The notes below the pieces were generated by a model. It had not been told where the DNA came from, ran no database searches, and was given only the letters and a program-made list of their open reading frames with translations. A stretch of DNA of 60,532 nucleotides from a virus: IMG/VR virus record IMGVR_UViG_3300037189_005898, positions 1 to 60,532 of that record, one strand, 5' to 3'. A program made the translations under genes and the position numbers. Shown in pieces: positions 1-60,532 of the stretch. Each line of letters starts with the position of its first letter. Within the stretch, counting starts at the first letter, position 1.

Positions 1-2
1 AA

Positions 3-725
3 TTAAGTACCGAAGCAGATGAAGTAGCACGTACACATAAAGAAATTGAAACATTTTTTAAGTACGAAGAACTACCATTAGTTAAGACAGGGTGTGATAG
101 CTACGCTAGTTGGCATCCTGCATTTAAGGATCTTAGTCCGGTATTAACTATAGATGCTATTGTAGACAGAATTATGGAACTGCTTCCTCACACTAAATGG
201 CATAGTGAACATCTTGTCATTACAGGAGGCGAACCGTTATTAGGTTGGCAACGTGCTTATCCGGATTTGTTAAGTCATGATAAGATGAAAAAATTAAAAG
301 ACGTAACATTTGAAACAAATGGAACACAGACTATCGATAAAGAACTTAGAAAATATCTAGAAAAATGGACAAATAAAAAAGGTTATCATAATTTAACTTT
401 TAGTGTCAGTCCTAAATTAAGTGTTAGCGGAGAAAAACGAGAAGAAGCAATTCGTCCGGATATTGTTTGCGAATATCAAGAGTTAGGTCATACATATCTT
501 AAGTTTGTAGTAGCTACAGAACAAGATGTTAACGAAGCATTAGAAGTTGTCAATCTATACGAAGAAGAAGGATTTGAAGGGCATGTGTATTTTATGCCGG
601 TAGGTGGCGTAGAAAATATCTATGCTATGAATGCTAAGAATGTAGCACTATTAGCAATGAAACATGGATTACGATACAGCGATAGACTACAAGTACCATT
701 GTTTAAAAATGAATGGGGTACTTGA
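3..725 (+). CDS. queE: 7-carboxy-7-deazaguanine synthase QueE-like (5' truncated)
   Basis: Radical-SAM enzyme of the 7-deazaguanine pathway; the family converts carboxy-tetrahydropterin to 7-carboxy-7-deazaguanine, a precursor of queuosine and of deazaguanine-modified phage DNA. The reading frame is open to the left edge, so the N-terminus with the CxxxCxxC iron-sulfur motif lies outside the window; the ATG at 174 is internal. Visible are a family segment KTGCDSYASWHPAFK before it and VITGGEPLL, the glycine-rich SAM-binding motif of radical-SAM enzymes, followed by TFETNGTQ and FSVSPKLSVSG. The stop TGA overlaps the next ATG (TGATG). Which product it feeds (tRNA or DNA) cannot be seen, because no transglycosylase gene is in the window. 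Confidence 0.85.
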   Translation, partial: LSTEADEVARTHKEIETFFKYEELPLVKTGCDSYASWHPAFKDLSPVLTIDAIVDRIMELLPHTKWHSEHLVITGGEPLLGWQRAYPDLLSHDKMKKLKDVTFETNGTQTIDKELRKYLEKWTNKKGYHNLTFSVSPKLSVSGEKREEAIRPDIVCEYQELGHTYLKFVVATEQDVNEALEVVNLYEEEGFEGHVYFMPVGGVENIYAMNAKNVALLAMKHGLRYSDRLQVPLFKNEWGT

Positions 726-1153
726 TGAAAAAATTTATTAAAAAAGTTTTAGGTATAGACAAATTAGAAGCAGAAAAACTTGTAGCACAGGAACAGTTAG
801 CTGCGGCAATTAGCGCAACTGAGGAAGCAAAGAAAGCAGAAGAAATTGCTCGAATGACTCCAAAGGAACGTGCCACTCTACGAGGAGAACCTTGGGTAGC
901 AGTACTAGATACTAAAGTTAATCCAGATAATGTTCGTAATGGGTTCTTTGAATTAGACTGGAACGAACTATTTGTTGCAGAATTAATTAAAGCCGGTTAT
1001 GGTTTCGAAGCAGACCCCGAAGAAGAAATAATAGATCGATGGTTTAGAGACTTAGCTAGAAATTTGTTGGCAGAAGAAAATCAAGATGTTAGCAGAGCTT
1101 CCGGATATATTAATGTAAACAGAATTAATAAAAATCAATCCGAGATTTCTTAA
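725..1153 (+). CDS. conserved hypothetical phage protein
   Basis: Predicted 142-residue soluble protein. I chose the ATG at 725, which overlaps the queE stop as TGATG, rather than the in-frame ATG at 713 inside queE. The N-terminal ~55 residues are charged and probably helical/coiled-coil (repeated Glu, Ala, Lys). The rest carries GEPWVAVLDTKVNPDNVRNGFFELDWN and a WFRDLARN segment that I recognise only as typical of T4-like marine phage proteins of unknown function. It is translationally coupled on both sides: its stop TAA shares a base with the next ATG. No catalytic motif is evident. Confidence 0.75.
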   Translation: MKKFIKKVLGIDKLEAEKLVAQEQLAAAISATEEAKKAEEIARMTPKERATLRGEPWVAVLDTKVNPDNVRNGFFELDWNELFVAELIKAGYGFEADPEEEIIDRWFRDLARNLLAEENQDVSRASGYINVNRINKNQSEIS

Positions 1154-1734
1154 TGCATAAAATTGTAGACTCAAGTGACTATATTGATCAATATAACTTT
1201 AGTTCTCTAATAAACAACAATGATAACGAACAAATAAAAGCTATCTCTCGATCAATAATCGATTCTGGTAACTACTTTCAAAACAGTCCCAAATTTCAAA
1301 CTAAAGAAAACTTGTTTGCTAGACCAGAACCAATATGGTTAAAAATGCGTCAAAGTTTTATCTATAGCTGTTTTATGTTCTTAGATAGAGAAGTTCGAAT
1401 TAAAAATATAATGAGCTGGGTTTTTATGACCAGTGCAGATCATCCCGAGGATCGAGACAATCTTTGGCACAATCATCATGTTAGCGACAATAGCGGAACT
1501 ACTTCCACTATAAGCGGAATTTGGTATGTACACATACCAACAGATGTATCCAATCCAGATTTAACTGGTACAGAGTTTTGCCTAGATTGGCCTGTTAAAA
1601 ATGATATTTTCTTTCTTAAACCAAATCAATTGACTTGGAACGTATATCCAGGTAAACTATGGCATAGACCTGGTATTACTGATTCTAGTGAATATCGTTT
1701 TATTTTCGCAGCTGACATGGAATACTACTTATGA
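1153..1734 (+). CDS. probable 2OG-Fe(II) oxygenase superfamily protein
   Basis: 193 residues. The C-terminal half looks like the double-stranded beta-helix of phage 2-oxoglutarate/Fe(II) oxygenases: a WHNHH segment (His106, 108, 109), SGIWYVHIP (122-129), a Gly-rich strand, then PGKLWHRPG with His171 and Arg182 in YRFIFAADM. In the family, a His-X-His/Asp pair plus a distal His bind iron and a following Arg binds 2-oxoglutarate; these residues are placed accordingly, but I infer this from pattern only. The substrate is unknown. It overlaps the next gene by 4 nt (ATGA). It could instead be a cupin-like protein without catalysis. Confidence 0.55.
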   Translation: MHKIVDSSDYIDQYNFSSLINNNDNEQIKAISRSIIDSGNYFQNSPKFQTKENLFARPEPIWLKMRQSFIYSCFMFLDREVRIKNIMSWVFMTSADHPEDRDNLWHNHHVSDNSGTTSTISGIWYVHIPTDVSNPDLTGTEFCLDWPVKNDIFFLKPNQLTWNVYPGKLWHRPGITDSSEYRFIFAADMEYYL

Positions 1735-2726
1735 CTTATATTTTGGTTGATACAGCCAATACATTCTTTCGTGCTAGACACGCTATCCAAGGCGATGCTG
1801 ATATTAAACTCGGCATGGCCTTTCACATTACATTTAATAGTATTAAAAAAGCATGGCAGGATTTCCAAGGAGATCATGTTGTTTTCTGTTTAGAAGGACG
1901 CAGCTGGCGTAAGAGCTTCTACGAGCCGTATAAGCGAAACAGGCAAGAAACACGAGATGCAATGACTTCTAAAGAACAAGAAGAAGATAAATTGTTCTGG
2001 GAAGCATTTGACGAATTTAAAAACTTTATTAGCGAAAAAACAAATTGTACAGTAATGCAAAATCCGCAACTTGAAGCAGATGACTTAATTGCAGGATTTA
2101 TACAAAATCATCCCAATGATGATCATGTAATTATTAGTTCAGATAGCGATTTTGCTCAACTAATTGCACCTAATGTAAAACAATATAACGGCATTAGCGA
2201 AGTCTTAACAACACACGAAGGATACTTCGATGTTAAAGGCAAGCCTGTTAAAGATAAAAAAACAGATAAAGAAAAAGATCCTCCAAATCCTCAATGGTTA
2301 TTGTTTGAAAAATGTATGCGAGGAGATACTACTGATAATGTATTCAGCGCATATCCTGGTGTAAGAACTAAAGGTTCTAAAAATAAAGTAGGGCTAACTG
2401 AAGCATTTGAGGATCGTACATCAAAAGGATACAATTGGAATAATCTTATGCTACAGCGTTGGGTAGATCACAACGGTGTCGAACATCGAGTAATGGACGA
2501 TTACGAACGCAATCGTCGACTAATTGACTTATCATATCAACCTGATGAAATACGTAGCATTATTAACGAAACCGTTAATACGCATTCGGTTCCTAAAGAT
2601 GTATCGCAAGTGGGAATTCGTATGCTTAAATTCTGTAATGCATGGGATATGAAAAAGATTGCAGAAAATATACAACATTATGCTGAGCCGTTTCAAGCTA
2701 AGTATCCAGGAAAGGAAATAAAATAA
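1731..2726 (+). CDS. rnh: 5'-3' exonuclease / RNase H, FEN-PIN family (T4 Rnh-like)
   Basis: 331-residue nuclease of the flap-endonuclease/T4 RNase H family, which removes RNA primers and 5' flaps during lagging-strand replication. Metal-binding acidic residues occur in family order: Asp7 (ILVDTAN), the LEADDLI motif (115-118), SSDSDFAQL (137-140) and GDTTDNV (198-203). Positively charged WRKSFYEPYKRNR near 59-71 matches the arch/clamp start. Length is close to that of T4 RNase H (about 305). It starts with an ATGA overlap with the oxygenase gene and its stop overlaps the next ATG by one base, so it belongs to a translationally coupled operon. Confidence 0.8.
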   Translation: MTYILVDTANTFFRARHAIQGDADIKLGMAFHITFNSIKKAWQDFQGDHVVFCLEGRSWRKSFYEPYKRNRQETRDAMTSKEQEEDKLFWEAFDEFKNFISEKTNCTVMQNPQLEADDLIAGFIQNHPNDDHVIISSDSDFAQLIAPNVKQYNGISEVLTTHEGYFDVKGKPVKDKKTDKEKDPPNPQWLLFEKCMRGDTTDNVFSAYPGVRTKGSKNKVGLTEAFEDRTSKGYNWNNLMLQRWVDHNGVEHRVMDDYERNRRLIDLSYQPDEIRSIINETVNTHSVPKDVSQVGIRMLKFCNAWDMKKIAENIQHYAEPFQAKYPGKEIK

Positions 2727-3631
2727 TGGCAACTAAAGAAGAAAAAGATAAACTAATCGAAATACTTAAATTCACTCCTCGAACTTATAAAATTTCATTA
2801 TGGGGTTACGGTGGAGAAACTGCAATGGGCACAGTAGATCGTAAAATTTACGATTACTTTAAACAGCGTAGACTAGATCTTAGTGACTTTGCCTGGCTTA
2901 GTGAATATGCCGAAGAACATGACATTCCCGAAGATATGTGGCCATTTCCTCCAGGTGCTTGGTATGAGTGCGACAACATAGCACACACTAATGGTGTCGA
3001 GCGTAATAGTGGAACTTTGCAAATCGAAGATGAAAACGGAGACGAAGTACTTCAGAAAAGTCTCGACGATTGCAACGGCTTCGACGACAGTCCTGAATTA
3101 GAATACAGTGACGAAGCTTTTATCGACGATCAACCTGCAGGAACTGTAGTGTTTATCGGAAATAGCAATGAGAAAGGTACATTCTTCGAAGGCGAGATTG
3201 AACTTACAGCACCGTTTGACATTACAAAATTAACCTTGCATATTGAAGACATCGATGGTAGCGAAATTATTAATAGAGCAAGTTATGATGGAGTAGATAT
3301 AGATAACTGGGGCGGTGATACTACTGGCAAGAGTTCAGACTTTGGTTTCTATGTTGCAGGATCGTTAAAAGATGGTAAGTGGGAACGATATCGCAACTCA
3401 GATGATTGCACTTACGAAATGACCAACTGGTTTCCAAAGAAAGTCAATCCAGTGTACGAAGGTATCTATGATGTAGATACAGGTAAAAAGAACGAATGGC
3501 CAAATACCTACCCTACAACGGCGCGGTGGACAGGATCAAGATGGATTCCGGTTTGGGGAGATGATGGGCCGGAAACAGATGAAATAAAAATAAAACATTG
3601 GCGTGGAATTGCGCACGATCCAAACAACTAA
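2726..3631 (+). CDS. conserved hypothetical phage protein
   Basis: 301-residue acidic protein, no recognised catalytic motif. The N-terminus is helical. The middle (about 130-225) reads as alternating beta strands with many Asp and Gly (FIGNSNEKGTFFEGEIEL, then LHIEDIDGSEIINRASYDG). The C-terminal 70 residues are rich in Trp and Tyr: NPVYEGIYDVDTG, ARWTGSRWIPVWGDD and IKHWRGIAHDP, a pattern seen in small DUF551-like domains of phage proteins. Translation is coupled to the exonuclease gene (one-base overlap). The function is unknown; its place suggests an early or middle role next to replication. Confidence 0.65.
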   Translation: MATKEEKDKLIEILKFTPRTYKISLWGYGGETAMGTVDRKIYDYFKQRRLDLSDFAWLSEYAEEHDIPEDMWPFPPGAWYECDNIAHTNGVERNSGTLQIEDENGDEVLQKSLDDCNGFDDSPELEYSDEAFIDDQPAGTVVFIGNSNEKGTFFEGEIELTAPFDITKLTLHIEDIDGSEIINRASYDGVDIDNWGGDTTGKSSDFGFYVAGSLKDGKWERYRNSDDCTYEMTNWFPKKVNPVYEGIYDVDTGKKNEWPNTYPTTARWTGSRWIPVWGDDGPETDEIKIKHWRGIAHDPNN

Positions 3632-3643
3632 AAGGAATACAGT

Positions 3644-4126
3644 ATGACAGAGATACATGCAAAACCTATTATCGAAGGAAAATTTTGGATTGTTGAAAAA
3701 GATGGTACAAAAGTAGCAACATTACATAAAAAAGAAAATAATAAATTTTTATTAAGTAACAGCAATGGAGAAATAATTTTTGATCGTAAAGATCAATTAA
3801 CAAAACAATTCGGAAGTGATTTCTTCTTAACAAATGATAAGATTAAGGTTACTACAACAGAACCTAACGAATGCTACGGATATCCAACATCAAGTATTCC
3901 ATATAATCCTATATATGATGTAAAACGTAAACTTCCATTGTTTACAAAAAGTAAACAATCAAAGAGCTTATATTGTGCAGGATATTATGCAATTAAATTT
4001 AACAAAGGTTGGGTTAAAGGATTTTGTCCAAAACTAATAACCTTAGAAAGAAATCCGTATAAAGGACCTTTCAAAGATAAATCAGAAATGAAAAAAACGG
4101 AAATATCTAATGACAACATCGATTAA
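3644..4126 (+). CDS. conserved hypothetical phage protein
   Basis: 160 residues, Lys-rich, no transmembrane segment. It has an N-terminal beta-rich stretch (GKFWIVEKDGTKVATLHKK) and a conserved-looking core with CYGYPTSSIPYNPIYDVKRK, PLFTKSKQSKSLYCAGYY and KGFCPKLITLERNPYKGPF. Several Cys (CYGY, YCAGYY, GFCPK) could be metal ligands, but their spacing is not a standard zinc finger. I recall similar proteins in T4-like marine phages but no function. A Shine-Dalgarno sequence, AAAGGA, lies about 8 nt ahead of the ATG. The last 17 nt overlap the following gene. Confidence 0.65.
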   Translation: MTEIHAKPIIEGKFWIVEKDGTKVATLHKKENNKFLLSNSNGEIIFDRKDQLTKQFGSDFFLTNDKIKVTTTEPNECYGYPTSSIPYNPIYDVKRKLPLFTKSKQSKSLYCAGYYAIKFNKGWVKGFCPKLITLERNPYKGPFKDKSEMKKTEISNDNID

Positions 4127-4358
4127 CACAAGTCCTATACAACAGTTTATACAACAGGTAAAAAGTGCTGAATTAAGTCAAGCTAAAGAAATTAAGATAG
4201 GAATCCAGCAGGCTAGATTACTTGTATTAGCACTAACAGATGTGTTAGATAATTGTAATAGAAACTGGGAAGAAATTTATACTGTATTAAAAAACAGTCA
4301 AACAGAAGAAGTTATAACTGTTAACTTAGATGGAGGTGGGTTCGGGCCTAGTAAATAG
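4110..4358 (+). CDS. small conserved hypothetical phage protein
   Basis: 82 residues, predicted mostly helical (IQQFIQQVKSAELSQAKEIKI then GIQQARLLVLALTDVLDN), ending in a flexible Gly-rich tail. It starts inside the preceding gene (17-nt overlap in another frame). Small helical proteins of this look are common between replication and structural modules of T4-like marine phages; no function is known to me. It is followed by a late-promoter-like site at 4362. Confidence 0.55.
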   Translation: MTTSINTSPIQQFIQQVKSAELSQAKEIKIGIQQARLLVLALTDVLDNCNRNWEEIYTVLKNSQTEEVITVNLDGGGFGPSK

Positions 4359-4361
4359 AGG

Positions 4362-4368
4362 ATAAATA
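4362..4368 (+). promoter_or_regulatory. putative T4-type late promoter
   Basis: GATAAATAT matches the T4 late consensus TATAAATA apart from the first base. It lies in the 34-nt gap between two plus-strand genes, 25 nt ahead of the ATG at 4393, the spacing seen at the other late promoters in this window. Confidence 0.55.
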
Positions 4369-4392
4369 TATACGTACTTATTGGAGACGTAT

Positions 4393-4677
4393 ATGTCCCG
4401 GCCAAAACCCAAAGTGTTGTTAGAATACACTAATAAAAAAACATATAAAGCAGAACAAGTATTAGAAGCCGAAGCGATTTGGGCTGTCTTTTACAAGGGT
4501 GCTCCTTTTAACTTAAAATCATTTAACAGTATTACTAGCTACCCTGGACCAAAATATAAAAAAGTAAGTTTTAGTAATCCAGGTCATGCTCGTAATCTTG
4601 CAAAAAAGTTAAATCAAACATTTAATACAGATGACTTCCAAGTTATTAAATTAACATCCGGTACTGTTGTAAAATGA
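4393..4677 (+). CDS. small hypothetical protein
   Basis: 94 residues from the ATG at 4393, preceded by GGAG at a good Shine-Dalgarno distance; a TTG 12 nt upstream in frame is less likely. It is basic, with many Lys (MSRPKPKVLLEYTNKKTYKAEQ), one Trp in EAIWAVFYKG, and a probable beta/alpha fold ending with FQVIKLTSGTVVK. The stop overlaps the next gene's ATG (ATGA). It lies behind a late-type promoter, so it may be expressed late despite its early-looking neighbours. Function unknown. Confidence 0.6.
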   Translation: MSRPKPKVLLEYTNKKTYKAEQVLEAEAIWAVFYKGAPFNLKSFNSITSYPGPKYKKVSFSNPGHARNLAKKLNQTFNTDDFQVIKLTSGTVVK

Positions 4678-5069
4678 TATCACGGACTGCCTATACAAAA
4701 ATATTTCTTTGTCAATGGGGTAAAAGCACAGATGAAGCAAATGTTAGTATGTATGGGAGAAAATGGTGGCAATCTAATCGTGTTAATAAACCAACAGCAT
4801 TTAGACTTTCCGACGAAGGTCTTGAATTTTTATCAGATACGTTAGAACTACAGTCTTATGAAATACCTTTTACCGAACCGATTGAATTAAGTCCTCAAAC
4901 TATTATATTCTTAGAAAGATATATTGATTGCCCTTATTATCTTACTAATCATAGTATAACTGTATTTTCAGAAAAGAAAAGTTTTGAATTAATGTTGTTT
5001 TCGGACGACATTAGAAAATACGGTCTTGTCAAAGCTATTAACGAGCGCGAAAAAGAACAAAGTAATTAA
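4674..5069 (+). CDS. conserved hypothetical phage protein
   Basis: 131 residues, predicted soluble. It has an N-terminal ISRTAYTKIFLCQWG strand, a Trp-rich YGRKWWQSNRVNKPTAFRLSDEGLEFL segment and a helical C-terminus (DDIRKYGLVKAINEREKEQ). The segment AFRLSDEGLEFLSDTLELQSYEIPF is reminiscent of phage proteins of unknown function. It is coupled to the upstream gene by an ATGA overlap. It is the last gene before the strong promoter at 5078, whose -35 region lies in a small hairpin that could also attenuate transcription from this operon. Confidence 0.6.
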   Translation: MISRTAYTKIFLCQWGKSTDEANVSMYGRKWWQSNRVNKPTAFRLSDEGLEFLSDTLELQSYEIPFTEPIELSPQTIIFLERYIDCPYYLTNHSITVFSEKKSFELMLFSDDIRKYGLVKAINEREKEQSN

Positions 5070-5071
5070 AA

Positions 5072-5086
5072 AACTGTTTGACAGTT
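5072..5086. repeat. palindrome over the -35 element (possible operator)
   Basis: AACTGT-TTG-ACAGTT is a perfect 6-bp inverted repeat spanning the -35 hexamer of the following promoter. A further half-site ACTGTT occurs at 5111-5116, just after the -10. As RNA it would be a short hairpin followed by CTTTCGTTTT, so a weak terminator for the upstream operon is the alternative. Confidence 0.45.
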
Positions 5087-5106
5087 CTTTCGTTTTATCA
5101 TATAAT
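5078..5106 (+). promoter_or_regulatory. consensus sigma70-type promoter
   Basis: TTGACA (5078-5083), a 17-nt spacer and TATAAT (5101-5106): a perfect match to the bacterial housekeeping consensus. It lies in the 93-nt gap ahead of the MoxR-like gene and gives a leader of about 50 nt. This implies early or middle expression by host RNA polymerase. Confidence 0.85.
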
Positions 5107-5162
5107 AAGGACTGTTAAAAAATATTTTAACTACACTTTATTAACGTTTTCAAGGAAAAAAA

Positions 5163-6251
5163 ATGAGTGAAGTTTATAGTCGCCTAGTCGGCCCTAAGAG
5201 TGCAAAAAAATCTTTGCGCAAATCATTTAAAAGCAAGCGTCCAGTTTTCTTATGGGGTCCTCCAGGTATTGGTAAATCCGATATCATCAAGCAACTAGGC
5301 GAAGAACTAGAAGCCCATGTTATCGATGTTCGTTTAAGTTTGTGGGAACCTACTGATATTAAAGGTATTCCATATTTTGATAGCAACGACGGCACTATGC
5401 GTTGGGCTCCTCCTAGCGAACTTCCTAGTAAAGAGGAAGCAAAAAAACATAAACAGATTATTTTGTTCATGGACGAAATGAATGCTGCAGCACCTAGTGT
5501 ACAAGCTGCTGCATATCAATTAGTACTTAATCGTCGTGTTGGCACATATGAGTTACCTGACAATGTTGTAATGGTTGCTGCAGGCAATCGTGAAACTGAC
5601 AAAGGTGTAAGCTATCGTATGCCAGCACCATTAGCAAATCGTTTCTTGCATTTAGAAATGCAGGTTGATTGGGAAGATTGGCAAGAGTGGGCGGTACTTA
5701 ACAAAATCCATAAAGACGTTGTTGGCTATCTTACTTTTAGCAAAAAAGATCTTTATGATTTTGATCCTAAATCTAACAGCCGTGCGTTTGCAACACCGCG
5801 TACTTGGAGTTTTGTAAGTGAACTTCTTATTGATGACGACACCGACGAGAGTACATTAACTGATCTTACATCAGGTTCTATCGGCGAAGGTCTTGCTATT
5901 AAGTTTATGGCACATCGTAAACATGCTAGTAAAATGCCCGATCCAACAGATATTCTTAACGGCAAAGTTAAGAAGATGGACAATAAAGAAATTTCAGCAA
6001 TGTATTCATTAACTGTATCTCTGTGCTACGAACTTAAAGAAGCCTGCGACAAAGGTGCTAAAAACTGGAACGACCAAGTAAATAATTTCTTCCAGTTTAT
6101 TATGGATAACTTCGAAACCGAACTTGTTATTATGGGCACAAAACTTGCTCTAAGCACTTACAAGCTGCCATTAGATCCAGATGAGATCAAATGCTTCGAT
6201 GACTTCCATGCTAAATTTGGCAAGTATATTGCACAGGCAACTGAGAAGTAA
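5163..6251 (+). CDS. MoxR-type AAA+ ATPase
   Basis: 362 residues. Walker A GPPGIGKS at 32-39, Walker B IILFMDEMN at about 99-107 and sensor-1 region VVMVAAGNRE at about 135-144 place it in the MoxR/AAA_5 ATPases. In bacteria these act as chaperone-like remodelling ATPases paired with a von Willebrand A (VWA) protein, and here the next gene is exactly such a partner. The C-terminal third is helical, as expected for the lid region. AAGGAAAA precedes the ATG. It is driven by the perfect promoter at 5078 with an overlapping palindrome. The substrate is unknown. MoxR/VWA pairs are also known to me in T4-like marine phages. Confidence 0.85.
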   Translation: MSEVYSRLVGPKSAKKSLRKSFKSKRPVFLWGPPGIGKSDIIKQLGEELEAHVIDVRLSLWEPTDIKGIPYFDSNDGTMRWAPPSELPSKEEAKKHKQIILFMDEMNAAAPSVQAAAYQLVLNRRVGTYELPDNVVMVAAGNRETDKGVSYRMPAPLANRFLHLEMQVDWEDWQEWAVLNKIHKDVVGYLTFSKKDLYDFDPKSNSRAFATPRTWSFVSELLIDDDTDESTLTDLTSGSIGEGLAIKFMAHRKHASKMPDPTDILNGKVKKMDNKEISAMYSLTVSLCYELKEACDKGAKNWNDQVNNFFQFIMDNFETELVIMGTKLALSTYKLPLDPDEIKCFDDFHAKFGKYIAQATEK

Positions 6252-6268
6252 TTTAGATTATAAGCAAA

Positions 6269-6297
6269 TTGACACCGCCCCCGGGCGGTGTTATACT
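6269..6297 (+). promoter_or_regulatory. sigma70-type promoter for the metallopeptidase/VWA gene
   Basis: TTGACA (6269-6274), a 17-nt spacer and TATACT (6292-6297), five of six matches at the -10. It lies in the 74-nt gap after the MoxR gene, so the second gene of the pair has its own promoter. The spacer is filled by a GC-rich palindrome. Confidence 0.75.
6272..6291. repeat. GC-rich palindrome between -35 and -10
   Basis: ACACCGCCC-CC-GGGCGGTGT, 9-bp perfect arms. It is very GC-rich against AT-rich surroundings and fills the promoter spacer exactly. Most simply a repressor or activator operator; as RNA it could end MoxR transcription, but no T-run follows. Confidence 0.6.
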
Positions 6298-6325
6298 ATA
6301 TACATATTGTTACTTAGGAAAAATT

Positions 6326-7507
6326 ATGGCTCATGCAGATCCAATTATTGATAAAATTATCGTAGCTCGCGTAGGACTATTACTACGTCATCCGTTCTTT
6401 GGTAACATGGCTACTCGTTTAAAAATCGTAGAAGGCAGCGACTGGCTTAGTACCGCTGCAACAGACGGTCGAGCAATTTATTTTAGTCGTCCATTTTTTG
6501 AAAAACTTACAACTAAGCAAATTGAGTTTGTTATTGCGCATGAAATTATGCACAATATTTTTGATCATATGAGTCGTAGAGAAGGTCGTGATCCAAAAAT
6601 CTTTAACGTTGCTGCAGATTATTGCGTCAACGGTCAATTAGTTCGAGATAAGATCGGCGATACTATTCCAGAAATTAAGATGTTTCATAATCCTAAGTAT
6701 TATGGCTGGGGTGCAGAGCAAGTATACGACGATATATTCGAGGATATGGAAAACCAACAACTTGATGCGCTTGGACAATTAATCGACGAACATATCGATT
6801 GGGGTGAAAACGGCGATCAAAAACGTCCTTCATACACTAAAGAAGAACTTAAACAAATACGCGACGAAATACGTGATGCCACAATGCAGGCAGCACAGGC
6901 TGCAGGTGCAGGCAATGTTCCTGCTAGCGTAGCACGTATGATCAAAGACATGACTGAACCGAAGATGAATTGGCGTCAATTGATTCGTCAACAAATTCAA
7001 AGTACTATTAAAAATGATTATACCTTCATGCGTCCTAATCGTAAAGGTTGGCATATGAATGCCGTATTACCAGGACAACAGTTTCAAGAAACAATCGATA
7101 TCTGCGTTGGACTAGACATGTCTGGATCTATTGGCGACGAACAAGCTAGAGATTTTATTAGCGAAATCAAAGGTATCATGCAAGAATATAGAGATTTTAA
7201 TTTAAAACTATGGTGCTTTGATACACAAGTTTACAATGTTGCAGATTTTAACAGCTACAATGCAGATGAATTCGATAATTACGAAGCAATGGGCGGTGGC
7301 GGTACTGAGTTTGATGTAAACTGGGATTACATGAAAGAGCACAATATTACTCCTAAGAAATTTATCATGTTTACAGACGGTTATCCCTGGGGTAGCTGGG
7401 GTGACGAACTATACTGCGATACCTTGTTTATTATTCATGGCAACGATAAAATTGTTCCGCCCTTTGGTGAATATGCATACTATTCAAAACACGAAGAATT
7501 TGCATAA
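6326..7507 (+). CDS. VWA-like protein with zinc-metallopeptidase domain (MoxR partner)
   Basis: 393 residues from the ATG at 6326, preceded by TTAGGAAAAATT. The TTG 57 nt upstream in the same frame is the -35 of the promoter and not a credible start. The N-terminal domain has AHEIMHNIFDH, an HExxH zinc motif (72-76), as in DUF2201-type putative metallopeptidases. The C-terminal half is VWA-like with the MIDAS signature DMSGS (264-268), GGGTEF (324-329) and MFTDG (about 348-352). In the family this pairs with a MoxR ATPase, here the gene just upstream. It may act on protein complexes in the infected cell; the target is unknown. Its stop overlaps the next ATG. Confidence 0.8.
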   Translation: MAHADPIIDKIIVARVGLLLRHPFFGNMATRLKIVEGSDWLSTAATDGRAIYFSRPFFEKLTTKQIEFVIAHEIMHNIFDHMSRREGRDPKIFNVAADYCVNGQLVRDKIGDTIPEIKMFHNPKYYGWGAEQVYDDIFEDMENQQLDALGQLIDEHIDWGENGDQKRPSYTKEELKQIRDEIRDATMQAAQAAGAGNVPASVARMIKDMTEPKMNWRQLIRQQIQSTIKNDYTFMRPNRKGWHMNAVLPGQQFQETIDICVGLDMSGSIGDEQARDFISEIKGIMQEYRDFNLKLWCFDTQVYNVADFNSYNADEFDNYEAMGGGGTEFDVNWDYMKEHNITPKKFIMFTDGYPWGSWGDELYCDTLFIIHGNDKIVPPFGEYAYYSKHEEFA

Positions 7508-7794
7508 TGGCACTTAAACACGGAAAGCCAAATCCACTTAATTATTTTGATTTGCGGAGAGTCTCATTTGGCGCTCCGCATTTCAAATACATTATATTGG
7601 AAAGATCTTCCCCTTTATATATGGACCAGTTGAATAACTGGATCTATGAAAACTTAAACAACAGATACTACATTGGACGACACTTATCATTAGATAATAA
7701 TAACGTCATTGTATACACAACAAAAGTCGGTTTTGAATCCGAAAAAGAACTTAGTTTCTTCACAATTGCCTGTCCTTATATCAATATAAGATAA
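7507..7794 (+). CDS. small conserved hypothetical protein
   Basis: 95 residues. The ATG overlaps the upstream stop by one base (TAATG), so it is coupled to the VWA/metallopeptidase gene. It contains LNYFDLRRVSFGAPHFKYIIL, an aromatic-rich centre and a beta-rich end. No catalytic or membrane motif is seen. Its tight linkage suggests co-expression with the MoxR/VWA pair; a role as an accessory subunit is only a guess. Confidence 0.6.
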   Translation: MALKHGKPNPLNYFDLRRVSFGAPHFKYIILERSSPLYMDQLNNWIYENLNNRYYIGRHLSLDNNNVIVYTTKVGFESEKELSFFTIACPYINIR

Positions 7795-7847
7795 TTAATA
7801 TGTCGATTGCCTACAGCGATTAACTACTAATTACAAGGAGAACAAAC

Positions 7848-8093
7848 ATGACCGACTCTGTACAAACAGAAAATCCAACAAATGAGCAACCTGCTGCACC
7901 TGCACAACCTGCTTCAAATGAGCTAACTATTAATGATTTGAATGCGATGAAAACTATCATCGATATCGCCAGTTCAAGAGGTGCCTTTAAACCAAACGAA
8001 ATGATGGCTGTTGGACAAACTTATACCAAATTAGAATCATTCTTAGATTCAGTAGCAAAACAATCTGCCGCTGCACAAACACCAGCCCAATAA
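7848..8093 (+). CDS. small hypothetical protein
   Basis: 81 residues with a good ribosome-binding site (AAGGAG, 8 nt before the ATG). The first 25 residues are a flexible Pro/Ala/Gln-rich tail (ENPTNEQPAAPAQPASN). Residues 27-70 form a compact, probably helical domain (LTINDLNAMKTIIDIAS, then GAFKPNEMMAVGQTYTKLESFL), and the end is again Ala/Gln-rich. Low-complexity ends around a small helical domain suggest a protein-protein adaptor. I recall this small family in T4-like cyanophages without an assigned function. Confidence 0.6.
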   Translation: MTDSVQTENPTNEQPAAPAQPASNELTINDLNAMKTIIDIASSRGAFKPNEMMAVGQTYTKLESFLDSVAKQSAAAQTPAQ

Positions 8094-8106
8094 TAAGGAA
8101 AATTCC

Positions 8107-8757
8107 ATGGCTAACTTAAAACACGTAGGTCGTATTAAATCTACTGGAAAGCGTGTGGTTGTTGCTTATAGAACACTGCCTGGTGATGCATACTCAGCTT
8201 TGGTTATCCCAACAGAAGGGTTAACTGACAGCTACCACACTGCACTAATCGGAGCAGTTGAAAGTGCTGCTGGACAGGAAGCATACGAATTTGCAGAAGC
8301 AATGGATCGTGTGCAAACACCAGATGGTTATAATATGCTGCATGCGTTGCATCGATTAGGTAAGTTTATTAAAATTTCAACTAGTGATGTAGAGATGATT
8401 CCTGCACCAGGTGCGGCTGTTCTACTATCTGAATTAAATCAGATTATTGCAGAACAACGAGGTATAGCTATTGATGATTTGTCTATTAAACCTGCTGTAA
8501 AAGATGTACCAAGAACACGCGATCTCGGTGAACCAAGTGTTGCAGAAGCTGCTAACAAGCTAGTGCAAAACGATGTTACCAGGACAACATCAGCAAGTAT
8601 AAATTCAGACGAATCTGAAATAGTGGAACCAGGACCTAATGCTAGTCCCGATGTTGCTGCTAAATTTTATCGCAGTCAGGCAGATAAGTTAGCAAAACAA
8701 GCAGCACAATATCGACGTATGGCTGAAGACTTAGTTCCTATTAAAAAGAAAGCATAG
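8107..8757 (+). CDS. conserved hypothetical phage protein
   Basis: 216 residues. The N-terminal ~115 residues form a compact alpha/beta domain (ANLKHVGRIKSTGKRVVVAYRTLPGDA, then ESAAGQEAYEFAEAMDR). A linker rich in charged residues and Ser/Thr follows, and a C-terminal helix (AAKFYRSQADKLAKQAAQYRRMAEDL) is coiled-coil-like. AAGGAAAA lies ahead of the ATG. The layout suggests a DNA- or protein-binding accessory factor, but no defining motif is visible. It is 13 nt downstream of the previous gene and 8 nt from the next, so co-transcribed. Confidence 0.65.
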   Translation: MANLKHVGRIKSTGKRVVVAYRTLPGDAYSALVIPTEGLTDSYHTALIGAVESAAGQEAYEFAEAMDRVQTPDGYNMLHALHRLGKFIKISTSDVEMIPAPGAAVLLSELNQIIAEQRGIAIDDLSIKPAVKDVPRTRDLGEPSVAEAANKLVQNDVTRTTSASINSDESEIVEPGPNASPDVAAKFYRSQADKLAKQAAQYRRMAEDLVPIKKKA

Positions 8758-8765
8758 TCTTTATA

Positions 8766-9086
8766 GTGGCTAAATCGGGAAGAATCCTTCCCAAGGAAGT
8801 CATTGCACATTGGCCAGAAATATTCAGCGATATTCAGCTGAATGTGATGCCTATTAGGTATCTACATTCTGTTTTAGTGAACTTTAAAGATGGCAAAACT
8901 TGGGAAATAAAAATATCTGCACAGACCAAGAAAGAAGGTTGGGTTGCCTTTGAAAAATCCTTGTCTGACCTGTGCAGTACATACGAACCTAAAATTGATA
9001 ATATTGATTTTAAATTAGACATGGTTCTTTTAAAGAAACATGTAGAAGATGGCACAAGTAAATTCTTAAAAAAACGTAAATTATGA
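8766..9086 (+). CDS. small hypothetical protein (GTG start)
   Basis: 106 residues starting with GTG at 8766; no ATG gives a comparable frame and no clear Shine-Dalgarno is present, so expression may depend on coupling with the gene 8 nt upstream. It is basic and has the segment FKDGKTWEIKISAQTKKEGWVAFEKSL followed by a helical and Lys-rich tail. The last 4 nt overlap thyX (ATGA). It resembles small T4-like phage proteins of unknown function. Confidence 0.6.
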   Translation: MAKSGRILPKEVIAHWPEIFSDIQLNVMPIRYLHSVLVNFKDGKTWEIKISAQTKKEGWVAFEKSLSDLCSTYEPKIDNIDFKLDMVLLKKHVEDGTSKFLKKRKL

Positions 9087-9766
9087 AAGTAAATTTAGTA
9101 TCTTATTCTGCACCTACTACTGAATATCAGAATCAAGGAATTTATGATGCGCAGGAATTAATTGCATTCTGCGCAAGAGTAAGTAATCCATCGAATCAAT
9201 TCAATACAGAGACTTCGGAAAAATTAATCAGATATTTGATTAAACATGCACACTGGAGCCCTTTAGAAATGGTATCAGCTTGTATAGAAATTACCACTAC
9301 TAGAGATATTGCTAGACAGATTTTACGTCATCGAAGTTTTAGTTTTCAAGAATTTAGTCAACGCTATGCAGATCCAACTAAAGACTTAAATTTTGTAACA
9401 CGCGAAGCTCGATTACAAGATGAAAAGAACAGGCAAAATAGCATAGAATTAGATCCTGCTAATGATCAACATAGATTTATTGCTTATCAGTGGGAGCAAA
9501 TTCAAAATCGAGTTATTGAGACTGCACGTAGGGCATACGATGATGCAATTGCTGCAGGTATTGCTAAGGAACAAGCTAGAGCTGTGTTACCAGAAGGTTT
9601 TATTGAAAGTAAATTATACATGAATGGGACCTTACGTAGCTGGATACATTTTATTGAGTTACGTAGTGCTAACGGAACACAAAAGGAACATCAAGAAGTT
9701 GCAAAGGCGTGTGCTGAAGCTATTACTAAGATTTTTCCGTTGACAGCATCTCTGATTGAATCGTAA
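9083..9766 (+). CDS. thyX: flavin-dependent thymidylate synthase ThyX
   Basis: 227 residues. It makes dTMP from dUMP using FAD, NADPH and methylene-tetrahydrofolate, supplying thymine for phage DNA synthesis. The ThyX signature RHRX7S is present as RHRSFSFQEFS (82-92). The HWSPLEM segment (57-63) and a C-terminal LRSWIHFIELRSANGTQ stretch are also typical. Full length for the family. It overlaps the preceding gene by 4 nt. Its last 41 nt run antiparallel through the 3' end of the convergent glycosyltransferase-like gene, and an intrinsic terminator for this operon lies about 40 nt beyond the stop. Confidence 0.92.
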   Translation: MKVNLVSYSAPTTEYQNQGIYDAQELIAFCARVSNPSNQFNTETSEKLIRYLIKHAHWSPLEMVSACIEITTTRDIARQILRHRSFSFQEFSQRYADPTKDLNFVTREARLQDEKNRQNSIELDPANDQHRFIAYQWEQIQNRVIETARRAYDDAIAAGIAKEQARAVLPEGFIESKLYMNGTLRSWIHFIELRSANGTQKEHQEVAKACAEAITKIFPLTASLIES

Positions 9767-10415
9767 ATTGACTATGTAACCATTCGAAGTTATTAATTAA
9801 AGAAAGTGCCTCTTTATCGGAGGCATTTTTTTCTCCATAATTTCTGCCTGCTAATGCTCCTATGTAAGCATGAAACCCATAAGCTGCAGCATTATTTAAA
9901 ATACACCATCTCTCTAATCTAGATAAAGATTCTTCATTGTTAGTAACAGCTAGTTTACAACATTCTCGAAACGCACTACGCCAGGAACTAAATGAATCTG
10001 TATTAAATGCTGTAATATTACTAACTTCTGACATTGCTTTAAAATTCTTACTAATTGATGTAGCCATATCTATAGTGCTAGTATCTAATCCTACTACTAG
10101 TTTTTTTGGCAACAATTTTACTCCACCGTAGCCATACTCCAAATCATTAACTGGATTACGACTTCGCCAAACAAATACATGGTCTAATTCATATTCTGGA
10201 ACAATATAATCAAAATTAAATGTGTTAAGAACTTGTGCATCACCGTCAACTACCCAAAACATCTTGGTAAAACTTTTACGTGCTGCTGCAATATGTGCTT
10301 GATGGATTCCTTTTATACCATGTACACGTTTTACTAAAGGAAATCGCTTTTGTAGAGTTTTAAAATTTTCATCTGCATTTGATTCATTGTAGCTAATAAA
10401 AACTATATCATACAC
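9726..10415 (-). CDS. glycosyltransferase-like protein (GT-A type), paralogue of next gene upstream
   Basis: 229 residues. The N-terminus VFISYNESNADENFKTLQKRF and the segment KRVHGIKGIHQAHIAA resemble the next upstream gene (10408-11304), and WVVDGDA (DxD-like, about 57-59) fits a metal/nucleotide-sugar site of GT-A glycosyltransferases. It is shorter than its neighbour and ends near 229 residues without the neighbour's C-terminal tail. It probably transfers a sugar to DNA, host surface polysaccharide or virion protein; the acceptor cannot be inferred. It overlaps the upstream gene by 8 nt and, at the other end, thyX on the opposite strand. The plus-strand thyX terminator is embedded in its 3' part. 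Confidence 0.6.
   Translation of the reverse strand: MYDIVFISYNESNADENFKTLQKRFPLVKRVHGIKGIHQAHIAAARKSFTKMFWVVDGDAQVLNTFNFDYIVPEYELDHVFVWRSRNPVNDLEYGYGGVKLLPKKLVVGLDTSTIDMATSISKNFKAMSEVSNITAFNTDSFSSWRSAFRECCKLAVTNNEESLSRLERWCILNNAAAYGFHAYIGALAGRNYGEKNASDKEALSLINNFEWLHSQFTIQSEMLSTEKS
9807..9832 (+). terminator. Rho-independent terminator of the thyX operon
   Basis: Stem TGCCTC (9807-9812) / GAGGCA (9820-9825), 7-nt loop, then seven Ts (9826-9832). It has the standard geometry for plus-strand termination just past thyX. It lies inside the coding sequence of the convergent minus-strand gene. Confidence 0.8.
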
Positions 10416-11304
10416 GACGAACTATCCTCGGAGTGTTATGGTATACTTTTCTAAAAAATTTATTTGAATCCTCATTGAGTTCAGCAACTTCTAATCCACA
10501 TTCATTTCTAAGCTTGTATCCAAGACGAGAAACTTCATCTACTAATTCTCCAAATTCAAGATGACTATACTTAATATTCCATTGATCCGTAAGCCATTTA
10601 AAGTCACGAACATTTGAATAATCCCATTCGGTACAATTAGTCAAATAAGCACCTTCCCTGGCTCCATAAATTGACCACAATCCATTTTGAACATCTCTGC
10701 CCACGCTACACCAAACAAGCAACCGTTGATAATTTTGCCACCATATCTTTTTAATATCAGGTACCTTAGATCCTTGGTCTAAACTCATTTTTACACCTTC
10801 TCTAAAGCCTGCTCTCCATGCTTGAAAGGCGGTTGCATTAGTATAGCTGGTGGAATAGTTCTCATTAAACTGATAATATCTATCATCAAAACAAAATTCA
10901 ACACGACCTTTAGTATCATTAGGATCTGAATTTTCATGTGTGCGCATATTATTAACAAACTCTCGTGTCCACATCTTGAGTCCGCCATTGCCGTACATAA
11001 GTTCATTTACAAAAACACGACCGCACCAGCTGAAAACATGATCGCCCGTTAATCCTAACTTTTCTAAATCAATCTCAACTTCTAAAAAACTTGGATCGAT
11101 GATGTTATCTGCATCAACAGTAACAAAATATTCAGTATCACTTAATGCTGCACAGGCTTTATGTGCAGCATCACTACCTTCGATTCCATGAACACGTTTA
11201 GCCCACGGTGCTTTAGTAAGCAAATCGGCATAGTGTTTTTCTGCATTCGGTTCATCATAACTAAGAAAGATGATATCCTGTTCAATAACTTTAATTTTAC
11301 TCAT
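10408..11304 (-). CDS. glycosyltransferase-like protein (GT2/GT-A type)
   Basis: 298 residues. DIIFLSYDEPNAEKHYADLL, KRVHGIEGSDAAHKAC and the DxD segment FVTVDADNIIDPSF (64-66) look like the catalytic N-terminal domain of a GT-A family glycosyltransferase. Residues 80-230 hold conserved-looking Trp/Tyr segments (FSWCGRVFVNELMYGNGGLK). It is a clear paralogue of the 229-residue downstream gene. Its stop and the next gene's start overlap by 8 nt, giving a tightly coupled operon. Donor and acceptor are unknown. Confidence 0.6.
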   Translation of the reverse strand: MSKIKVIEQDIIFLSYDEPNAEKHYADLLTKAPWAKRVHGIEGSDAAHKACAALSDTEYFVTVDADNIIDPSFLEVEIDLEKLGLTGDHVFSWCGRVFVNELMYGNGGLKMWTREFVNNMRTHENSDPNDTKGRVEFCFDDRYYQFNENYSTSYTNATAFQAWRAGFREGVKMSLDQGSKVPDIKKIWWQNYQRLLVWCSVGRDVQNGLWSIYGAREGAYLTNCTEWDYSNVRDFKWLTDQWNIKYSHLEFGELVDEVSRLGYKLRNECGLEVAELNEDSNKFFRKVYHNTPRIVRRV

Positions 11305-11896
11305 TTATAACTTTCAACTTATATGATTTAAAAACAATGGAGGAGGAAATTGATATTTTATCAATTTTTATCTCTAAATTTGTTTCAAACGGCACTTGAA
11401 CAAACTGTTTTGTCATTGCTTCATTTGTGTCCACAACAATTGTTCTAACTAAAAAGTCAAAATCTGTTTCTAACGTTACAAAAAATACTAATTTAGAAAC
11501 TATTAGTACATTAGCTAATTCTAATTTACAATCTTCAGAAAGGCTAAAATACCAAGACTTATCCGTATAATTCCATTCTACTAAACAATCAGGATTTAAA
11601 ATATCATTTTCTATAATCCATTCATGCAAATTATTTCGAAGCAAATATCCCTGATCTAACTTTTTAATCAATCCTAAAACTATTTTATTGTCAGCTGTGC
11701 GATTATATCCTACACTATAGTCAGAGAATCTATATTCACCGCTTAAAAATCGATTTGCATCGTCAAGTGAAATTTCTAATGCAGATTCTTCATCGCCGGG
11801 TCGAGTATGAGTTACATGATAAACATCGCCCGTCTTTTTATCATAATAGATATAAAATTGAATTTTAAATTTAACTGGCTTTTTACGTCGTCCCAT
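11297..11896 (-). CDS. hypothetical protein in glycosyltransferase cluster
   Basis: 199 residues, basic N-terminus (MGRRKKPVKFKIQFYIYY), then an acidic and beta-rich body with DKKTGDVYHVTHTRPGDEESALEISLDDANRFLSG. No DxD motif, signal peptide or membrane segment is seen. It overlaps both neighbours (8 and 14 nt), so it is part of the same coupled operon. A role in binding or in supporting the neighbouring transferases is possible, but nothing in the sequence shows it. Confidence 0.55.
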   Translation of the reverse strand: MGRRKKPVKFKIQFYIYYDKKTGDVYHVTHTRPGDEESALEISLDDANRFLSGEYRFSDYSVGYNRTADNKIVLGLIKKLDQGYLLRNNLHEWIIENDILNPDCLVEWNYTDKSWYFSLSEDCKLELANVLIVSKLVFFVTLETDFDFLVRTIVVDTNEAMTKQFVQVPFETNLEIKIDKISISSSIVFKSYKLKVINE

Positions 11897-12731
11897 GACT
11901 CAACCATTCTAATCTTTGTAAAACATTATCTGTTAAAAAATCTTTTTCAACATAATGAAATAATTTGCTTTGTTTCATATTACCTACTATTAGATCCCCT
12001 TTAGTGTTTAGAACAAATGGCACCGTATCTTGCCAACTAATCTGTCGAGGAAACCAATTTTGAAGTGCAGCTTTCATGTGTATAAATTCAAGAGGCCCTG
12101 CTTGATCAAATACTTGATCATGGCATCCCATTATTTCAATTGCAACTGCGGCGGCTAAGTCCATACTTAACCATTTTTGATAGTATTCTGGTGCAAAGGT
12201 AGTCCAGCACCATTCCCAATTATTACAGACAAATTCTAAGACTTTATAAAATTCATAGGCTAAATCAGATTTCTTAAAATAATGTAGTGCAAAATAAGGA
12301 TTTGACAGTTGATTTTGTATAAATGTTTGTCTATGATAAATGTCTTTATCGATAACTTCTTTTTTATAGTTAATAACTCTTGAACAGAATCGCAAATCAT
12401 AACTTTGACAATAATTCCACCAAGCAGAAAGATCTTCCAATACTAACATGTCAGTGTCTAACACAATTGTTTCATCGTACGGTGAAGCATGAAACAACTT
12501 CCAACGATTTTCTACTTTCCACCCTGCATTTAATGCATCATCATTAAATGGAATTGGAATTATGTTATCAAAGACTGTTTTATATTTGTCAGGTACTATA
12601 TCATTAGTAATTACAGATACAGATTTAATATTGATTTGACTATATCGTATGCTTAATGCTAATGCATAGGCCTGCTTTACATAGTCAGTATCTGCATTAT
12701 TTTGAGCGATTACTAAAAATCCTTTAGACAA
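11883..12731 (-). CDS. glycosyltransferase-like protein (GT8-like)
   Basis: 282 residues. It starts MSKGFLVIAQNNADTDYVKQAYALALSIR and carries the DxD site ETIVLDTDMLVLEDL (92-94), typical of GT-A retaining enzymes such as GT8. A later segment rich in Trp (CNNWEWCWTTFAPEYYQKWLSMD) and a C-terminal HIS-containing IHMKAALQNWFP would suit a GT8 end domain. It is similar at its N-terminus to the next upstream gene (12724-13569), suggesting a tandem duplication. Acceptor unknown. Confidence 0.6.
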   Translation of the reverse strand: MSKGFLVIAQNNADTDYVKQAYALALSIRYSQINIKSVSVITNDIVPDKYKTVFDNIIPIPFNDDALNAGWKVENRWKLFHASPYDETIVLDTDMLVLEDLSAWWNYCQSYDLRFCSRVINYKKEVIDKDIYHRQTFIQNQLSNPYFALHYFKKSDLAYEFYKVLEFVCNNWEWCWTTFAPEYYQKWLSMDLAAAVAIEIMGCHDQVFDQAGPLEFIHMKAALQNWFPRQISWQDTVPFVLNTKGDLIVGNMKQSKLFHYVEKDFLTDNVLQRLEWLSHGTT

Positions 12732-13569
12732 TCTTTTCTCCGTCGATTACTCTTGATAAACTGAATTTATTCATAACATGCACATCGACATCAGCAATAC
12801 TAGCTAGTAAATATTCGCCCCTTGATCGCTCTTTTTCAATTAAAAACTTTAATTGAGTATTATCAATGCTAATTAACACATCTCTATCAATAGTATAAAA
12901 CTTCTTTCCTGGAAGATCTATTGCGAATTCGCCGTTTGTTTTACCATTCATTATGTTGATAGCAATACTAAAAGAAATATCATTTCTATAAGTAGCAGTA
13001 TCTACATTATATAAGACTCTAAAATATTTCCAATTGTGCTTTATGTAAGTAACTAAGTCAAAAAAGGATTCTGTTACAATATTTTTTTCAAAAACAAATA
13101 CAGTTGCCCAATAAAAGGGTACAGAGTATTGATTAATTCTGTTAAATTCATTTAACTTTCGCCAACCTACTATATCAAAACTATTTCTAAAAATTTGAAA
13201 ATCATAATCATTTTCAAATGCAATTTTTAAATTTTTAGAACTAATTATATAATCACTATCTATAACTAGAGTCTTATCATAAGGTGTGAGTTCGAATACT
13301 CTAGATCTAGTTGCGTTTTTCCAATCAACTGTTTTATAATTCAATGATCCATCGTAAAAATTCTTTTTATCAGCAGCCTCATTAGTTATTTCAATGATCT
13401 GATCGAACCGATGATCAGGATAATTATCAATTAACCAGTTTTTATTATCGGTTACAATACTAACAGGGATTTCTAAAAATTTAATTACACGATCAGCTGC
13501 ATACACTGCTAGTTTAATGTAATCTATTTCAGAATTGTTTTGTGCAAAAATTACACAGCCTTTTGTCAT
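12724..13569 (-). CDS. glycosyltransferase-like protein (GT8-like), paralogue of downstream gene
   Basis: 281 residues. The N-terminus (TKGCVIFAQNNSEIDYIKLAV) matches the start of its downstream neighbour, and TLVIDSDYIIS (DxD at 104-106) is in an equivalent place. The two C-terminal halves differ, so substrate specificity may have diverged. It overlaps neighbours by 8 and 4 nt in a coupled operon. No signal peptide, so it acts in the cytoplasm, on DNA, nucleotide sugars, or newly made virion protein; this is inference. Confidence 0.55.
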   Translation of the reverse strand: MTKGCVIFAQNNSEIDYIKLAVYAADRVIKFLEIPVSIVTDNKNWLIDNYPDHRFDQIIEITNEAADKKNFYDGSLNYKTVDWKNATRSRVFELTPYDKTLVIDSDYIISSKNLKIAFENDYDFQIFRNSFDIVGWRKLNEFNRINQYSVPFYWATVFVFEKNIVTESFFDLVTYIKHNWKYFRVLYNVDTATYRNDISFSIAINIMNGKTNGEFAIDLPGKKFYTIDRDVLISIDNTQLKFLIEKERSRGEYLLASIADVDVHVMNKFSLSRVIDGEKIV

Positions 13570-13916
13570 AGATCTACAATATCCTTAATTTTTCTTTTTG
13601 ATTTTATATCTGAAAATTTAACAGAATACTCGTTTAACGATTCCATATATGAAGACAAGATACTATCAAAAAAGTCAGTTACATTATCGATTACAACAGG
13701 GAAATTATTAGAATCTAGAAAAGGAACTTGATCTGTATAACCAGAATCGATAATAGTTTTCGTAAAATTTATTAATTCCGGTGTGATCTTGAAAGTTCCA
13801 CCATTAATATAATAAATTAGTTGTTGATTAAACTCTTCTGCTATTAATCTTCTCTGATTTGATAAAGTAGCCATATAATTGGCTACTGCAAATGCTTTTT
13901 CAATACGTTCATCCAT
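13566..13916 (-). CDS. conserved hypothetical protein, first gene of glycosyltransferase operon
   Basis: 116 residues, mostly helical: DERIEKAFAVANYMATLSNQRRLIAEEFNQQLIYYINGG, then FKITPELINFTKTIID, then a C-terminal charged helix. I recall this family from T4-like marine phages, near glycosyltransferase or tail-fibre genes, with no known function. The start ATG is preceded by GAGG held in a stem-loop (13918-13954), which may regulate translation of the operon. Its 3' end overlaps the next gene by 4 nt. Confidence 0.6.
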   Translation of the reverse strand: MDERIEKAFAVANYMATLSNQRRLIAEEFNQQLIYYINGGTFKITPELINFTKTIIDSGYTDQVPFLDSNNFPVVIDNVTDFFDSILSSYMESLNEYSVKFSDIKSKRKIKDIVDL

Positions 13917-13917
13917 G

Positions 13918-13954
13918 GATAACCTCAGTAATGTGTTACGTTACTTTAGTTATC
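13918..13954 (-). promoter_or_regulatory. stem-loop over the ribosome-binding site
   Basis: On the minus strand GATAAC (13954-13949) pairs with GTTATC (13923-13918), and AGTAA inside pairs with TTACT. The GAGG Shine-Dalgarno sequence falls between the two stems, one to a few nt ahead of the ATG at 13916. It could limit translation of the operon's first gene. Confidence 0.45.
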
Positions 13955-13984
13955 TGTTGTTTTTTAAAGGAAGACTTAAAGTGA

Positions 13985-15313
13985 TTAAGCTAGTTGGGTA
14001 GAACTTGCCGATGGATATGGTAGCGTTACAGTAGTATTTCCGTTTGCATCTAGTCCGTTAGGATAATATGCACTAATAAAACTAGTGATTACTCCGTCTG
14101 TAGATTCTGTAATACCCCAGGGAGGGGTTGCAGTATACGCATCATTGAATCGAACAGTAAAATATAAATTACCATTACGATCATAATACGCATCAATATC
14201 ATAATTAATAGCATGATATACACTACTACTAGGTGCATATAAACTAAAAACGGTTGCAGGACTCGTACTTAAACCATAAAATCCATAATTATCTGCAGAA
14301 TATGTTGTACCAGGACCGCCTCCGCCTGCGGGCGTAGCAGTTCCTGTAATTCCCGTTGTTCTAGCAGCAAAGTAATAAGTATCCATAGCATTAAACATAG
14401 ATGTCCAAGTGGCATCTAATGCATAACCTGGATTTGCTATTGTATAACCTGAACAAGATGCATTGAATATAATACGTCCGCCTGCGTTAAAGAAATATCT
14501 AGCAGCGGCATGACTACCAAATGCAACAGTTATTGTATGTGCAATTTGCCCAGTAAAAGGTGCAATATGTACAGCAGGTAATTGGTTATTAACTGCATAC
14601 TGATATAGCGATGCTTGAGGATAAGTTACTCCAACACCAGAACTAGGTTTAACTAATCTGTTTGTACTAATATTTGCAGCATTGCCGCTAATTGTATATG
14701 CGTATAAATTAGATCTGTCTACATCAAGAATAAACTGTCCCAGCGTTCCGCCTGCTACTACAGTCATGGATCCTGTTGCTGTTATTAGTACAAGTGCTGT
14801 AGAAGAATTCGATAACGGTGCATTTGTAATTGTGATTTGTGTGCTATTTACAACAGTTAAAATATAGTAAGTAAAACCAGAAACTAAATTTCCAAAATTC
14901 GTACCTGTAAAAACAATTGTCATCCCTTGACGCATGTTTACTGTCGTTCCAACTGTAATATAGTTTGTAGTAACTGCTGTAGCAGTAGCAGTGGTATTTA
15001 CAGTTTGATAATATGGATATCCGCTTGTAACAGGGTCGCCATTGACACTACCTGAACTAACAAAAACTCCGCTCTTATCTATAGCAGTCTGATGCCACAA
15101 ACATCTCAGTACATCGTTAGTTAGATCATTCCACTGTTTTGCTGTAATAAGTGTGTTGGCCGGAACTTGAGAACTACTAACTGTCTGTCCATATCCATAA
15201 TCGTCATCTGTTGCACCAAAAGTAACTTGCGAAGATGTTGATCCTAACACTTTAGCTACTTGTGCTTGAATTGTGTTGTACTCTGTTCTTTGTATTGCGC
15301 TGTACTGTGTCAT
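13985..15313 (-). CDS. virion structural / tail-fibre-type protein
   Basis: 442 residues, rich in Thr, Ser, Gly, Ala and Tyr and poor in charge, as fibres are. The N-terminus (MTQYSAIQRTEYNTIQAQVAKVLG) has a helical start; residues 75-190 hold beta repeats such as TVGTTVNMRQGMTIVFTG and ILTVVNSTQITITNAP. The C-terminal half has an unusual Tyr-rich stretch (SADNYGFYGLSTSP; INYDIDAYYDRNGNLYFTVRF). No collar domain is seen. It is preceded by its own late promoter and is the last gene of the minus-strand structural block. Likely a distal tail or fibre protein. Confidence 0.6.
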   Translation of the reverse strand: MTQYSAIQRTEYNTIQAQVAKVLGSTSSQVTFGATDDDYGYGQTVSSSQVPANTLITAKQWNDLTNDVLRCLWHQTAIDKSGVFVSSGSVNGDPVTSGYPYYQTVNTTATATAVTTNYITVGTTVNMRQGMTIVFTGTNFGNLVSGFTYYILTVVNSTQITITNAPLSNSSTALVLITATGSMTVVAGGTLGQFILDVDRSNLYAYTISGNAANISTNRLVKPSSGVGVTYPQASLYQYAVNNQLPAVHIAPFTGQIAHTITVAFGSHAAARYFFNAGGRIIFNASCSGYTIANPGYALDATWTSMFNAMDTYYFAARTTGITGTATPAGGGGPGTTYSADNYGFYGLSTSPATVFSLYAPSSSVYHAINYDIDAYYDRNGNLYFTVRFNDAYTATPPWGITESTDGVITSFISAYYPNGLDANGNTTVTLPYPSASSTQLA

Positions 15314-15334
15314 ATTCTATCCGATCATCTGAAC

Positions 15335-15342
15335 TATTTATA
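15335..15342 (-). promoter_or_regulatory. T4-type late promoter
   Basis: TATAAATA, the exact T4 late consensus, on the minus strand; 22 nt ahead of the ATG at 15313. Confidence 0.8.
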
Positions 15343-15344
15343 AA

Positions 15345-16862
15345 TTAAAGTACCACACATTCCACTAGTCTGGTTCCAGTTTCATAGTTAGATTCTAATG
15401 ATATAGCAAATACTGCTTCATTTGGCCCTTCTGATATCGAACTAGCAATACCGTTATCGTGTGCAATAACTTGTTCGCCTTTATTAATTGGTCCTGTCAT
15501 TAAAACAGGTACTCGACCCTTTAGTGCAATGGCTGTTCCACCCTCTAATTCGCTGTTCATCAAATAAGCAGGACTTGCGCTTACTACGCCAATTGGATTA
15601 TCTCCAAAATTTGCAGCAGTAACTTCTGCATCGCCGCCTACTGCAATCACTGTACCAACCGGATATTCTGCATCTGCAAGATACTTTTCTGCTAAGTCAG
15701 CATACAATGCGGCAGTTGCTGTGCCAATAAAGTATGTTGCTGCAACAGATCCTGGCGTACATGACACACCATTTATTACTTGAGTGCCGTTAGTTCTAGC
15801 AACGATTGTGTTAGCATTAGCACTAGTAGAAGATGCAACATAATTGCTTCCTACTTTTAAAGTATCTGCTTGAGTTGCAGGACCACCACTAAAAGCGGTA
15901 GCATATACAGTTCTCCAGGGATTAGAAATTGTACCAATATCATTTGCATTACCGCCTGGTTGAATAGTTGTACCTACTAATTTTAATGGAGTTACTTGTT
16001 GAGTGGTATAAGTGTTAAAATTAATAGTATCTGTTAGACTATTTGTAATAGTAGGTGTTCCACCTATAATATTAACAGTTAAACGTTCAGGATTTCCAAC
16101 TGTAAATCCATCATTAGTAAAATGTACTTGAGCATTAAACGTAGGCTGAGCTGATAATACGTAATCCGTTGGACTATATCCACCTAATAAGTCTGAATTA
16201 CTTGCTGTTCCCCAGAATCGATAGTTATTTGTAGTTTGGCCAGGCTCTGCATTATTATCTGTATAAGCTAAAGTAATACCCTGCTGTATAGTCGAAAATC
16301 CTGTTATAGTGTTAACATCACTCTTAAGTGTAAATGCAGAATCTTGATTAACAATAAACACCACTTGATCGTTTACGACTGCTTTAATAACAGTATGAGA
16401 AGTTGAACTAGTATCTACAACACTGGCGGAAATCATCTGAGTGACTCCTGATCCAGGAACTCCTTCTGGTCCTACTAGAATGAATTTTCCAGGCGAAGGT
16501 GATGAATTCCAAACATACAACTGATTGTTAGAGGTATCGAACCAAAAATCTCCAGTTACTAGTCCTGTAGGTGCCGTGGTACTAGTTGCAGATCCTCCTG
16601 TAGTTCTCCAGCGTTTATTAACATCATAAAAATTTAATTTATTGTTTGCCGTATCAAACCATAATTGGCCTGGCATAGGATTCGACGGTCCTGGACTAGG
16701 ACTAGCAAAATTTTCTAAGAGATATACGAAGTTTTCGTTTTGAATTTCACCGTAACCTGCGTAGTTTTTACCAACTAACTTTAACGATGTTGATTGATCG
16801 ACTGTACCGTCGGCAACTACAACTATTTGACTTCCAACGTAATGATTGATTGTATATGGCAT
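15345..16862 (-). CDS. tail-fibre-type protein with shared N-terminal module
   Basis: 505 residues. The N-terminal ~70 residues (SLKLVGKNYAGYGEIQNENFVYLLENFAS, then PGQLWFDT) are shared with three other proteins at 16898, 18458 and 19662, so it is probably the attachment domain. Residues 150-390 are beta-rich and low-charge. The C-terminal domain (about 390-505) begins YLADAEYPVGTVIAVGG and ends GTRLVECVVL, with NPIGVVSASPAYLMNSELEGG in between; this block recurs in phage fibre or adhesin proteins and may be a trimerisation or receptor tip. Its own late promoter lies upstream. Confidence 0.7.
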   Translation of the reverse strand: MPYTINHYVGSQIVVVADGTVDQSTSLKLVGKNYAGYGEIQNENFVYLLENFASPSPGPSNPMPGQLWFDTANNKLNFYDVNKRWRTTGGSATSTTAPTGLVTGDFWFDTSNNQLYVWNSSPSPGKFILVGPEGVPGSGVTQMISASVVDTSSTSHTVIKAVVNDQVVFIVNQDSAFTLKSDVNTITGFSTIQQGITLAYTDNNAEPGQTTNNYRFWGTASNSDLLGGYSPTDYVLSAQPTFNAQVHFTNDGFTVGNPERLTVNIIGGTPTITNSLTDTINFNTYTTQQVTPLKLVGTTIQPGGNANDIGTISNPWRTVYATAFSGGPATQADTLKVGSNYVASSTSANANTIVARTNGTQVINGVSCTPGSVAATYFIGTATAALYADLAEKYLADAEYPVGTVIAVGGDAEVTAANFGDNPIGVVSASPAYLMNSELEGGTAIALKGRVPVLMTGPINKGEQVIAHDNGIASSISEGPNEAVFAISLESNYETGTRLVECVVL

Positions 16863-16885
16863 CTTGCTCGTTCCTTGTTCTTCTA

Positions 16886-16893
16886 TATTTATA
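16886..16893 (-). promoter_or_regulatory. T4-type late promoter
   Basis: TATAAATATAG on the minus strand: exact consensus, 24 nt ahead of the ATG at 16862. Confidence 0.8.
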
Positions 16894-16897
16894 AGAT

Positions 16898-18424
16898 TTA
16901 AAGCTTCATAATGTACGCAAGCGCATAATATGGAGGTAAATTTTTATCGGTTCCGGATACTCCGCCAACTGGATTGTTAACTGTAACTGATCCAGACGGA
17001 GTTCCTGCTGTAATTGGATTTACGGTAATTCCGGTTGTAGCAGAACCGGTTTGTGTGACATTGGTTGCTTTATGAGTATTCGCCCAATTATAAAAAGGAA
17101 GAGCGCCTGCAGGATCATTATTTAAATTATATCCAGCTTGTGCATGGGCATGTCCAGCATCGGTAATACCGTGTGTATGATTTGGTAGTGGAGTTCCAGT
17201 AAAGCTTGCAGTATGTGTATGATCTACTACAACTGCATCTTTAGTTCCGCCAGTATTTCCAACTGGATATAAATTGCCGGCTCCAATAATAAATCTATCG
17301 CGTAAATCTGGTGTTCCACGGGTACCATCACATATTGCCCAACCAGCTGGAATGTTACCTAATATTCCATGCCATAGAGTTATTAGACCTTGCGGGACGA
17401 GAGTTATTGAGCCAACTCTGTCATCTACATATTTTTTAGTTGCTGCATGACTATTATCAATAGGATCACCACGCAATGTAAGATCCCCCGTCAGTACTCC
17501 GCCGGTTAATGGTAATTTGGTTGAATCAAAAATTGTGATATTGGCGCTGCCGTCAAATGCTACACCGTTAATATTTTTAGTTGCAGCCAACTTAGTTGCT
17601 GTTGCTGCATTACCGTTCACACTGCCAACGATAGTATTTGTAACTGTTAGATTAGCGAGTGTACCTACACTAGTTAAATTTGAATTAACAATTGTCGATG
17701 CTAATGTATTTCCAGTCAGTAAATTTCCTGATACTGTAATATCAATATTTGCTGTTCCGTCAAATGCAACACCGTTAATGTTACGTGCAGTTGCTAATTT
17801 AGTTGCCGAATCTGCATTACCTTCTATATTTCCTTTAATGTTAAACTGATTGCATAATGTTATACCAGCAGTTAATAAGTTAAATCCAGAAATATAATCA
17901 TCATTTAATATGGTAAATGATGTTTTAGAAACGATGGCTATAACTGTATTATCAATAAGAAGCTTTATAATTGGCTTAACATTACTGTCTGTATCTCGAA
18001 TAGTTGTCGATACTGCTCTAGTAATTCCAAATCCTGGAGCTACTTCCGGACCAATTAAATTATACGAATCTCCGGCTTTAATAAAAGTTTGTTGAGTAGA
18101 TGTGTTAAACCAAAATTGTCCATTTGCAGCGCCAACAGGCGGTTCACTTGCAATATCAGCAAGGCCAATTTGTTTCCACGCTGTTCCGTTGTAAACACTA
18201 ATGATTTTAAGATTGCTGTTAAACCAAAGTTGTCCAGGCACTGGACGCGATGGAGCAGTCGGACTAGCAAAATTTTCTAAGAGATATGCAAAATTTTCAT
18301 TTTGAGCTTCCCCGTAACCGACATAGTTTTTACCAATTAACTTTAAAGATGTCGATTGATCGACTGTACCGTCAGGAACAACAGCTAGTTGGCTTCCAGA
18401 AAAATGATTAATTATATATGACAT
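16898..18424 (-). CDS. tail fibre with tail-collar domain
   Basis: 508 residues. Shared N-terminal module (LKLIGKNYVGYGEAQNENFAYLLENF, about 27-55, then PGQLWF). Middle beta-rich repeats such as LATARNINGVAFDGTANI and a second copy LAATKNINGVAFDGSANI. A phage tail-collar domain follows at about 345-385 (IPAGWAICDGTRGTPDLRDRFIIGAG), the fold used in T4 short tail fibres and many adhesins. The C-terminus is rich in His (VVVDHTHTASFTG, PNHTHGITDAGHAHAQAG), consistent with metal-bound trimers as in T4 gp12. Likely host-receptor binding. Confidence 0.8.
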   Translation of the reverse strand: MSYIINHFSGSQLAVVPDGTVDQSTSLKLIGKNYVGYGEAQNENFAYLLENFASPTAPSRPVPGQLWFNSNLKIISVYNGTAWKQIGLADIASEPPVGAANGQFWFNTSTQQTFIKAGDSYNLIGPEVAPGFGITRAVSTTIRDTDSNVKPIIKLLIDNTVIAIVSKTSFTILNDDYISGFNLLTAGITLCNQFNIKGNIEGNADSATKLATARNINGVAFDGTANIDITVSGNLLTGNTLASTIVNSNLTSVGTLANLTVTNTIVGSVNGNAATATKLAATKNINGVAFDGSANITIFDSTKLPLTGGVLTGDLTLRGDPIDNSHAATKKYVDDRVGSITLVPQGLITLWHGILGNIPAGWAICDGTRGTPDLRDRFIIGAGNLYPVGNTGGTKDAVVVDHTHTASFTGTPLPNHTHGITDAGHAHAQAGYNLNNDPAGALPFYNWANTHKATNVTQTGSATTGITVNPITAGTPSGSVTVNNPVGGVSGTDKNLPPYYALAYIMKL

Positions 18425-18457
18425 GTTATTTCCTTTATTATGTAATTTGTCTGCAAA

Positions 18458-19657
18458 TTACCATGTAGACAAATTACATCTTTTCCAACTATTAGCTGCA
18501 ATGCATACGTAAAAGTGACTAGAGTCCCATGCAACTTGTCCAGCAACACCTGCCGAGATAACTGTCGACGGAACACTAGTCGAAGCAAAAATAACTTTTC
18601 CAGTAAGATGTGTATCTTCAGATACAGTTAGACTACCGCGAACCTGTGCATCCCCAGCCACATCAAAATCAATTTGCGGTGAATTTGTATTAATTCCTAC
18701 TCGCTGATTAGAAGCATCAATAAAGAAATTTGTTGATGTAACTGCAGATGTAGGTTGTGTAGCAATTTCAAAATTTTGATTAACAGCCTGATTTCCATTT
18801 GGCGCTATTGAAAATAATTGGCTATTTACTGAAATTTTATTGTTTAAACTAGGGCCTAATACTAAAGGTACATTAGTTGGGCCGCCTTGTATTTGTAAAC
18901 TGCCGTATGCTGTGGTTGTATTTTCAGTCGATGAAAGAAAGTTTCCTGCAGTTAGCACTGATTGGCCGTCTGTTGATAAAATTCCTAGTGCTCTAGTTGC
19001 GGTTACATTAAATTCTTCGCCTGAGATCGCTGATGCATTAAAGCCTATAATTATAGGATTAGATACAGTTGCACCTGCATTTGGTTGTCCTTCTGGAACT
19101 ACATAAGATCCATATCCTGGAATTATCTCTAACGGGGTAAACGCTGTTGAACTCCAAATTCCTAATAATACCTGTGCTACATACAAATATATAATAGTGT
19201 GTGCAACACTACTTGTATCTAAAATTGTTACAACATTAAATCCGCTTATTCCCTGTTGCGCCGTATATAAAGGTCCTGCTAAAAAAGTAGCAGACCCGTC
19301 ATTAAAATATAATTGTTTACTATAACTATTAATCCATATATCGCCAGTAGTCAGTGAGCTTGGAGCAGAAGCAGCAACTATTGTGCCTCCCGATACTTTA
19401 AATCCGCCACCAACTGGATCATAGACTTTTAAACGTCCTTCACTAGTGTCATACCAAAGTTGACCTGTTATTGGGTAGGAAGGCGGTGTCGAATTAGCAA
19501 AATTTTCTAATATACTTACAAAGTTTTGATCAATAAACTTTCCGTAAGCTGATGCATTTTTTCCGATTAAGGTTATATCAGTAGATGTTTGATCTATAGT
19601 CCCATCTACTATTTTTGTAAGTTCCGAACCGTCTGTTTTAGTTATTGTATATGGCAT
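18458..19657 (-). CDS. tail-fibre-type protein (shared N-terminal module, no collar)
   Basis: 399 residues. It has the same N-terminal module as its neighbours (DITLIGKNASAYGKFIDQNFVSILENF, then GQLWYDT, TGDIWINSYSKQLYF). The body is beta-rich, and a segment near residue 325-355 (DASNQRVGINTNSPQIDFDVAGDAQVRGSLTV) resembles fibre repeats. No collar domain is visible, and the C-terminus ends VPSTVISAGVAGQVAWDSSHFYVCIAANSWKRCNL, like a small lectin-like or carbohydrate-binding motif. It probably works with the collar fibres next door; it lies 33 nt from one and 4 nt from the other. Confidence 0.65.
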   Translation of the reverse strand: MPYTITKTDGSELTKIVDGTIDQTSTDITLIGKNASAYGKFIDQNFVSILENFANSTPPSYPITGQLWYDTSEGRLKVYDPVGGGFKVSGGTIVAASAPSSLTTGDIWINSYSKQLYFNDGSATFLAGPLYTAQQGISGFNVVTILDTSSVAHTIIYLYVAQVLLGIWSSTAFTPLEIIPGYGSYVVPEGQPNAGATVSNPIIIGFNASAISGEEFNVTATRALGILSTDGQSVLTAGNFLSSTENTTTAYGSLQIQGGPTNVPLVLGPSLNNKISVNSQLFSIAPNGNQAVNQNFEIATQPTSAVTSTNFFIDASNQRVGINTNSPQIDFDVAGDAQVRGSLTVSEDTHLTGKVIFASTSVPSTVISAGVAGQVAWDSSHFYVCIAANSWKRCNLSTW

Positions 19658-19661
19658 AATT

Positions 19662-21842
19662 TTAAGTCTTAATAATGTAATTGATCGTTAAATATGGATT
19701 CATTGTAGTAATAGGAGTTGTAGTATCACTACCACCTGATATCTTACCACTGTTCGATAAACCATAACCTGTGTTCAACGATGAAGTACCTTTGCCAGCT
19801 GTAACACCTGTTGCAGTATCTGGTAATTGCCCCGGTGATCCAGGTGCATAATACTGCGAGTTTCCACTGTTTAGTGTATGCGTATGCTGAGGAATATTAG
19901 CAAGTGCTAGTGTTTGTTGACTTGCTCCACTTCCTGCACCAACTGTTGAAGCTGAAGAATCTGTAACTCTGCCGGCAGGAGCAGTTGGACTAGCATTTAC
20001 TGATACGGCAGGATTACTTACGGATGGTATTTGTGGAAGCCCGTTATTCATGTTGTCTGCACCTAACGGGAATCTTCCTCTAAGATCTGGCAATGCAAAT
20101 GTTCCTAAACCCTGTAGTTGAGACTGTGATCTATAAGTATATCCTATAATTTGAAATAGTGTTGCATAGGTAGTTCTGCTTATTTCGCTTCCGTCACACA
20201 GTAAGTAACCAGTAGGTGCAGCCGCTCCTGCATAAGGAACAATTGCACCTGTCGGTACTTGAGAAACATTGCTTAAAAACGTAGCTTGAGTTGTTTTTGC
20301 AAGTCCTACTCCTTGTCTATGAATCACGAGTGCATCTGTAGTTTTAGAATCTACTAATGTAGTCGACTGTCCTGTTACAAATGTTGGTTGTATTTTAACA
20401 TCTAACGATAGGGTTCCTGTTTGTGTCTGACCATTAAATGGTGTTCCTACTCCATTAGTACTTCCCACATCACCTGTTAATAAAAAATTAGTAGAACTTG
20501 CTAGATATGCTGCAGATCCGCTAGCATTTCCTGTTAGAGTTCCGGCAAACTGACCACTAAACGCTCCAACAAATGATTGTGCAAATACATTTCTAAAAGG
20601 TCTTGTAACAGATCCGATATCATATAAATTTGCAACAGCAGAATCTGATGCAGTTAATGGTCCTGGAACTATTACCGATCCTGCTAAAGGCACATCCATG
20701 TCTGTTAAATTATTAACAACAATTTTTCCATACGTAGTAACATTTCCACCAAATGTACTGTTTAATGCTACAGATAAACCACCATCGGTAACCAATGCAC
20801 CTTGTCCAATTATAGTCGAATCTATTTGTGAAAGATTATAAATTTCTCCAGATGCTACAATATTGCCCGACACATCTAATGTTTCTGTTGGGCTAGTATT
20901 ATTCGTGCCGATACCGACATATTCACTTGTTGCATCTAAGTGTATAAGAGTAACTGGGCCATCTGTTGCATTTTTAACTTTTAAATCTATTCCCCTAGCC
21001 GAAGACTGAGAATATAAACTAACTGATGTCGGAGTTGTGAAGATACTAAAACTTAGATCACTTCCTAAACTTATACCGCCATCGTTTTGAACTTTCAAAG
21101 GAAAATTTGTTGTGCTGACTTGATCACTGCGTAAAAAATTACTAGAAGATATAACTTTACCACTTATGTTCAATGCATCTGCAGAACTAGCAGCACCATA
21201 CAGTTTATAAGATGTATTTGCCAAGGCATTGGCGCCTGTGTTATCTCCGAGCGTTAAATTTAAACCCTGTGTAATACCGTTTGTAAATCCAGCTAATGTG
21301 GATTTAGGAGTAAACGATTCGTTACTCACTATACCAATACGAGTATTATTTGAATAAAAGCTTAATACAGGATGAGATACATTACTAGTATCTAATAGCG
21401 TTTCAACTGCTGTTCCTGTTTTTGTACCTGCACTAAATTGTGGACCTACTAGTAACCAAGCAGAACCTGAAAACAAATAAAGCTGTTGATTTATAGTATC
21501 AATCCATAAATCGCCTGCTTGGCTATTAGCAACAGCTGGTGCACTAGTGGCTTTCTTAACTGCACCTGCTTCTGACCAATTTGTGCCATCAAACACTTTT
21601 AATAAATTTATTCCTGTAGAACTATCATACCATAGTTGACCTTGTACAGGATTATCAGGCGGAAGAACCGATGCAAAATTTTCTAATAAATGTAAAAAAT
21701 TTTCTGCAATTATAGGACTAAATCCTGAATAATTTTTTCCTACAAAAGTTATACTTGTTTGTGTGTTTAATGTTTGATCTTGTACCGTAATGGGTAGCTT
21801 TGCAGGATTATTTGCTTCAGTAAAAGTAATCTGATAGCTCAT
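19662..21842 (-). CDS. tail fibre with tail-collar domain
   Basis: 726 residues, the longest member of the four-gene fibre family. Shared N-terminal module (SITFVGKNYSGFSPIIAENFLHLLENFASV, then GQLWYDSST and AGDLWIDTINQQLYLF). A long beta-rich middle includes GIGTNNTSPTETLDVSGNI. The tail-collar domain is at about 530-600 (GAIVPYAGAAAPTGYLLCDGSEI, then FALPDLRGRFPLGAD). The C-terminus contains IPQHTHTLNSGNSQYYAPG, again His-rich. It is transcribed from the late promoter of the gene ahead, four nt apart. Probably a receptor-binding fibre. Confidence 0.8.
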   Translation of the reverse strand: MSYQITFTEANNPAKLPITVQDQTLNTQTSITFVGKNYSGFSPIIAENFLHLLENFASVLPPDNPVQGQLWYDSSTGINLLKVFDGTNWSEAGAVKKATSAPAVANSQAGDLWIDTINQQLYLFSGSAWLLVGPQFSAGTKTGTAVETLLDTSNVSHPVLSFYSNNTRIGIVSNESFTPKSTLAGFTNGITQGLNLTLGDNTGANALANTSYKLYGAASSADALNISGKVISSSNFLRSDQVSTTNFPLKVQNDGGISLGSDLSFSIFTTPTSVSLYSQSSARGIDLKVKNATDGPVTLIHLDATSEYVGIGTNNTSPTETLDVSGNIVASGEIYNLSQIDSTIIGQGALVTDGGLSVALNSTFGGNVTTYGKIVVNNLTDMDVPLAGSVIVPGPLTASDSAVANLYDIGSVTRPFRNVFAQSFVGAFSGQFAGTLTGNASGSAAYLASSTNFLLTGDVGSTNGVGTPFNGQTQTGTLSLDVKIQPTFVTGQSTTLVDSKTTDALVIHRQGVGLAKTTQATFLSNVSQVPTGAIVPYAGAAAPTGYLLCDGSEISRTTYATLFQIIGYTYRSQSQLQGLGTFALPDLRGRFPLGADNMNNGLPQIPSVSNPAVSVNASPTAPAGRVTDSSASTVGAGSGASQQTLALANIPQHTHTLNSGNSQYYAPGSPGQLPDTATGVTAGKGTSSLNTGYGLSNSGKISGGSDTTTPITTMNPYLTINYIIKT

Positions 21843-21845
21843 GTA

Positions 21846-22460
21846 TTATACTCCTGCTAAACCAGTAAGAGTTTGAATTCTTACTGTATAATCAATCTGA
21901 ATTAATCGATTTAAACTTTTTTGTACTGGATGAAAAATAACATGTGTTAACAATGTAGGACTGTTTGTTGTATAGTTGTAAGAAACTAAACCTAACTCGT
22001 CGAATACTGCTGGACTGTTATTATTGTTAGTAACATCGAAAGCAGATTGCCCTGCAATATTTTCACCATAATCTAACAAACATGTTACCAAAATATCTGT
22101 ATAATTTGTTCCAGTAACATGCCTACTTTCCATAAAATTTCGTGTTGGATCGACATTTAAACTGCTGTTACCATCAACAACCTTTGAGTATGTTTGATTA
22201 TATAGGCTAGCATTTGATCCAGTAGTATTTGGGGTCAAATAAGTGATAATCCCTGTAGGATCAACATAAGTTCCACCGTTTCCGAATACCATTTGATTGA
22301 TAATGCCCTGTCCACTATTGCTGATACTTTCAGCTAAGGCCAAACTGAAGTTTTCATAATGAATAGCATTACGTTTGTTAATAAAAACTTCCTTGGACAC
22401 GGGATCAAAAATTTTGATATGCCCTTCTATATGGATTCCTGTGACGTCTTTACTCTGCAT
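21846..22460 (-). CDS. conserved virion structural protein
   Basis: 204 residues. It starts VTGIHIEGHIKIFDPVSKEVFINKRNAIHYENFSLALAESI, followed by MVFGNGGTYVDPTGIITYL and NQTYSKVVDGNSSLNVDP, a pattern I recall from T4-like marine phage structural proteins near the fibre genes. It ends with a strand-rich segment (FHPVQKSLNRLIQIDYTVRIQTL). Probably a fibre-attachment or baseplate-surface protein, inferred from location. Its own late promoter lies 21 nt ahead of the ATG at 22460, so it begins a transcription unit that runs through the collar fibre. Confidence 0.65.
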   Translation of the reverse strand: MQSKDVTGIHIEGHIKIFDPVSKEVFINKRNAIHYENFSLALAESISNSGQGIINQMVFGNGGTYVDPTGIITYLTPNTTGSNASLYNQTYSKVVDGNSSLNVDPTRNFMESRHVTGTNYTDILVTCLLDYGENIAGQSAFDVTNNNNSPAVFDELGLVSYNYTTNSPTLLTHVIFHPVQKSLNRLIQIDYTVRIQTLTGLAGV

Positions 22461-22480
22461 AGCGATCTCTCTTTATTCTG

Positions 22481-22488
22481 TATTTATC
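22481..22488 (-). promoter_or_regulatory. T4-type late promoter
   Basis: GATAAATACAG on the minus strand; seven-of-eight match to the T4 late consensus; 21 nt ahead of the ATG at 22460. Confidence 0.75.
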
Positions 22489-22516
22489 AAGTTTCATAAT
22501 ATGGTAATTTAATGAT

Positions 22517-23422
22517 TTAGGTTATTGTGACCCATGCACCATTTAAGTATACAACTAAGCATTCAATTCCATCTAAACTAGGATCCCATACATTTCCATC
22601 TGCAATTGCCATCATTCCAGTAACTGGCGAAGTTGGTTCTGCAGTTAATACTGGAAGCTTTAAGATGCCTGCTATTGTTAAATTGCCTGAATCGCTTAGA
22701 TCAAATATTGTATTTTGATATGTGCTGTTAACAATCTGCAAATGACCTGTATCACTTATACGAATTGATTTGTTAATAAGTGTGGCACCGACATTATTAT
22801 TTGTTAGTTTGAATATACCAGCATACCCAGGACCGCTATCTGCAGTATCGGTACTGATAATATTAACTTGTCCTGGTGTTGTTAATCTACCATCTGTACT
22901 AAAAGTCCATGTATTCCCCGAGCTATCGCCATCGGAACCGTCATTTGCTACGAGTTCCACTGCACCGCTCGATCGTGCAGCAATAGTTGCTTTATATTCA
23001 CCACTACCTATAATGGTTCCGGAAGTATTAACCATTATTGTTTGGCCAGAGAAATCTATAATCTGTCCATTATTAGCAAAGCTAATATTTGACAATGATG
23101 CTGTACCTGACACTTGCAAACTAGTTAATATTCCTGTAGAAGTTAAACTTGATCTAACAACATTCGGAGCTAATGTGTTACCAGTTAATGCACTAGCTAC
23201 TGCGGGCGACTGTACAAAAGTATTATCAATTGTGATAATTCCATTAGCACTAGTAACAGAAATATTTTGTCCTCCTACAATTTCTGTAATATAATTTTGA
23301 GAATTGTTAATAACAGTATACAGTTCTGTAAAGTTATCGTTAATTTTTAAACCAGCTGATCTTAAATTATCACCTGAGCCGTCGTCTTGTGTTAGTCCGA
23401 CATTAATTATTTTTTGAGTCAT
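22517..23422 (-). CDS. virion structural / fibre-type protein
   Basis: 301 residues. The N-terminus (INVGLTQDDGSGDNLRSAGLKINDNFTELYTVI) is the common start motif of myovirus fibre/baseplate-adaptor proteins. The rest is beta-rich (LTSLQVSGTASLSNISFANNG), with a C-terminal LPVLTAEPTSPVTGMMAIADGNVWDP and GAWVTIT end typical of fibre tips. It lies only 2 nt after the giant gene and 56 nt before the next, so it belongs to the giant gene's transcription unit. Probably a fibre or baseplate-proximal adaptor. Confidence 0.65.
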   Translation of the reverse strand: MTQKIINVGLTQDDGSGDNLRSAGLKINDNFTELYTVINNSQNYITEIVGGQNISVTSANGIITIDNTFVQSPAVASALTGNTLAPNVVRSSLTSTGILTSLQVSGTASLSNISFANNGQIIDFSGQTIMVNTSGTIIGSGEYKATIAARSSGAVELVANDGSDGDSSGNTWTFSTDGRLTTPGQVNIISTDTADSGPGYAGIFKLTNNNVGATLINKSIRISDTGHLQIVNSTYQNTIFDLSDSGNLTIAGILKLPVLTAEPTSPVTGMMAIADGNVWDPSLDGIECLVVYLNGAWVTIT

Positions 23423-23424
23423 TT

Positions 23425-26400
23425 TTATGATCCTTGATCGAATGTGTTATGTGAATTATCAAATGTTATGTCACTGTTATCAAAAGTAGCATTAGTATTC
23501 ACAGATAATGAGTAATTTTCAATGCCGGTATACCACGCCCCAGGAGTTGCTTTTAAGAATTCTGCTATCTGACCAGTATCATCTATTATATTTACAGTAG
23601 AATCCCAATCTTTGCCTTTTCGTTGTACAACTGTTACAACGACATTTTCTTTTAGAGCAGTTGTTAATCTGATAGAATTATTAACTCCGTCTACAGAAAA
23701 ATCTGCATCAAACTGTACATCGCCGGCTGGACTATTTGGAGCTTGATTGACATTGTATACTTCATACGGTTGTTTTTGTAGTCTAATATTTGAAATAAAG
23801 AACTTCCAATTTGTTTTATCTTTTGCAAATGACGAAGAGCTGATATGATCTGTTGTACATTTATAATCATATCCGTTATAAGATACAATATCATTTATAA
23901 CGTAACTAGTTGTTTCGCTCCATATCGATATATCATATCCCCCAACAAATACTTCTATGTCATTTGATTGTCCAAATCCCGTAGGTATTACTGAAGTAAA
24001 TCCTGTTTGATAAGACCATATACTAGATGACTTAATTGGTTTAACATTCGTTGTTATAGTGTTAGATCCTGTGCTGACAATCTGTTGTGTATTAGTAGTA
24101 TCTGTGTACGGTATTGTTTCAGCCGTTCCAATGTCTTGTACATAGCTTCCGGATTTATGAATCTTAGAAACTCCAGTTCCTAAAACTCCTCTTCTTAATT
24201 GTCCTAAAACGTTGCCATCTAACGTAAAATATTCTATACGTTCTCCTCTGATTTCAACAATGCCAGGTTTATTTGCAGCAGGATTTGGAATATCAAAGTT
24301 ACTAGCGTCAACTACTGTGATTATTTTATCAGTAGCTCTAAGATCCGATGCTAGCTGTGTTCTCTTATTCAAACTTAATCTAGTATAACTAGTTCTATTC
24401 AGCATATCTTTAAACTGCATATAAGAAATACCTGACGTTATTATATTACTGCTAAATGTCAAAATAGTAATATTATCTGCAGTATTAGGGCTGACTGCTA
24501 GTTTTAAAGTTCTAAAATCAGAATTTAAAATATAATCTAAACTTGGAGTTAAAAGCTTTCCATTCTTAGTTACCCATACATAATTTTCATTTCGTACTGC
24601 ATCATCTAACTTTATTATTCCTCCAAAAATATTTTGATATTCAAAATATTCCTGTGTATCTGGTACTAGAGCCAATTTTGGATTCACATTTAGATCTTTA
24701 GTCGCCATTCCTAAAACATTATTTCTGTAGGAACTAATAATTTCGACAGTACTTGTATTATCATAAGGATGACTAAACTGAATATAAGGAGGTGTAAATC
24801 TGTTTGCAGGAGGAATGTAAAAATATCCTGCCTGTGTTTTAATGCTTATAATCATTGCTTGATCAACATATTTTAAATAGGTTGTTTCATACAACGTAAT
24901 TTGTATTCCGGCTACATCTAAAAGATAATCTACAGAATTTTTTAATATAACTCCGCCGACTATTACTGCAACATCTTCTGATCTCACTTTATATGGTGTG
25001 AACAGTCCCGGATCAACTGTATAAACTAATTGATTGTTTGCGATTGTAAAGTAACTATTTTTAGGTCTTGGTAATATTGTTTGATCTACACGAACAATCA
25101 TCGTTGTTTCGTTTGGTAAAGCATCTCCAACAATATTATCTAATGCATAAGTTAATGTACCATCAGTAGGAATTATCTGCTTACTAGTTATTGCAAAAGT
25201 CTGTGTGGCTCCGGCTACAAAGATATATGCGATTATTGATCCTACTGCAGGGGCATCGACTAATCTAAAGCCAATTCTATGTGCAGAATCATACGTATCA
25301 TCTGTTTCAAATGTTAAATTATCTACGGAATTTCCATCTACATACGTACCGGATGTGAAGGAACTTATCCATTTTGCCTGTGTTACAAATTCTTTTGTAT
25401 GTCCGTCTCCAACAAAATAATCAAAAACAAGAATGTCAGTTCCACTAAATCCAATGCTGTAAATCGACACTAATGTGTCAATATCTGGCAAGTTTACAAA
25501 AACAATAGTTTGATTTTTATAATCTACTATGTAATCAGTTGTTTCAGTTAAAATTGTAGTTACATCAGCAACTGTTGTTTTAACAATTACTGCTGACGAG
25601 CTATTAGGAATCTGTCCTATATTAAACTCAAATGTTTCCCCATCTGCTAGATATTTTTGAACTAAAATCTCTGCTGATCCACCGGACGGTTTATCAAAAA
25701 CTTTAATAGCTAACGCATCTACTACTTGTCCTGGAACAACTTCTTCCGGGAAATAGCTGGTCATTGGGGTTACAAATCCATCTCCGTCTATAGTAATGTC
25801 ATCCGCCAATAGACCCGATGCACTAGTATATGCCATGTTTCCGCCATCTATTTTGGTATCAAATGAGCTGGTTAATGGTTCTATTGATCCATCGCTGGTA
25901 CTTTGACGAATAATAAACTTATCAAAATCATTAACTACAAATGTACCAGGAATATCGACCTGTCGACTTTCTCCATCAGCAACTACAGTTAGCATTACAG
26001 CATCTGCATTTGTTTGATTCAATGTTCCATAATTTTCATCATCAATTCTTACAGGAGCTAAATTTGAACTTATGGTTAATGTCTCTCCTGTGTTTATTGG
26101 GTCTAATAATGTAACTACACCCACACCGGCTACAGACGTTTTAGGATTAATTGTTAAAGTTCTTTCAAATAAAACAGTTTCTGCGGAAACTACAGTGTCA
26201 TATAATACATGATCAAGTTCAAGAATGTTATTGTTTAAAATAGTACTAACTGTAGTCGAATAAGCGAAAAGAGTTAGATCAGTTCCTACTAAAGATACTT
26301 TGTCTTTTAATTGAATATTATCAATGCTATCTAACTGCAGCTTATTACTTCCTTTTGCATTATAGGTAATTAATACTGTTTCTCCTGTATCTGGAATTGG

Positions 26401-29400
26401 AGTATATGTAAACGTGAAAGATGTGCCAGCATCTACCGCACTGGTCAGCGACGAACTTAATGTTATTTGAGTTCCGCTTAATATTGTCATAGTTACATTA
26501 TCTAATATACCAATTGGGCCGCCAACTACGGTGCTTCCGCTAATTAACGACGAAGTACTTCTAAAAGATAGAACAGTGGCTCCTGCACTTACTGATGAGG
26601 TAGTTAAAACTGCAACTGATTTACTTTCTAGTGATTGTACTAGCGTAACTAACGTTGAATTAATAACCGTTTTAATTTCGCCGATAACTGTATTATATCC
26701 TGCGTTAGTTCGTATTAATTTCATTCCTGCATCTAGATCCATAGTAGAGTCTAACGCGACTAGAGTTTCATTGACCAACGAAATTGTACCGCCTGATGCG
26801 TATTGTGCAGTGTCAGTGCCAATGAGAGTTATACTATGATTTGTAGCAAATGTTACTGTATAAATTCCATTATAGTGACTATAACTTTGTAGAGAATTTA
26901 CAGTAGTTGCTATGTTTGAAATACTAATAATCTGATTTAAAGAAAATGGTATTTCTGATCTAGTAGCAAATGAAACTACTATCGAAGAGCCTGATCCAAT
27001 GACATTAGTAATAGCGATCCCTAATCCTTGAAATGTAGCACTGTATGGTAATAATATATTTGAAGAACAACTTACAGATGCAACAGGTGTTTGTTGTCTT
27101 ATATCAAACGTAAATTGTGTTTGTACACCGTCTCCTGCATAGGTTTCTGAAAAATATTCACTGTAGTAAATATTTAAATTTGTGCCTGTGGCGGGTAAGT
27201 AAGGCAAGTTAAAAGTATGTGTATCGGCATCGACTACTGTTATATAATCGGTAAAGGAACTGTCAGTACCATCCCACACATCACTGAACAATGACGATGA
27301 ATCCCAACCATAATTTGTTTCGAAGCCAAAACTATTAACAATCACTCCGCCGTAGTCTACACCAGACATTAGTTGTGCTAACTCTTTTCCTGGTTGTCCA
27401 GTTTCAGGAGTGTAATAATACTGAACTCTATCCGATGCATGTAACAATGACCAGTTTATCAAATAGCTTACTTTAATAACTGATCCTGCTGTGAAAGAAT
27501 TATCAAAAGTTATTAGTCCGGAGTAGCTAGTATAACCTAAACTATTTGAAGTCTTAACAGACAATGCATAATCATCTGAAATTACAGGAATGCCATTAAC
27601 TGTAACAGAATGAGTTCCTAATCTTATATCAGGTGCCCACGGCAAAGTATATTGTAATTTAGAAGCCGATGCTGTTATAGTTTCGATTTTTTCTAATTCT
27701 ATCAAAGAATATGTTTTTGAAAGTCTATCAAACTTAACTCCTACTGTTGTTTTTCTAACAACACCGTCGCCTATTACTGCGATTATCCTTGCTTTACGTC
27801 CGCCATCAGTAACGCCGCCATTTAGTACAACAGTAGGTGCACTAAGATATCCAGACCCAGATGTTAATAGAACGACTGTTCTAATAGATCCATTAGTGAT
27901 AAACGTTTTAGCTGTTGCGCCGGCACCTGAACCGCTTTCGATAATAACTTCGGGTGCTGTAATATATCCGCTGCCGGCATCGACAATCCTTAATTCAATA
28001 ACTTTATAAGAATGATTGTCATTCCAAAATGCCCAAGGATACACAGAATCGATAATTGCATTATCAACCGTTACGTTATCATTACTATAACCTGTTAAAA
28101 TCGGAACAATTGCACCGGATTGATATTGTGGAGGCAAATCAAAATCTGTTACAGCAGTAGATCCTAAATCTAAATTACTGTAATTGTCTACATACTCTCT
28201 AATTTTTGTCCGATACGGTTTTACTTCTGAAATATAACTTTCAAAATCTGAAAGATTATCAGGCTGATAGTTAACCGGCTGTTTAAGAGGTCCTACTAAA
28301 TGATCTGCTTTAATAAAGCTAGTTTTGAAAATCCAGTCGACACTTGTTTGTTCACTAATAGCATATCGTACACTGGAGAAAAATAAATTTAAATAAGCTT
28401 GTCTTAAATCGTCAATTAAAATATCATTTTTTATTGCGTCTAAAATAATTCTTAATTCTTGATTAGCAGAATTATCAAAATTTAAATCATCATACAATGC
28501 ACCGTCATACCCATAAACCGTATCAGTAAGGTTGTACAGAATAGAATTAAACTGTATTGTGCCCTTTTCAACTGCTATTGGTTTATAGCGTTGTGTCCAA
28601 TCAATACTTTCCGATTCGGCATACTTTTCTAAAATCATCCAAGTACCGTTATTTGTGGTTTTAACCTTAACTAGTTCACCTATCTTGGAATTAATTCCAT
28701 ACAGTCCTGTAAATGTGTTTACAGAATAATCTACAACTGTATATTGATTATAATTAGTATCATACCAATCAGCATAACTCCAATAAGGGCGAACATCGTA
28801 ACTCTGTGTTTGTATTCTTGACCAAACACGAGTTGTGAGATCGAATGTGTATATACTCCAATAACCTTGAGATCCGCTATCGCTGTGAACTAATACACTA
28901 TAACTTCTAATACCCAACATGGTATTTTCTTCATTATATCCTTGGCCAGGATCGACAATCGTTACTCCGATCAACTGACCGAATGCATTTATTTGTGCTT
29001 TTAAAATTGCACCTTCGCCGTCGCCTGATACTGTAATGTACGGTGCATTTATGTAACCCGATCCTGCACTTACGATTGTTACTCCAGTAATTCTGCCTTC
29101 TGTGATTACAGCCACTAACGAAGGTAAAGAGAAATTGCCAACATTTACAAAACGTAAATCATAATCGGTATCTTTAACTATGTCATACAATCCAGTAAGA
29201 TCCGATGGCGGTAATTCATATAAATCCAATGCGGATATATTTTTATTTGTAGTTATTTGATAGGAGATTAATGTTCTATTAACTTCTTCAATAAACTGCT
29301 TTAACGCCTCGGATCGATTAACAAACATGCCTTGACGAGGCCTGAATTCTATACCATACTTTAATTTAGGCGGTAACTTTACATCCGGCACCACACGGCC

Positions 29401-32400
29401 ATTTTGATCTTTTCCGCACAGACTATCAAACCATTTTTGTTCAATTAACTCAGGTAGGACTGTATTTTTATCATTGTTAATAATTGCATATTGACGATGT
29501 ACTAATGCATGTTCAGGATTGTCTATAGTCCAATATTCAACAGACAAGACCATATTTTTATCATTTAATAAGGGTTTGACATTTGCTAGACTGAAACTAT
29601 TAGAACCTGTCAATGCTAAAAATTTATATCCGGCACCTCTTGGATTTCCGATAAGATTAGCAGCGTCGCTAGCTGAGAGAGATCGATTCTTAAGATTAGG
29701 TACAATTGTTTTATTTTTTACCCAGAAATAATATGTTGTTTTATAAGTTTTACTAACATTATTATAACTCTGAGTGCTAGAGTAAACTGTATCATCATAC
29801 AGACTTTGGCCGCTGATATTTTGTGAAAGTCCTGAAACAGTATCTGCTAGCTTGTTCCACTGACTAGGAGTATAGGACGATGAAACCCATTCATATATAT
29901 CGATACTAGCACCGGGAAATAATAATGCCCAGGAATTGTTTCTATAAACTACATCATTGTCGTGCGCATCAATAAATTTTGCAGTTCGTAAATCCCACCA
30001 TAGTTGTCCGACTTGGGCATCAGTCCATGCTTGACCTTCGCTAACATTTACTGTTGCGTTACCTATCGAATATATTGCAGGATCATAGAAAGACTTATAT
30101 CTTATTTCTTGTTCTGCTGGTCCAGGAATTTTTCCTTGCATTGGATCGATAATATCAATATAGGATACTAACGAGCTATTTGTTTTATCGTATATTAATG
30201 CACGTTTAAATTTAGTTAAATTGACTTTAGGAATTTCATGATGTAGTATAGTCCAACTATATGCATTAGATTTTTTACCGTAACCAAATACTCTGCCAGC
30301 AATAAGATTATTAACAGTAGCAGATGGGGCTCCAATTAAAATATTGTTTGAACCAACTGCAAAACCATCACCATATTCACTGTTTAATTCTGCAAGATCT
30401 CTTAATGTCTCGCCATATATAAAGTTTAAATTATACCTGTCATACACATCTATACGTCCATTGTTTCTAACAATAGATTTAAATTTAGTAGAATTTCCAT
30501 CAAATATTGTATTACCAGAATCAAATATTTCAAGAGTTTCTATATCGGAGTTCTGACTATAAACAACCATAGTATTGCTGCCGTTCATCCAAGCTACTCC
30601 GGCACCGAACAGTCCATTAACTTGAGGATTAATATTTTCTACTTCTTGATAAAAATTAAAAGTGCCAGTATCATTATAATATAAATCTACTTGTCCTTGA
30701 TTGCTATATTTTTTTAACTTATAAGGAGATCCTATAGCAACCCATATGCCATCTTCGGATACACTTAATCCTTTACTAAACCCGTATTCGCCTCCTACAA
30801 TAGGAGACTGAATCAAAGTCCAAGCTGTTCCATTATTTTGATATAAATTAACTCTACCAACTACTTCCGAATTATAAGTCCCGTCAAACGGCACACCAAT
30901 AGCACCAACTGCTAAAACATTACCCAAAACTGCAGATGATAAACTACTACCAAATGCTTTTTGACCATTTGGAGCAGAAATATAACTGCTAGTGTTATAA
31001 TTCCATTGAACTATTGAAAAATTTAAATTGCCCGAAGGTATAGAGGAAGCTGCAGAAGAAATAACTATAGCTGTAGAATTTACAACCGAAGTCACAGTTT
31101 GATTGTTTGTAAATCCTGTACCAGTTATACTCATACCTGGTGCTATGCCCGATGTTGAAGATAAGGTCACTACACTACCTAATACTGTTGTAGCAACTGC
31201 TCCTGATCCTGTTCCTGAAAAACTTACAAATGGTTTTTCAATATATCCGCCGCCGGGATTTGTAACCGTAAATGAAGATATTCCAACTTCAATAGCAAAT
31301 CGAACATTTGTTCCGGTGCCACCAGTAACAATGTTTGTTAAGGTCGGAGCTACTGTATACTTTCCAGCATTAACTATAGACACTCCTAAAACAGCACCAA
31401 TGTTACCTTTTTGAATGTTTGTGTTAATAGCAGTTACTCTTAAAATTGCAGGTTGCGTTGACGATCCACCTGTAACTGTTAATAAATCGCCTACTAAGTA
31501 GCCAGATCCTGCTTGAATAAGTCTAGCACTTGCAACACCAATTGTACATGTAGCGGTAGCTTGCACACCTCCCGAATCAGTAGGAGCGGCAATAATCACA
31601 ATAGGATTAGTTAAAAATCCGCTACCAGGAGAATCTACATTGATACCTACTATACCATTATTACTACTGCCATTTGGATTATAAGATGCAGTAGCTTGCA
31701 CTAACTGCTGATATTTGATTTCGTAAACTCGACCGATTCCTGAATTAAAGCCCTTAGCGCCAACTAAAAGATTATAACTAACAAAATTGTTAGATTGTGT
31801 AGTCTGTTTGAATACTAAACTAGATCCAAATAGTTCTCCTGCAGTAGGGGATGGACTTAAAATTGTGTCTACTAGAGTGAAAATGTTATTTGCATCTTTC
31901 TTATATAAAGATACTGCACCCTGACCAGCTAATCCTGAATTAGTCCCTGCTAAAATATCTACGGCCTTATAATAAGTTTTTTGTATAGTAGCTGCATTAC
32001 TTGCAGTCGGTGATCCAATAGCAAGCCATGCTCCATCAGGAGACATAGCTAATACTTCTGCCAGTTGTACAAATTCATTAGAATTATTTCCAAATACATC
32101 AGACTTGGATATCTCCGGAGCATCGATAGTGTCTCGTTGTATCCACGACGAAGAAGGACTAGACTTATGATAAATGAATGTTTGTCCTGTCTTAGTCGAA
32201 ATAGCAGCAAGACTTCCATCTGAAGTAATTGCTATTTCTCTTCCAAACCCTAATCCTGCTTTAGGTAAACTAAATTTAATTTCAGAGTCTGCATAAACTG
32301 TATCATTTTGCCATGTAGACCAAATGCCTGATCCATTATCGTCGGTCCATAATAACTCTCCGCTCTTAATTTCTTGCGGTATCGAAGAATTAGCAGTATC

Positions 32401-35400
32401 AATACTACTTGCTCTTTGAGAATTGAATCTAAAAATTACTATATCATTTAAGCCTTCATACGGGACTAATGGTGCTGTAGTTAATGTAGTTGAAATAATA
32501 ATAGTCACAGGGTTCATATCTGTGATTTTATAAAATCCATCAAATCCACCAGACTCACGTATACCAACATAATCGCCTGCTCTTAGTTCGTGATTATGAC
32601 TAAAGGTAATATTAAGTTTATTAGAGGAATATGTTAATTCTGTTACTTTATTTTTTGTGTTTGTAAATCTATAAACATTCCAACTCGGGCCTTCAAATCC
32701 GCACCAAATATAATCGCCGTCGACTAATGTAGCAATATCAATGTCAATAATATTATCTATTGATGCAATCGATGCTGAAACTTCGCCTGGACGTACATAA
32801 CCGGCTGATCGTAAGTAAGGACGATAGTTAGATATCGTCGGCCAAGGATTGCTGGAATAGTTTAAAGGTTTTAAATATATCTCGTTAGGACTTAGTCGAT
32901 TGACAAAATCACTATGCTCTTCATCTAATCTAGACACTAACTCAAATCCTTGAGGATTACGCTTATTAAATTCTTCTTCATCTAAAACAAATTCTATTTC
33001 TTCAAACCCTTCTGCAGATCCATATTGACCTACACGAATTGCCCACTCTTCATAGAATTGTAAACTGTCAGCATTCTCGGAATTTAAAACACCAAATAAT
33101 TTATTAAAAGCATTCTGCGTGCCTTTATCATAAATCATTCCCTGATAAAACTTAAATTCACCTACACTATCTTGAATTAAATTTTCAAGATATTGACGTT
33201 TTTGATAACCAATAAGATGCTGTGCTAACGACTGTTGATCTGCATCAAAATTGTCACTATCTAAACTGTAAAAATCTGTAAATTGTGTAGCCTTATACGA
33301 CCAGTTAGGAATAAGTTTAGATGCTGGAGCACTTGATAATTTAATCCAATTAATTACACCATCGGGTTCGGCTATCTTAAAGACATCGACACCAGGGACA
33401 AATCTATTAGCTGAATAGTAGTACTGTTGATAAAGGACTGTATCTCCTAGTGCATAATCTTGCCAGGCTTCCCAATTTTTAACTATTGCTTGATCTACAA
33501 TAAATCCAGGTACATCAAAACCACCGTACCATTCAGAACTTACGTATCCAGAGATCTTAATTCTTTCCTGTCTGTATCCTGTTTCAGGATTATAAATTGT
33601 GTCATTAAACATTGTAACATTATCTAATAACAAAATTTGTTCTTGCTGTATTAAGTAAAAAGTTGCGGCATATATGCCATCATTGTTATTAGCTCGATAG
33701 CTTACAACATTGCCATTTCTATATGAGTCTATGAACTGAGGAGAAATAGGAGTACCGTCCACTTTAAAAATAGAATAACTATTAAATGGATCCGTTACAG
33801 ACTCTACTACTGCTAAGTCTGCAAGGAAGGTAATTTGTCCTGCTGCAGGACTAAGACTTATTACCGCACTTCCTACTGTGTCTAAACCTGGTAAGTTTTC
33901 ATACAGATTAGTGTTAAAAAATCCTACAAAAGATGCCTGTGTTACTGTCCCAATATTATTCTCTGTTAAATTAATGACATATGGCCCATGACCGGTGACA
34001 GATTGCACTAGAGCACCTGCTTCAACACCTGGTCCAGTAACTAACATTCCTATATAAACACCTAATACATCGTCGGCATATAATCTGTAATCTCCTTCTT
34101 CGCCACTAACTGATAAGTTGTTTACTGGAACCGATGAAGTGGCTGGTATTTTTTGTAAAGCTTGATAATATTCTCCGTTATATCGAACTATTTCATTATA
34201 CTCTATGTCAATATTAGGAGTCCACTCGGTCCATTTATCCTGCACCGAAGACCAATTTTGTGTTGTCCAAAATAAAAATTCTTTAGCACTAGTTTCCCAA
34301 TTACAAATATCTGGAAGATTTGGATTAAAGTCTTCAAAAATAAATCCTTGATCTTTTAAATATTCACCATGCCCTAATAAAAAGTCAACAACATCTTGTA
34401 TTTTTTCTAGTTTAGTTCCGTAAGGAAGTACTAGCGATTCTTTTCTGTTCCATTTACTTCTAAAATTAGAATTAACACCGCCATTAATTGGGAGAGATTT
34501 TAAAAGAACATATCCTGTTGGATCAAATGAGGTAACTAAAATCTGAGAAGAAATCGTTCTATAAAATTGCCTATTATACTGTACAACTTGGCCAGGATAA
34601 TAACTTTCTCCGGCTGTCCAATTAACATAACTTTCAGATATACCGCCAATGTTAACTACTATTCCAGTATCGTAATATGAATAGTAATTAAAATAAGGTT
34701 GTACCTTACTATAACCATTAATTACAAATCCATCTGCTAATCTGGTTATAATAACTCCACTATAAATTATTCTGTTAATCGGACTAGACTTATTAAGATG
34801 AAGATTATAGTTTTCTTTAGGTACAAATACACTATTACTTGCACTTAGCGGAGTTCTTGAATCAAGTATAATATCAAACTTTTCTTTACTTGTAAATGCT
34901 CCTAATCTATAACTTAACTGACAATTTATATTTGTTAAATCTGTTTTATAAGCAGCATACGATTCAAGAGTATCATCTAAGACATAGTTGACAATAAAAT
35001 TAATTAAACCTGCAGTTTGTACATTCACTGATGATGAATAAACACTAGATAAAGCTAACGTACTTGGTTGAATTCGCAACATTGTGTCTGCATAAACTAA
35101 TTGTCCGGCTGGATTACGAGTAACACGTGATCTGTCTAGAAAAATTCCTATAGTTTTAGAAGGCTGCAATAACGTTGACGCTAACAATACTGTATAAGGA
35201 TAATAACTACTTCTACGCCATGCTGTTTCTACTGGACTTATATCGCCAAACACGTAACTTCCAGAAGTAGCATCAGTTATAGTACCTAATGCTAAACCTG
35301 CACTATAAGGACTTAGTAGTTCACCGTTTTCGTCAACTGGAATATTAGTTTTCAAAATAGGACGAATAAATTTTGTACGAACCGAGGTAGTCGATCCAGG

Positions 35401-38400
35401 TGCTCTAACAATACCTTCCGACAAGTCATTCCATAAAATTAAATTGTTACTGGTATAGGGTGCTGGACCATACACAGATGTCCACCATGTTGGCTCACTT
35501 GTAAATCCTAGCATCTCCCAAGGAGTTTCATTAGGATGATCTGTATCAAACATCCAACGATAGATCCCTCGCCAAAATCCAGGTGTTGCTTCCCCATTAG
35601 GGGCATAATGCCCTGCATAGTTATATGTAAATGAATTTGATGTATCGAAGCTAAATGGTGTTGTAAAATCTGAATTAGTTAGCCCGATCCATTCATAAAA
35701 ATATGGCGACAACGTACTGTTAAATTCAGATAAACTGTAATCTGTTGTTCTATTATATCCAGGAATAAAATCATAAACATCAAAAATTTCAGTATTATAA
35801 GATATCTTGATGTTATTAAAAATTCTCTTTTCTAATTCAAGTAATAAATCGTCTCTATAATCGCCGTACGTTAATGTGAGACTACCATCGTGTCCTTGTA
35901 TTAATTCTCTTGGAGTCAACAATGTGTTATCTAAGAGTATTTTAGGTTCGTATGCTGGCCAAAATCCTAACTTAGTCGGAGTCTCTGGAACAAACGATCC
36001 GTTAGTGCTATCATACTCATATGTTGTAAGTACGTCACCGTTAGCTAACGGAGATGTATCTAACATTATAAAATTTGAGTTATCACTATCAAAAATATAG
36101 TCAGTGTTATACAATAACTGTGTGCCATTTCGATATATTAATACTGATTTATAAGACAATACATCTAAGCTAAATGGATCGGTTAATGGATACGTTTTAA
36201 TTCTGTAATCTAGAACAGGAATATCACTTACAATAGCTGCACCATAAGGCACCATGTCACTGAAATAATATGGTCCGGTCTTAGGTTTATTCTCGTTAAT
36301 TTTTCTTAAAATATAATCGACTGATTCAACAACCGATAAATCCTCTGATAACCCAGTAGCAGCATTAATAAACGCTCTTTTAAAGGCAACATAGTCATTA
36401 CGAGATTTTTCTATAGCTCTAATTACATTATTAGTTTTATTAGTGATATGATATAAAGATAGACTTGCAGGACCACTGTGTTGAACAAATTTAGTTCCAT
36501 ACTTACTAATCTGTCCTAAATCTCGTAAATTACCGAAACCAGGATATGATCCTGAAAAATTTGGTACATTTTCTACGATCGACTCTACATGATCTAAAAC
36601 TTCACCTAGTGTAAAAGTAGTAATCTCATTGTTCAGGGGATTATTTTGTAAGTTCAATGGGATTTCATAGAATCCATTCTTGTTGATAGGTTGTGCTGCA
36701 TACGCTTTAATTGTTAATACATCGGCGGTTGTTACGTCAGTTAATAGTTCTACATATTTGTAAATTACACCGTCGCTTATTGACCATTCAGTGCTTTCTA
36801 ATCTAATACCATTAACATAAACTTTGACTACTAAGTCATCAAGATCGTTAATATTATCAAAAATGTCGATATCGAAGTTATTTGTAATTTCTGAATTTTT
36901 GTAGATTCTTACAGCACCCTGTGTCATTGTAACACTATTTGTTATCCATCCATTTACAAACACAGAAGCTGTTGTTTGTATCTGTTTTAAATAACCAATA
37001 CTAATATCAACTGTAACTATATCACCGCTTAGTTTATACACAAATGTGTCAGAAACTAGATTAAAGTTGAAGACAATGTCTCCGATATTGTTTATATTTT
37101 TATATAATAAAGGAAATCCTAAACTAGGATCATTTGAGCTCGAGCCCACTGCATAAGAAAATACTGCAGATCCTTTAAACGTAGATCCTGTATATATTGT
37201 TGTATCCGAAAAACTAATTCCATCGGAATTGAAAATATCAAATAAAGGCTGTTGATTTGCTTTAGTCTTTTGTTGTGCATAAATCCAGTCTGTACCATTG
37301 TACCAATAAGTGATCGATTGATTCTTTATTCCGCTTTTTACAATTACAGAATCATTCTCAGATGGCGTTGAATGTAACGCTAGATGTATTTGTTGAACAC
37401 CATTGACCGAAACAAACTGCACTTCATATACATTATCTTTAACAAACGGATCTGGATCTGCAGTAAAAATTACCAAATATCCTTGAACTAAATCTACACC
37501 ATCAATATTGTATCCCAAGCTACCTTCTATAATAGAAAATGCATCAGTAGTAAAATTATCAATAACGTCAACATCAACGACCGACTTATTTCCAAAATTA
37601 TAAAGTTGTAAATTTGATTCGAATTCGATAATAGGTCTAACAGCACGAGCAGTCTGATCTAAGCTTGGAACATTGCCATTTAATGCTGCGCTTACTTCAA
37701 TAACATCTTTATGGAACCAACGATTGTATCGACTCCATGGATTCTTATCTTGACTACTTCTATTAATAGTAATATAATCTAAGGTTCCTGCATATGAGCT
37801 AGCACTACTAAAAGGCAAAGAGTCGAACAGATCAGAATCAAATAAAATAGTAGTATCAGTAGTATAAGGTGCAATTATTTCTAGTGATGATTCTTCAGTT
37901 AATACGATTCCTGTACCAACACCTTCAACATAGTATTGCCCTTTAGAATAAGTTTCAGGTGTTATGTTACCTATAAACTTAATTTTCATGCCATTGCTTA
38001 ACGTAACTCCGTTAGGTAATGTGTATGATGTTTTGCCTAACAGATCCTTTTCAACATCAAGATATGTGTTTTCTTCAATAGAAAGAATTTCAAAAACTCC
38101 ACTGGCATCTAAATCTGTATCACTAAAATAATAAAGCAAACTAGGTGCATCAGCAGGTACTGTAAAAGTAATCGTTCCTTGAAAAACTTTATTTCCATCA
38201 AGGCCCGGAGTTTGATACAAATATTCAACATCATTACTACGAACTGTTGCAATAGTAAAAGGATTACCAATGCTATCGATTTCAAACACATAAGTTTGGC
38301 CTCGATAAAGTTTAATTGTAGGGTTAGGAACTAATGCATCAGAAGAAAACATCCACTGGAAATTTGTACCTTCATTTTCTATACTGACTTTAATTGTGCT

Positions 38401-38871
38401 TTGAATCGCTGACTGTTGACCGAATACTGTAATTGTGTCGGGACCGTAAGGTAACCAATAGTACTGTTGAAAATTAGAAAATTTATCCCAATCAATATGG
38501 GGATTCCAACTGTAAAATTCTTGTTTATTCAGCCGACTATGATTTTTAGTATTACTGCCTAACACATAAAGATCATTTATATAATCTTGATAATCTTTAA
38601 AAAATGTATAATTTCCTAGCTCATCTTGAACTGTAAATCCTGGTTCGAGTTGATAATTTTGTCGAGTAGTACCGGCTGCATTTATATAAATGTCATCCCC
38701 TACACTAGCCTTAGCATTCTTTCTTCCTGCATATCCATTAACTTTTTTTATAGTTCCTGGTTGTACTAACTGATCAAGAGTTGCTTGTAAAAACTTCTTG
38801 TTAGCATCGGATTGATAAATGTTAGGAATTAGTTTGGATGTTAATCCATTGTTGTTTTTTTGAGATGCCAT
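23425..38871 (-). CDS. giant virion structural protein (5148 aa), at the gene 7 position
   Basis: A single intact frame of 5148 codons, a quarter of the window. It lies where T4-like phages have gene 7/8 baseplate wedge genes, directly downstream of gene 6. The N-terminus has SKLIPNIYQSDANKKFLQATLDQL and SWNPHIDWDKFSNFQQYYWLPYGPDTI (about 117-145), a start shared by large structural proteins of marine T4-like phages. Residues about 1420-1840 contain several CBM5/12-like modules (W..Y..G.VV.YNG..Y), and one recurs near 5000. Residues about 2200-2860 look like a seven-bladed-type propeller (SPDGAWLAIGSP, SEDGIWVAIGSPYK). Eight or so copies of a GSGY..AP beta repeat lie at about 2419-3672. Likely a baseplate-attached, receptor-facing component. 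Confidence 0.7.
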   Translation of the reverse strand: MASQKNNNGLTSKLIPNIYQSDANKKFLQATLDQLVQPGTIKKVNGYAGRKNAKASVGDDIYINAAGTTRQNYQLEPGFTVQDELGNYTFFKDYQDYINDLYVLGSNTKNHSRLNKQEFYSWNPHIDWDKFSNFQQYYWLPYGPDTITVFGQQSAIQSTIKVSIENEGTNFQWMFSSDALVPNPTIKLYRGQTYVFEIDSIGNPFTIATVRSNDVEYLYQTPGLDGNKVFQGTITFTVPADAPSLLYYFSDTDLDASGVFEILSIEENTYLDVEKDLLGKTSYTLPNGVTLSNGMKIKFIGNITPETYSKGQYYVEGVGTGIVLTEESSLEIIAPYTTDTTILFDSDLFDSLPFSSASSYAGTLDYITINRSSQDKNPWSRYNRWFHKDVIEVSAALNGNVPSLDQTARAVRPIIEFESNLQLYNFGNKSVVDVDVIDNFTTDAFSIIEGSLGYNIDGVDLVQGYLVIFTADPDPFVKDNVYEVQFVSVNGVQQIHLALHSTPSENDSVIVKSGIKNQSITYWYNGTDWIYAQQKTKANQQPLFDIFNSDGISFSDTTIYTGSTFKGSAVFSYAVGSSSNDPSLGFPLLYKNINNIGDIVFNFNLVSDTFVYKLSGDIVTVDISIGYLKQIQTTASVFVNGWITNSVTMTQGAVRIYKNSEITNNFDIDIFDNINDLDDLVVKVYVNGIRLESTEWSISDGVIYKYVELLTDVTTADVLTIKAYAAQPINKNGFYEIPLNLQNNPLNNEITTFTLGEVLDHVESIVENVPNFSGSYPGFGNLRDLGQISKYGTKFVQHSGPASLSLYHITNKTNNVIRAIEKSRNDYVAFKRAFINAATGLSEDLSVVESVDYILRKINENKPKTGPYYFSDMVPYGAAIVSDIPVLDYRIKTYPLTDPFSLDVLSYKSVLIYRNGTQLLYNTDYIFDSDNSNFIMLDTSPLANGDVLTTYEYDSTNGSFVPETPTKLGFWPAYEPKILLDNTLLTPRELIQGHDGSLTLTYGDYRDDLLLELEKRIFNNIKISYNTEIFDVYDFIPGYNRTTDYSLSEFNSTLSPYFYEWIGLTNSDFTTPFSFDTSNSFTYNYAGHYAPNGEATPGFWRGIYRWMFDTDHPNETPWEMLGFTSEPTWWTSVYGPAPYTSNNLILWNDLSEGIVRAPGSTTSVRTKFIRPILKTNIPVDENGELLSPYSAGLALGTITDATSGSYVFGDISPVETAWRRSSYYPYTVLLASTLLQPSKTIGIFLDRSRVTRNPAGQLVYADTMLRIQPSTLALSSVYSSSVNVQTAGLINFIVNYVLDDTLESYAAYKTDLTNINCQLSYRLGAFTSKEKFDIILDSRTPLSASNSVFVPKENYNLHLNKSSPINRIIYSGVIITRLADGFVINGYSKVQPYFNYYSYYDTGIVVNIGGISESYVNWTAGESYYPGQVVQYNRQFYRTISSQILVTSFDPTGYVLLKSLPINGGVNSNFRSKWNRKESLVLPYGTKLEKIQDVVDFLLGHGEYLKDQGFIFEDFNPNLPDICNWETSAKEFLFWTTQNWSSVQDKWTEWTPNIDIEYNEIVRYNGEYYQALQKIPATSSVPVNNLSVSGEEGDYRLYADDVLGVYIGMLVTGPGVEAGALVQSVTGHGPYVINLTENNIGTVTQASFVGFFNTNLYENLPGLDTVGSAVISLSPAAGQITFLADLAVVESVTDPFNSYSIFKVDGTPISPQFIDSYRNGNVVSYRANNNDGIYAATFYLIQQEQILLLDNVTMFNDTIYNPETGYRQERIKISGYVSSEWYGGFDVPGFIVDQAIVKNWEAWQDYALGDTVLYQQYYYSANRFVPGVDVFKIAEPDGVINWIKLSSAPASKLIPNWSYKATQFTDFYSLDSDNFDADQQSLAQHLIGYQKRQYLENLIQDSVGEFKFYQGMIYDKGTQNAFNKLFGVLNSENADSLQFYEEWAIRVGQYGSAEGFEEIEFVLDEEEFNKRNPQGFELVSRLDEEHSDFVNRLSPNEIYLKPLNYSSNPWPTISNYRPYLRSAGYVRPGEVSASIASIDNIIDIDIATLVDGDYIWCGFEGPSWNVYRFTNTKNKVTELTYSSNKLNITFSHNHELRAGDYVGIRESGGFDGFYKITDMNPVTIIISTTLTTAPLVPYEGLNDIVIFRFNSQRASSIDTANSSIPQEIKSGELLWTDDNGSGIWSTWQNDTVYADSEIKFSLPKAGLGFGREIAITSDGSLAAISTKTGQTFIYHKSSPSSSWIQRDTIDAPEISKSDVFGNNSNEFVQLAEVLAMSPDGAWLAIGSPTASNAATIQKTYYKAVDILAGTNSGLAGQGAVSLYKKDANNIFTLVDTILSPSPTAGELFGSSLVFKQTTQSNNFVSYNLLVGAKGFNSGIGRVYEIKYQQLVQATASYNPNGSSNNGIVGINVDSPGSGFLTNPIVIIAAPTDSGGVQATATCTIGVASARLIQAGSGYLVGDLLTVTGGSSTQPAILRVTAINTNIQKGNIGAVLGVSIVNAGKYTVAPTLTNIVTGGTGTNVRFAIEVGISSFTVTNPGGGYIEKPFVSFSGTGSGAVATTVLGSVVTLSSTSGIAPGMSITGTGFTNNQTVTSVVNSTAIVISSAASSIPSGNLNFSIVQWNYNTSSYISAPNGQKAFGSSLSSAVLGNVLAVGAIGVPFDGTYNSEVVGRVNLYQNNGTAWTLIQSPIVGGEYGFSKGLSVSEDGIWVAIGSPYKLKKYSNQGQVDLYYNDTGTFNFYQEVENINPQVNGLFGAGVAWMNGSNTMVVYSQNSDIETLEIFDSGNTIFDGNSTKFKSIVRNNGRIDVYDRYNLNFIYGETLRDLAELNSEYGDGFAVGSNNILIGAPSATVNNLIAGRVFGYGKKSNAYSWTILHHEIPKVNLTKFKRALIYDKTNSSLVSYIDIIDPMQGKIPGPAEQEIRYKSFYDPAIYSIGNATVNVSEGQAWTDAQVGQLWWDLRTAKFIDAHDNDVVYRNNSWALLFPGASIDIYEWVSSSYTPSQWNKLADTVSGLSQNISGQSLYDDTVYSSTQSYNNVSKTYKTTYYFWVKNKTIVPNLKNRSLSASDAANLIGNPRGAGYKFLALTGSNSFSLANVKPLLNDKNMVLSVEYWTIDNPEHALVHRQYAIINNDKNTVLPELIEQKWFDSLCGKDQNGRVVPDVKLPPKLKYGIEFRPRQGMFVNRSEALKQFIEEVNRTLISYQITTNKNISALDLYELPPSDLTGLYDIVKDTDYDLRFVNVGNFSLPSLVAVITEGRITGVTIVSAGSGYINAPYITVSGDGEGAILKAQINAFGQLIGVTIVDPGQGYNEENTMLGIRSYSVLVHSDSGSQGYWSIYTFDLTTRVWSRIQTQSYDVRPYWSYADWYDTNYNQYTVVDYSVNTFTGLYGINSKIGELVKVKTTNNGTWMILEKYAESESIDWTQRYKPIAVEKGTIQFNSILYNLTDTVYGYDGALYDDLNFDNSANQELRIILDAIKNDILIDDLRQAYLNLFFSSVRYAISEQTSVDWIFKTSFIKADHLVGPLKQPVNYQPDNLSDFESYISEVKPYRTKIREYVDNYSNLDLGSTAVTDFDLPPQYQSGAIVPILTGYSNDNVTVDNAIIDSVYPWAFWNDNHSYKVIELRIVDAGSGYITAPEVIIESGSGAGATAKTFITNGSIRTVVLLTSGSGYLSAPTVVLNGGVTDGGRKARIIAVIGDGVVRKTTVGVKFDRLSKTYSLIELEKIETITASASKLQYTLPWAPDIRLGTHSVTVNGIPVISDDYALSVKTSNSLGYTSYSGLITFDNSFTAGSVIKVSYLINWSLLHASDRVQYYYTPETGQPGKELAQLMSGVDYGGVIVNSFGFETNYGWDSSSLFSDVWDGTDSSFTDYITVVDADTHTFNLPYLPATGTNLNIYYSEYFSETYAGDGVQTQFTFDIRQQTPVASVSCSSNILLPYSATFQGLGIAITNVIGSGSSIVVSFATRSEIPFSLNQIISISNIATTVNSLQSYSHYNGIYTVTFATNHSITLIGTDTAQYASGGTISLVNETLVALDSTMDLDAGMKLIRTNAGYNTVIGEIKTVINSTLVTLVQSLESKSVAVLTTSSVSAGATVLSFRSTSSLISGSTVVGGPIGILDNVTMTILSGTQITLSSSLTSAVDAGTSFTFTYTPIPDTGETVLITYNAKGSNKLQLDSIDNIQLKDKVSLVGTDLTLFAYSTTVSTILNNNILELDHVLYDTVVSAETVLFERTLTINPKTSVAGVGVVTLLDPINTGETLTISSNLAPVRIDDENYGTLNQTNADAVMLTVVADGESRQVDIPGTFVVNDFDKFIIRQSTSDGSIEPLTSSFDTKIDGGNMAYTSASGLLADDITIDGDGFVTPMTSYFPEEVVPGQVVDALAIKVFDKPSGGSAEILVQKYLADGETFEFNIGQIPNSSSAVIVKTTVADVTTILTETTDYIVDYKNQTIVFVNLPDIDTLVSIYSIGFSGTDILVFDYFVGDGHTKEFVTQAKWISSFTSGTYVDGNSVDNLTFETDDTYDSAHRIGFRLVDAPAVGSIIAYIFVAGATQTFAITSKQIIPTDGTLTYALDNIVGDALPNETTMIVRVDQTILPRPKNSYFTIANNQLVYTVDPGLFTPYKVRSEDVAVIVGGVILKNSVDYLLDVAGIQITLYETTYLKYVDQAMIISIKTQAGYFYIPPANRFTPPYIQFSHPYDNTSTVEIISSYRNNVLGMATKDLNVNPKLALVPDTQEYFEYQNIFGGIIKLDDAVRNENYVWVTKNGKLLTPSLDYILNSDFRTLKLAVSPNTADNITILTFSSNIITSGISYMQFKDMLNRTSYTRLSLNKRTQLASDLRATDKIITVVDASNFDIPNPAANKPGIVEIRGERIEYFTLDGNVLGQLRRGVLGTGVSKIHKSGSYVQDIGTAETIPYTDTTNTQQIVSTGSNTITTNVKPIKSSSIWSYQTGFTSVIPTGFGQSNDIEVFVGGYDISIWSETTSYVINDIVSYNGYDYKCTTDHISSSSFAKDKTNWKFFISNIRLQKQPYEVYNVNQAPNSPAGDVQFDADFSVDGVNNSIRLTTALKENVVVTVVQRKGKDWDSTVNIIDDTGQIAEFLKATPGAWYTGIENYSLSVNTNATFDNSDITFDNSHNTFDQGS

Positions 38872-38874
38872 GTA

Positions 38875-41800
38875 TTAAATTCCGTATGTTGAACTTGTTA
38901 AAACTTGACTAGATGCAATATTTGACGATACGATCGTGCCTGGAATAGCTTTGATAGACGTAGCAGTCACTCCTGAAATAATAACAACATCTTCCACTGT
39001 AGCTGTGCTTATGAATAGCTGATTGCTAGTGCTACTAATTTCAAATAAACTACCAAAATTTTGAGTTCCTTGTTTAGGTACAATCAAAAATGTTGAAATA
39101 TAAGGAGTTAGCTGATTCATTACATAAGTCGATAACTCTGTAAAATAAAATGTGTCGCCAAAGTTCCAATTTTCAAGTGCAAAAAACTGATTAATTGCCG
39201 AAATAACTCGTGTTTGTACATCATTATCCGAAATAACTTGACCCGGGGTCTTAATTACTTGAAACATTGCTTGTAAAGAAGGATCGGCATTGGTGCCAAA
39301 CAAAGGTGTATATTTTACCGGATGATAGACTATCTCGTCACTGATAGACTTAACTAGATTTAATTTTGGATCCAATAAATCAAACAATTCAGCACTGCTA
39401 GGAGGCAACGGTTCTGAATTTATTGCACCTGATATCCATTGTCTATAGTAAGTGTCATAGCTCTTTGTTAATACATATATGTCAACTATATTGCTTGATC
39501 CAGGATCTACGCGAGATTCATAATCTGCATTATGTACATATTGAAACTTTAAGTCGTCTCTTCCTGCATAGACCTTATAATCTAAACTTACTAAAAAAGT
39601 TGACGATATTGCATTAAATTTCTTCACCGTATCAGTATCGATAAAATAAAAATACTGGCCATCTGTATACTGAGATAGTTCCCCAACATAGCTTTGTGAA
39701 AGAAAAATCTTCACAATACCATCATTTTTTACATATCTATAATCTTCTTGGCCTTCTGTAATTGTATACCGTTCTTGAACAATATAGGATGGTACAGAAT
39801 TACTATATACAATATCTCTAAATGAATCAGGATTATCTGTAGAACCGTTTGTTTCATTTTCAGCAAACGACACTACAAGTTTACTATTATCTTTAAAGCC
39901 ATCGAGACCTAAATAAGAATCAACTATATCCCATTTTTTATCTATAGTAAATGGAGTTAAACTACTTGGTTGATTATTGATGCTGAGTACTGTAATTTGA
40001 TCCTTTACTACTGTATTATTTGTAGAATCATAGATTTTTTTACTATTATCAAAGTAAAAACTTATCTGCTTAGAACTTTCAAAAACGTATCGTTGCTGAC
40101 GCGAACTTACTGTATATGTCACATTATCTGTAGTAAACAATAATAGCCAGCTAGCATCTGTTTGCGTATTAGTTGTATCGCCTTGTTTAGATAAAGAAAA
40201 CAACGATGCAGCATTTAGATTAGTTTCGTAAATAATTTGCCAAGCTCGTGTTAAAGAATTGTACGTAAGACCAAATGGTTGATTTGAAAAAATTAAATCG
40301 ACCATCTTTGTAATTATTGACGAACCAATAGTAGTATTCCATGTAGGAATAATCTCAGTTACAATGGCACCTGTTGGGATTTCTTTGTTGAAACCAATCG
40401 GACCGAATCCTGTAGATAATAATCCAGTACCCGACGCTGTGCCATCATCTGTTAAATTTATACATTCAGCCCAAATAGACTGAACTGCACCAGTCACTGT
40501 AGCCGTACCTGCTGTAATAATATTATAATTAGTTGTGTCAAAGTAGTAGCCAGTCGGTGCAGTAAATTGAACTAACGCACCAACTTGAAGATACTGAAGA
40601 TTAGTTGCAGTAAAATCGCCTACTTTGATTGGAATACTATTAGTAGTGCCGCCTATATAACCTGTTGACATTGTTCTATCTGCAGTTTTTTGATACCAGG
40701 CAATGTTTAAACTTGCGGTTAACGAAACTTGATAGTTTCCATAATAAAAATTCCTTAAGTTAGAATCTTTTAATATAGTAAAGATATCATTGTATATTGT
40801 ACCTTGAATATCTACTTTTGTAAGATACGTGAATAATAACTTAGTCAGATATTTTTCTGTATAAACTATACCATCGCTACCGAATAAAGTGGTGGAACTG
40901 TATTGACCACTAGGATCAATTAAATCAAAATATCTGCTTATACCGCTACTAACTCGATTAACTGCTTGTATTTTTAAAACCTGTGTACTGGCCGACAAAG
41001 GACTTATATTATAGTCCTCTGCTGTAATCATTCTATTTTGTGTATAATAACTTTGTGGAGCATTAGCTTGGATACTGGCATTGGATTCCGATGCTGATGC
41101 ATTACTAACGGAGTTTGAAAGGCTTAAATTAATTGTTAATGTTTCTGATTGATTCGTAGCACTAGTATAAGGAAACGATATTGTTATATTGCTAAGGTCG
41201 GCAGGATTTATAGTATAATCCAGATTATTACTAACTCTATAGTAAACTTTAAATGTACCAACTGGAAGTTTTCCAAAAATTCCATTACTAAATTGCAAAC
41301 TGACTGTATCCCCAGTTCGTGTAATTACCGCATAAATATTTTTTATCTGCTGATTAATACTATTATAGATAATATTATTGCCTTGAAGGGCAGGAACTTG
41401 AGTCCATAAGTCACTTTCAACACCTGTCTTGTTCACACTATATAACCATACATCGGTATTGTTAATGTTTGGTGTATCAATATCGACCGATTCGTGACTA
41501 TTTGGCTGATCAATTGTAAATGATCCTTGGTTTAATGTTCCCTGTGTGAAATGTAGAAAGAAACCGTTTGACGAACTTCCGGCACCCCTGCCGTCGTCTT
41601 TGTAAACACATGCTAATGGATTTCCAATCTTAGGCGATTCTTCGTAAATATAATTTTGACTACTAAAGGTTGTACTAGTAATCTCAAAATTCATCGATTG
41701 TCCAGAAACTACCTTACTAAAGTTGAATACAGGGATACCAGCTATCTTGCTATTAAATCTATACTGTTGCGTTGGCACCCCATAGATGTTTGCACTATCA

Positions 41801-42321
41801 GATGGATTTCCAAATTTTTGAGTTGTAGGAAATGCAGCGTTCATTACACTGATAAACTGATCATACCAATTGGTATTGCTCGAGTCATTCCATGCAATAG
41901 TTTGATTACTTAAATTACGACCACTAGAATCTAACACATCTTCAGTAGTCTGAACACTAGTAAATTTTAGTAGTCCACTAGCAGCATTATTGCGTTGTGC
42001 ATTATAGGCAACTAATCTAGCAAGTCTTAAGATGCTATCTCGTCTTTCAGATAACTCTAAAAAATTATCTCGAGCATTTAAATCAATGCGATAACTAATA
42101 CTTTGACCTAAGAACGCTATCAAATCTATTAAGGCAAGATATTCCGAACTTTCAATGTAATCATTATAGTCTTCTGGATAATTTGTTCTAATATAATCGA
42201 TCATTGTGCGGCGAAGATTTTCAAAATCATAACTTTGAAAATCAGCATTTCTGAAAGATTGATAAATCTTTGTCCAATCTTGGGCAATTAATAGATTGTT
42301 TTGTCTTGAGGTTGATGTCAT
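38875..42321 (-). CDS. 6: baseplate wedge protein gp6
   Basis: 1148 residues, longer than T4 gp6 (660). The N-terminal DWTKIYQSFRNADFQSYDFENLRRTMIDYIRTNYPEDYNDYIES, then LIDLIAFLGQSISYRIDLNARDNFL, and the region LARLVAYNAQRNNAASGL match gp6 wedge proteins of T4-like phages. The extra length lies in a beta-rich middle and in the region of about 600-900. It lies 46 nt from gene 25 and 3 nt from the giant gene. A late promoter lies 19 nt ahead of its ATG at 42321. Confidence 0.85.
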   Translation of the reverse strand: MTSTSRQNNLLIAQDWTKIYQSFRNADFQSYDFENLRRTMIDYIRTNYPEDYNDYIESSEYLALIDLIAFLGQSISYRIDLNARDNFLELSERRDSILRLARLVAYNAQRNNAASGLLKFTSVQTTEDVLDSSGRNLSNQTIAWNDSSNTNWYDQFISVMNAAFPTTQKFGNPSDSANIYGVPTQQYRFNSKIAGIPVFNFSKVVSGQSMNFEITSTTFSSQNYIYEESPKIGNPLACVYKDDGRGAGSSSNGFFLHFTQGTLNQGSFTIDQPNSHESVDIDTPNINNTDVWLYSVNKTGVESDLWTQVPALQGNNIIYNSINQQIKNIYAVITRTGDTVSLQFSNGIFGKLPVGTFKVYYRVSNNLDYTINPADLSNITISFPYTSATNQSETLTINLSLSNSVSNASASESNASIQANAPQSYYTQNRMITAEDYNISPLSASTQVLKIQAVNRVSSGISRYFDLIDPSGQYSSTTLFGSDGIVYTEKYLTKLLFTYLTKVDIQGTIYNDIFTILKDSNLRNFYYGNYQVSLTASLNIAWYQKTADRTMSTGYIGGTTNSIPIKVGDFTATNLQYLQVGALVQFTAPTGYYFDTTNYNIITAGTATVTGAVQSIWAECINLTDDGTASGTGLLSTGFGPIGFNKEIPTGAIVTEIIPTWNTTIGSSIITKMVDLIFSNQPFGLTYNSLTRAWQIIYETNLNAASLFSLSKQGDTTNTQTDASWLLLFTTDNVTYTVSSRQQRYVFESSKQISFYFDNSKKIYDSTNNTVVKDQITVLSINNQPSSLTPFTIDKKWDIVDSYLGLDGFKDNSKLVVSFAENETNGSTDNPDSFRDIVYSNSVPSYIVQERYTITEGQEDYRYVKNDGIVKIFLSQSYVGELSQYTDGQYFYFIDTDTVKKFNAISSTFLVSLDYKVYAGRDDLKFQYVHNADYESRVDPGSSNIVDIYVLTKSYDTYYRQWISGAINSEPLPPSSAELFDLLDPKLNLVKSISDEIVYHPVKYTPLFGTNADPSLQAMFQVIKTPGQVISDNDVQTRVISAINQFFALENWNFGDTFYFTELSTYVMNQLTPYISTFLIVPKQGTQNFGSLFEISSTSNQLFISTATVEDVVIISGVTATSIKAIPGTIVSSNIASSQVLTSSTYGI

Positions 42322-42339
42322 TTTTTATCTCTATATCAC

Positions 42340-42346
42340 TATTTAT
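42340..42346 (-). promoter_or_regulatory. T4-type late promoter
   Basis: AATAAATAGTG on the minus strand; ATAAATA core, 19 nt ahead of the ATG at 42321. It drives gene 6 and probably the giant gene. Confidence 0.75.
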
Positions 42347-42367
42347 TTTTTGAAATATCTGCGTATT

Positions 42368-42817
42368 TTATCCTGTCAACAGACCATTTGTTTGATCAAA
42401 TTGAAGTTGAATCTGTTCTTGAACATTGTAAAGCAAATATTCAATAACACACTCAATTTGTACTCCCGTTTCATAAGATGTAATTATTACCTGATTCGCT
42501 TTTATTCTAGGATCAGAATTTATAATATCTTCAACATTTCTCTGAATAGTATTTTTTAAATCATCTGTTAATGGTTCGAATAATAGTTCCCAGATAACAC
42601 AGCCGAAGCGAGGATTCATTAATCTTTCGCCTTGTCTTATATGAAAATGATTTAATAAATCCTGTTTAATTAATTCAAAATCAAAAAGTTTAAAATTCCT
42701 GGTATCCGGACTTATTGTACTAAATCCTTTGTACATTTGACTTCGTACCGGATTTGTTTTATAGCTATTACTGTATGGAACAACAATCTTGTTGTATAAT
42801 TTTGCGTTTGAGCTCAC
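42368..42817 (-). CDS. 25: baseplate wedge protein gp25
   Basis: 149 residues with the gp25/GpW-type lysozyme-like fold signature: LLNHFHIRQGERLMNPRFGCVIWELLFEPLTDDLKNTI, then EDIINSDPRIKANQVIIT and a strand-rich end. It is an inner wedge component linking the hub to the wedges and contacting the sheath in T4-like phages. T4 gp25 has 132 residues, so the length fits. It lies 9 nt after gene 5 and ahead of gene 6. Confidence 0.88.
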   Translation of the reverse strand: MSSNAKLYNKIVVPYSNSYKTNPVRSQMYKGFSTISPDTRNFKLFDFELIKQDLLNHFHIRQGERLMNPRFGCVIWELLFEPLTDDLKNTIQRNVEDIINSDPRIKANQVIITSYETGVQIECVIEYLLYNVQEQIQLQFDQTNGLLTG

Positions 42818-42826
42818 TGTTTTTCC

Positions 42827-44380
42827 TTATTTTTTTACAGCATCTCTTCTGAATGTATCCACCGATGTTGTATATTTTCCAAACATCGATGGTACTGTAA
42901 TGTCCGCTTCATTTCGATCAGTTTTACTAGATACAAACATAGCAGGATTTAAATTTTCATGATGCGGCCAAGGTTCTTGTAAAGGCACACGATTCATTAT
43001 AGAAAGCAAAGCGGTAGCACCTTCTGAATCTGGAATTTTATGTTTAGACAATGTAGATGCAGGAGTAGCTTGATTTGCCGAACTACTGCTATTCCAATAA
43101 ATTCTTCCCGCAGTAGCGTAAATTTTTGAGCTTCGAAAATCAATTCTGCTGCCCGATGTAATATAAGTATGCCCTTGTGTCAACACATCAAGGTTTCCAA
43201 GTGTTGTAATTTTTTGATCTTTTGCAACTACTAAATTTAAATTTCCATTAATTTCTTCTGTTTTGTTTCCTGCTGCATGTACATTAAAATTTCTGCCGGC
43301 TTCTAAATTAATATCTCGATCTGCTCTGAAATTTAAATCTTGTTCTGAGTGAATACTAATACTGTCTTTAGCATAGATGTCAATTTTTCCATTACTGGTT
43401 AATTCTATCCAAGTAGTACCCTTAGCATTACCAATATAAATTAAATCTTCTGAATTATGTAATAGTATCTGATGGCCGGTTCTAGTACGTATTCTCACAC
43501 ATTCGTTGTGTGGAATTGTAGGATCATCAGGTATAGTGTCGCCTTGCTCGATAGCTGCATACTCAGGAGGCGTTGTTGATGCAGGACCTTTTCTTAAAAA
43601 TGCCGAATCACCGTCATCCATAACAAATGTTGTCCCGCCAAGGCGACTTACTTGCTTATTAATTTTATCACCTGGAGGACCGACATCTCCACGCGGTGCA
43701 TTTTCTCTCTTATCAATTGGTCCAGGTGTACTAATACCAAACACCATGCTCGGTAATTCTCGTCGAGATGAACTACTAGTCAGGCCACGTGTATCATCAT
43801 ATACTAATCCTTGGTCAGTTAAAATTTGTGCTAACGGATGTATTGGTTTAGCAACTGTCGTAGGATCGGAAATTGTTGTACCTTGTGGTACTGCACGTTT
43901 ATTATATTCTGCTACTGGTAATCTTTGTATTTCATTAGTGCCAGCAAATTTGTCGGTTCTATAAATTTGAGGATTAGTAAGCTCTGTCGCTGCTATTCCT
44001 GGGGTCATAAAATTTACTCCCTCGTCAGGAACAAATCCTATCCAGTAACCTCTTTTAGCATTACCATTAATGAATATTACTATACCAACTGTTCCAACAT
44101 CAGGCGGAATCATCCACATGCCGTACGACTTTTGTGTGTAGTCGTATCCTGAATCACTTGTATTATAATCTACACTAGTTTGTCCCCAGAACGGACTAAC
44201 CATACTCACAGGGTGTGTTATTCCGTCTAATAATTCTCCACTTACATTACGTAAAATTTGAACTTCTAATTTACCCATGTAACTAGGCTCAAGGTGGCTA
44301 ACAATTTTAGCCAACACTGGAAACGGACTTAATTCTGGTTGTCCCGAAGGTACATAATTATTTGTTTTTACATTAATCAT
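42827..44380 (-). CDS. 5: baseplate central spike gp5-like (no lysozyme domain seen)
   Basis: 517 residues. The N-terminal OB-fold region has FPVLAKIVSHLEPSYMGKLEVQILRN and GMWMIPPDVGTVGIVIFINGNAKRGYWIGFVPD, as in T4 gp5 and VgrG. The C-terminal half repeats short beta-helix strands (IYAKDSISIHSEQDLNFRADRDINLEAGRNFNVHAAGNK) like the needle of the spike. Between them, at about 180-270, lies SSSSRRELPSMVFGISTPG and VSRLGGTTFVMDDGDSAF, not the muramidase domain of T4 gp5; I saw no lysozyme motif. It is the central piercing spike of the tail; its peptidoglycan-degrading activity, if any, must be elsewhere. ATGA overlap with the upstream gene. Confidence 0.82.
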   Translation of the reverse strand: MINVKTNNYVPSGQPELSPFPVLAKIVSHLEPSYMGKLEVQILRNVSGELLDGITHPVSMVSPFWGQTSVDYNTSDSGYDYTQKSYGMWMIPPDVGTVGIVIFINGNAKRGYWIGFVPDEGVNFMTPGIAATELTNPQIYRTDKFAGTNEIQRLPVAEYNKRAVPQGTTISDPTTVAKPIHPLAQILTDQGLVYDDTRGLTSSSSRRELPSMVFGISTPGPIDKRENAPRGDVGPPGDKINKQVSRLGGTTFVMDDGDSAFLRKGPASTTPPEYAAIEQGDTIPDDPTIPHNECVRIRTRTGHQILLHNSEDLIYIGNAKGTTWIELTSNGKIDIYAKDSISIHSEQDLNFRADRDINLEAGRNFNVHAAGNKTEEINGNLNLVVAKDQKITTLGNLDVLTQGHTYITSGSRIDFRSSKIYATAGRIYWNSSSSANQATPASTLSKHKIPDSEGATALLSIMNRVPLQEPWPHHENLNPAMFVSSKTDRNEADITVPSMFGKYTTSVDTFRRDAVKK

Positions 44381-46554
44381 ATAGTTGCCGGAGGAGGATT
44401 AGTATTAAGAGTTTGATTTGGTTTTGCAACATTTTTATTTTCTTGATTAGGCAATCGATTTCCTTTTAGTACTTGAGTAAACATTCCATTTTGAAACCTA
44501 CTTTCAACGTTGATAACCCTATACAGTCCGTTAAATCCAATAACCGACGACGACTTGTCTGAAGATTTACCAAAGTCATACATACCCGTTGACTGATTGA
44601 TGTCAAGCGGGCTTTTAAAAATTACACCAATGTGTACTTCGCCGTTTTGATAGTTTACTGTACCGTCTTGATTTACATTTATATAAGGTCCTGGTTTTGC
44701 TGTATAATTAGCTACACCACTCTGAATAATCCAAAACGGATCTCCTATTATCTCTAAATCTAATCCTAACATATCATTTGGATTGTTTAACGCATCGAAG
44801 AATGTCCTAGCTATCCTAACTTGTGAATTTTCCGAGCCACCGCCGCCTTTATTATCCGATGATGAATCTGTACCGATGCGTATTCTTGCAGGGCCGCCCC
44901 AGCTGCCTGGATTTGTCGAAGGCTCTGAGTCAGGCGAACTTGAAGCACTGCCGTTTGCTTGTTTACTACTTGAAGTATCTCCTGTTTGTTTTGCAGTCAC
45001 AGAATCTTGGCTTCGATTAAAATCATCAAATTGAAAAACCGAAGTGAATGCAAAATTAAATTTAATATCAAATTTTAAAACAGAAGTGTTTTTTCCTGTA
45101 TATATGTATTGATAAACTTTAGGTACTTGTGCAGCTAAATTTGGCAATCCAATAGGCTGACTATTACTGGCCATTAATGTCGAAGTGTGTACCAAATAAG
45201 GAACAACTCTGTAAACAGTTAATGTTGGTTTTGTATTTGTACTTGTATCATTAGCCGATGCAATATTGAAAACTTGAGTATCTATTCTCCACCAGGTTCG
45301 ATTACCAAACGCATCAATCTTATCTTGAGATAATGCATCAATAGCATACGTTGAATTCAAAATAACTTCATTTATAATTGACGGAATATCTATGTTTTGT
45401 GCGAATCTAAATGAACTTGTACCATCGTCGGCTGATATGCTAGATCTTACATTTACTTGTTTTGTTTTGTCATATACTTTTTTATAATCCGCTGTTGGCG
45501 CATCTGCCTTTCTTTCTTTATTAAATCCCATCGACGCTTGACCAATGGCGTTCACATCTGATGATGAATACAAAATATTTTGTGCATTATCAGTACTAAC
45601 CGTAAGATTAAATTTAGAAATTAAGGCATTAGGTAACTGACTAGTAGTCGGGTTTACCGTTGCAGTATTACTCGAACTATTAGCATCAACTGCCGAAGAC
45701 GAAATATCAGTAGGAAATAAAATTAAAATTTGATCAGATACCTGATCTTTAATTGCATTTTGTTTTTTTGTTGTGTTAACAATATTCTGTAAACTTAAGG
45801 GTCCGCTTTGTAATACTTCTTGTACAGTTTTCCCTGATATATTAATATCTGTAGGAACAGTTTGTTTTAAAACAGTTAATGCCATAGTTGAAATACTAGT
45901 GCAATTAACTGTATACTTCGATCCAGCTTCTGTTGCTTGGATATCTACAGAAGTCACTGTAAACGGAATGTGTCGTGTACAGTTAGGAACAATTTCCATG
46001 CCACCGTCTTCTTTATTACCCCTAAATTCAACTGTTAATACATAAGGTGCAACTTTAAAATTTTTATGATTTTGATTAAATGCTGCTTGTTGCATGGCTA
46101 CAACAAATAACCCAATACTATATGGTTCTGTTACTTCAAAAGAAAAAAAGTGTACATTAGTATTTTTACCGCCAGTATACCCGACTGAACTAGTCATTGT
46201 TACATTATCTATATAGAATTCATGTTTTCCAAATGCCGTTTGCACACGATTATTAGGATCACTACTAGCTGTTTTTGCTATAATAGGAAATTTATTATAG
46301 CCCTTCATAAATGTATTGTCTTTTAAATCAGCATCAGATATAGAGGTTAATGTAAAAATATAATCATAAGTGGCATAAGCATCAAGAGGATTTGCCAACG
46401 GCAACGATAGTGTTTTATCTTTAGCTGTTAAGATATTAGAAACGGTAGATATTACTCCACCGATTGAGTTAACAATATTAGCTGGATTGACTGTTGCACT
46501 CCCTGAGCTTATATTGTTACTAGTTAATGACGTGTCTAACCCTGGTAGTGCCAT
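44377..46554 (-). CDS. baseplate hub-like structural protein
   Basis: 725 residues. It lies between genes 53 and 5, the place of a conserved structural gene in marine T4-like phages. Early residues contain NPLDAYATYDYIFTLTSISDADL and FYIDNVTMTSSVGYTGG; the C-terminal third contains LDLEIIGDPFWIIQSGVANY, VIFKSPLDINQSTGMYDFG and FNGLYRVINVESRFQNGMFTQVLKGNRLPNQ. The last block resembles hub proteins of the gp27/gpD type that hold the spike. A Ser/Gly/Asn linker lies at about 515-570. The start overlaps gene 53's end closely. Assignment as hub is inferred from motif and context. Confidence 0.6.
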   Translation of the reverse strand: MALPGLDTSLTSNNISSGSATVNPANIVNSIGGVISTVSNILTAKDKTLSLPLANPLDAYATYDYIFTLTSISDADLKDNTFMKGYNKFPIIAKTASSDPNNRVQTAFGKHEFYIDNVTMTSSVGYTGGKNTNVHFFSFEVTEPYSIGLFVVAMQQAAFNQNHKNFKVAPYVLTVEFRGNKEDGGMEIVPNCTRHIPFTVTSVDIQATEAGSKYTVNCTSISTMALTVLKQTVPTDINISGKTVQEVLQSGPLSLQNIVNTTKKQNAIKDQVSDQILILFPTDISSSAVDANSSSNTATVNPTTSQLPNALISKFNLTVSTDNAQNILYSSSDVNAIGQASMGFNKERKADAPTADYKKVYDKTKQVNVRSSISADDGTSSFRFAQNIDIPSIINEVILNSTYAIDALSQDKIDAFGNRTWWRIDTQVFNIASANDTSTNTKPTLTVYRVVPYLVHTSTLMASNSQPIGLPNLAAQVPKVYQYIYTGKNTSVLKFDIKFNFAFTSVFQFDDFNRSQDSVTAKQTGDTSSSKQANGSASSSPDSEPSTNPGSWGGPARIRIGTDSSSDNKGGGGSENSQVRIARTFFDALNNPNDMLGLDLEIIGDPFWIIQSGVANYTAKPGPYINVNQDGTVNYQNGEVHIGVIFKSPLDINQSTGMYDFGKSSDKSSSVIGFNGLYRVINVESRFQNGMFTQVLKGNRLPNQENKNVAKPNQTLNTNPPPATI

Positions 46555-46555
46555 T

Positions 46556-46861
46556 TTATAATCCTAACACCTTTTTTAAACTGCTATTTTTAGGAATATA
46601 AATCTGTACCCCTGGTATAAAGTCAAAAATAGGATCTTCTAAAACATTCATATTTCTTTGAATAAAGACCCACCATAAACCAGCTTGCCCATACAAATCG
46701 TACGCTAATAGATCTGGTCTATAAGTATATTGAGGTTCAATTGTATATAAAAAATCATCGGCTTCTGCACTGACTGATCGAATTTGTAAAAAATCTAAAT
46801 TAAAATTATTTTTTATCGGAGTCAGATAATACGGACTAGTGTTAGAATATTTTGCAGACAT
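46556..46861 (-). CDS. 53: baseplate wedge protein gp53
   Basis: 101 residues, with the gp53 signature DDFLYTIEPQYTYRPDLLAYDLYGQAGLWWVFIQRNMNVLEDPIFDF followed by GVQIYIPKNSSLKKVLG. In T4 it is a wedge protein needed to join wedges around the hub (T4 gp53 has 196 residues), so this is a short version. It is tightly packed, 1 nt from the hub-like gene and 2 nt from gene 48. Confidence 0.8.
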   Translation of the reverse strand: MSAKYSNTSPYYLTPIKNNFNLDFLQIRSVSAEADDFLYTIEPQYTYRPDLLAYDLYGQAGLWWVFIQRNMNVLEDPIFDFIPGVQIYIPKNSSLKKVLGL

Positions 46862-46863
46862 AA

Positions 46864-47883
46864 TTAAATATACCCTGTAGAACCGCTAACATAACCGCCA
46901 GTAACAAATCTATCAAGACTAAAGCTTCTAGCAGATTGTCTACTATATGTTGCTTCTAGTGAAATTGTAAACTGACTTTTTGTGGGAACATAAGCAAACC
47001 CTGCTGGGGTCGATCCTGTAATACCTAAACTTCCTGCTACACTAGCAACAGAACTAACCGCACCTAATATATTACTTGCCGAATTAGCTAATCCTGCATA
47101 ATCTTTTAACGACGGCACTCCACCGATGCCTCCTAATAACCCACTTAACGAGTCTGCAACATCGGCTATTGCACCAGCTAAACTACCTTGAACATTTACT
47201 CCAATATAATCACAATCATTTGGAAGTGTGCAATTAAAACTAGTTAATACCACAGGTACATTTTTAAAAACATATTGGCCGTAACCATTAAGTCTGACAA
47301 TAGGAGGAGGATTTCCTGCCTTTGGATCGGCTCCTGTGAACATTTTACTTAAACTTCGAAGATAATGGACTGCTGCTATCCAATATAAAGCTTGTGTTTG
47401 ATCTTCTACGTTCATCGGGGCTACAATTTCTACTGTACCAGGACTACTACTTTTATATGCCCGGAAAGGATAATTAGTATGCACGGGTTGGTGAGGTTGA
47501 TACGTAGCACCAGACTTCATAGTGATTGTTGGAGTATAGGGGAAAATTAGACCGCCTGCATCCTTTAACGGTGCAAGAACAGGACTTCCCCTAAAACTAG
47601 GCCATGTAGGTAAGCTTAATCGTACTCTCCAATCATTAGGATCAGCGTCTCCGCCCAGGAAACTAGCAAACGCACTGCCTAAATCCCCAATTGCTTCGCC
47701 TGCTGTTGGCAATGCTGAGCTTCTAAGAACGCTAGCAACATCGCTTCCGTCTGCAGTTAACGCATTACTCAAGTTTCGAACTGATGCGAACGATGTTTGC
47801 GCACTGCTAATAATATTCGATGTTGCATTAATTGTCGAGCTTACGCCACTACCAAATGACGAGTTATTACGTAATGCTGGCAT
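46864..47883 (-). CDS. 48: baseplate tail-tube initiator gp48-like
   Basis: 339 residues. The segment DWRVRLSLPTWP, then GGLIFPYTPTITMKSGATYQPHQPVHTNYPFRAY, VEIVAPMNVEDQTQALYWIAAVHYLRSLSKMFTG and PPPIVRLNGYGQYVFKNVPVVLTSF, is the pattern of the gp48/gp54 family that caps the baseplate and starts tail-tube assembly. The N-terminal 70 residues are Ser/Ala-rich. It is the first gene of the minus-strand baseplate operon; its late promoter lies 22 nt ahead. Confidence 0.75.
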   Translation of the reverse strand: MPALRNNSSFGSGVSSTINATSNIISSAQTSFASVRNLSNALTADGSDVASVLRSSALPTAGEAIGDLGSAFASFLGGDADPNDWRVRLSLPTWPSFRGSPVLAPLKDAGGLIFPYTPTITMKSGATYQPHQPVHTNYPFRAYKSSSPGTVEIVAPMNVEDQTQALYWIAAVHYLRSLSKMFTGADPKAGNPPPIVRLNGYGQYVFKNVPVVLTSFNCTLPNDCDYIGVNVQGSLAGAIADVADSLSGLLGGIGGVPSLKDYAGLANSASNILGAVSSVASVAGSLGITGSTPAGFAYVPTKSQFTISLEATYSRQSARSFSLDRFVTGGYVSGSTGYI

Positions 47884-47904
47884 ATATTTGTCCTCTTTGA
47901 CAAG

Positions 47905-47911
47905 TATTTAT
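47905..47911 (-). promoter_or_regulatory. T4-type late promoter
   Basis: AATAAATACTTG on the minus strand; ATAAATA core, 22 nt ahead of gene 48's ATG at 47883. It abuts the sigma70-type promoter that fires the other way. Confidence 0.75.
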
Positions 47912-47940
47912 TTGATTTTATTAAGTGCGTAGTTTATAAT
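47912..47940 (+). promoter_or_regulatory. sigma70-type promoter for the gene 55-47-46 operon
   Basis: TTGATT (47912-47917), a 17-nt spacer, TATAAT (47935-47940). It points at gene 55 (ATG 47962, about 15 nt downstream of the likely start site). AGGAAT provides the Shine-Dalgarno sequence. Confidence 0.75.
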
Positions 47941-47961
47941 TTTACAATATAGGAATATCAC

Positions 47962-48801
47962 ATGACACCAACCCAACCAGTAAAAGTAAATTATCTAAAC
48001 AATAAAGACTTACTAGCTGAAATACATAAGTCCAAAAGCTCATATTGCAGCTTTACCAAAGCAGAATATCATCAATATGATATAATTTTGCCTAGTATAG
48101 AAAAAATTAATATTAGAACCATTGCAGAAGCTAAACGCAACAAAGCAAAAAGACTAGGTGAACAGGATTATGCACGTAGAAAAGCTGCTGGAGAAAAGGT
48201 TAAACAAGCAGATTGCGAAGTCGACTACAAGAAAATACTTAAACAAGAATTAGTGTTTAGAGTTATGACATTTGATCATATACCATTAAACAATACTCGC
48301 AAAAAGAATCCAAAAACTACAGCAGATCATAGAGATAAAGTAAACTTTCCTCCGTTTCAACATTGGAAATTTAACGACGAAGATGAACTAGAGTGTGTTG
48401 GTAAAAGTCATTGGAAAGGCACTGTTGGTAAAGGTCATTTTGATAAAGATAAAGGACAAATTACAAACAATCTAGCACGTATGATGCTTAAATTATGTGA
48501 GCGGTATGCTACAAGAGGTAATGTAAGAGGATATACTTACAATGACGAAATGAAAGGGCAAGCAATTTTACAGCTCACTCAAATAGGATTACAATTCGAT
48601 GAATCTAAATCAGACAACCCTTTTGCTTATTTCACTGCTGCTGTTACTAATAGTTTTGTTCGAGTAATTAACATTGAAAAACGCAATCAAAATATACGAG
48701 ATGACATTTTAGAAATTAATGGCATGAATCCTAGTTACACACGAATAAGCGACGGCGAACATGCTGCTGCTATGAAAAGATTTGACGAGAGTAGCGAATG
48801 A
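47962..48801 (+). CDS. 55: late-transcription sigma factor gp55
   Basis: 279 residues. The N-terminus KVNYLNNKDLLAEIHKSKSSYCSF and the segment IRTIAEAKRNKAKRLGEQDY fit gp55 of T4-like marine phages. The C-terminal part (MMLKLCERYATRGNVRGYTY, then ILQLTQIGLQFDESKSDNPFAYFTAAVTNSFVRVIN) matches sigma region 2-type helices that bind the core and melt late promoters. gp55 guides host core polymerase to TATAAATA, and several such sites are in this window. Longer than T4 gp55 (185). It is coupled to gene 47 by ATGA overlap. Transcribed from a host-type promoter, as a gene needed before late transcription should be. Confidence 0.87.
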   Translation: MTPTQPVKVNYLNNKDLLAEIHKSKSSYCSFTKAEYHQYDIILPSIEKINIRTIAEAKRNKAKRLGEQDYARRKAAGEKVKQADCEVDYKKILKQELVFRVMTFDHIPLNNTRKKNPKTTADHRDKVNFPPFQHWKFNDEDELECVGKSHWKGTVGKGHFDKDKGQITNNLARMMLKLCERYATRGNVRGYTYNDEMKGQAILQLTQIGLQFDESKSDNPFAYFTAAVTNSFVRVINIEKRNQNIRDDILEINGMNPSYTRISDGEHAAAMKRFDESSE

Positions 48802-49808
48802 GTCTATTTAAAAAAGTAGCTTGTTTTACAGACATACACTTTGGTTTGAAAAGTAATAGCCAGACACATAATCAAGACTGTTTAGACTTTGTTGACTGGT
48901 ATATTGCAGAAGCTAAACAGGCTGGCTGCGATACTGGAATGTTTATGGGCGATTGGCATCACAATCGCAACAGTCTCAACATTACAACTATGGATTATAG
49001 CCTGCGGGCATTAGAAAAACTAGGTCAAGCATTTGATCAGTTCTTCTTCTTTCCCGGAAATCACGATTTGTACTATAAGGATAAACGTGATATCCATAGT
49101 GTAGAGTTTGGCAAATACATTCCGGGCATTACTATAGTTCACGAACCTGTGACTATCGGCGAAGTCACTATGTGTCCTTGGTTAGTCGGCGATGAATGGA
49201 AGCATATTGGTAAAAAACATACCGGCAAATATATTTTTGGACATTTTGAACTGCCTAACTTCTTTATGAACGCTATGGTACAGATGCCAGATCATGGTGA
49301 AATACAACTCGATAACTTCAAAGAATATGAATTAGGATTCAGCGGACACTTCCACAAACGTCAACAGCAGGGCAATATGATCTATATTGGCAATGCTTTT
49401 CCTCACAATTATGCAGATGCGTGGGATGACGAGCGTGGGATGATGATTTTAGAATGGGGCAAACAGCCAGAATATCTAACTTGGCCGGAACAACCTACAT
49501 TCCGCACAACAAAATTAAGTGAATTAATTGATAATGCATCTATCATTAAACCTAAACAACATCTTCGTGTTGCATTGGACATTGATGTAAGTTATGAAGA
49601 AGCAAGTTTTATTAAAGAAAAGTTTTTACAAGATTATGCAATTAGAGAACTTACATTAATAGCTGAACGCAAAGAAACACAAATAGATACCAACCTCGAA
49701 ATACAAGCATTTGAAAGCGTAGACGAAATTGTAGCTAATCAAATCACTTCTATCGAATCCGATGCTTTTAATAAAATCACTCTGCTGGAAATTTATAATA
49801 GTCTATGA
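48798..49808 (+). CDS. 47: recombination nuclease subunit gp47 (Mre11/SbcD-like)
   Basis: 336-residue metallophosphoesterase. Metal-binding motifs occur in Mre11 order: FTDIHFG (10-16), MGDWHHN (50-56), FPGNHD (85-90), then GHFELP and SGHFHKRQ further on. With gp46 it forms the nuclease/ATPase that processes DNA ends for phage recombination and recombination-dependent replication. T4 gp47 has 339 residues. It starts inside gene 55's stop (ATGA) and ends inside gene 46's start (ATGA), so the operon is coupled. Confidence 0.92.
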   Translation: MSLFKKVACFTDIHFGLKSNSQTHNQDCLDFVDWYIAEAKQAGCDTGMFMGDWHHNRNSLNITTMDYSLRALEKLGQAFDQFFFFPGNHDLYYKDKRDIHSVEFGKYIPGITIVHEPVTIGEVTMCPWLVGDEWKHIGKKHTGKYIFGHFELPNFFMNAMVQMPDHGEIQLDNFKEYELGFSGHFHKRQQQGNMIYIGNAFPHNYADAWDDERGMMILEWGKQPEYLTWPEQPTFRTTKLSELIDNASIIKPKQHLRVALDIDVSYEEASFIKEKFLQDYAIRELTLIAERKETQIDTNLEIQAFESVDEIVANQITSIESDAFNKITLLEIYNSL

Positions 49809-51583
49809 TCAGAATTAAGAATTTAACAGTAAAAAACTTCATGAGCGTAGGCAATCAGACCCAAGCCGTGGACTTTAGCAAACAACAATTAACGCTTGTA
49901 CTAGGTGAAAACTTAGATCAAGGCGGCGACGATAGTGGCAGTCGAAACGGTACTGGTAAAACAACTATTGTTAATGCCTTGAGCTATGCACTATACGGCA
50001 ATGCTCTTACAAATATCAAAAAAGATAACTTAATTAATAAAATTAACAATAAGAATATGTTAGTTACGTTAAGTTTTGAAAAGAATGGGGTAGACTATCG
50101 TATAGAACGAGGTCGCAAACCTAATGTACTAAAATTCTTTATTAATAATCAAGCACAAGATAGTGACGAAACTGATGATGCACAAGGCGATAGTAGAGAA
50201 ACACAAAAGGATTTAGATGAGCTACTTGGTATGAGTCATGATATGTTTAAACATATCGTTGCACTTAATACATATACTGAACCATTCCTCAGTATGAAAA
50301 CTGCGGATCAACGTACTATCATTGAACAACTGCTAGGAATTACGCAATTGTCTGACAAAGCAGAACGTCTTAAAGAGCTAATTCGTCAAACTAAAGATGT
50401 TATTACACAAGAGACTGCAAACATAGAAGCAGCAAAACGCAGTAACGAAAAAATACAGCAAAGCATTGACGGTCTAAACTCAAGACGAACTGCTTGGTAT
50501 GCTCAACAAAAAACAGACTTAGAAAAAATAGGTCTAGCTATTGTAGAATTAGAAAATGTAGACATAGAAGCAGAGATTATAGCACATGCTGAACTAAAAG
50601 CTCACTTAGAAAGCAAAACTAAACATACTAGCTTGATGAAAGAACGTGCTACACTGGAGAGTGCAATTATTCAAGCAGATAAAACAGTTAAAAAATATAC
50701 TGCTGAAGACAATCAGCTTGAAAAAAATAAGTGCCCTGCTTGCGAACAAGAGCTCCAGGATCACAAGCACGAAGAAATGCGAGCTACTTCTGCAAAAAAT
50801 CTAGGCGATGCTCATACATATCTACAGAAACTAACTGCGGATTATGCTCGTGTCAATGATGAGATTGCCGCAGTAGGTGAATTAGGCACACGCCCTGACA
50901 CATATTATGATACTGTCGAGCAGGCACTAAAACATCAGAACAATTTGAAAACGCTTGAAACACAATTAATCACACGATCAGAAGAAGTTGATCCGTATCA
51001 AGAACAGATCGATGAATTAAACAATACTGCCATGCAGGAAATATCATGGAACACTGTTAACAATGCAACAGAACTTAAGAATCATCAAGAGTTCTTACTA
51101 AAACTGTTAACAAACAAAGACAGTTTTATTCGCAAGAAGATTATTGATCAAAATTTAGCTTATCTGAATAACAGACTAAGTCATTACTTAGATAAAATGG
51201 GTCTACCTCATCTTGTAACATTCCAAAACGATTTAACTGTAGAGATTACTCAGTTAGGACAAGACTTAGACTTTGATAACTTATCACGAGGTGAGCGCAA
51301 TAGATTAATCTTAGGATTGTCGTGGGCATTTAGAGATGTGTGGGAAAGTTTATATCAAAGTTGTAACTTGCTATTCATTGACGAGCTAATTGATAACGGA
51401 CTTGATGCTGCAGGAGTAGAGAACGCACTGTCAGTACTAAAGAAATTTGCTAGAGAACGTAACAAGAATGTATACTTAATCAGCCACAAGGACGAACTTG
51501 TCGGCAGAGTCAGTAATGTTCTTAAAGTAATTAAAGAAAACGGATTTACTAGCTATGCAAATGACGTAGAGGTTTCAAATTAA
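49805..51583 (+). CDS. 46: recombination nuclease subunit gp46 (Rad50/SbcC-like)
   Basis: 592-residue SMC-like ATPase. Walker A GSRNGTGKTT (45-54); a coiled coil at about 180-450 broken by the zinc hook CPAC (310-313, EKNKCPACEQEL); the ABC signature LSRGERNR near 490 and Walker B LLFIDELIDNGLD near 517. Hook Cys pairs join two molecules through zinc in the family. Slightly longer than T4 gp46 (560). Together with gp47 it resects DNA ends; in T4 this feeds replication that supports late transcription, consistent with its operon with gene 55. Confidence 0.93.
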   Translation: MIRIKNLTVKNFMSVGNQTQAVDFSKQQLTLVLGENLDQGGDDSGSRNGTGKTTIVNALSYALYGNALTNIKKDNLINKINNKNMLVTLSFEKNGVDYRIERGRKPNVLKFFINNQAQDSDETDDAQGDSRETQKDLDELLGMSHDMFKHIVALNTYTEPFLSMKTADQRTIIEQLLGITQLSDKAERLKELIRQTKDVITQETANIEAAKRSNEKIQQSIDGLNSRRTAWYAQQKTDLEKIGLAIVELENVDIEAEIIAHAELKAHLESKTKHTSLMKERATLESAIIQADKTVKKYTAEDNQLEKNKCPACEQELQDHKHEEMRATSAKNLGDAHTYLQKLTADYARVNDEIAAVGELGTRPDTYYDTVEQALKHQNNLKTLETQLITRSEEVDPYQEQIDELNNTAMQEISWNTVNNATELKNHQEFLLKLLTNKDSFIRKKIIDQNLAYLNNRLSHYLDKMGLPHLVTFQNDLTVEITQLGQDLDFDNLSRGERNRLILGLSWAFRDVWESLYQSCNLLFIDELIDNGLDAAGVENALSVLKKFARERNKNVYLISHKDELVGRVSNVLKVIKENGFTSYANDVEVSN

Positions 51584-51849
51584 TGCAGCCGGACGAAGAA
51601 CTACATGCTGAACTAATGCGCCTCTTCAGAAAATATTTTGAAGAGAATCAGCGCCTAGTAAATACCGGCACTAAAAGGGCATGTATCAACACACGCAATC
51701 TGTTAGCGGACATACGTATCGTTGCAAGACAGCGCAGGGCTGCACTACAAGAATGGCGTAATTGGAAAGACGAAGTTTGGGAAGATCAAAAGGCAGAACG
51801 AAAGGCTCAGAAGGAAGCAAAGGCAAGGACATCCAATGATAAACAGTAG
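51583..51849 (+). CDS. small basic conserved phage protein
   Basis: 88 residues, highly charged and basic (NTGTKRACINTRNLLADIRIVARQRRAALQEWRN), ending with a long Lys/Glu/Ala helix (AERKAQKEAKARTSNDKQ). It looks like a small nucleic-acid-associated protein, but no known fold is evident. It is coupled to gene 46 (TAATG) and ends with TAG directly touching the next ATG. Its position suggests a role with recombination or late transcription, which is inference only. Confidence 0.6.
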   Translation: MQPDEELHAELMRLFRKYFEENQRLVNTGTKRACINTRNLLADIRIVARQRRAALQEWRNWKDEVWEDQKAERKAQKEAKARTSNDKQ

Positions 51850-52293
51850 ATGTCCTGGTATTATCAAAACGAAATAATAGAAAATCTACCTGAAGATTGC
51901 GTAGGATTTGTATATCTTATTACTAATCTTACTACAGGACGCATGTATATAGGCAAAAAGCTGGCAAAATTCAGCAAAACTACTTACAAAGTAGTTAAAT
52001 TCAAGAATGGCAACAAAAAAAGGCAAAAGATAAAGTCAAAAATAGACAGCGATTGGCGCGAATACTACGGTTCTAATATAGAATTAAACAAAGATGTCGT
52101 AGAATTAGGACCAGAAAACTTTAAAAGAGAGATACTTTTTTACTGTTCCAGTAAGCCAGAAGCTAGCTATATCGAAGCACGAGAGCAGTTTTCTCGCCGT
52201 GTTCTAGAGTCAAATGACTATTATAACGGGCATATTCAAGTGCGTGTGCATGGTTCACATATACGCAAATCTCAAGATAAACAGGCAAAATAA
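51850..52293 (+). CDS. GIY-YIG nuclease-fold protein, SegE-like
   Basis: 147 residues. The N-terminal part matches the GIY-YIG family: CVGFVYLITNLTTGRMYIGKKLAKF has both the GxVY and the YIG elements. Further segments SDWREYYGSN, GPENFKREILFYCSSKPEASYIEAREQF and YYNGHIQVRVHGSHIRK match the SegE-type subgroup conserved in T4-like phages, where Arg, His/Tyr and Glu residues bind metal. It could be a resident phage nuclease or a free-standing homing endonuclease. It sits next to an unusual structured non-coding stretch, which would suit a mobile endonuclease, but a structural or DNA-processing role is also possible. Confidence 0.68.
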   Translation: MSWYYQNEIIENLPEDCVGFVYLITNLTTGRMYIGKKLAKFSKTTYKVVKFKNGNKKRQKIKSKIDSDWREYYGSNIELNKDVVELGPENFKREILFYCSSKPEASYIEAREQFSRRVLESNDYYNGHIQVRVHGSHIRKSQDKQAK

Positions 52294-52461
52294 AGCGGTT
52301 TTTGGCTAGCGCAGGCTTATTTCGTGCGCATATGACAAGAGGACCACGAGTCACTCGGACATAAATCTCTGCCGCAAGAGTGCTTAACCACTACCCAAAA
52401 TGGATGATGACAGCTTTGTAAGCCCTGCTGTTTGGTTATTTGAAACGGATTTAAAGGCAAA

Positions 52462-52599
52462 ATGAAGGGAGAAAACCCTACGTTTACAAGCATGATAGCG
52501 TATGTTTGTAAACCGCCGTCAGGAAAGACGTGGCTCGAGGTACAGGCTGACCGCCTCTGTAATGCCATAACGCTGTGTGACATTGTGCAACTCGGATAA
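52462..52599 (+). CDS. possible 45-residue protein in the structured island (low confidence)
   Basis: ATG at 52462 preceded by AAAGG at a good Shine-Dalgarno distance; 45 codons to TAA. Translated: MKGENPTFTSMIAYVCKPPS, then GKTWLEVQADRLCNAITLCD and IVQLG. It is joined by ATGA to a 21-codon frame starting at 52402 (MDDDSFVSPAVWLFETDLKA). No homologue is known to me. A strong stem-loop lies in the frame, so this may be coincidental within an RNA. Confidence 0.2.
   Translation: MKGENPTFTSMIAYVCKPPSGKTWLEVQADRLCNAITLCDIVQLG
52482..52513 (+). repeat. 12-bp stem-loop
   Basis: GTTTACAAGCAT pairs with ATGTTTGTAAAC (one G-U), 8-nt loop; the strongest inverted repeat inside the island. Confidence 0.75.
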
Positions 52600-52603
52600 T
52601 GTT

Positions 52604-52624
52604 CTTAGCCCGCCCTGGGCTAAG
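52604..52624 (+). repeat. 8-bp GC-rich stem-loop
   Basis: CTTAGCCC pairs with GGGCTAAG, 5-nt loop (GCCCT). No T-run follows, so not a standard terminator. Confidence 0.75.
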
Positions 52625-52719
52625 TGTGACTGAACAATCTGGATAATATTTAAAATGCTTCGCATTATAATAGTTCAATAATATTAAAAAGAAGAAATGC
52701 TCGAGCGTGAGCGAAGAGC

Positions 52720-52738
52720 AGATGAACGTAGTTCATCT
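52720..52738 (+). repeat. 8-bp stem-loop ahead of late promoter
   Basis: AGATGAAC pairs with GTTCATCT around GTA. It lies just ahead of the late promoter at 52749 and may end or process transcripts coming from the gene 46 operon; no T-run. Confidence 0.6.
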
Positions 52739-52748
52739 TAAAAGAATA

Positions 52749-52755
52749 ATAAATA
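52749..52755 (+). promoter_or_regulatory. T4-type late promoter
   Basis: AATAAATATC, ATAAATA core on the plus strand, 23 nt ahead of the ATG at 52778. Confidence 0.7.
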
Positions 52756-52777
52756 TCATACTAACCTAGAAAGCATC

Positions 52778-53938
52778 ATGCGAATACTTGACATAATTAC
52801 ACCTAACCAACATCTTCATGAAGAAGGACTAATTGGTAAAGCTTTAGCATATGGTGCTAAATCTATAGGAGGAATTGCGACTAAGCAAAAACTTATAGAT
52901 CTTTTTGCACAAGAAATGGTTCGTGCAAGTAAGGCAGGTACTTCGATAAATCGTAAAGCAGTACTAGCACAACTAGAAGCTGCCGTTGGTAAAGTCGAAG
53001 CTCGTAGACATTTCACTGTTAATAATCCCGAATGGAAAGATATTATTAAAAGTGCTAGAAAAGAAGCAGAAAAATTAATACGACAGGATCAAATATCTGC
53101 AATTAAAGGTGGCGTACAAGCAATTAAAGATAAGATTGCTCGTATTGTTGCTCCAGTTGGAACAGCATGGAACGTCATGAACAAAGCAGGATCAGTTGTG
53201 TGGGGTGCATTGGGTCTATGGGATGTTGGACAACCGGTATACGAGTGTGTGGTTAATTTGCGCAAAGGCGAAGCAGCACTAAAAAGCGGAACAATCACAC
53301 AAGATGAATATAATGCACTGTATAAACAAGAAACTTCTTGGTGCGTAAGCAGAATAGCAGGTGTGTTAATAGGTAATAAACTAATAAGATCATTTGCCAG
53401 CTGGAAAATTATATCTAAAAATTTTCCTGGGTTAGATGCATTTCTACAAAAAGTTGCTACTGTAGGACAAGCTACATTTATGGCATGGGCAGCAACTGAC
53501 AAGGGATCTGAAACAATCGCAAGATTTATGCTGTTTACTTGGCTACAACAGTATTTTCCTAATGTAACAGATTATGTACAGACTATCGAAGCAGCAGCAA
53601 TCCGTGCTGCTGGCGGAATAATTGATTCAATAATTGGACAATCAAATCAAACTCCTGATACAACTAGTACAACTGCAGCAACTACTGGCACAGCTAATGG
53701 TACACAACAATCTGCAAAACCTAGCCCAACAGCACAACAGGATATTGCAGCAACTAGTACTACAGGACCTGATGGTGGTACACCTGCTGCTATGAAACAA
53801 TATGATAAAGCTGCTCCAACGCCGACAAAGTGGTATGAGCCAATTGATCAAAATGCATTGACTGCTTATAGAAAATCACAACCAGCTCCTGCAGGCTATA
53901 CTCGTGATCCGCAAACTGGACAACTAGTTCAGAAATAA
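52778..53938 (+). CDS. late protein of unknown function, possible virion-associated
   Basis: 386 residues with a late promoter. The N-terminus (MRILDIITPNQHLHEEGLIGKALAYG) is unlike a signal peptide. Residues 30-120 are helical and charged. Two hydrophobic stretches follow, around 120-155 (VAPVGTAWNVMNKAGSVVWGALGLWDVG) and about 195-205 (IAGVLIGNKLI), and could interact with membranes. Residues 285-340 are low-complexity (TSTTAATTGTANGTQQSAKPSPT). Possibly a virion-packaged or ejected protein, or an adhesion factor; no family recognised. Its stop codon abuts the stop of the minus-strand frame with zero gap. Confidence 0.55.
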   Translation: MRILDIITPNQHLHEEGLIGKALAYGAKSIGGIATKQKLIDLFAQEMVRASKAGTSINRKAVLAQLEAAVGKVEARRHFTVNNPEWKDIIKSARKEAEKLIRQDQISAIKGGVQAIKDKIARIVAPVGTAWNVMNKAGSVVWGALGLWDVGQPVYECVVNLRKGEAALKSGTITQDEYNALYKQETSWCVSRIAGVLIGNKLIRSFASWKIISKNFPGLDAFLQKVATVGQATFMAWAATDKGSETIARFMLFTWLQQYFPNVTDYVQTIEAAAIRAAGGIIDSIIGQSNQTPDTTSTTAATTGTANGTQQSAKPSPTAQQDIAATSTTGPDGGTPAAMKQYDKAAPTPTKWYEPIDQNALTAYRKSQPAPAGYTRDPQTGQLVQK

Positions 53939-54987
53939 TTAAATTAACGGCATTCCAGAGTTTTTAGTAGCTTCAATATTTTCTTTGATTACTTCATACA
54001 TTGCTGCACGATCATCATAACTGTACTGATATAGCATTTGATCGTAAGTAACTGAACCCCTCATATACCAGCTTACTCTAAGTAGTTCTTCTTTGAATCT
54101 AGATATAAACTGTTCAAGCCTAATTAAATACTCGCTAATTTCTTCGTTGTTTAATTTAATTAGGCTTAGACGAAAAAATCAGACTGATCCAATGTAACAG
54201 ACACTTCTTGTTCATGCCCACATGCTGTGCATTTTACTTTTGTAGCAGGCGGTGTCCATTCTTTATTAATTGTATTCAATTGCCGTTTGATATGATCGAA
54301 TACAGATTTTTCACAGTTGTCTAACCATTCGTTAATATAAGAACGTTCATTAACTGTCTGGGAACCTGCTTCAACTGATTCAATTCCTGCGCTGAAGATT
54401 TCTTTTTGTAGTTGTACAATATCTTTAAACAGCTGATCACTTATAAGTTTTTTCTCATCGCCTTCGGGCATCTGATTAACTTGCTTAAACTTTTGTTGTA
54501 TCTCAAAGTTTTTTATTGAAAACTCCGACGTTTCTTTATACGTAATAGGGCGTAAGTTGATAGTGTAGTCTTTTAGCACTACTTTATTTTCGTAAGTACA
54601 ATTCTTATAATGATCTATAAATTGATTTAAGTCGATGTCGTAAGCGTGTTCTTCACCGCACTGTAGACATTTTGTTTCTACTCCATACAAGTTACCATAC
54701 GTTGCAATTCTAATAGCAGTTAGTATAGTTTCTAAGTCAATAGTTACAATTTCCCAAGCATTTTTAATAGTAGGGCAACAGCTCTCTACAATCTTAATTG
54801 TACTTTCTCCTGATAATAATGCATCCGGAGTTCTAGCCATAATTTCGTCCATGCCTGTCATACCGTATACTGGTATCTGTTCAATGTTACCTTGTAAATT
54901 TCCTGCAGAGTAATACACACCTTTACTAGGTAAACTGATATAGACTTTTGGTTGACGAAAGTACTTTTGTAAGGGATTTATAGCCAT
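53939..54987 (-). CDS. predicted -1 frameshift fusion of the gp26-like protein (about 349 aa)
   Basis: Inferred: the 0-frame gene (54987-54166) reads to a heptamer T TTT TTC (54178-54172). A -1 shift there skips the TAA stop and adds 77 residues: RLSLIKLNNEEISEYLIRLE, then QFISRFKEELLRVSWYMRGS, VTYDQMLYQYSYDDRAAMYE and VIKENIEATKNSGMPLI, ending at 53939. This tail has no ATG, GTG or TTG start giving more than about 40 residues. Its content is like a small conserved protein of T4-like phages near gene 51/26. A stem-loop lies 4 nt after the heptamer. An unusual ATT start for a free-standing 70-residue protein is the alternative. Confidence 0.6.
54116..54178 (-). other. programmed -1 frameshift signal (slippery site plus stem-loop)
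   Basis: Slippery heptamer T TTT TTC at 54178-54172 in codon phase with the gp26-like gene (GAT TTT TTC). After a 4-nt spacer GTCT comes a 14-bp perfect stem: AAGCCTAATTAAAT (54167-54154 on the minus strand) pairs with ATTTAATTAGGCTT (54129-54116), loop 24 nt. The -1 frame is closed by TGA just upstream of the heptamer, so it can be entered only at the slip. Confidence 0.7.
54166..54987 (-). CDS. baseplate hub / assembly protein gp26-like
   Basis: 273 residues in the 0 frame. MAINPLQKYFRQPKVYISLPSKGVYYSAG, then MTGMDEIMARTPDALLSGESTIKIVESCCP match a conserved T4-like baseplate hub/assembly protein family, with VETKCLQCGEEHAYDIDL and VKCTACGHEQEVSVTL giving two Cys pairs (CxxC twice), i.e. 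zinc-ribbon-like. In T4, genes 26, 51, 28 and the tape-measure gene 29 are hub genes; a tape-measure-like gene lies just across the divergent promoters here. The stop TAA (54168-54166) sits at the foot of the frameshift stem. Assembly role by family and context; exact T4 equivalent uncertain. Confidence 0.65.
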   Translation of the reverse strand: MAINPLQKYFRQPKVYISLPSKGVYYSAGNLQGNIEQIPVYGMTGMDEIMARTPDALLSGESTIKIVESCCPTIKNAWEIVTIDLETILTAIRIATYGNLYGVETKCLQCGEEHAYDIDLNQFIDHYKNCTYENKVVLKDYTINLRPITYKETSEFSIKNFEIQQKFKQVNQMPEGDEKKLISDQLFKDIVQLQKEIFSAGIESVEAGSQTVNERSYINEWLDNCEKSVFDHIKRQLNTINKEWTPPATKVKCTACGHEQEVSVTLDQSDFFV

Positions 54988-54998
54988 TTTATCTCCGG

Positions 54999-55005
54999 AT
55001 AAATA
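54999..55005 (+). promoter_or_regulatory. T4-type late promoter (head/tail-measure operon)
   Basis: GATAAATATATAG on the plus strand, 43 nt ahead of the ATG at 55048, a longer leader than the others in this window. Confidence 0.65.
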
Positions 55006-55015
55006 TATAGGTATC

Positions 55016-55023
55016 TATTTATA
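55016..55023 (-). promoter_or_regulatory. T4-type late promoter (gp26-like gene)
   Basis: TATAAATAGATAC on the minus strand: exact consensus, 29 nt ahead of the ATG at 54987. It faces the plus-strand promoter at 54999, so both likely start sites fall within a few nucleotides. Confidence 0.75.
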
Positions 55024-55047
55024 TGCTACTTTTACAGGTTAAAAAAT

Positions 55048-57015
55048 ATGGCACTTGAAGATGAAGTACGAGAACTAACACAAGTTTTGAGAGATCAATC
55101 GCGATCCGGTTCGTCCGGTGGCAGCAGCTCCGGCGGCGGTAGAAGTTCCGGCGGTGGCGTTACTGGATTTATTGACGATTTATTTAAACCCGTAACAAGT
55201 ACAGCTAATGCTTTAACAGGTGCTTTTCAAAAATTAACAATTGGCACGTTCAATCTGAATGATGCTGTTTCTCTAGTCGCAGAACCGTTACGTGCAATCC
55301 CAGTAGTAGGCGGAGTTTTTGCCAATGCGTTGGAAAAAGGTGGCGGAGTAATTAATCTCTATAATGATTCGTTGAGTAAAGCTGCAGATCAAGGAGCATA
55401 CTTTGGTGGCAATTTAGGAGACTTTGCAACTTCTGTCAGTGGTGCTCGTATGACCATGGACGATTATGTTAGATTTAATAAAGAAAATTCTATACAACTT
55501 CAAGGGCTAGGACTAACTGCATCCGATAGTTCAAAACGATTTTTAGAATTATCTCGTAATGTTCAAACATCAGATTTAGGAAATCAATTTTTACTTGCTG
55601 GCGGATCAGCAGAAGATTTAAACAGCGCACTGTTAATTTCAACAATGGGTATGCGAGCAGCCGATGCTAGAACAACAGTAGGACAAAATGCTCTTATAGA
55701 ATCGGCTGGTATGCTTACTACACAAATCGACGACCTGTCCCGAGCAACAGGTATGAGTAGGAAACAAGTTGAAGAAGGATTGAAGAAGGAGCTGGCAAAA
55801 GCCGACGTAAGTGCCTACTTAGCAGGATTAGATAAAGATCAACAACAGCGAGCAATACAAAGCATGGCAAACATGAGTCAGTTTGGAGAATCTATAACAG
55901 ATCTTGGTTTGCATTTACAAGAAACTGGCGGTGCTATTACAAATCAAATGGATGCACAGTTAGTTACAGCGTTAGGTCCTGCTGGGATTGCATTGCAAGA
56001 ATACAGTGCCGCAGTTAAATCAGGAGTAGGGGTCGAAGAAGCCAAAGCTAAGTTTACCGAAGAATACAATAAACAAATAACTAATCCTGAATTTTTAAGA
56101 CTAGTTCAGCAAGCATCAAGAGGTGATGCAGGTATGCCTCAGGAGCAACGTAATGCTATTCTTAAAATGTACAATGAAAGTATGACTAAGAACTTAGCAT
56201 TAAATGATCAAATAACTGCAGCTAGACAAGGCGAAATAAAAACAACTGAAGAAGCTCGAATAGCGAGAGAAAAAGCAACTGCTGAGCAGAAAAAAGCAGC
56301 ATTAGAAGATCCTAATGCTGCTTTACAACGTACACTTAATGCATCTAAAAACATAATTTATGATACAGGTGTAGAATTTAACACTATGTTTAAACAGTTT
56401 AATAAATTTGCCGGAGATCATCAAGCAGATTTGAAAAAAATATTAGATACTAACAAGAGCATAATGTCAGAGCAAGGAAGCATCTGGTCTGAAATTTATA
56501 AAGGACTTAGTGGAGAGACACCTGGCGCTCCTAAAGCTGCAGTGCCGCCCAAGGAGAGATCAGGAGTTGTTACACGGAATGTTGGAAAACAAGAAAGAGC
56601 ACTTGGTACATTAGGTATGACAGGGCAACTGTTTGAACCCGATGATTTTTTTGGCAAAGTTCATAAAGGCGAAACTGTACTAACTAAGGATCAATTTTCT
56701 CAAATATTTGATTCAAGTAAGAATATCAATATTAATCAAATTAAAGGACAAATGAATTCGGCAATGAGTCAGTTTATGCCTATGATGGAAACGTTTGCTA
56801 CCAAAATATCGTCAGCTCAAACAGCGATGCCTACGTTACCTGCGCCAACTATTCAAATGCCCGCAGTTGACAATAATAGCGGCCTTAATGACTTGAAACA
56901 ACACATGATGCAGATAAGTACATACATGGGCCAGTTAGTAAATATTGCAGATAAACAAGTTACTCAATTAAAACATGTTGCATCTGGAGTTTCAAATAGT
57001 CGTACTGGCATGTAA
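55048..57015 (+). CDS. tape-measure-like structural protein
   Basis: 655 residues. The N-terminus is a Ser/Gly linker (SGSSGGSSSGGGRSSGGG) and then an alpha-helical body with hydrophobic regions (PLRAIPVVGGVFANALEKGGGVINLYN at about 85-115) and long helical, charged stretches to about 470. The C-terminus is helical with LPAPTIQMPAVDNNSGLNDL. Length, helicity and location next to the gp26-like assembly gene suggest a gp29-type tape measure or hub protein, but no conserved motif proves it. Alternatively a tail or head internal protein. It precedes the portal gene, 14 nt apart. Confidence 0.5.
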   Translation: MALEDEVRELTQVLRDQSRSGSSGGSSSGGGRSSGGGVTGFIDDLFKPVTSTANALTGAFQKLTIGTFNLNDAVSLVAEPLRAIPVVGGVFANALEKGGGVINLYNDSLSKAADQGAYFGGNLGDFATSVSGARMTMDDYVRFNKENSIQLQGLGLTASDSSKRFLELSRNVQTSDLGNQFLLAGGSAEDLNSALLISTMGMRAADARTTVGQNALIESAGMLTTQIDDLSRATGMSRKQVEEGLKKELAKADVSAYLAGLDKDQQQRAIQSMANMSQFGESITDLGLHLQETGGAITNQMDAQLVTALGPAGIALQEYSAAVKSGVGVEEAKAKFTEEYNKQITNPEFLRLVQQASRGDAGMPQEQRNAILKMYNESMTKNLALNDQITAARQGEIKTTEEARIAREKATAEQKKAALEDPNAALQRTLNASKNIIYDTGVEFNTMFKQFNKFAGDHQADLKKILDTNKSIMSEQGSIWSEIYKGLSGETPGAPKAAVPPKERSGVVTRNVGKQERALGTLGMTGQLFEPDDFFGKVHKGETVLTKDQFSQIFDSSKNININQIKGQMNSAMSQFMPMMETFATKISSAQTAMPTLPAPTIQMPAVDNNSGLNDLKQHMMQISTYMGQLVNIADKQVTQLKHVASGVSNSRTGM

Positions 57016-57029
57016 GGATAATTTAATCA

Positions 57030-58766
57030 ATGTCTTGGAAAAAATACTTTTCACCAGTAAAAACTAGCAATGTAAGCCCAATTAGTGGCTATGCTAATAC
57101 TAGCAAGCCAGGTCCTGCTAAGTCAAACTATTCAAGTTATCTGCCGGATGTATATGCTGGTGCTCCTAATCGAATTGAAAGATACATGCAGTATGAAACA
57201 ATGGACAGCGATCCAGAAGTTAATGCAGCATTAGACATCTTAGCTGAATTTTGCACACAAAAGAATAAAGATGGCAAAACTGCCTTTAGTGTCCATTGGA
57301 GACACAAAGCAACTAATAGTGAAATTCGTATATTAGGCGAATACTTACAACAGTGGAACAAACTACAAAAGTTTGATACACGCATATTTCGCATCTTCAG
57401 AAATGCTTTTAAATATGGAGATGCATTTTTTATTCGAGATCCTGAAACTCAAAAATGGATGTATGTCGATCCTAGCAAAGTTACAAAAGTTATTGTTAAT
57501 GAAAGTGATGGCAAACGTCCAGAGCAATATGTAATTAAAGATCTAGCACCAAACTTTCATAGTTTAGTTGCTACGATGATTACACCAAATCTAAAGCCAA
57601 AAGAGATGATGGGCAGCAGTGGTGCTGGTGCTGGATTTTCAGGAACAAATACAGGTTCAAGCAGTTTTGCATTTCCTCAGTCTGGATCTAGCGGACGATT
57701 TACATTGGGCCAAACAGAACATGCAATCGATGCCAAACATATTATACACCTAAGTTTAAGCGAAGGTTTAGACAACTTATATCCTTTTGGCAACAGTTTA
57801 TTAGAAGATATTTTTAAAACTTACAAGCAGAAAGAACTGCTTGAAGATGCTATCATTATCTATCGTATTCAACGTGCTCCAGAGCGTAGAGTGTTCCATA
57901 TTGATGTAGGTAATATGCCCGCACACATGGCCATGGCCTTTGTGGAACGTGTTAAGAATGAGATACATCAGCGTAGAATTCCTAGTCAAACTGGCGGCGG
58001 ACAAAACGTTATTGACAGTGCATATAATCCATTAAGTATCAACGAAGATTACTTTTTCCCTACTACAGCAGAAGGTCGTGGCAGTAAAGTTGACACATTG
58101 CCTGGCGGTACTAATCTTGGCGAAATTGATGATTTAAAGTTTTTTACTAACAAATTATTCCGTGGTTTACGTATTCCTAGCAGCTATCTGCCAACAGGTG
58201 CAGATGATAGCCAATCATCATATAATGACGGTCGTGTTGGAACAGCTTATATTCAAGAACTGCGTTTTAACAAGTACTGCGAACGGTTACAGAATCTACT
58301 AACTGAAGTATTTGACCAAGAATTTAAAATGTATCTCTATGGTAAAGGACTTAATTTAGATTCAAGTCTATTTGAATTACGCTTTAATCCTCCATTAAAC
58401 TTTGCTAGCAGTCGTCAAGCTAGCCTAGATGCAGAAAGAATTAATACTTTCAACACAATTCAAGCAGTTCCATATATGTCAAAACGTTTTGCATTAAAAC
58501 GCTTTTTAGGCCTAACAGACGAGGAAGTTGCAGAAAACGAACGCATGTGGAGTGAGGAATCCGGAAAAGGTATCCCAACACACACAGATGCCAGTGGAGA
58601 ACTTAGAAGTGCAGGTATTAGCGCAGCGGGTCTTGAAAGCGATATAACCGATACAGAAGATCTATCGGCACCAGAAGGCATGGAAGATCAAGTAGATACC
58701 GGAGAAATGGGTGCAGGTGCTGCTCCTGCAGTGCCAATGGGTGCTCCAACTGCTCCAGTTGTATAA
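57030..58766 (+). CDS. 20: portal vertex protein gp20
   Basis: 578 residues. Strong T4-portal matches: ERYMQYETMDSDPEVNAALDILAEFC, then SLSEGLDNLYPFGNSLLEDIFKTYKQKELLEDAIIIYRIQRAPERRVFHIDVGNMP, VKNEIHQRRIPSQTGGGQNVIDSAYNPLSINEDYFFP and RGLRIPSSYLPTGADD. It forms the 12-mer ring through which DNA enters and leaves the head and on which the prohead starts. T4 gp20 has 524 residues. The C-terminal 60 residues are Ala/Pro/Gly/Asp-rich. It ends with TAA inside a TATAAATA string. Confidence 0.93.
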   Translation: MSWKKYFSPVKTSNVSPISGYANTSKPGPAKSNYSSYLPDVYAGAPNRIERYMQYETMDSDPEVNAALDILAEFCTQKNKDGKTAFSVHWRHKATNSEIRILGEYLQQWNKLQKFDTRIFRIFRNAFKYGDAFFIRDPETQKWMYVDPSKVTKVIVNESDGKRPEQYVIKDLAPNFHSLVATMITPNLKPKEMMGSSGAGAGFSGTNTGSSSFAFPQSGSSGRFTLGQTEHAIDAKHIIHLSLSEGLDNLYPFGNSLLEDIFKTYKQKELLEDAIIIYRIQRAPERRVFHIDVGNMPAHMAMAFVERVKNEIHQRRIPSQTGGGQNVIDSAYNPLSINEDYFFPTTAEGRGSKVDTLPGGTNLGEIDDLKFFTNKLFRGLRIPSSYLPTGADDSQSSYNDGRVGTAYIQELRFNKYCERLQNLLTEVFDQEFKMYLYGKGLNLDSSLFELRFNPPLNFASSRQASLDAERINTFNTIQAVPYMSKRFALKRFLGLTDEEVAENERMWSEESGKGIPTHTDASGELRSAGISAAGLESDITDTEDLSAPEGMEDQVDTGEMGAGAAPAVPMGAPTAPVV

Positions 58767-58774
58767 ATATTGAT

Positions 58775-59023
58775 ATGATACTTAGAGAATTATTTTATAT
58801 TGATCAGGATACTAGACGTGTAGCAAATGATTTGCGATACGAACCTCAGCGCGATAACTCTATAATTTCGAATACAGATACACGTAAAACTAGACTTAGT
58901 TTACAACAGATAAACGAGCTACGCAAAGCCAGCGAAGCTCATATTTTGGAACAAGAACAGGAGCTCGACTTTATCCATAATATGTATTTCACACCTCCAC
59001 CTGCACCCGTCGGTGCTGTTTAA
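58775..59023 (+). CDS. small conserved protein between portal and prohead core genes
   Basis: 82 residues, helical, charged: MILRELFYIDQDTRRVANDLRYEPQRDN, then TRKTRLSLQQINELRKASEAHILEQEQELDFIHNMYF and a Pro-rich end (TPPPAPVGAV). I recall homologues in the same place in marine T4-like phages, of unknown function. Between gp20 and the core/protease genes it is probably a head-assembly accessory. A weak ribosome-binding site is seen. Confidence 0.6.
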   Translation: MILRELFYIDQDTRRVANDLRYEPQRDNSIISNTDTRKTRLSLQQINELRKASEAHILEQEQELDFIHNMYFTPPPAPVGAV

Positions 59024-59040
59024 TTTTAAATTTCAAAAAA

Positions 59041-59062
59041 ATATGTCGTTTTTACGGCATAT
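59041..59062 (+). repeat. 8-bp stem-loop in the 107-nt gap ahead of the prohead core gene
   Basis: ATATGTCG pairs with CGGCATAT (one G-U), 6-nt loop. A run of seven A precedes it, so on the minus strand it looks like a terminator, but no minus-strand gene is near. It may process or stabilise the head mRNA. Confidence 0.45.
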
Positions 59063-59130
59063 TCAGGTACTTTTCATCGGTTAATAGTAAATATCTTACA
59101 GCCTTGTATCATATCACAGGAGAATAAACA

Positions 59131-60018
59131 ATGACTGATCGCGCACAATTTGAAGCCATGCTTGAGGCTTTGATCAATGAAGATCAAGAAAAAGCAGAAG
59201 AGATTTTTCATAACATCGTAGTAGCAAAATCTCGTGAAATTTACGAAGAATTATTAGAAAGCGACTTCGGCGCCGAAGAAGAAGAAGAAGGCGAAGAGGA
59301 AGAAGAGGAAGAAGAAGGCGAAGAGGAAGAAGAAGGTAGTGACGACGACTTCGGAGGCGACGCAGGCGACGACTTTGTTGATGACGCTGAAGACAACGAT
59401 AGCGAAGACGAAGGTGACGAAGACATCGAAGATCGTGTTATGGATCTAGAAGATGCTCTAGAAGAATTAAAAGCAGAATTTGAACAACTAATGGCCGGCG
59501 AAGAAGGCGAAGATCACATGGGCGGCATGGACGACATGGGTGACGACGAGATGGAAATGGAAACCAACATGGATGGAATGGATTCTATGGATGCTGAACC
59601 AGAGATGGAAGGCAGTGGTAAAGTAGTTCATCACGTACATCACGGTGTTTTCGAAGGTTCAACATTGGAAAAAGTAGCTATGCCAAAGCATGGTGACAAT
59701 GGTGCTAACACTAAAAGTCCAGTAGCTGGTCCAAACAATATGGGTGGAACAACTGCTAATATCGCTCGTGGCGGTCAAGGCGGAACTGGCGGAACACAAG
59801 GTGGTTTAGCAAGTCCAAAAACACAAGATATGAACACTGGTAACATCAACGTAGTAGGCGGAAATGCTGGTAAAACAGCGTTTAAGAAGAAAGAGCCTGG
59901 ACATGGACCAGAGAAGAAAGGACCAGCAGAAGGCGGCCTAGTAGGCGCAGGTACTGGCGAAAAGAACACCGGAAGCGTTGACAAGTCAAGCTTAATCGGT
60001 GGCAAGCGTGTTCGTTAA
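59131..60018 (+). CDS. acidic prohead-core-type protein (gp67/gp68 position)
   Basis: 295 residues. N-terminal helix (AQFEALIN-like: MTDRAQFEAMLEALINEDQE, then AEEIFHNIVVAKSREIYEELL) followed by a long acidic stretch (about 48-105, mostly Glu and Asp) and a helical DRVMDLEDALEELKAEFEQL. The C-terminus is Gly/Asn-rich, ending in basic GGKRVR. In T4, genes 67 and 68 between the portal and the protease encode acidic core proteins that fill the prohead and are cut by gp21. Position, acidity and start motif fit that role. A good AGGAG precedes the ATG. It is longer than T4 gp67 (80) and gp68 (141). Confidence 0.65.
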   Translation: MTDRAQFEAMLEALINEDQEKAEEIFHNIVVAKSREIYEELLESDFGAEEEEEGEEEEEEEEGEEEEEGSDDDFGGDAGDDFVDDAEDNDSEDEGDEDIEDRVMDLEDALEELKAEFEQLMAGEEGEDHMGGMDDMGDDEMEMETNMDGMDSMDAEPEMEGSGKVVHHVHHGVFEGSTLEKVAMPKHGDNGANTKSPVAGPNNMGGTTANIARGGQGGTGGTQGGLASPKTQDMNTGNINVVGGNAGKTAFKKKEPGHGPEKKGPAEGGLVGAGTGEKNTGSVDKSSLIGGKRVR

Positions 60019-60031
60019 TTAGGGCAAATAG

Positions 60032-60532
60032 ATGCTCCACTTACGCGAAAATTTAAGTTTCGACCAAGCTAAAATACTCATCGAAAGTGATGAGAAAGAC
60101 GGAAAAAGTCTGTATCTAAGTGGTATTTGTATACAGGGCGGTATCCGTAACGCTAACCAGAGAGTATATCCTGTGAGCGAGATTAGCAAGGCTGTTAAGA
60201 CTCTGAACGATCAGATTCAAAATGGTTATAGCGTACTTGGAGAGGTGGATCATCCAGACGACCTAAAAATCAACTTGGATCGTGTATCACACATGATAGT
60301 TAATATGTGGATGGACGGTCCAAACGGTTATGGTAAGATGAAAATTTTACCTACACCAATGGGACAACTAATCCGTACAATGCTAGAAAGCGGAGTTAAG
60401 TTAGGAGTTTCCAGTCGCGGATCCGGGAATGTTCGTGAGGACGGTTCCGGTGAAGTATCAGATTTTGAGATTATCACAGTAGATATGGTAGCTCAACCTA
60501 GTGCTCCAGGAGCATATCCTACACCAATTTAT
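60032..60532 (+). CDS. 21: prohead core protease gp21 (3' truncated)
   Basis: First 167 codons of the gp21 family serine protease that processes the prohead scaffold and head proteins. The pattern RNANQRVYPVSEI, then LGEVDHPDDLKINLDRVSH, TPMGQLIRTMLESGVKLGVSSRGSG and DFEIITVDMVAQPSAPGAY matches T4-like gp21: catalytic His74 (VDHP), nucleophile Ser in SSRG (127/128) and a conserved Asp151 with the PSAPGA element. It follows the acidic core gene by 13 nt, as in the T4 head cluster. The window ends inside the gene. Confidence 0.9.
   Translation, partial: MLHLRENLSFDQAKILIESDEKDGKSLYLSGICIQGGIRNANQRVYPVSEISKAVKTLNDQIQNGYSVLGEVDHPDDLKINLDRVSHMIVNMWMDGPNGYGKMKILPTPMGQLIRTMLESGVKLGVSSRGSGNVREDGSGEVSDFEIITVDMVAQPSAPGAYPTPIY

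Follow-up and report, generated by a model that had tools for sequence, protein, structure and literature searches.

In the bacterial NorQ-NorD system, the available text of the relevant study describes a finger of the VWA protein that enters a MoxR-type hexamer (PMC13036017). NorQ-NorD and other bacterial MoxR-VWA pairs unite a MoxR-class ATPase and a VWA protein that has a MIDAS, as does the phage gene pair considered here. The phage partner differs in possessing an HExxH domain ahead of the VWA domain, and the word 'peptidase' is absent from the NorQ-NorD paper. Among phages, a MoxR protein paired with a metallopeptidase-vWA protein was noted in group 2.2 jumbo phages, and a role in virion assembly was proposed, in the accessible portions of Iyer et al. 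(2021; PMC7824862). The gene pair and domain layout in that work are the same as in the locus described below, whereas those portions do not mention promoters, a hairpin or a distribution of the N4 type as presented here. The gp24 and gp25 genes of phage N4 are included in the published core-gene table of the N4-like phages (Schitoviridae), as far as the available parts of the source extend (PMC7650795), and these genes and their Schitoviridae homologues belong to the same ATPase and DUF2201 families in the same gene order (PMC7650795, PMC2784036). The MoxR-partner pair itself is already known, therefore, from jumbo phages and from the N4 core.

The MoxR ATPase gene and its DUF2201 partner

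The window, which is the entire viral DNA stretch that was analyzed, spans 60,532 bases and includes T4-type baseplate, portal and late-sigma genes. A MoxR-family AAA+ ATPase of 362 aa is encoded on the plus strand at 5163..6251 as judged by Pfam, PHROG and conserved motifs. The open reading frame exceeded the Pfam cut-offs for AAA and AAA_3 (30.2 vs. 27 bits for the latter) and matched PHROG 1297 at 4e-100. The Walker A motif is located at 5256-5279 (+) and the Walker B DE residues at 5472-5477 (+). Residues K38 in Walker A, D104, E105, N142, R160 and R213 were present in 64/64 close and 23/23 diverse proteins, where proteins under a set length were omitted from this and the other motif-conservation counts (104/105 and 88/101 retained). 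The protein possesses several hallmarks of a MoxR ATPase, namely an AAA_3 match, intact Walker A and Walker B motifs, sensor 1 and the arginines. The bpMoxR family that marks the MoxR-VWA-beta-propeller ternary conflict system (PF20030) scored below its cut-off (20.4 vs. 27 bits).

The partner gene was listed as an open reading frame at 6269-7507 (+) with a TTG start codon at 6269. This start was rejected as the TTG forms the first bases of a -35 hexamer, TTGACA. Instead, translation likely begins at the ATG at 6326, which is positioned shortly 3′ of AGGAAAAATT, to produce a DUF2201 protein of 393 aa (6326..7507, +) that comprises a metallopeptidase-type domain at residues ~1-150 and a VWA domain at residues ~253-390, assigned from Pfam, PHROG, residues and predicted folds. 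Both DUF2201 family cut-offs were exceeded within this one protein: DUF2201_N (PF13203, 'putative metallopeptidase') at 3e-40 with 138.9 bits vs. a cut-off of 23.2, and DUF2201 (PF09967, 'VWA-like') at 2e-13 with 50.8 vs. 26.4 bits. The match to PHROG 1314 was 5e-109. The label of that group, 'HNH endonuclease', also is a frequent database name for DUF2201 partners (H5, H14, H17, H25 and others). The label was rejected as the Pfam assignment is DUF2201 and the protein carries HExxH and MIDAS motifs.

The HExxH motif is HEIMH (H72, E73, H76; 6539..6553, +), followed by conserved H81, N94, A96, D98 and N102. The DxSxS signature of the MIDAS (D264, S266, S268; 7115..7129, +) was recognized by motif and residue conservation, and the site is completed by T327 (7304-7306, +) and D351 (7376-7378, +). 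H72, H76, D98, N102, Y134 and the five MIDAS residues were retained in 24/24 diverse phage proteins, and E73 and H81 in 23/24; in close proteins all of these residues were present in 79/79. These family matches and near-invariant residues uphold two proposals of the first-pass annotation, that the genes form a MoxR-VWA pair and that the second protein bears an HExxH motif. Peptidase activity of the partner is predicted from the motif and family, for which the Pfam label is 'putative'.

Predicted folds of the partner

The AlphaFold2 model of the full-length partner had a mean pLDDT of 80 and a pTM of 0.53, and the placement of the domains relative to each other is uncertain due to the latter value. 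Residues 253-389 matched VWA domains with Z 13.0 and rmsd 2.4 over 137 aligned positions. No selecase-type fold was among the matches listed for the full-length protein, where the VWA domain filled the listing, and the N-domain therefore was predicted alone (pLDDT 83, pTM 0.82). Selecase and abylysin zincins occupied six of the best seven rows for this domain with Z 5.0-5.4, which is below Z 8, and a profile match to selecase MJ1213 was obtained with E 9e-4. Further HExxH proteins also were among the fold matches of the N-domain. No Foldseek match with the N-domain reached E 0.001. The partner thus weakly resembles the minimal metallopeptidases selecase, jannalysin and abylysin (PDB 4qhf-4qhj, 4jix, 4jiu) in profile and fold around HExxH. 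In contrast to the phage partner, those chains are ~105-112 residues long and lack a VWA domain. Overall, the models weakly support a zincin-like N-domain.

Distribution and genomic neighborhood

The partner was matched in 764 of 50,697 phage records and the ATPase in 790. Both proteins were present in 25/25 diverse records; as these records were picked because they match either the ATPase or the partner, the count addresses how constantly the two occur together rather than how common they are. The ATPase was found in 76/80 loci of window-type contigs. The two genes are on the same strand within ~3 kb in the annotated tables except in phages FFH2 and Ro1 in which they are divergent and separated by 3.6 and 4.6 kb, respectively. 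In two plasmid copies, the ATPase and one hypothetical gene precede the partner. A genome scan with N4 gp25 yielded one locus, a homologue with 68% identity to gp25 on a contig labeled as an 'archaeon' MAG (L221, JANQNF010000027.1) which is probably a mis-binned N4-like phage.

The first-pass annotation had argued for an early takeover role. In a reading of this type, the pair would be a protease for host takeover or counter-defense that cleaves a host target early. The host-type promoters described below and a weak fold match of the N-domain to the antirestriction protein ArdC (Z 4.7) are compatible with this idea. However, near-invariant residues and constant pairing in phages of many hosts are unlike an arms-race gene, and a search of PADLOC defense families produced weak AAA matches for the ATPase and none for the partner. 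Pairing in all 25 records and the near-invariant motifs instead look like a conserved phage function, not a patchy counter-defense gene. The specific takeover or counter-defense role is therefore unsupported by these data and is considered improbable.

Two conserved genes downstream of the pair (7848..8757, +), which provide context and are outside the proposed machine, encode proteins of 81 aa (phrog_13789) and 216 aa (phrog_15894). The latter gene also is found near the pair in phages CBB, XaC1, Vibrio 2.275.O and Atu_ph07. In the window, a ThyX gene (9083-9766) is situated downstream of the phrog_15894 gene (8107-8757), and CBB and XaC1 display a similar order with an unrelated ThyA in place of ThyX. 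The pair might, alternatively, be a chaperone that activates enzymes of nucleotide metabolism, for example thymidylate synthase, or loads cofactors into them. A synthase of either unrelated type, ThyX or ThyA, is located within 10 kb in 12/25 records (11 by Pfam and V12 by annotation only) as well as in the window, and in N4, N38, RG-2014 and Meara a dCTP deaminase gene is found immediately or shortly after the partner. Nevertheless, the synthase is 12-107 kb distant in 11/25 records and none was found in two (LIT1 and D474); the near cases come from a small number of lineages, and genes for nucleotide metabolism and replication are in any case clustered. Thymidylate synthase was rejected as a dedicated partner as a rule, being near in only 12/25 records, and an activating role for nucleotide enzymes in general is very improbable.

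Each gene has its own sigma70-type promoter

The MoxR gene is preceded by a sigma70-type promoter, TTGACA-17-TATAAT, at 5078..5106 (+) with 12/12 consensus matches. The partner gene has a second such promoter, TTGACA-17-TATACT, at 6269..6297 (+) with 11/12 matches and TG before the -10. The latter conforms to a sigma70 extended -10 promoter in possessing TTGACA, a 17-bp spacer and TGn ahead of a TATAAT-type -10. The window includes four sites with at least 11/12 matches where 40 shuffles had 3.4 on average, and the number alone was rejected as evidence as it is not above that in shuffled sequence. Two of these sites fall within a 5148-aa open reading frame, and the promoters of the pair are the only intergenic ones. 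Despite the chance-level count, the two promoters are considered real because they are conserved across loci: omitting loci with too little upstream sequence, a promoter of at least 11/12 was retained upstream of the ATPase in 64/64 loci and upstream of the partner in 74/77, window included in each case, whereas nine neighboring genes had such a promoter in zero or one locus each. With a threshold of at least 10/12, the partner promoter was present in 80/81 loci with a spacer of 17 bp in all 80. The earlier suggestion that each gene has its own strong host-type promoter is therefore borne out.

Similar promoters recur further afield. When gaps of 600 bases or more were left out, 18/30 unique MoxR-partner gaps in distant loci included a promoter of at least 11/12 vs. 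0.2% of shuffles, and 22/30 included one of at least 10/12 vs. 2.2%. Phages CR8, W70 and 2L372D have promoters of 10-12/12 ahead of both genes. In PA5oct, XaC1 and N4, none that reached 8/12 was detected ahead of the ATPase or the partner, which counts against the chaperone-peptidase reading proposed below.

Four sites that match the T4-type late promoter, TATAAATA, were detected in the window, none near the MoxR-partner pair. Their distances to the predicted gene starts downstream are 29, 31, 36 and 13 bases. The tail and baseplate gene blocks contain three of them, and the fourth is unconvincing as it is too near the start codon. The 5148-aa open reading frame (23425-38871, minus strand) is inside the baseplate/tail block. 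The TATAAATA sequence also was absent within 150 nt upstream of the pair in 13 other phages.

A hairpin fills the spacer of the partner promoter

The spacer of the partner promoter is filled by a hairpin with an 8-bp stem and a 4-nt loop (6272..6291, +) that is 20 nt past the stop codon of the MoxR gene. Its outer pairs join ACA, the second half of the -35 hexamer, to the TGT that precedes the -10. All eight stem pairs were formed in 78/80 loci, and 99.6% of cells paired across 35 distinct sequences. Both sides of the stem were changed in 52 cells compared to 16 in shuffles, and five of the eight pairs were affected. These shuffles do not preserve relatedness, whereas a slide control does, and shifting the stem partner in that control destroyed the pairing. 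As the outermost ACA/TGT pairs follow from the promoter consensus alone, the evidence for the hairpin resides in the inner five pairs. In one locus (L049), the -35 is altered to TTGACG and the base pair is retained. UNCG loops constitute a class of stable RNA tetraloop, and the hairpin loop is UNCG in 59/80 loci. The idea that the spacer is a DNA operator with symmetry is disfavored because changes in the stem bases maintain pairing and because the loops are UNCG in this proportion of loci.

Between the two genes are found both a gene-end hairpin, a feature of intrinsic terminators, and a promoter of the sigma70 extended -10 type. The spacer hairpin is a stable stem-loop situated where the upstream gene ends, as expected of an intrinsic terminator. 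However, the window clade is unlike a separate terminator and promoter as both share 29 bases and a canonical U-tract is absent: three of 80 loci had at least five T in the eight bases after the stem and 77 did not, with four T in 76/80. On this basis, the hairpin of the window clade was rejected as a canonical terminator. Pausing, processing or 3′-end stability are possible roles for the fused hairpin besides termination.

The combined pattern was not confined to the partner gene. At least 119 matches in at least 118 loci were recovered from viral contigs, of which at least 89 pair at seven or eight positions; among the matches listed, 61 of these precede the partner and 28 were unassigned to it, including one (L116) on a contig that ends directly after a MoxR gene. 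Inspection of sequences revealed other sites that precede clamp-loader-, gp32-type, lipoprotein- and MoxR-like genes as read without a family search, including clamp-loader-like (L110, L137, L174, L189, L213) and gp32-like genes (L131, L154, L161, L164). With sites near contig ends left out, a same-strand stop codon was located within 60 nt upstream at 77/78 hairpin sites compared to 16/28 non-hairpin sites among the matches listed, and at 25/26 hairpin sites among the matches listed when those of the partner were excluded. In Raoultella phage Ro1, a promoter with a spacer hairpin (L091, from 207 on the minus strand; 10/12 matches and 8/8 pairs) directly follows the MoxR stop codon; here, it precedes a hypothetical gene and the partner gene is located elsewhere.

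The data provide good support for the promoter-embedded hairpin as a new cis-element. It was not found in a limited search of the literature, which included the available parts of PMC1524935, PMC5587285 and PMC2988021. It is proposed tentatively, at a little below an even chance, that in large freshwater-type phages this ~29-base combination of promoter and tetraloop hairpin ends or protects one transcript and starts the next, thereby decoupling the doses of the partners, and has been reused elsewhere.

Terminators between the two genes in other phages

A terminator after the ATPase gene was detected by a strict test in 10/17 phages vs. 1.9% of shuffles, and was apparent by eye in Atu_ph07 and W70. 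No terminator was found in the MoxR-partner gap in N4, N38, V12, D474 and Slicko01, and N4 also is unlike the window in having no strong sigma70 promoter. The arrangement varies in distant contigs, where hairpin and promoter are separate (for example, L299), abutting (L334, L336, L339) or overlapping (L322, L324), and in phage EC22.5-2 the -10 is within the 3′ arm of the terminator. The two elements are fused in the clade of the window. In view of the gap terminators and promoters in distant phages, the two genes often appear to be transcriptionally insulated, a feature which was not found in the literature covered by the limited search and may be new.

Virion data and the assembly hypothesis

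Following Iyer et al. (2021), the pair may be a virion assembly or maturation machine that chaperones tail or head assembly and in which the peptidase processes structural proteins. This explanation accords with the location of the pair beside sheath/tube or other structural genes in RaK2, CBB and XaC1. By contrast, N4 gp24/gp25 are outside the structural block and the roseophage pair also is apart from structural genes, and the sigma70-type promoters of the window and the lack of TATAAATA near the pair run counter to an assembly role.

The first-pass annotation had set late-only expression, together with presence in purified virions as a structural part, against an early role, and data from relatives point to virion presence of the ATPase and not of the partner. 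In PA5oct, the ATPase is flagged by ESI-MS/MS and the partner is unflagged. The available part of the phAPEC6 virion list includes an ATPase, gp265c (49.52 kDa, six peptides). The MoxR protein of the relative EC22.5-2 computes to 49.50 kDa and its neighbors agree in mass with the sheath, the tube-type proteins and the thymidylate synthase of the phAPEC6 list. Based on mass and gene order, gp265c is inferred to be the MoxR ATPase. The partner (54.11 kDa in EC22.5-2) was not seen in the available phAPEC6 virion rows, and neither protein was seen in the available rows of the CBB virion table. The RaK2 paper contained no match to the gene names searched for. As the phAPEC6 list also has thymidylate synthase, the ATPase may have been co-purified. 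Thus, the virion data point both ways on a structural role, and an assembly machine is a serious but unlikely explanation for the pair.

Proposed function

With somewhat better than even confidence, the pair is viewed as a chaperone-peptidase, made early or in the middle phase, in which a MoxR ring and a VWA/zincin-like adaptor remodel a conserved complex. By analogy with NorQ, the AAA+ protein would form a hexameric ring, the VWA/MIDAS domain of the partner would dock both on this ring and on the target, and the N-terminal zincin-like domain then would clip or release a segment of the target. Host sigma70 RNA polymerase would transcribe each gene separately; with separate sigma70 promoters, the machine would be made early or in mid-infection with its amounts set independently, and its expression probably precedes the late phase. 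The complex to be remodeled may consist of phage enzymes of replication or nucleotide metabolism, of the RNA polymerase of the host, or of a precursor of the virion.

This pair ranks with the more widely distributed of the enzyme modules in large phages that lack an explanation, and a genetically tractable copy is available in coliphage N4. The host-type promoters point to the early or middle phase, contrary to virion assembly which is the only published mechanism that was found. The hairpin within the promoter is a candidate dual signal that would be missed as a unit when promoter and terminator finders are run separately, and if the element does both terminate and initiate transcription, it would represent a novel type of fused regulatory element.
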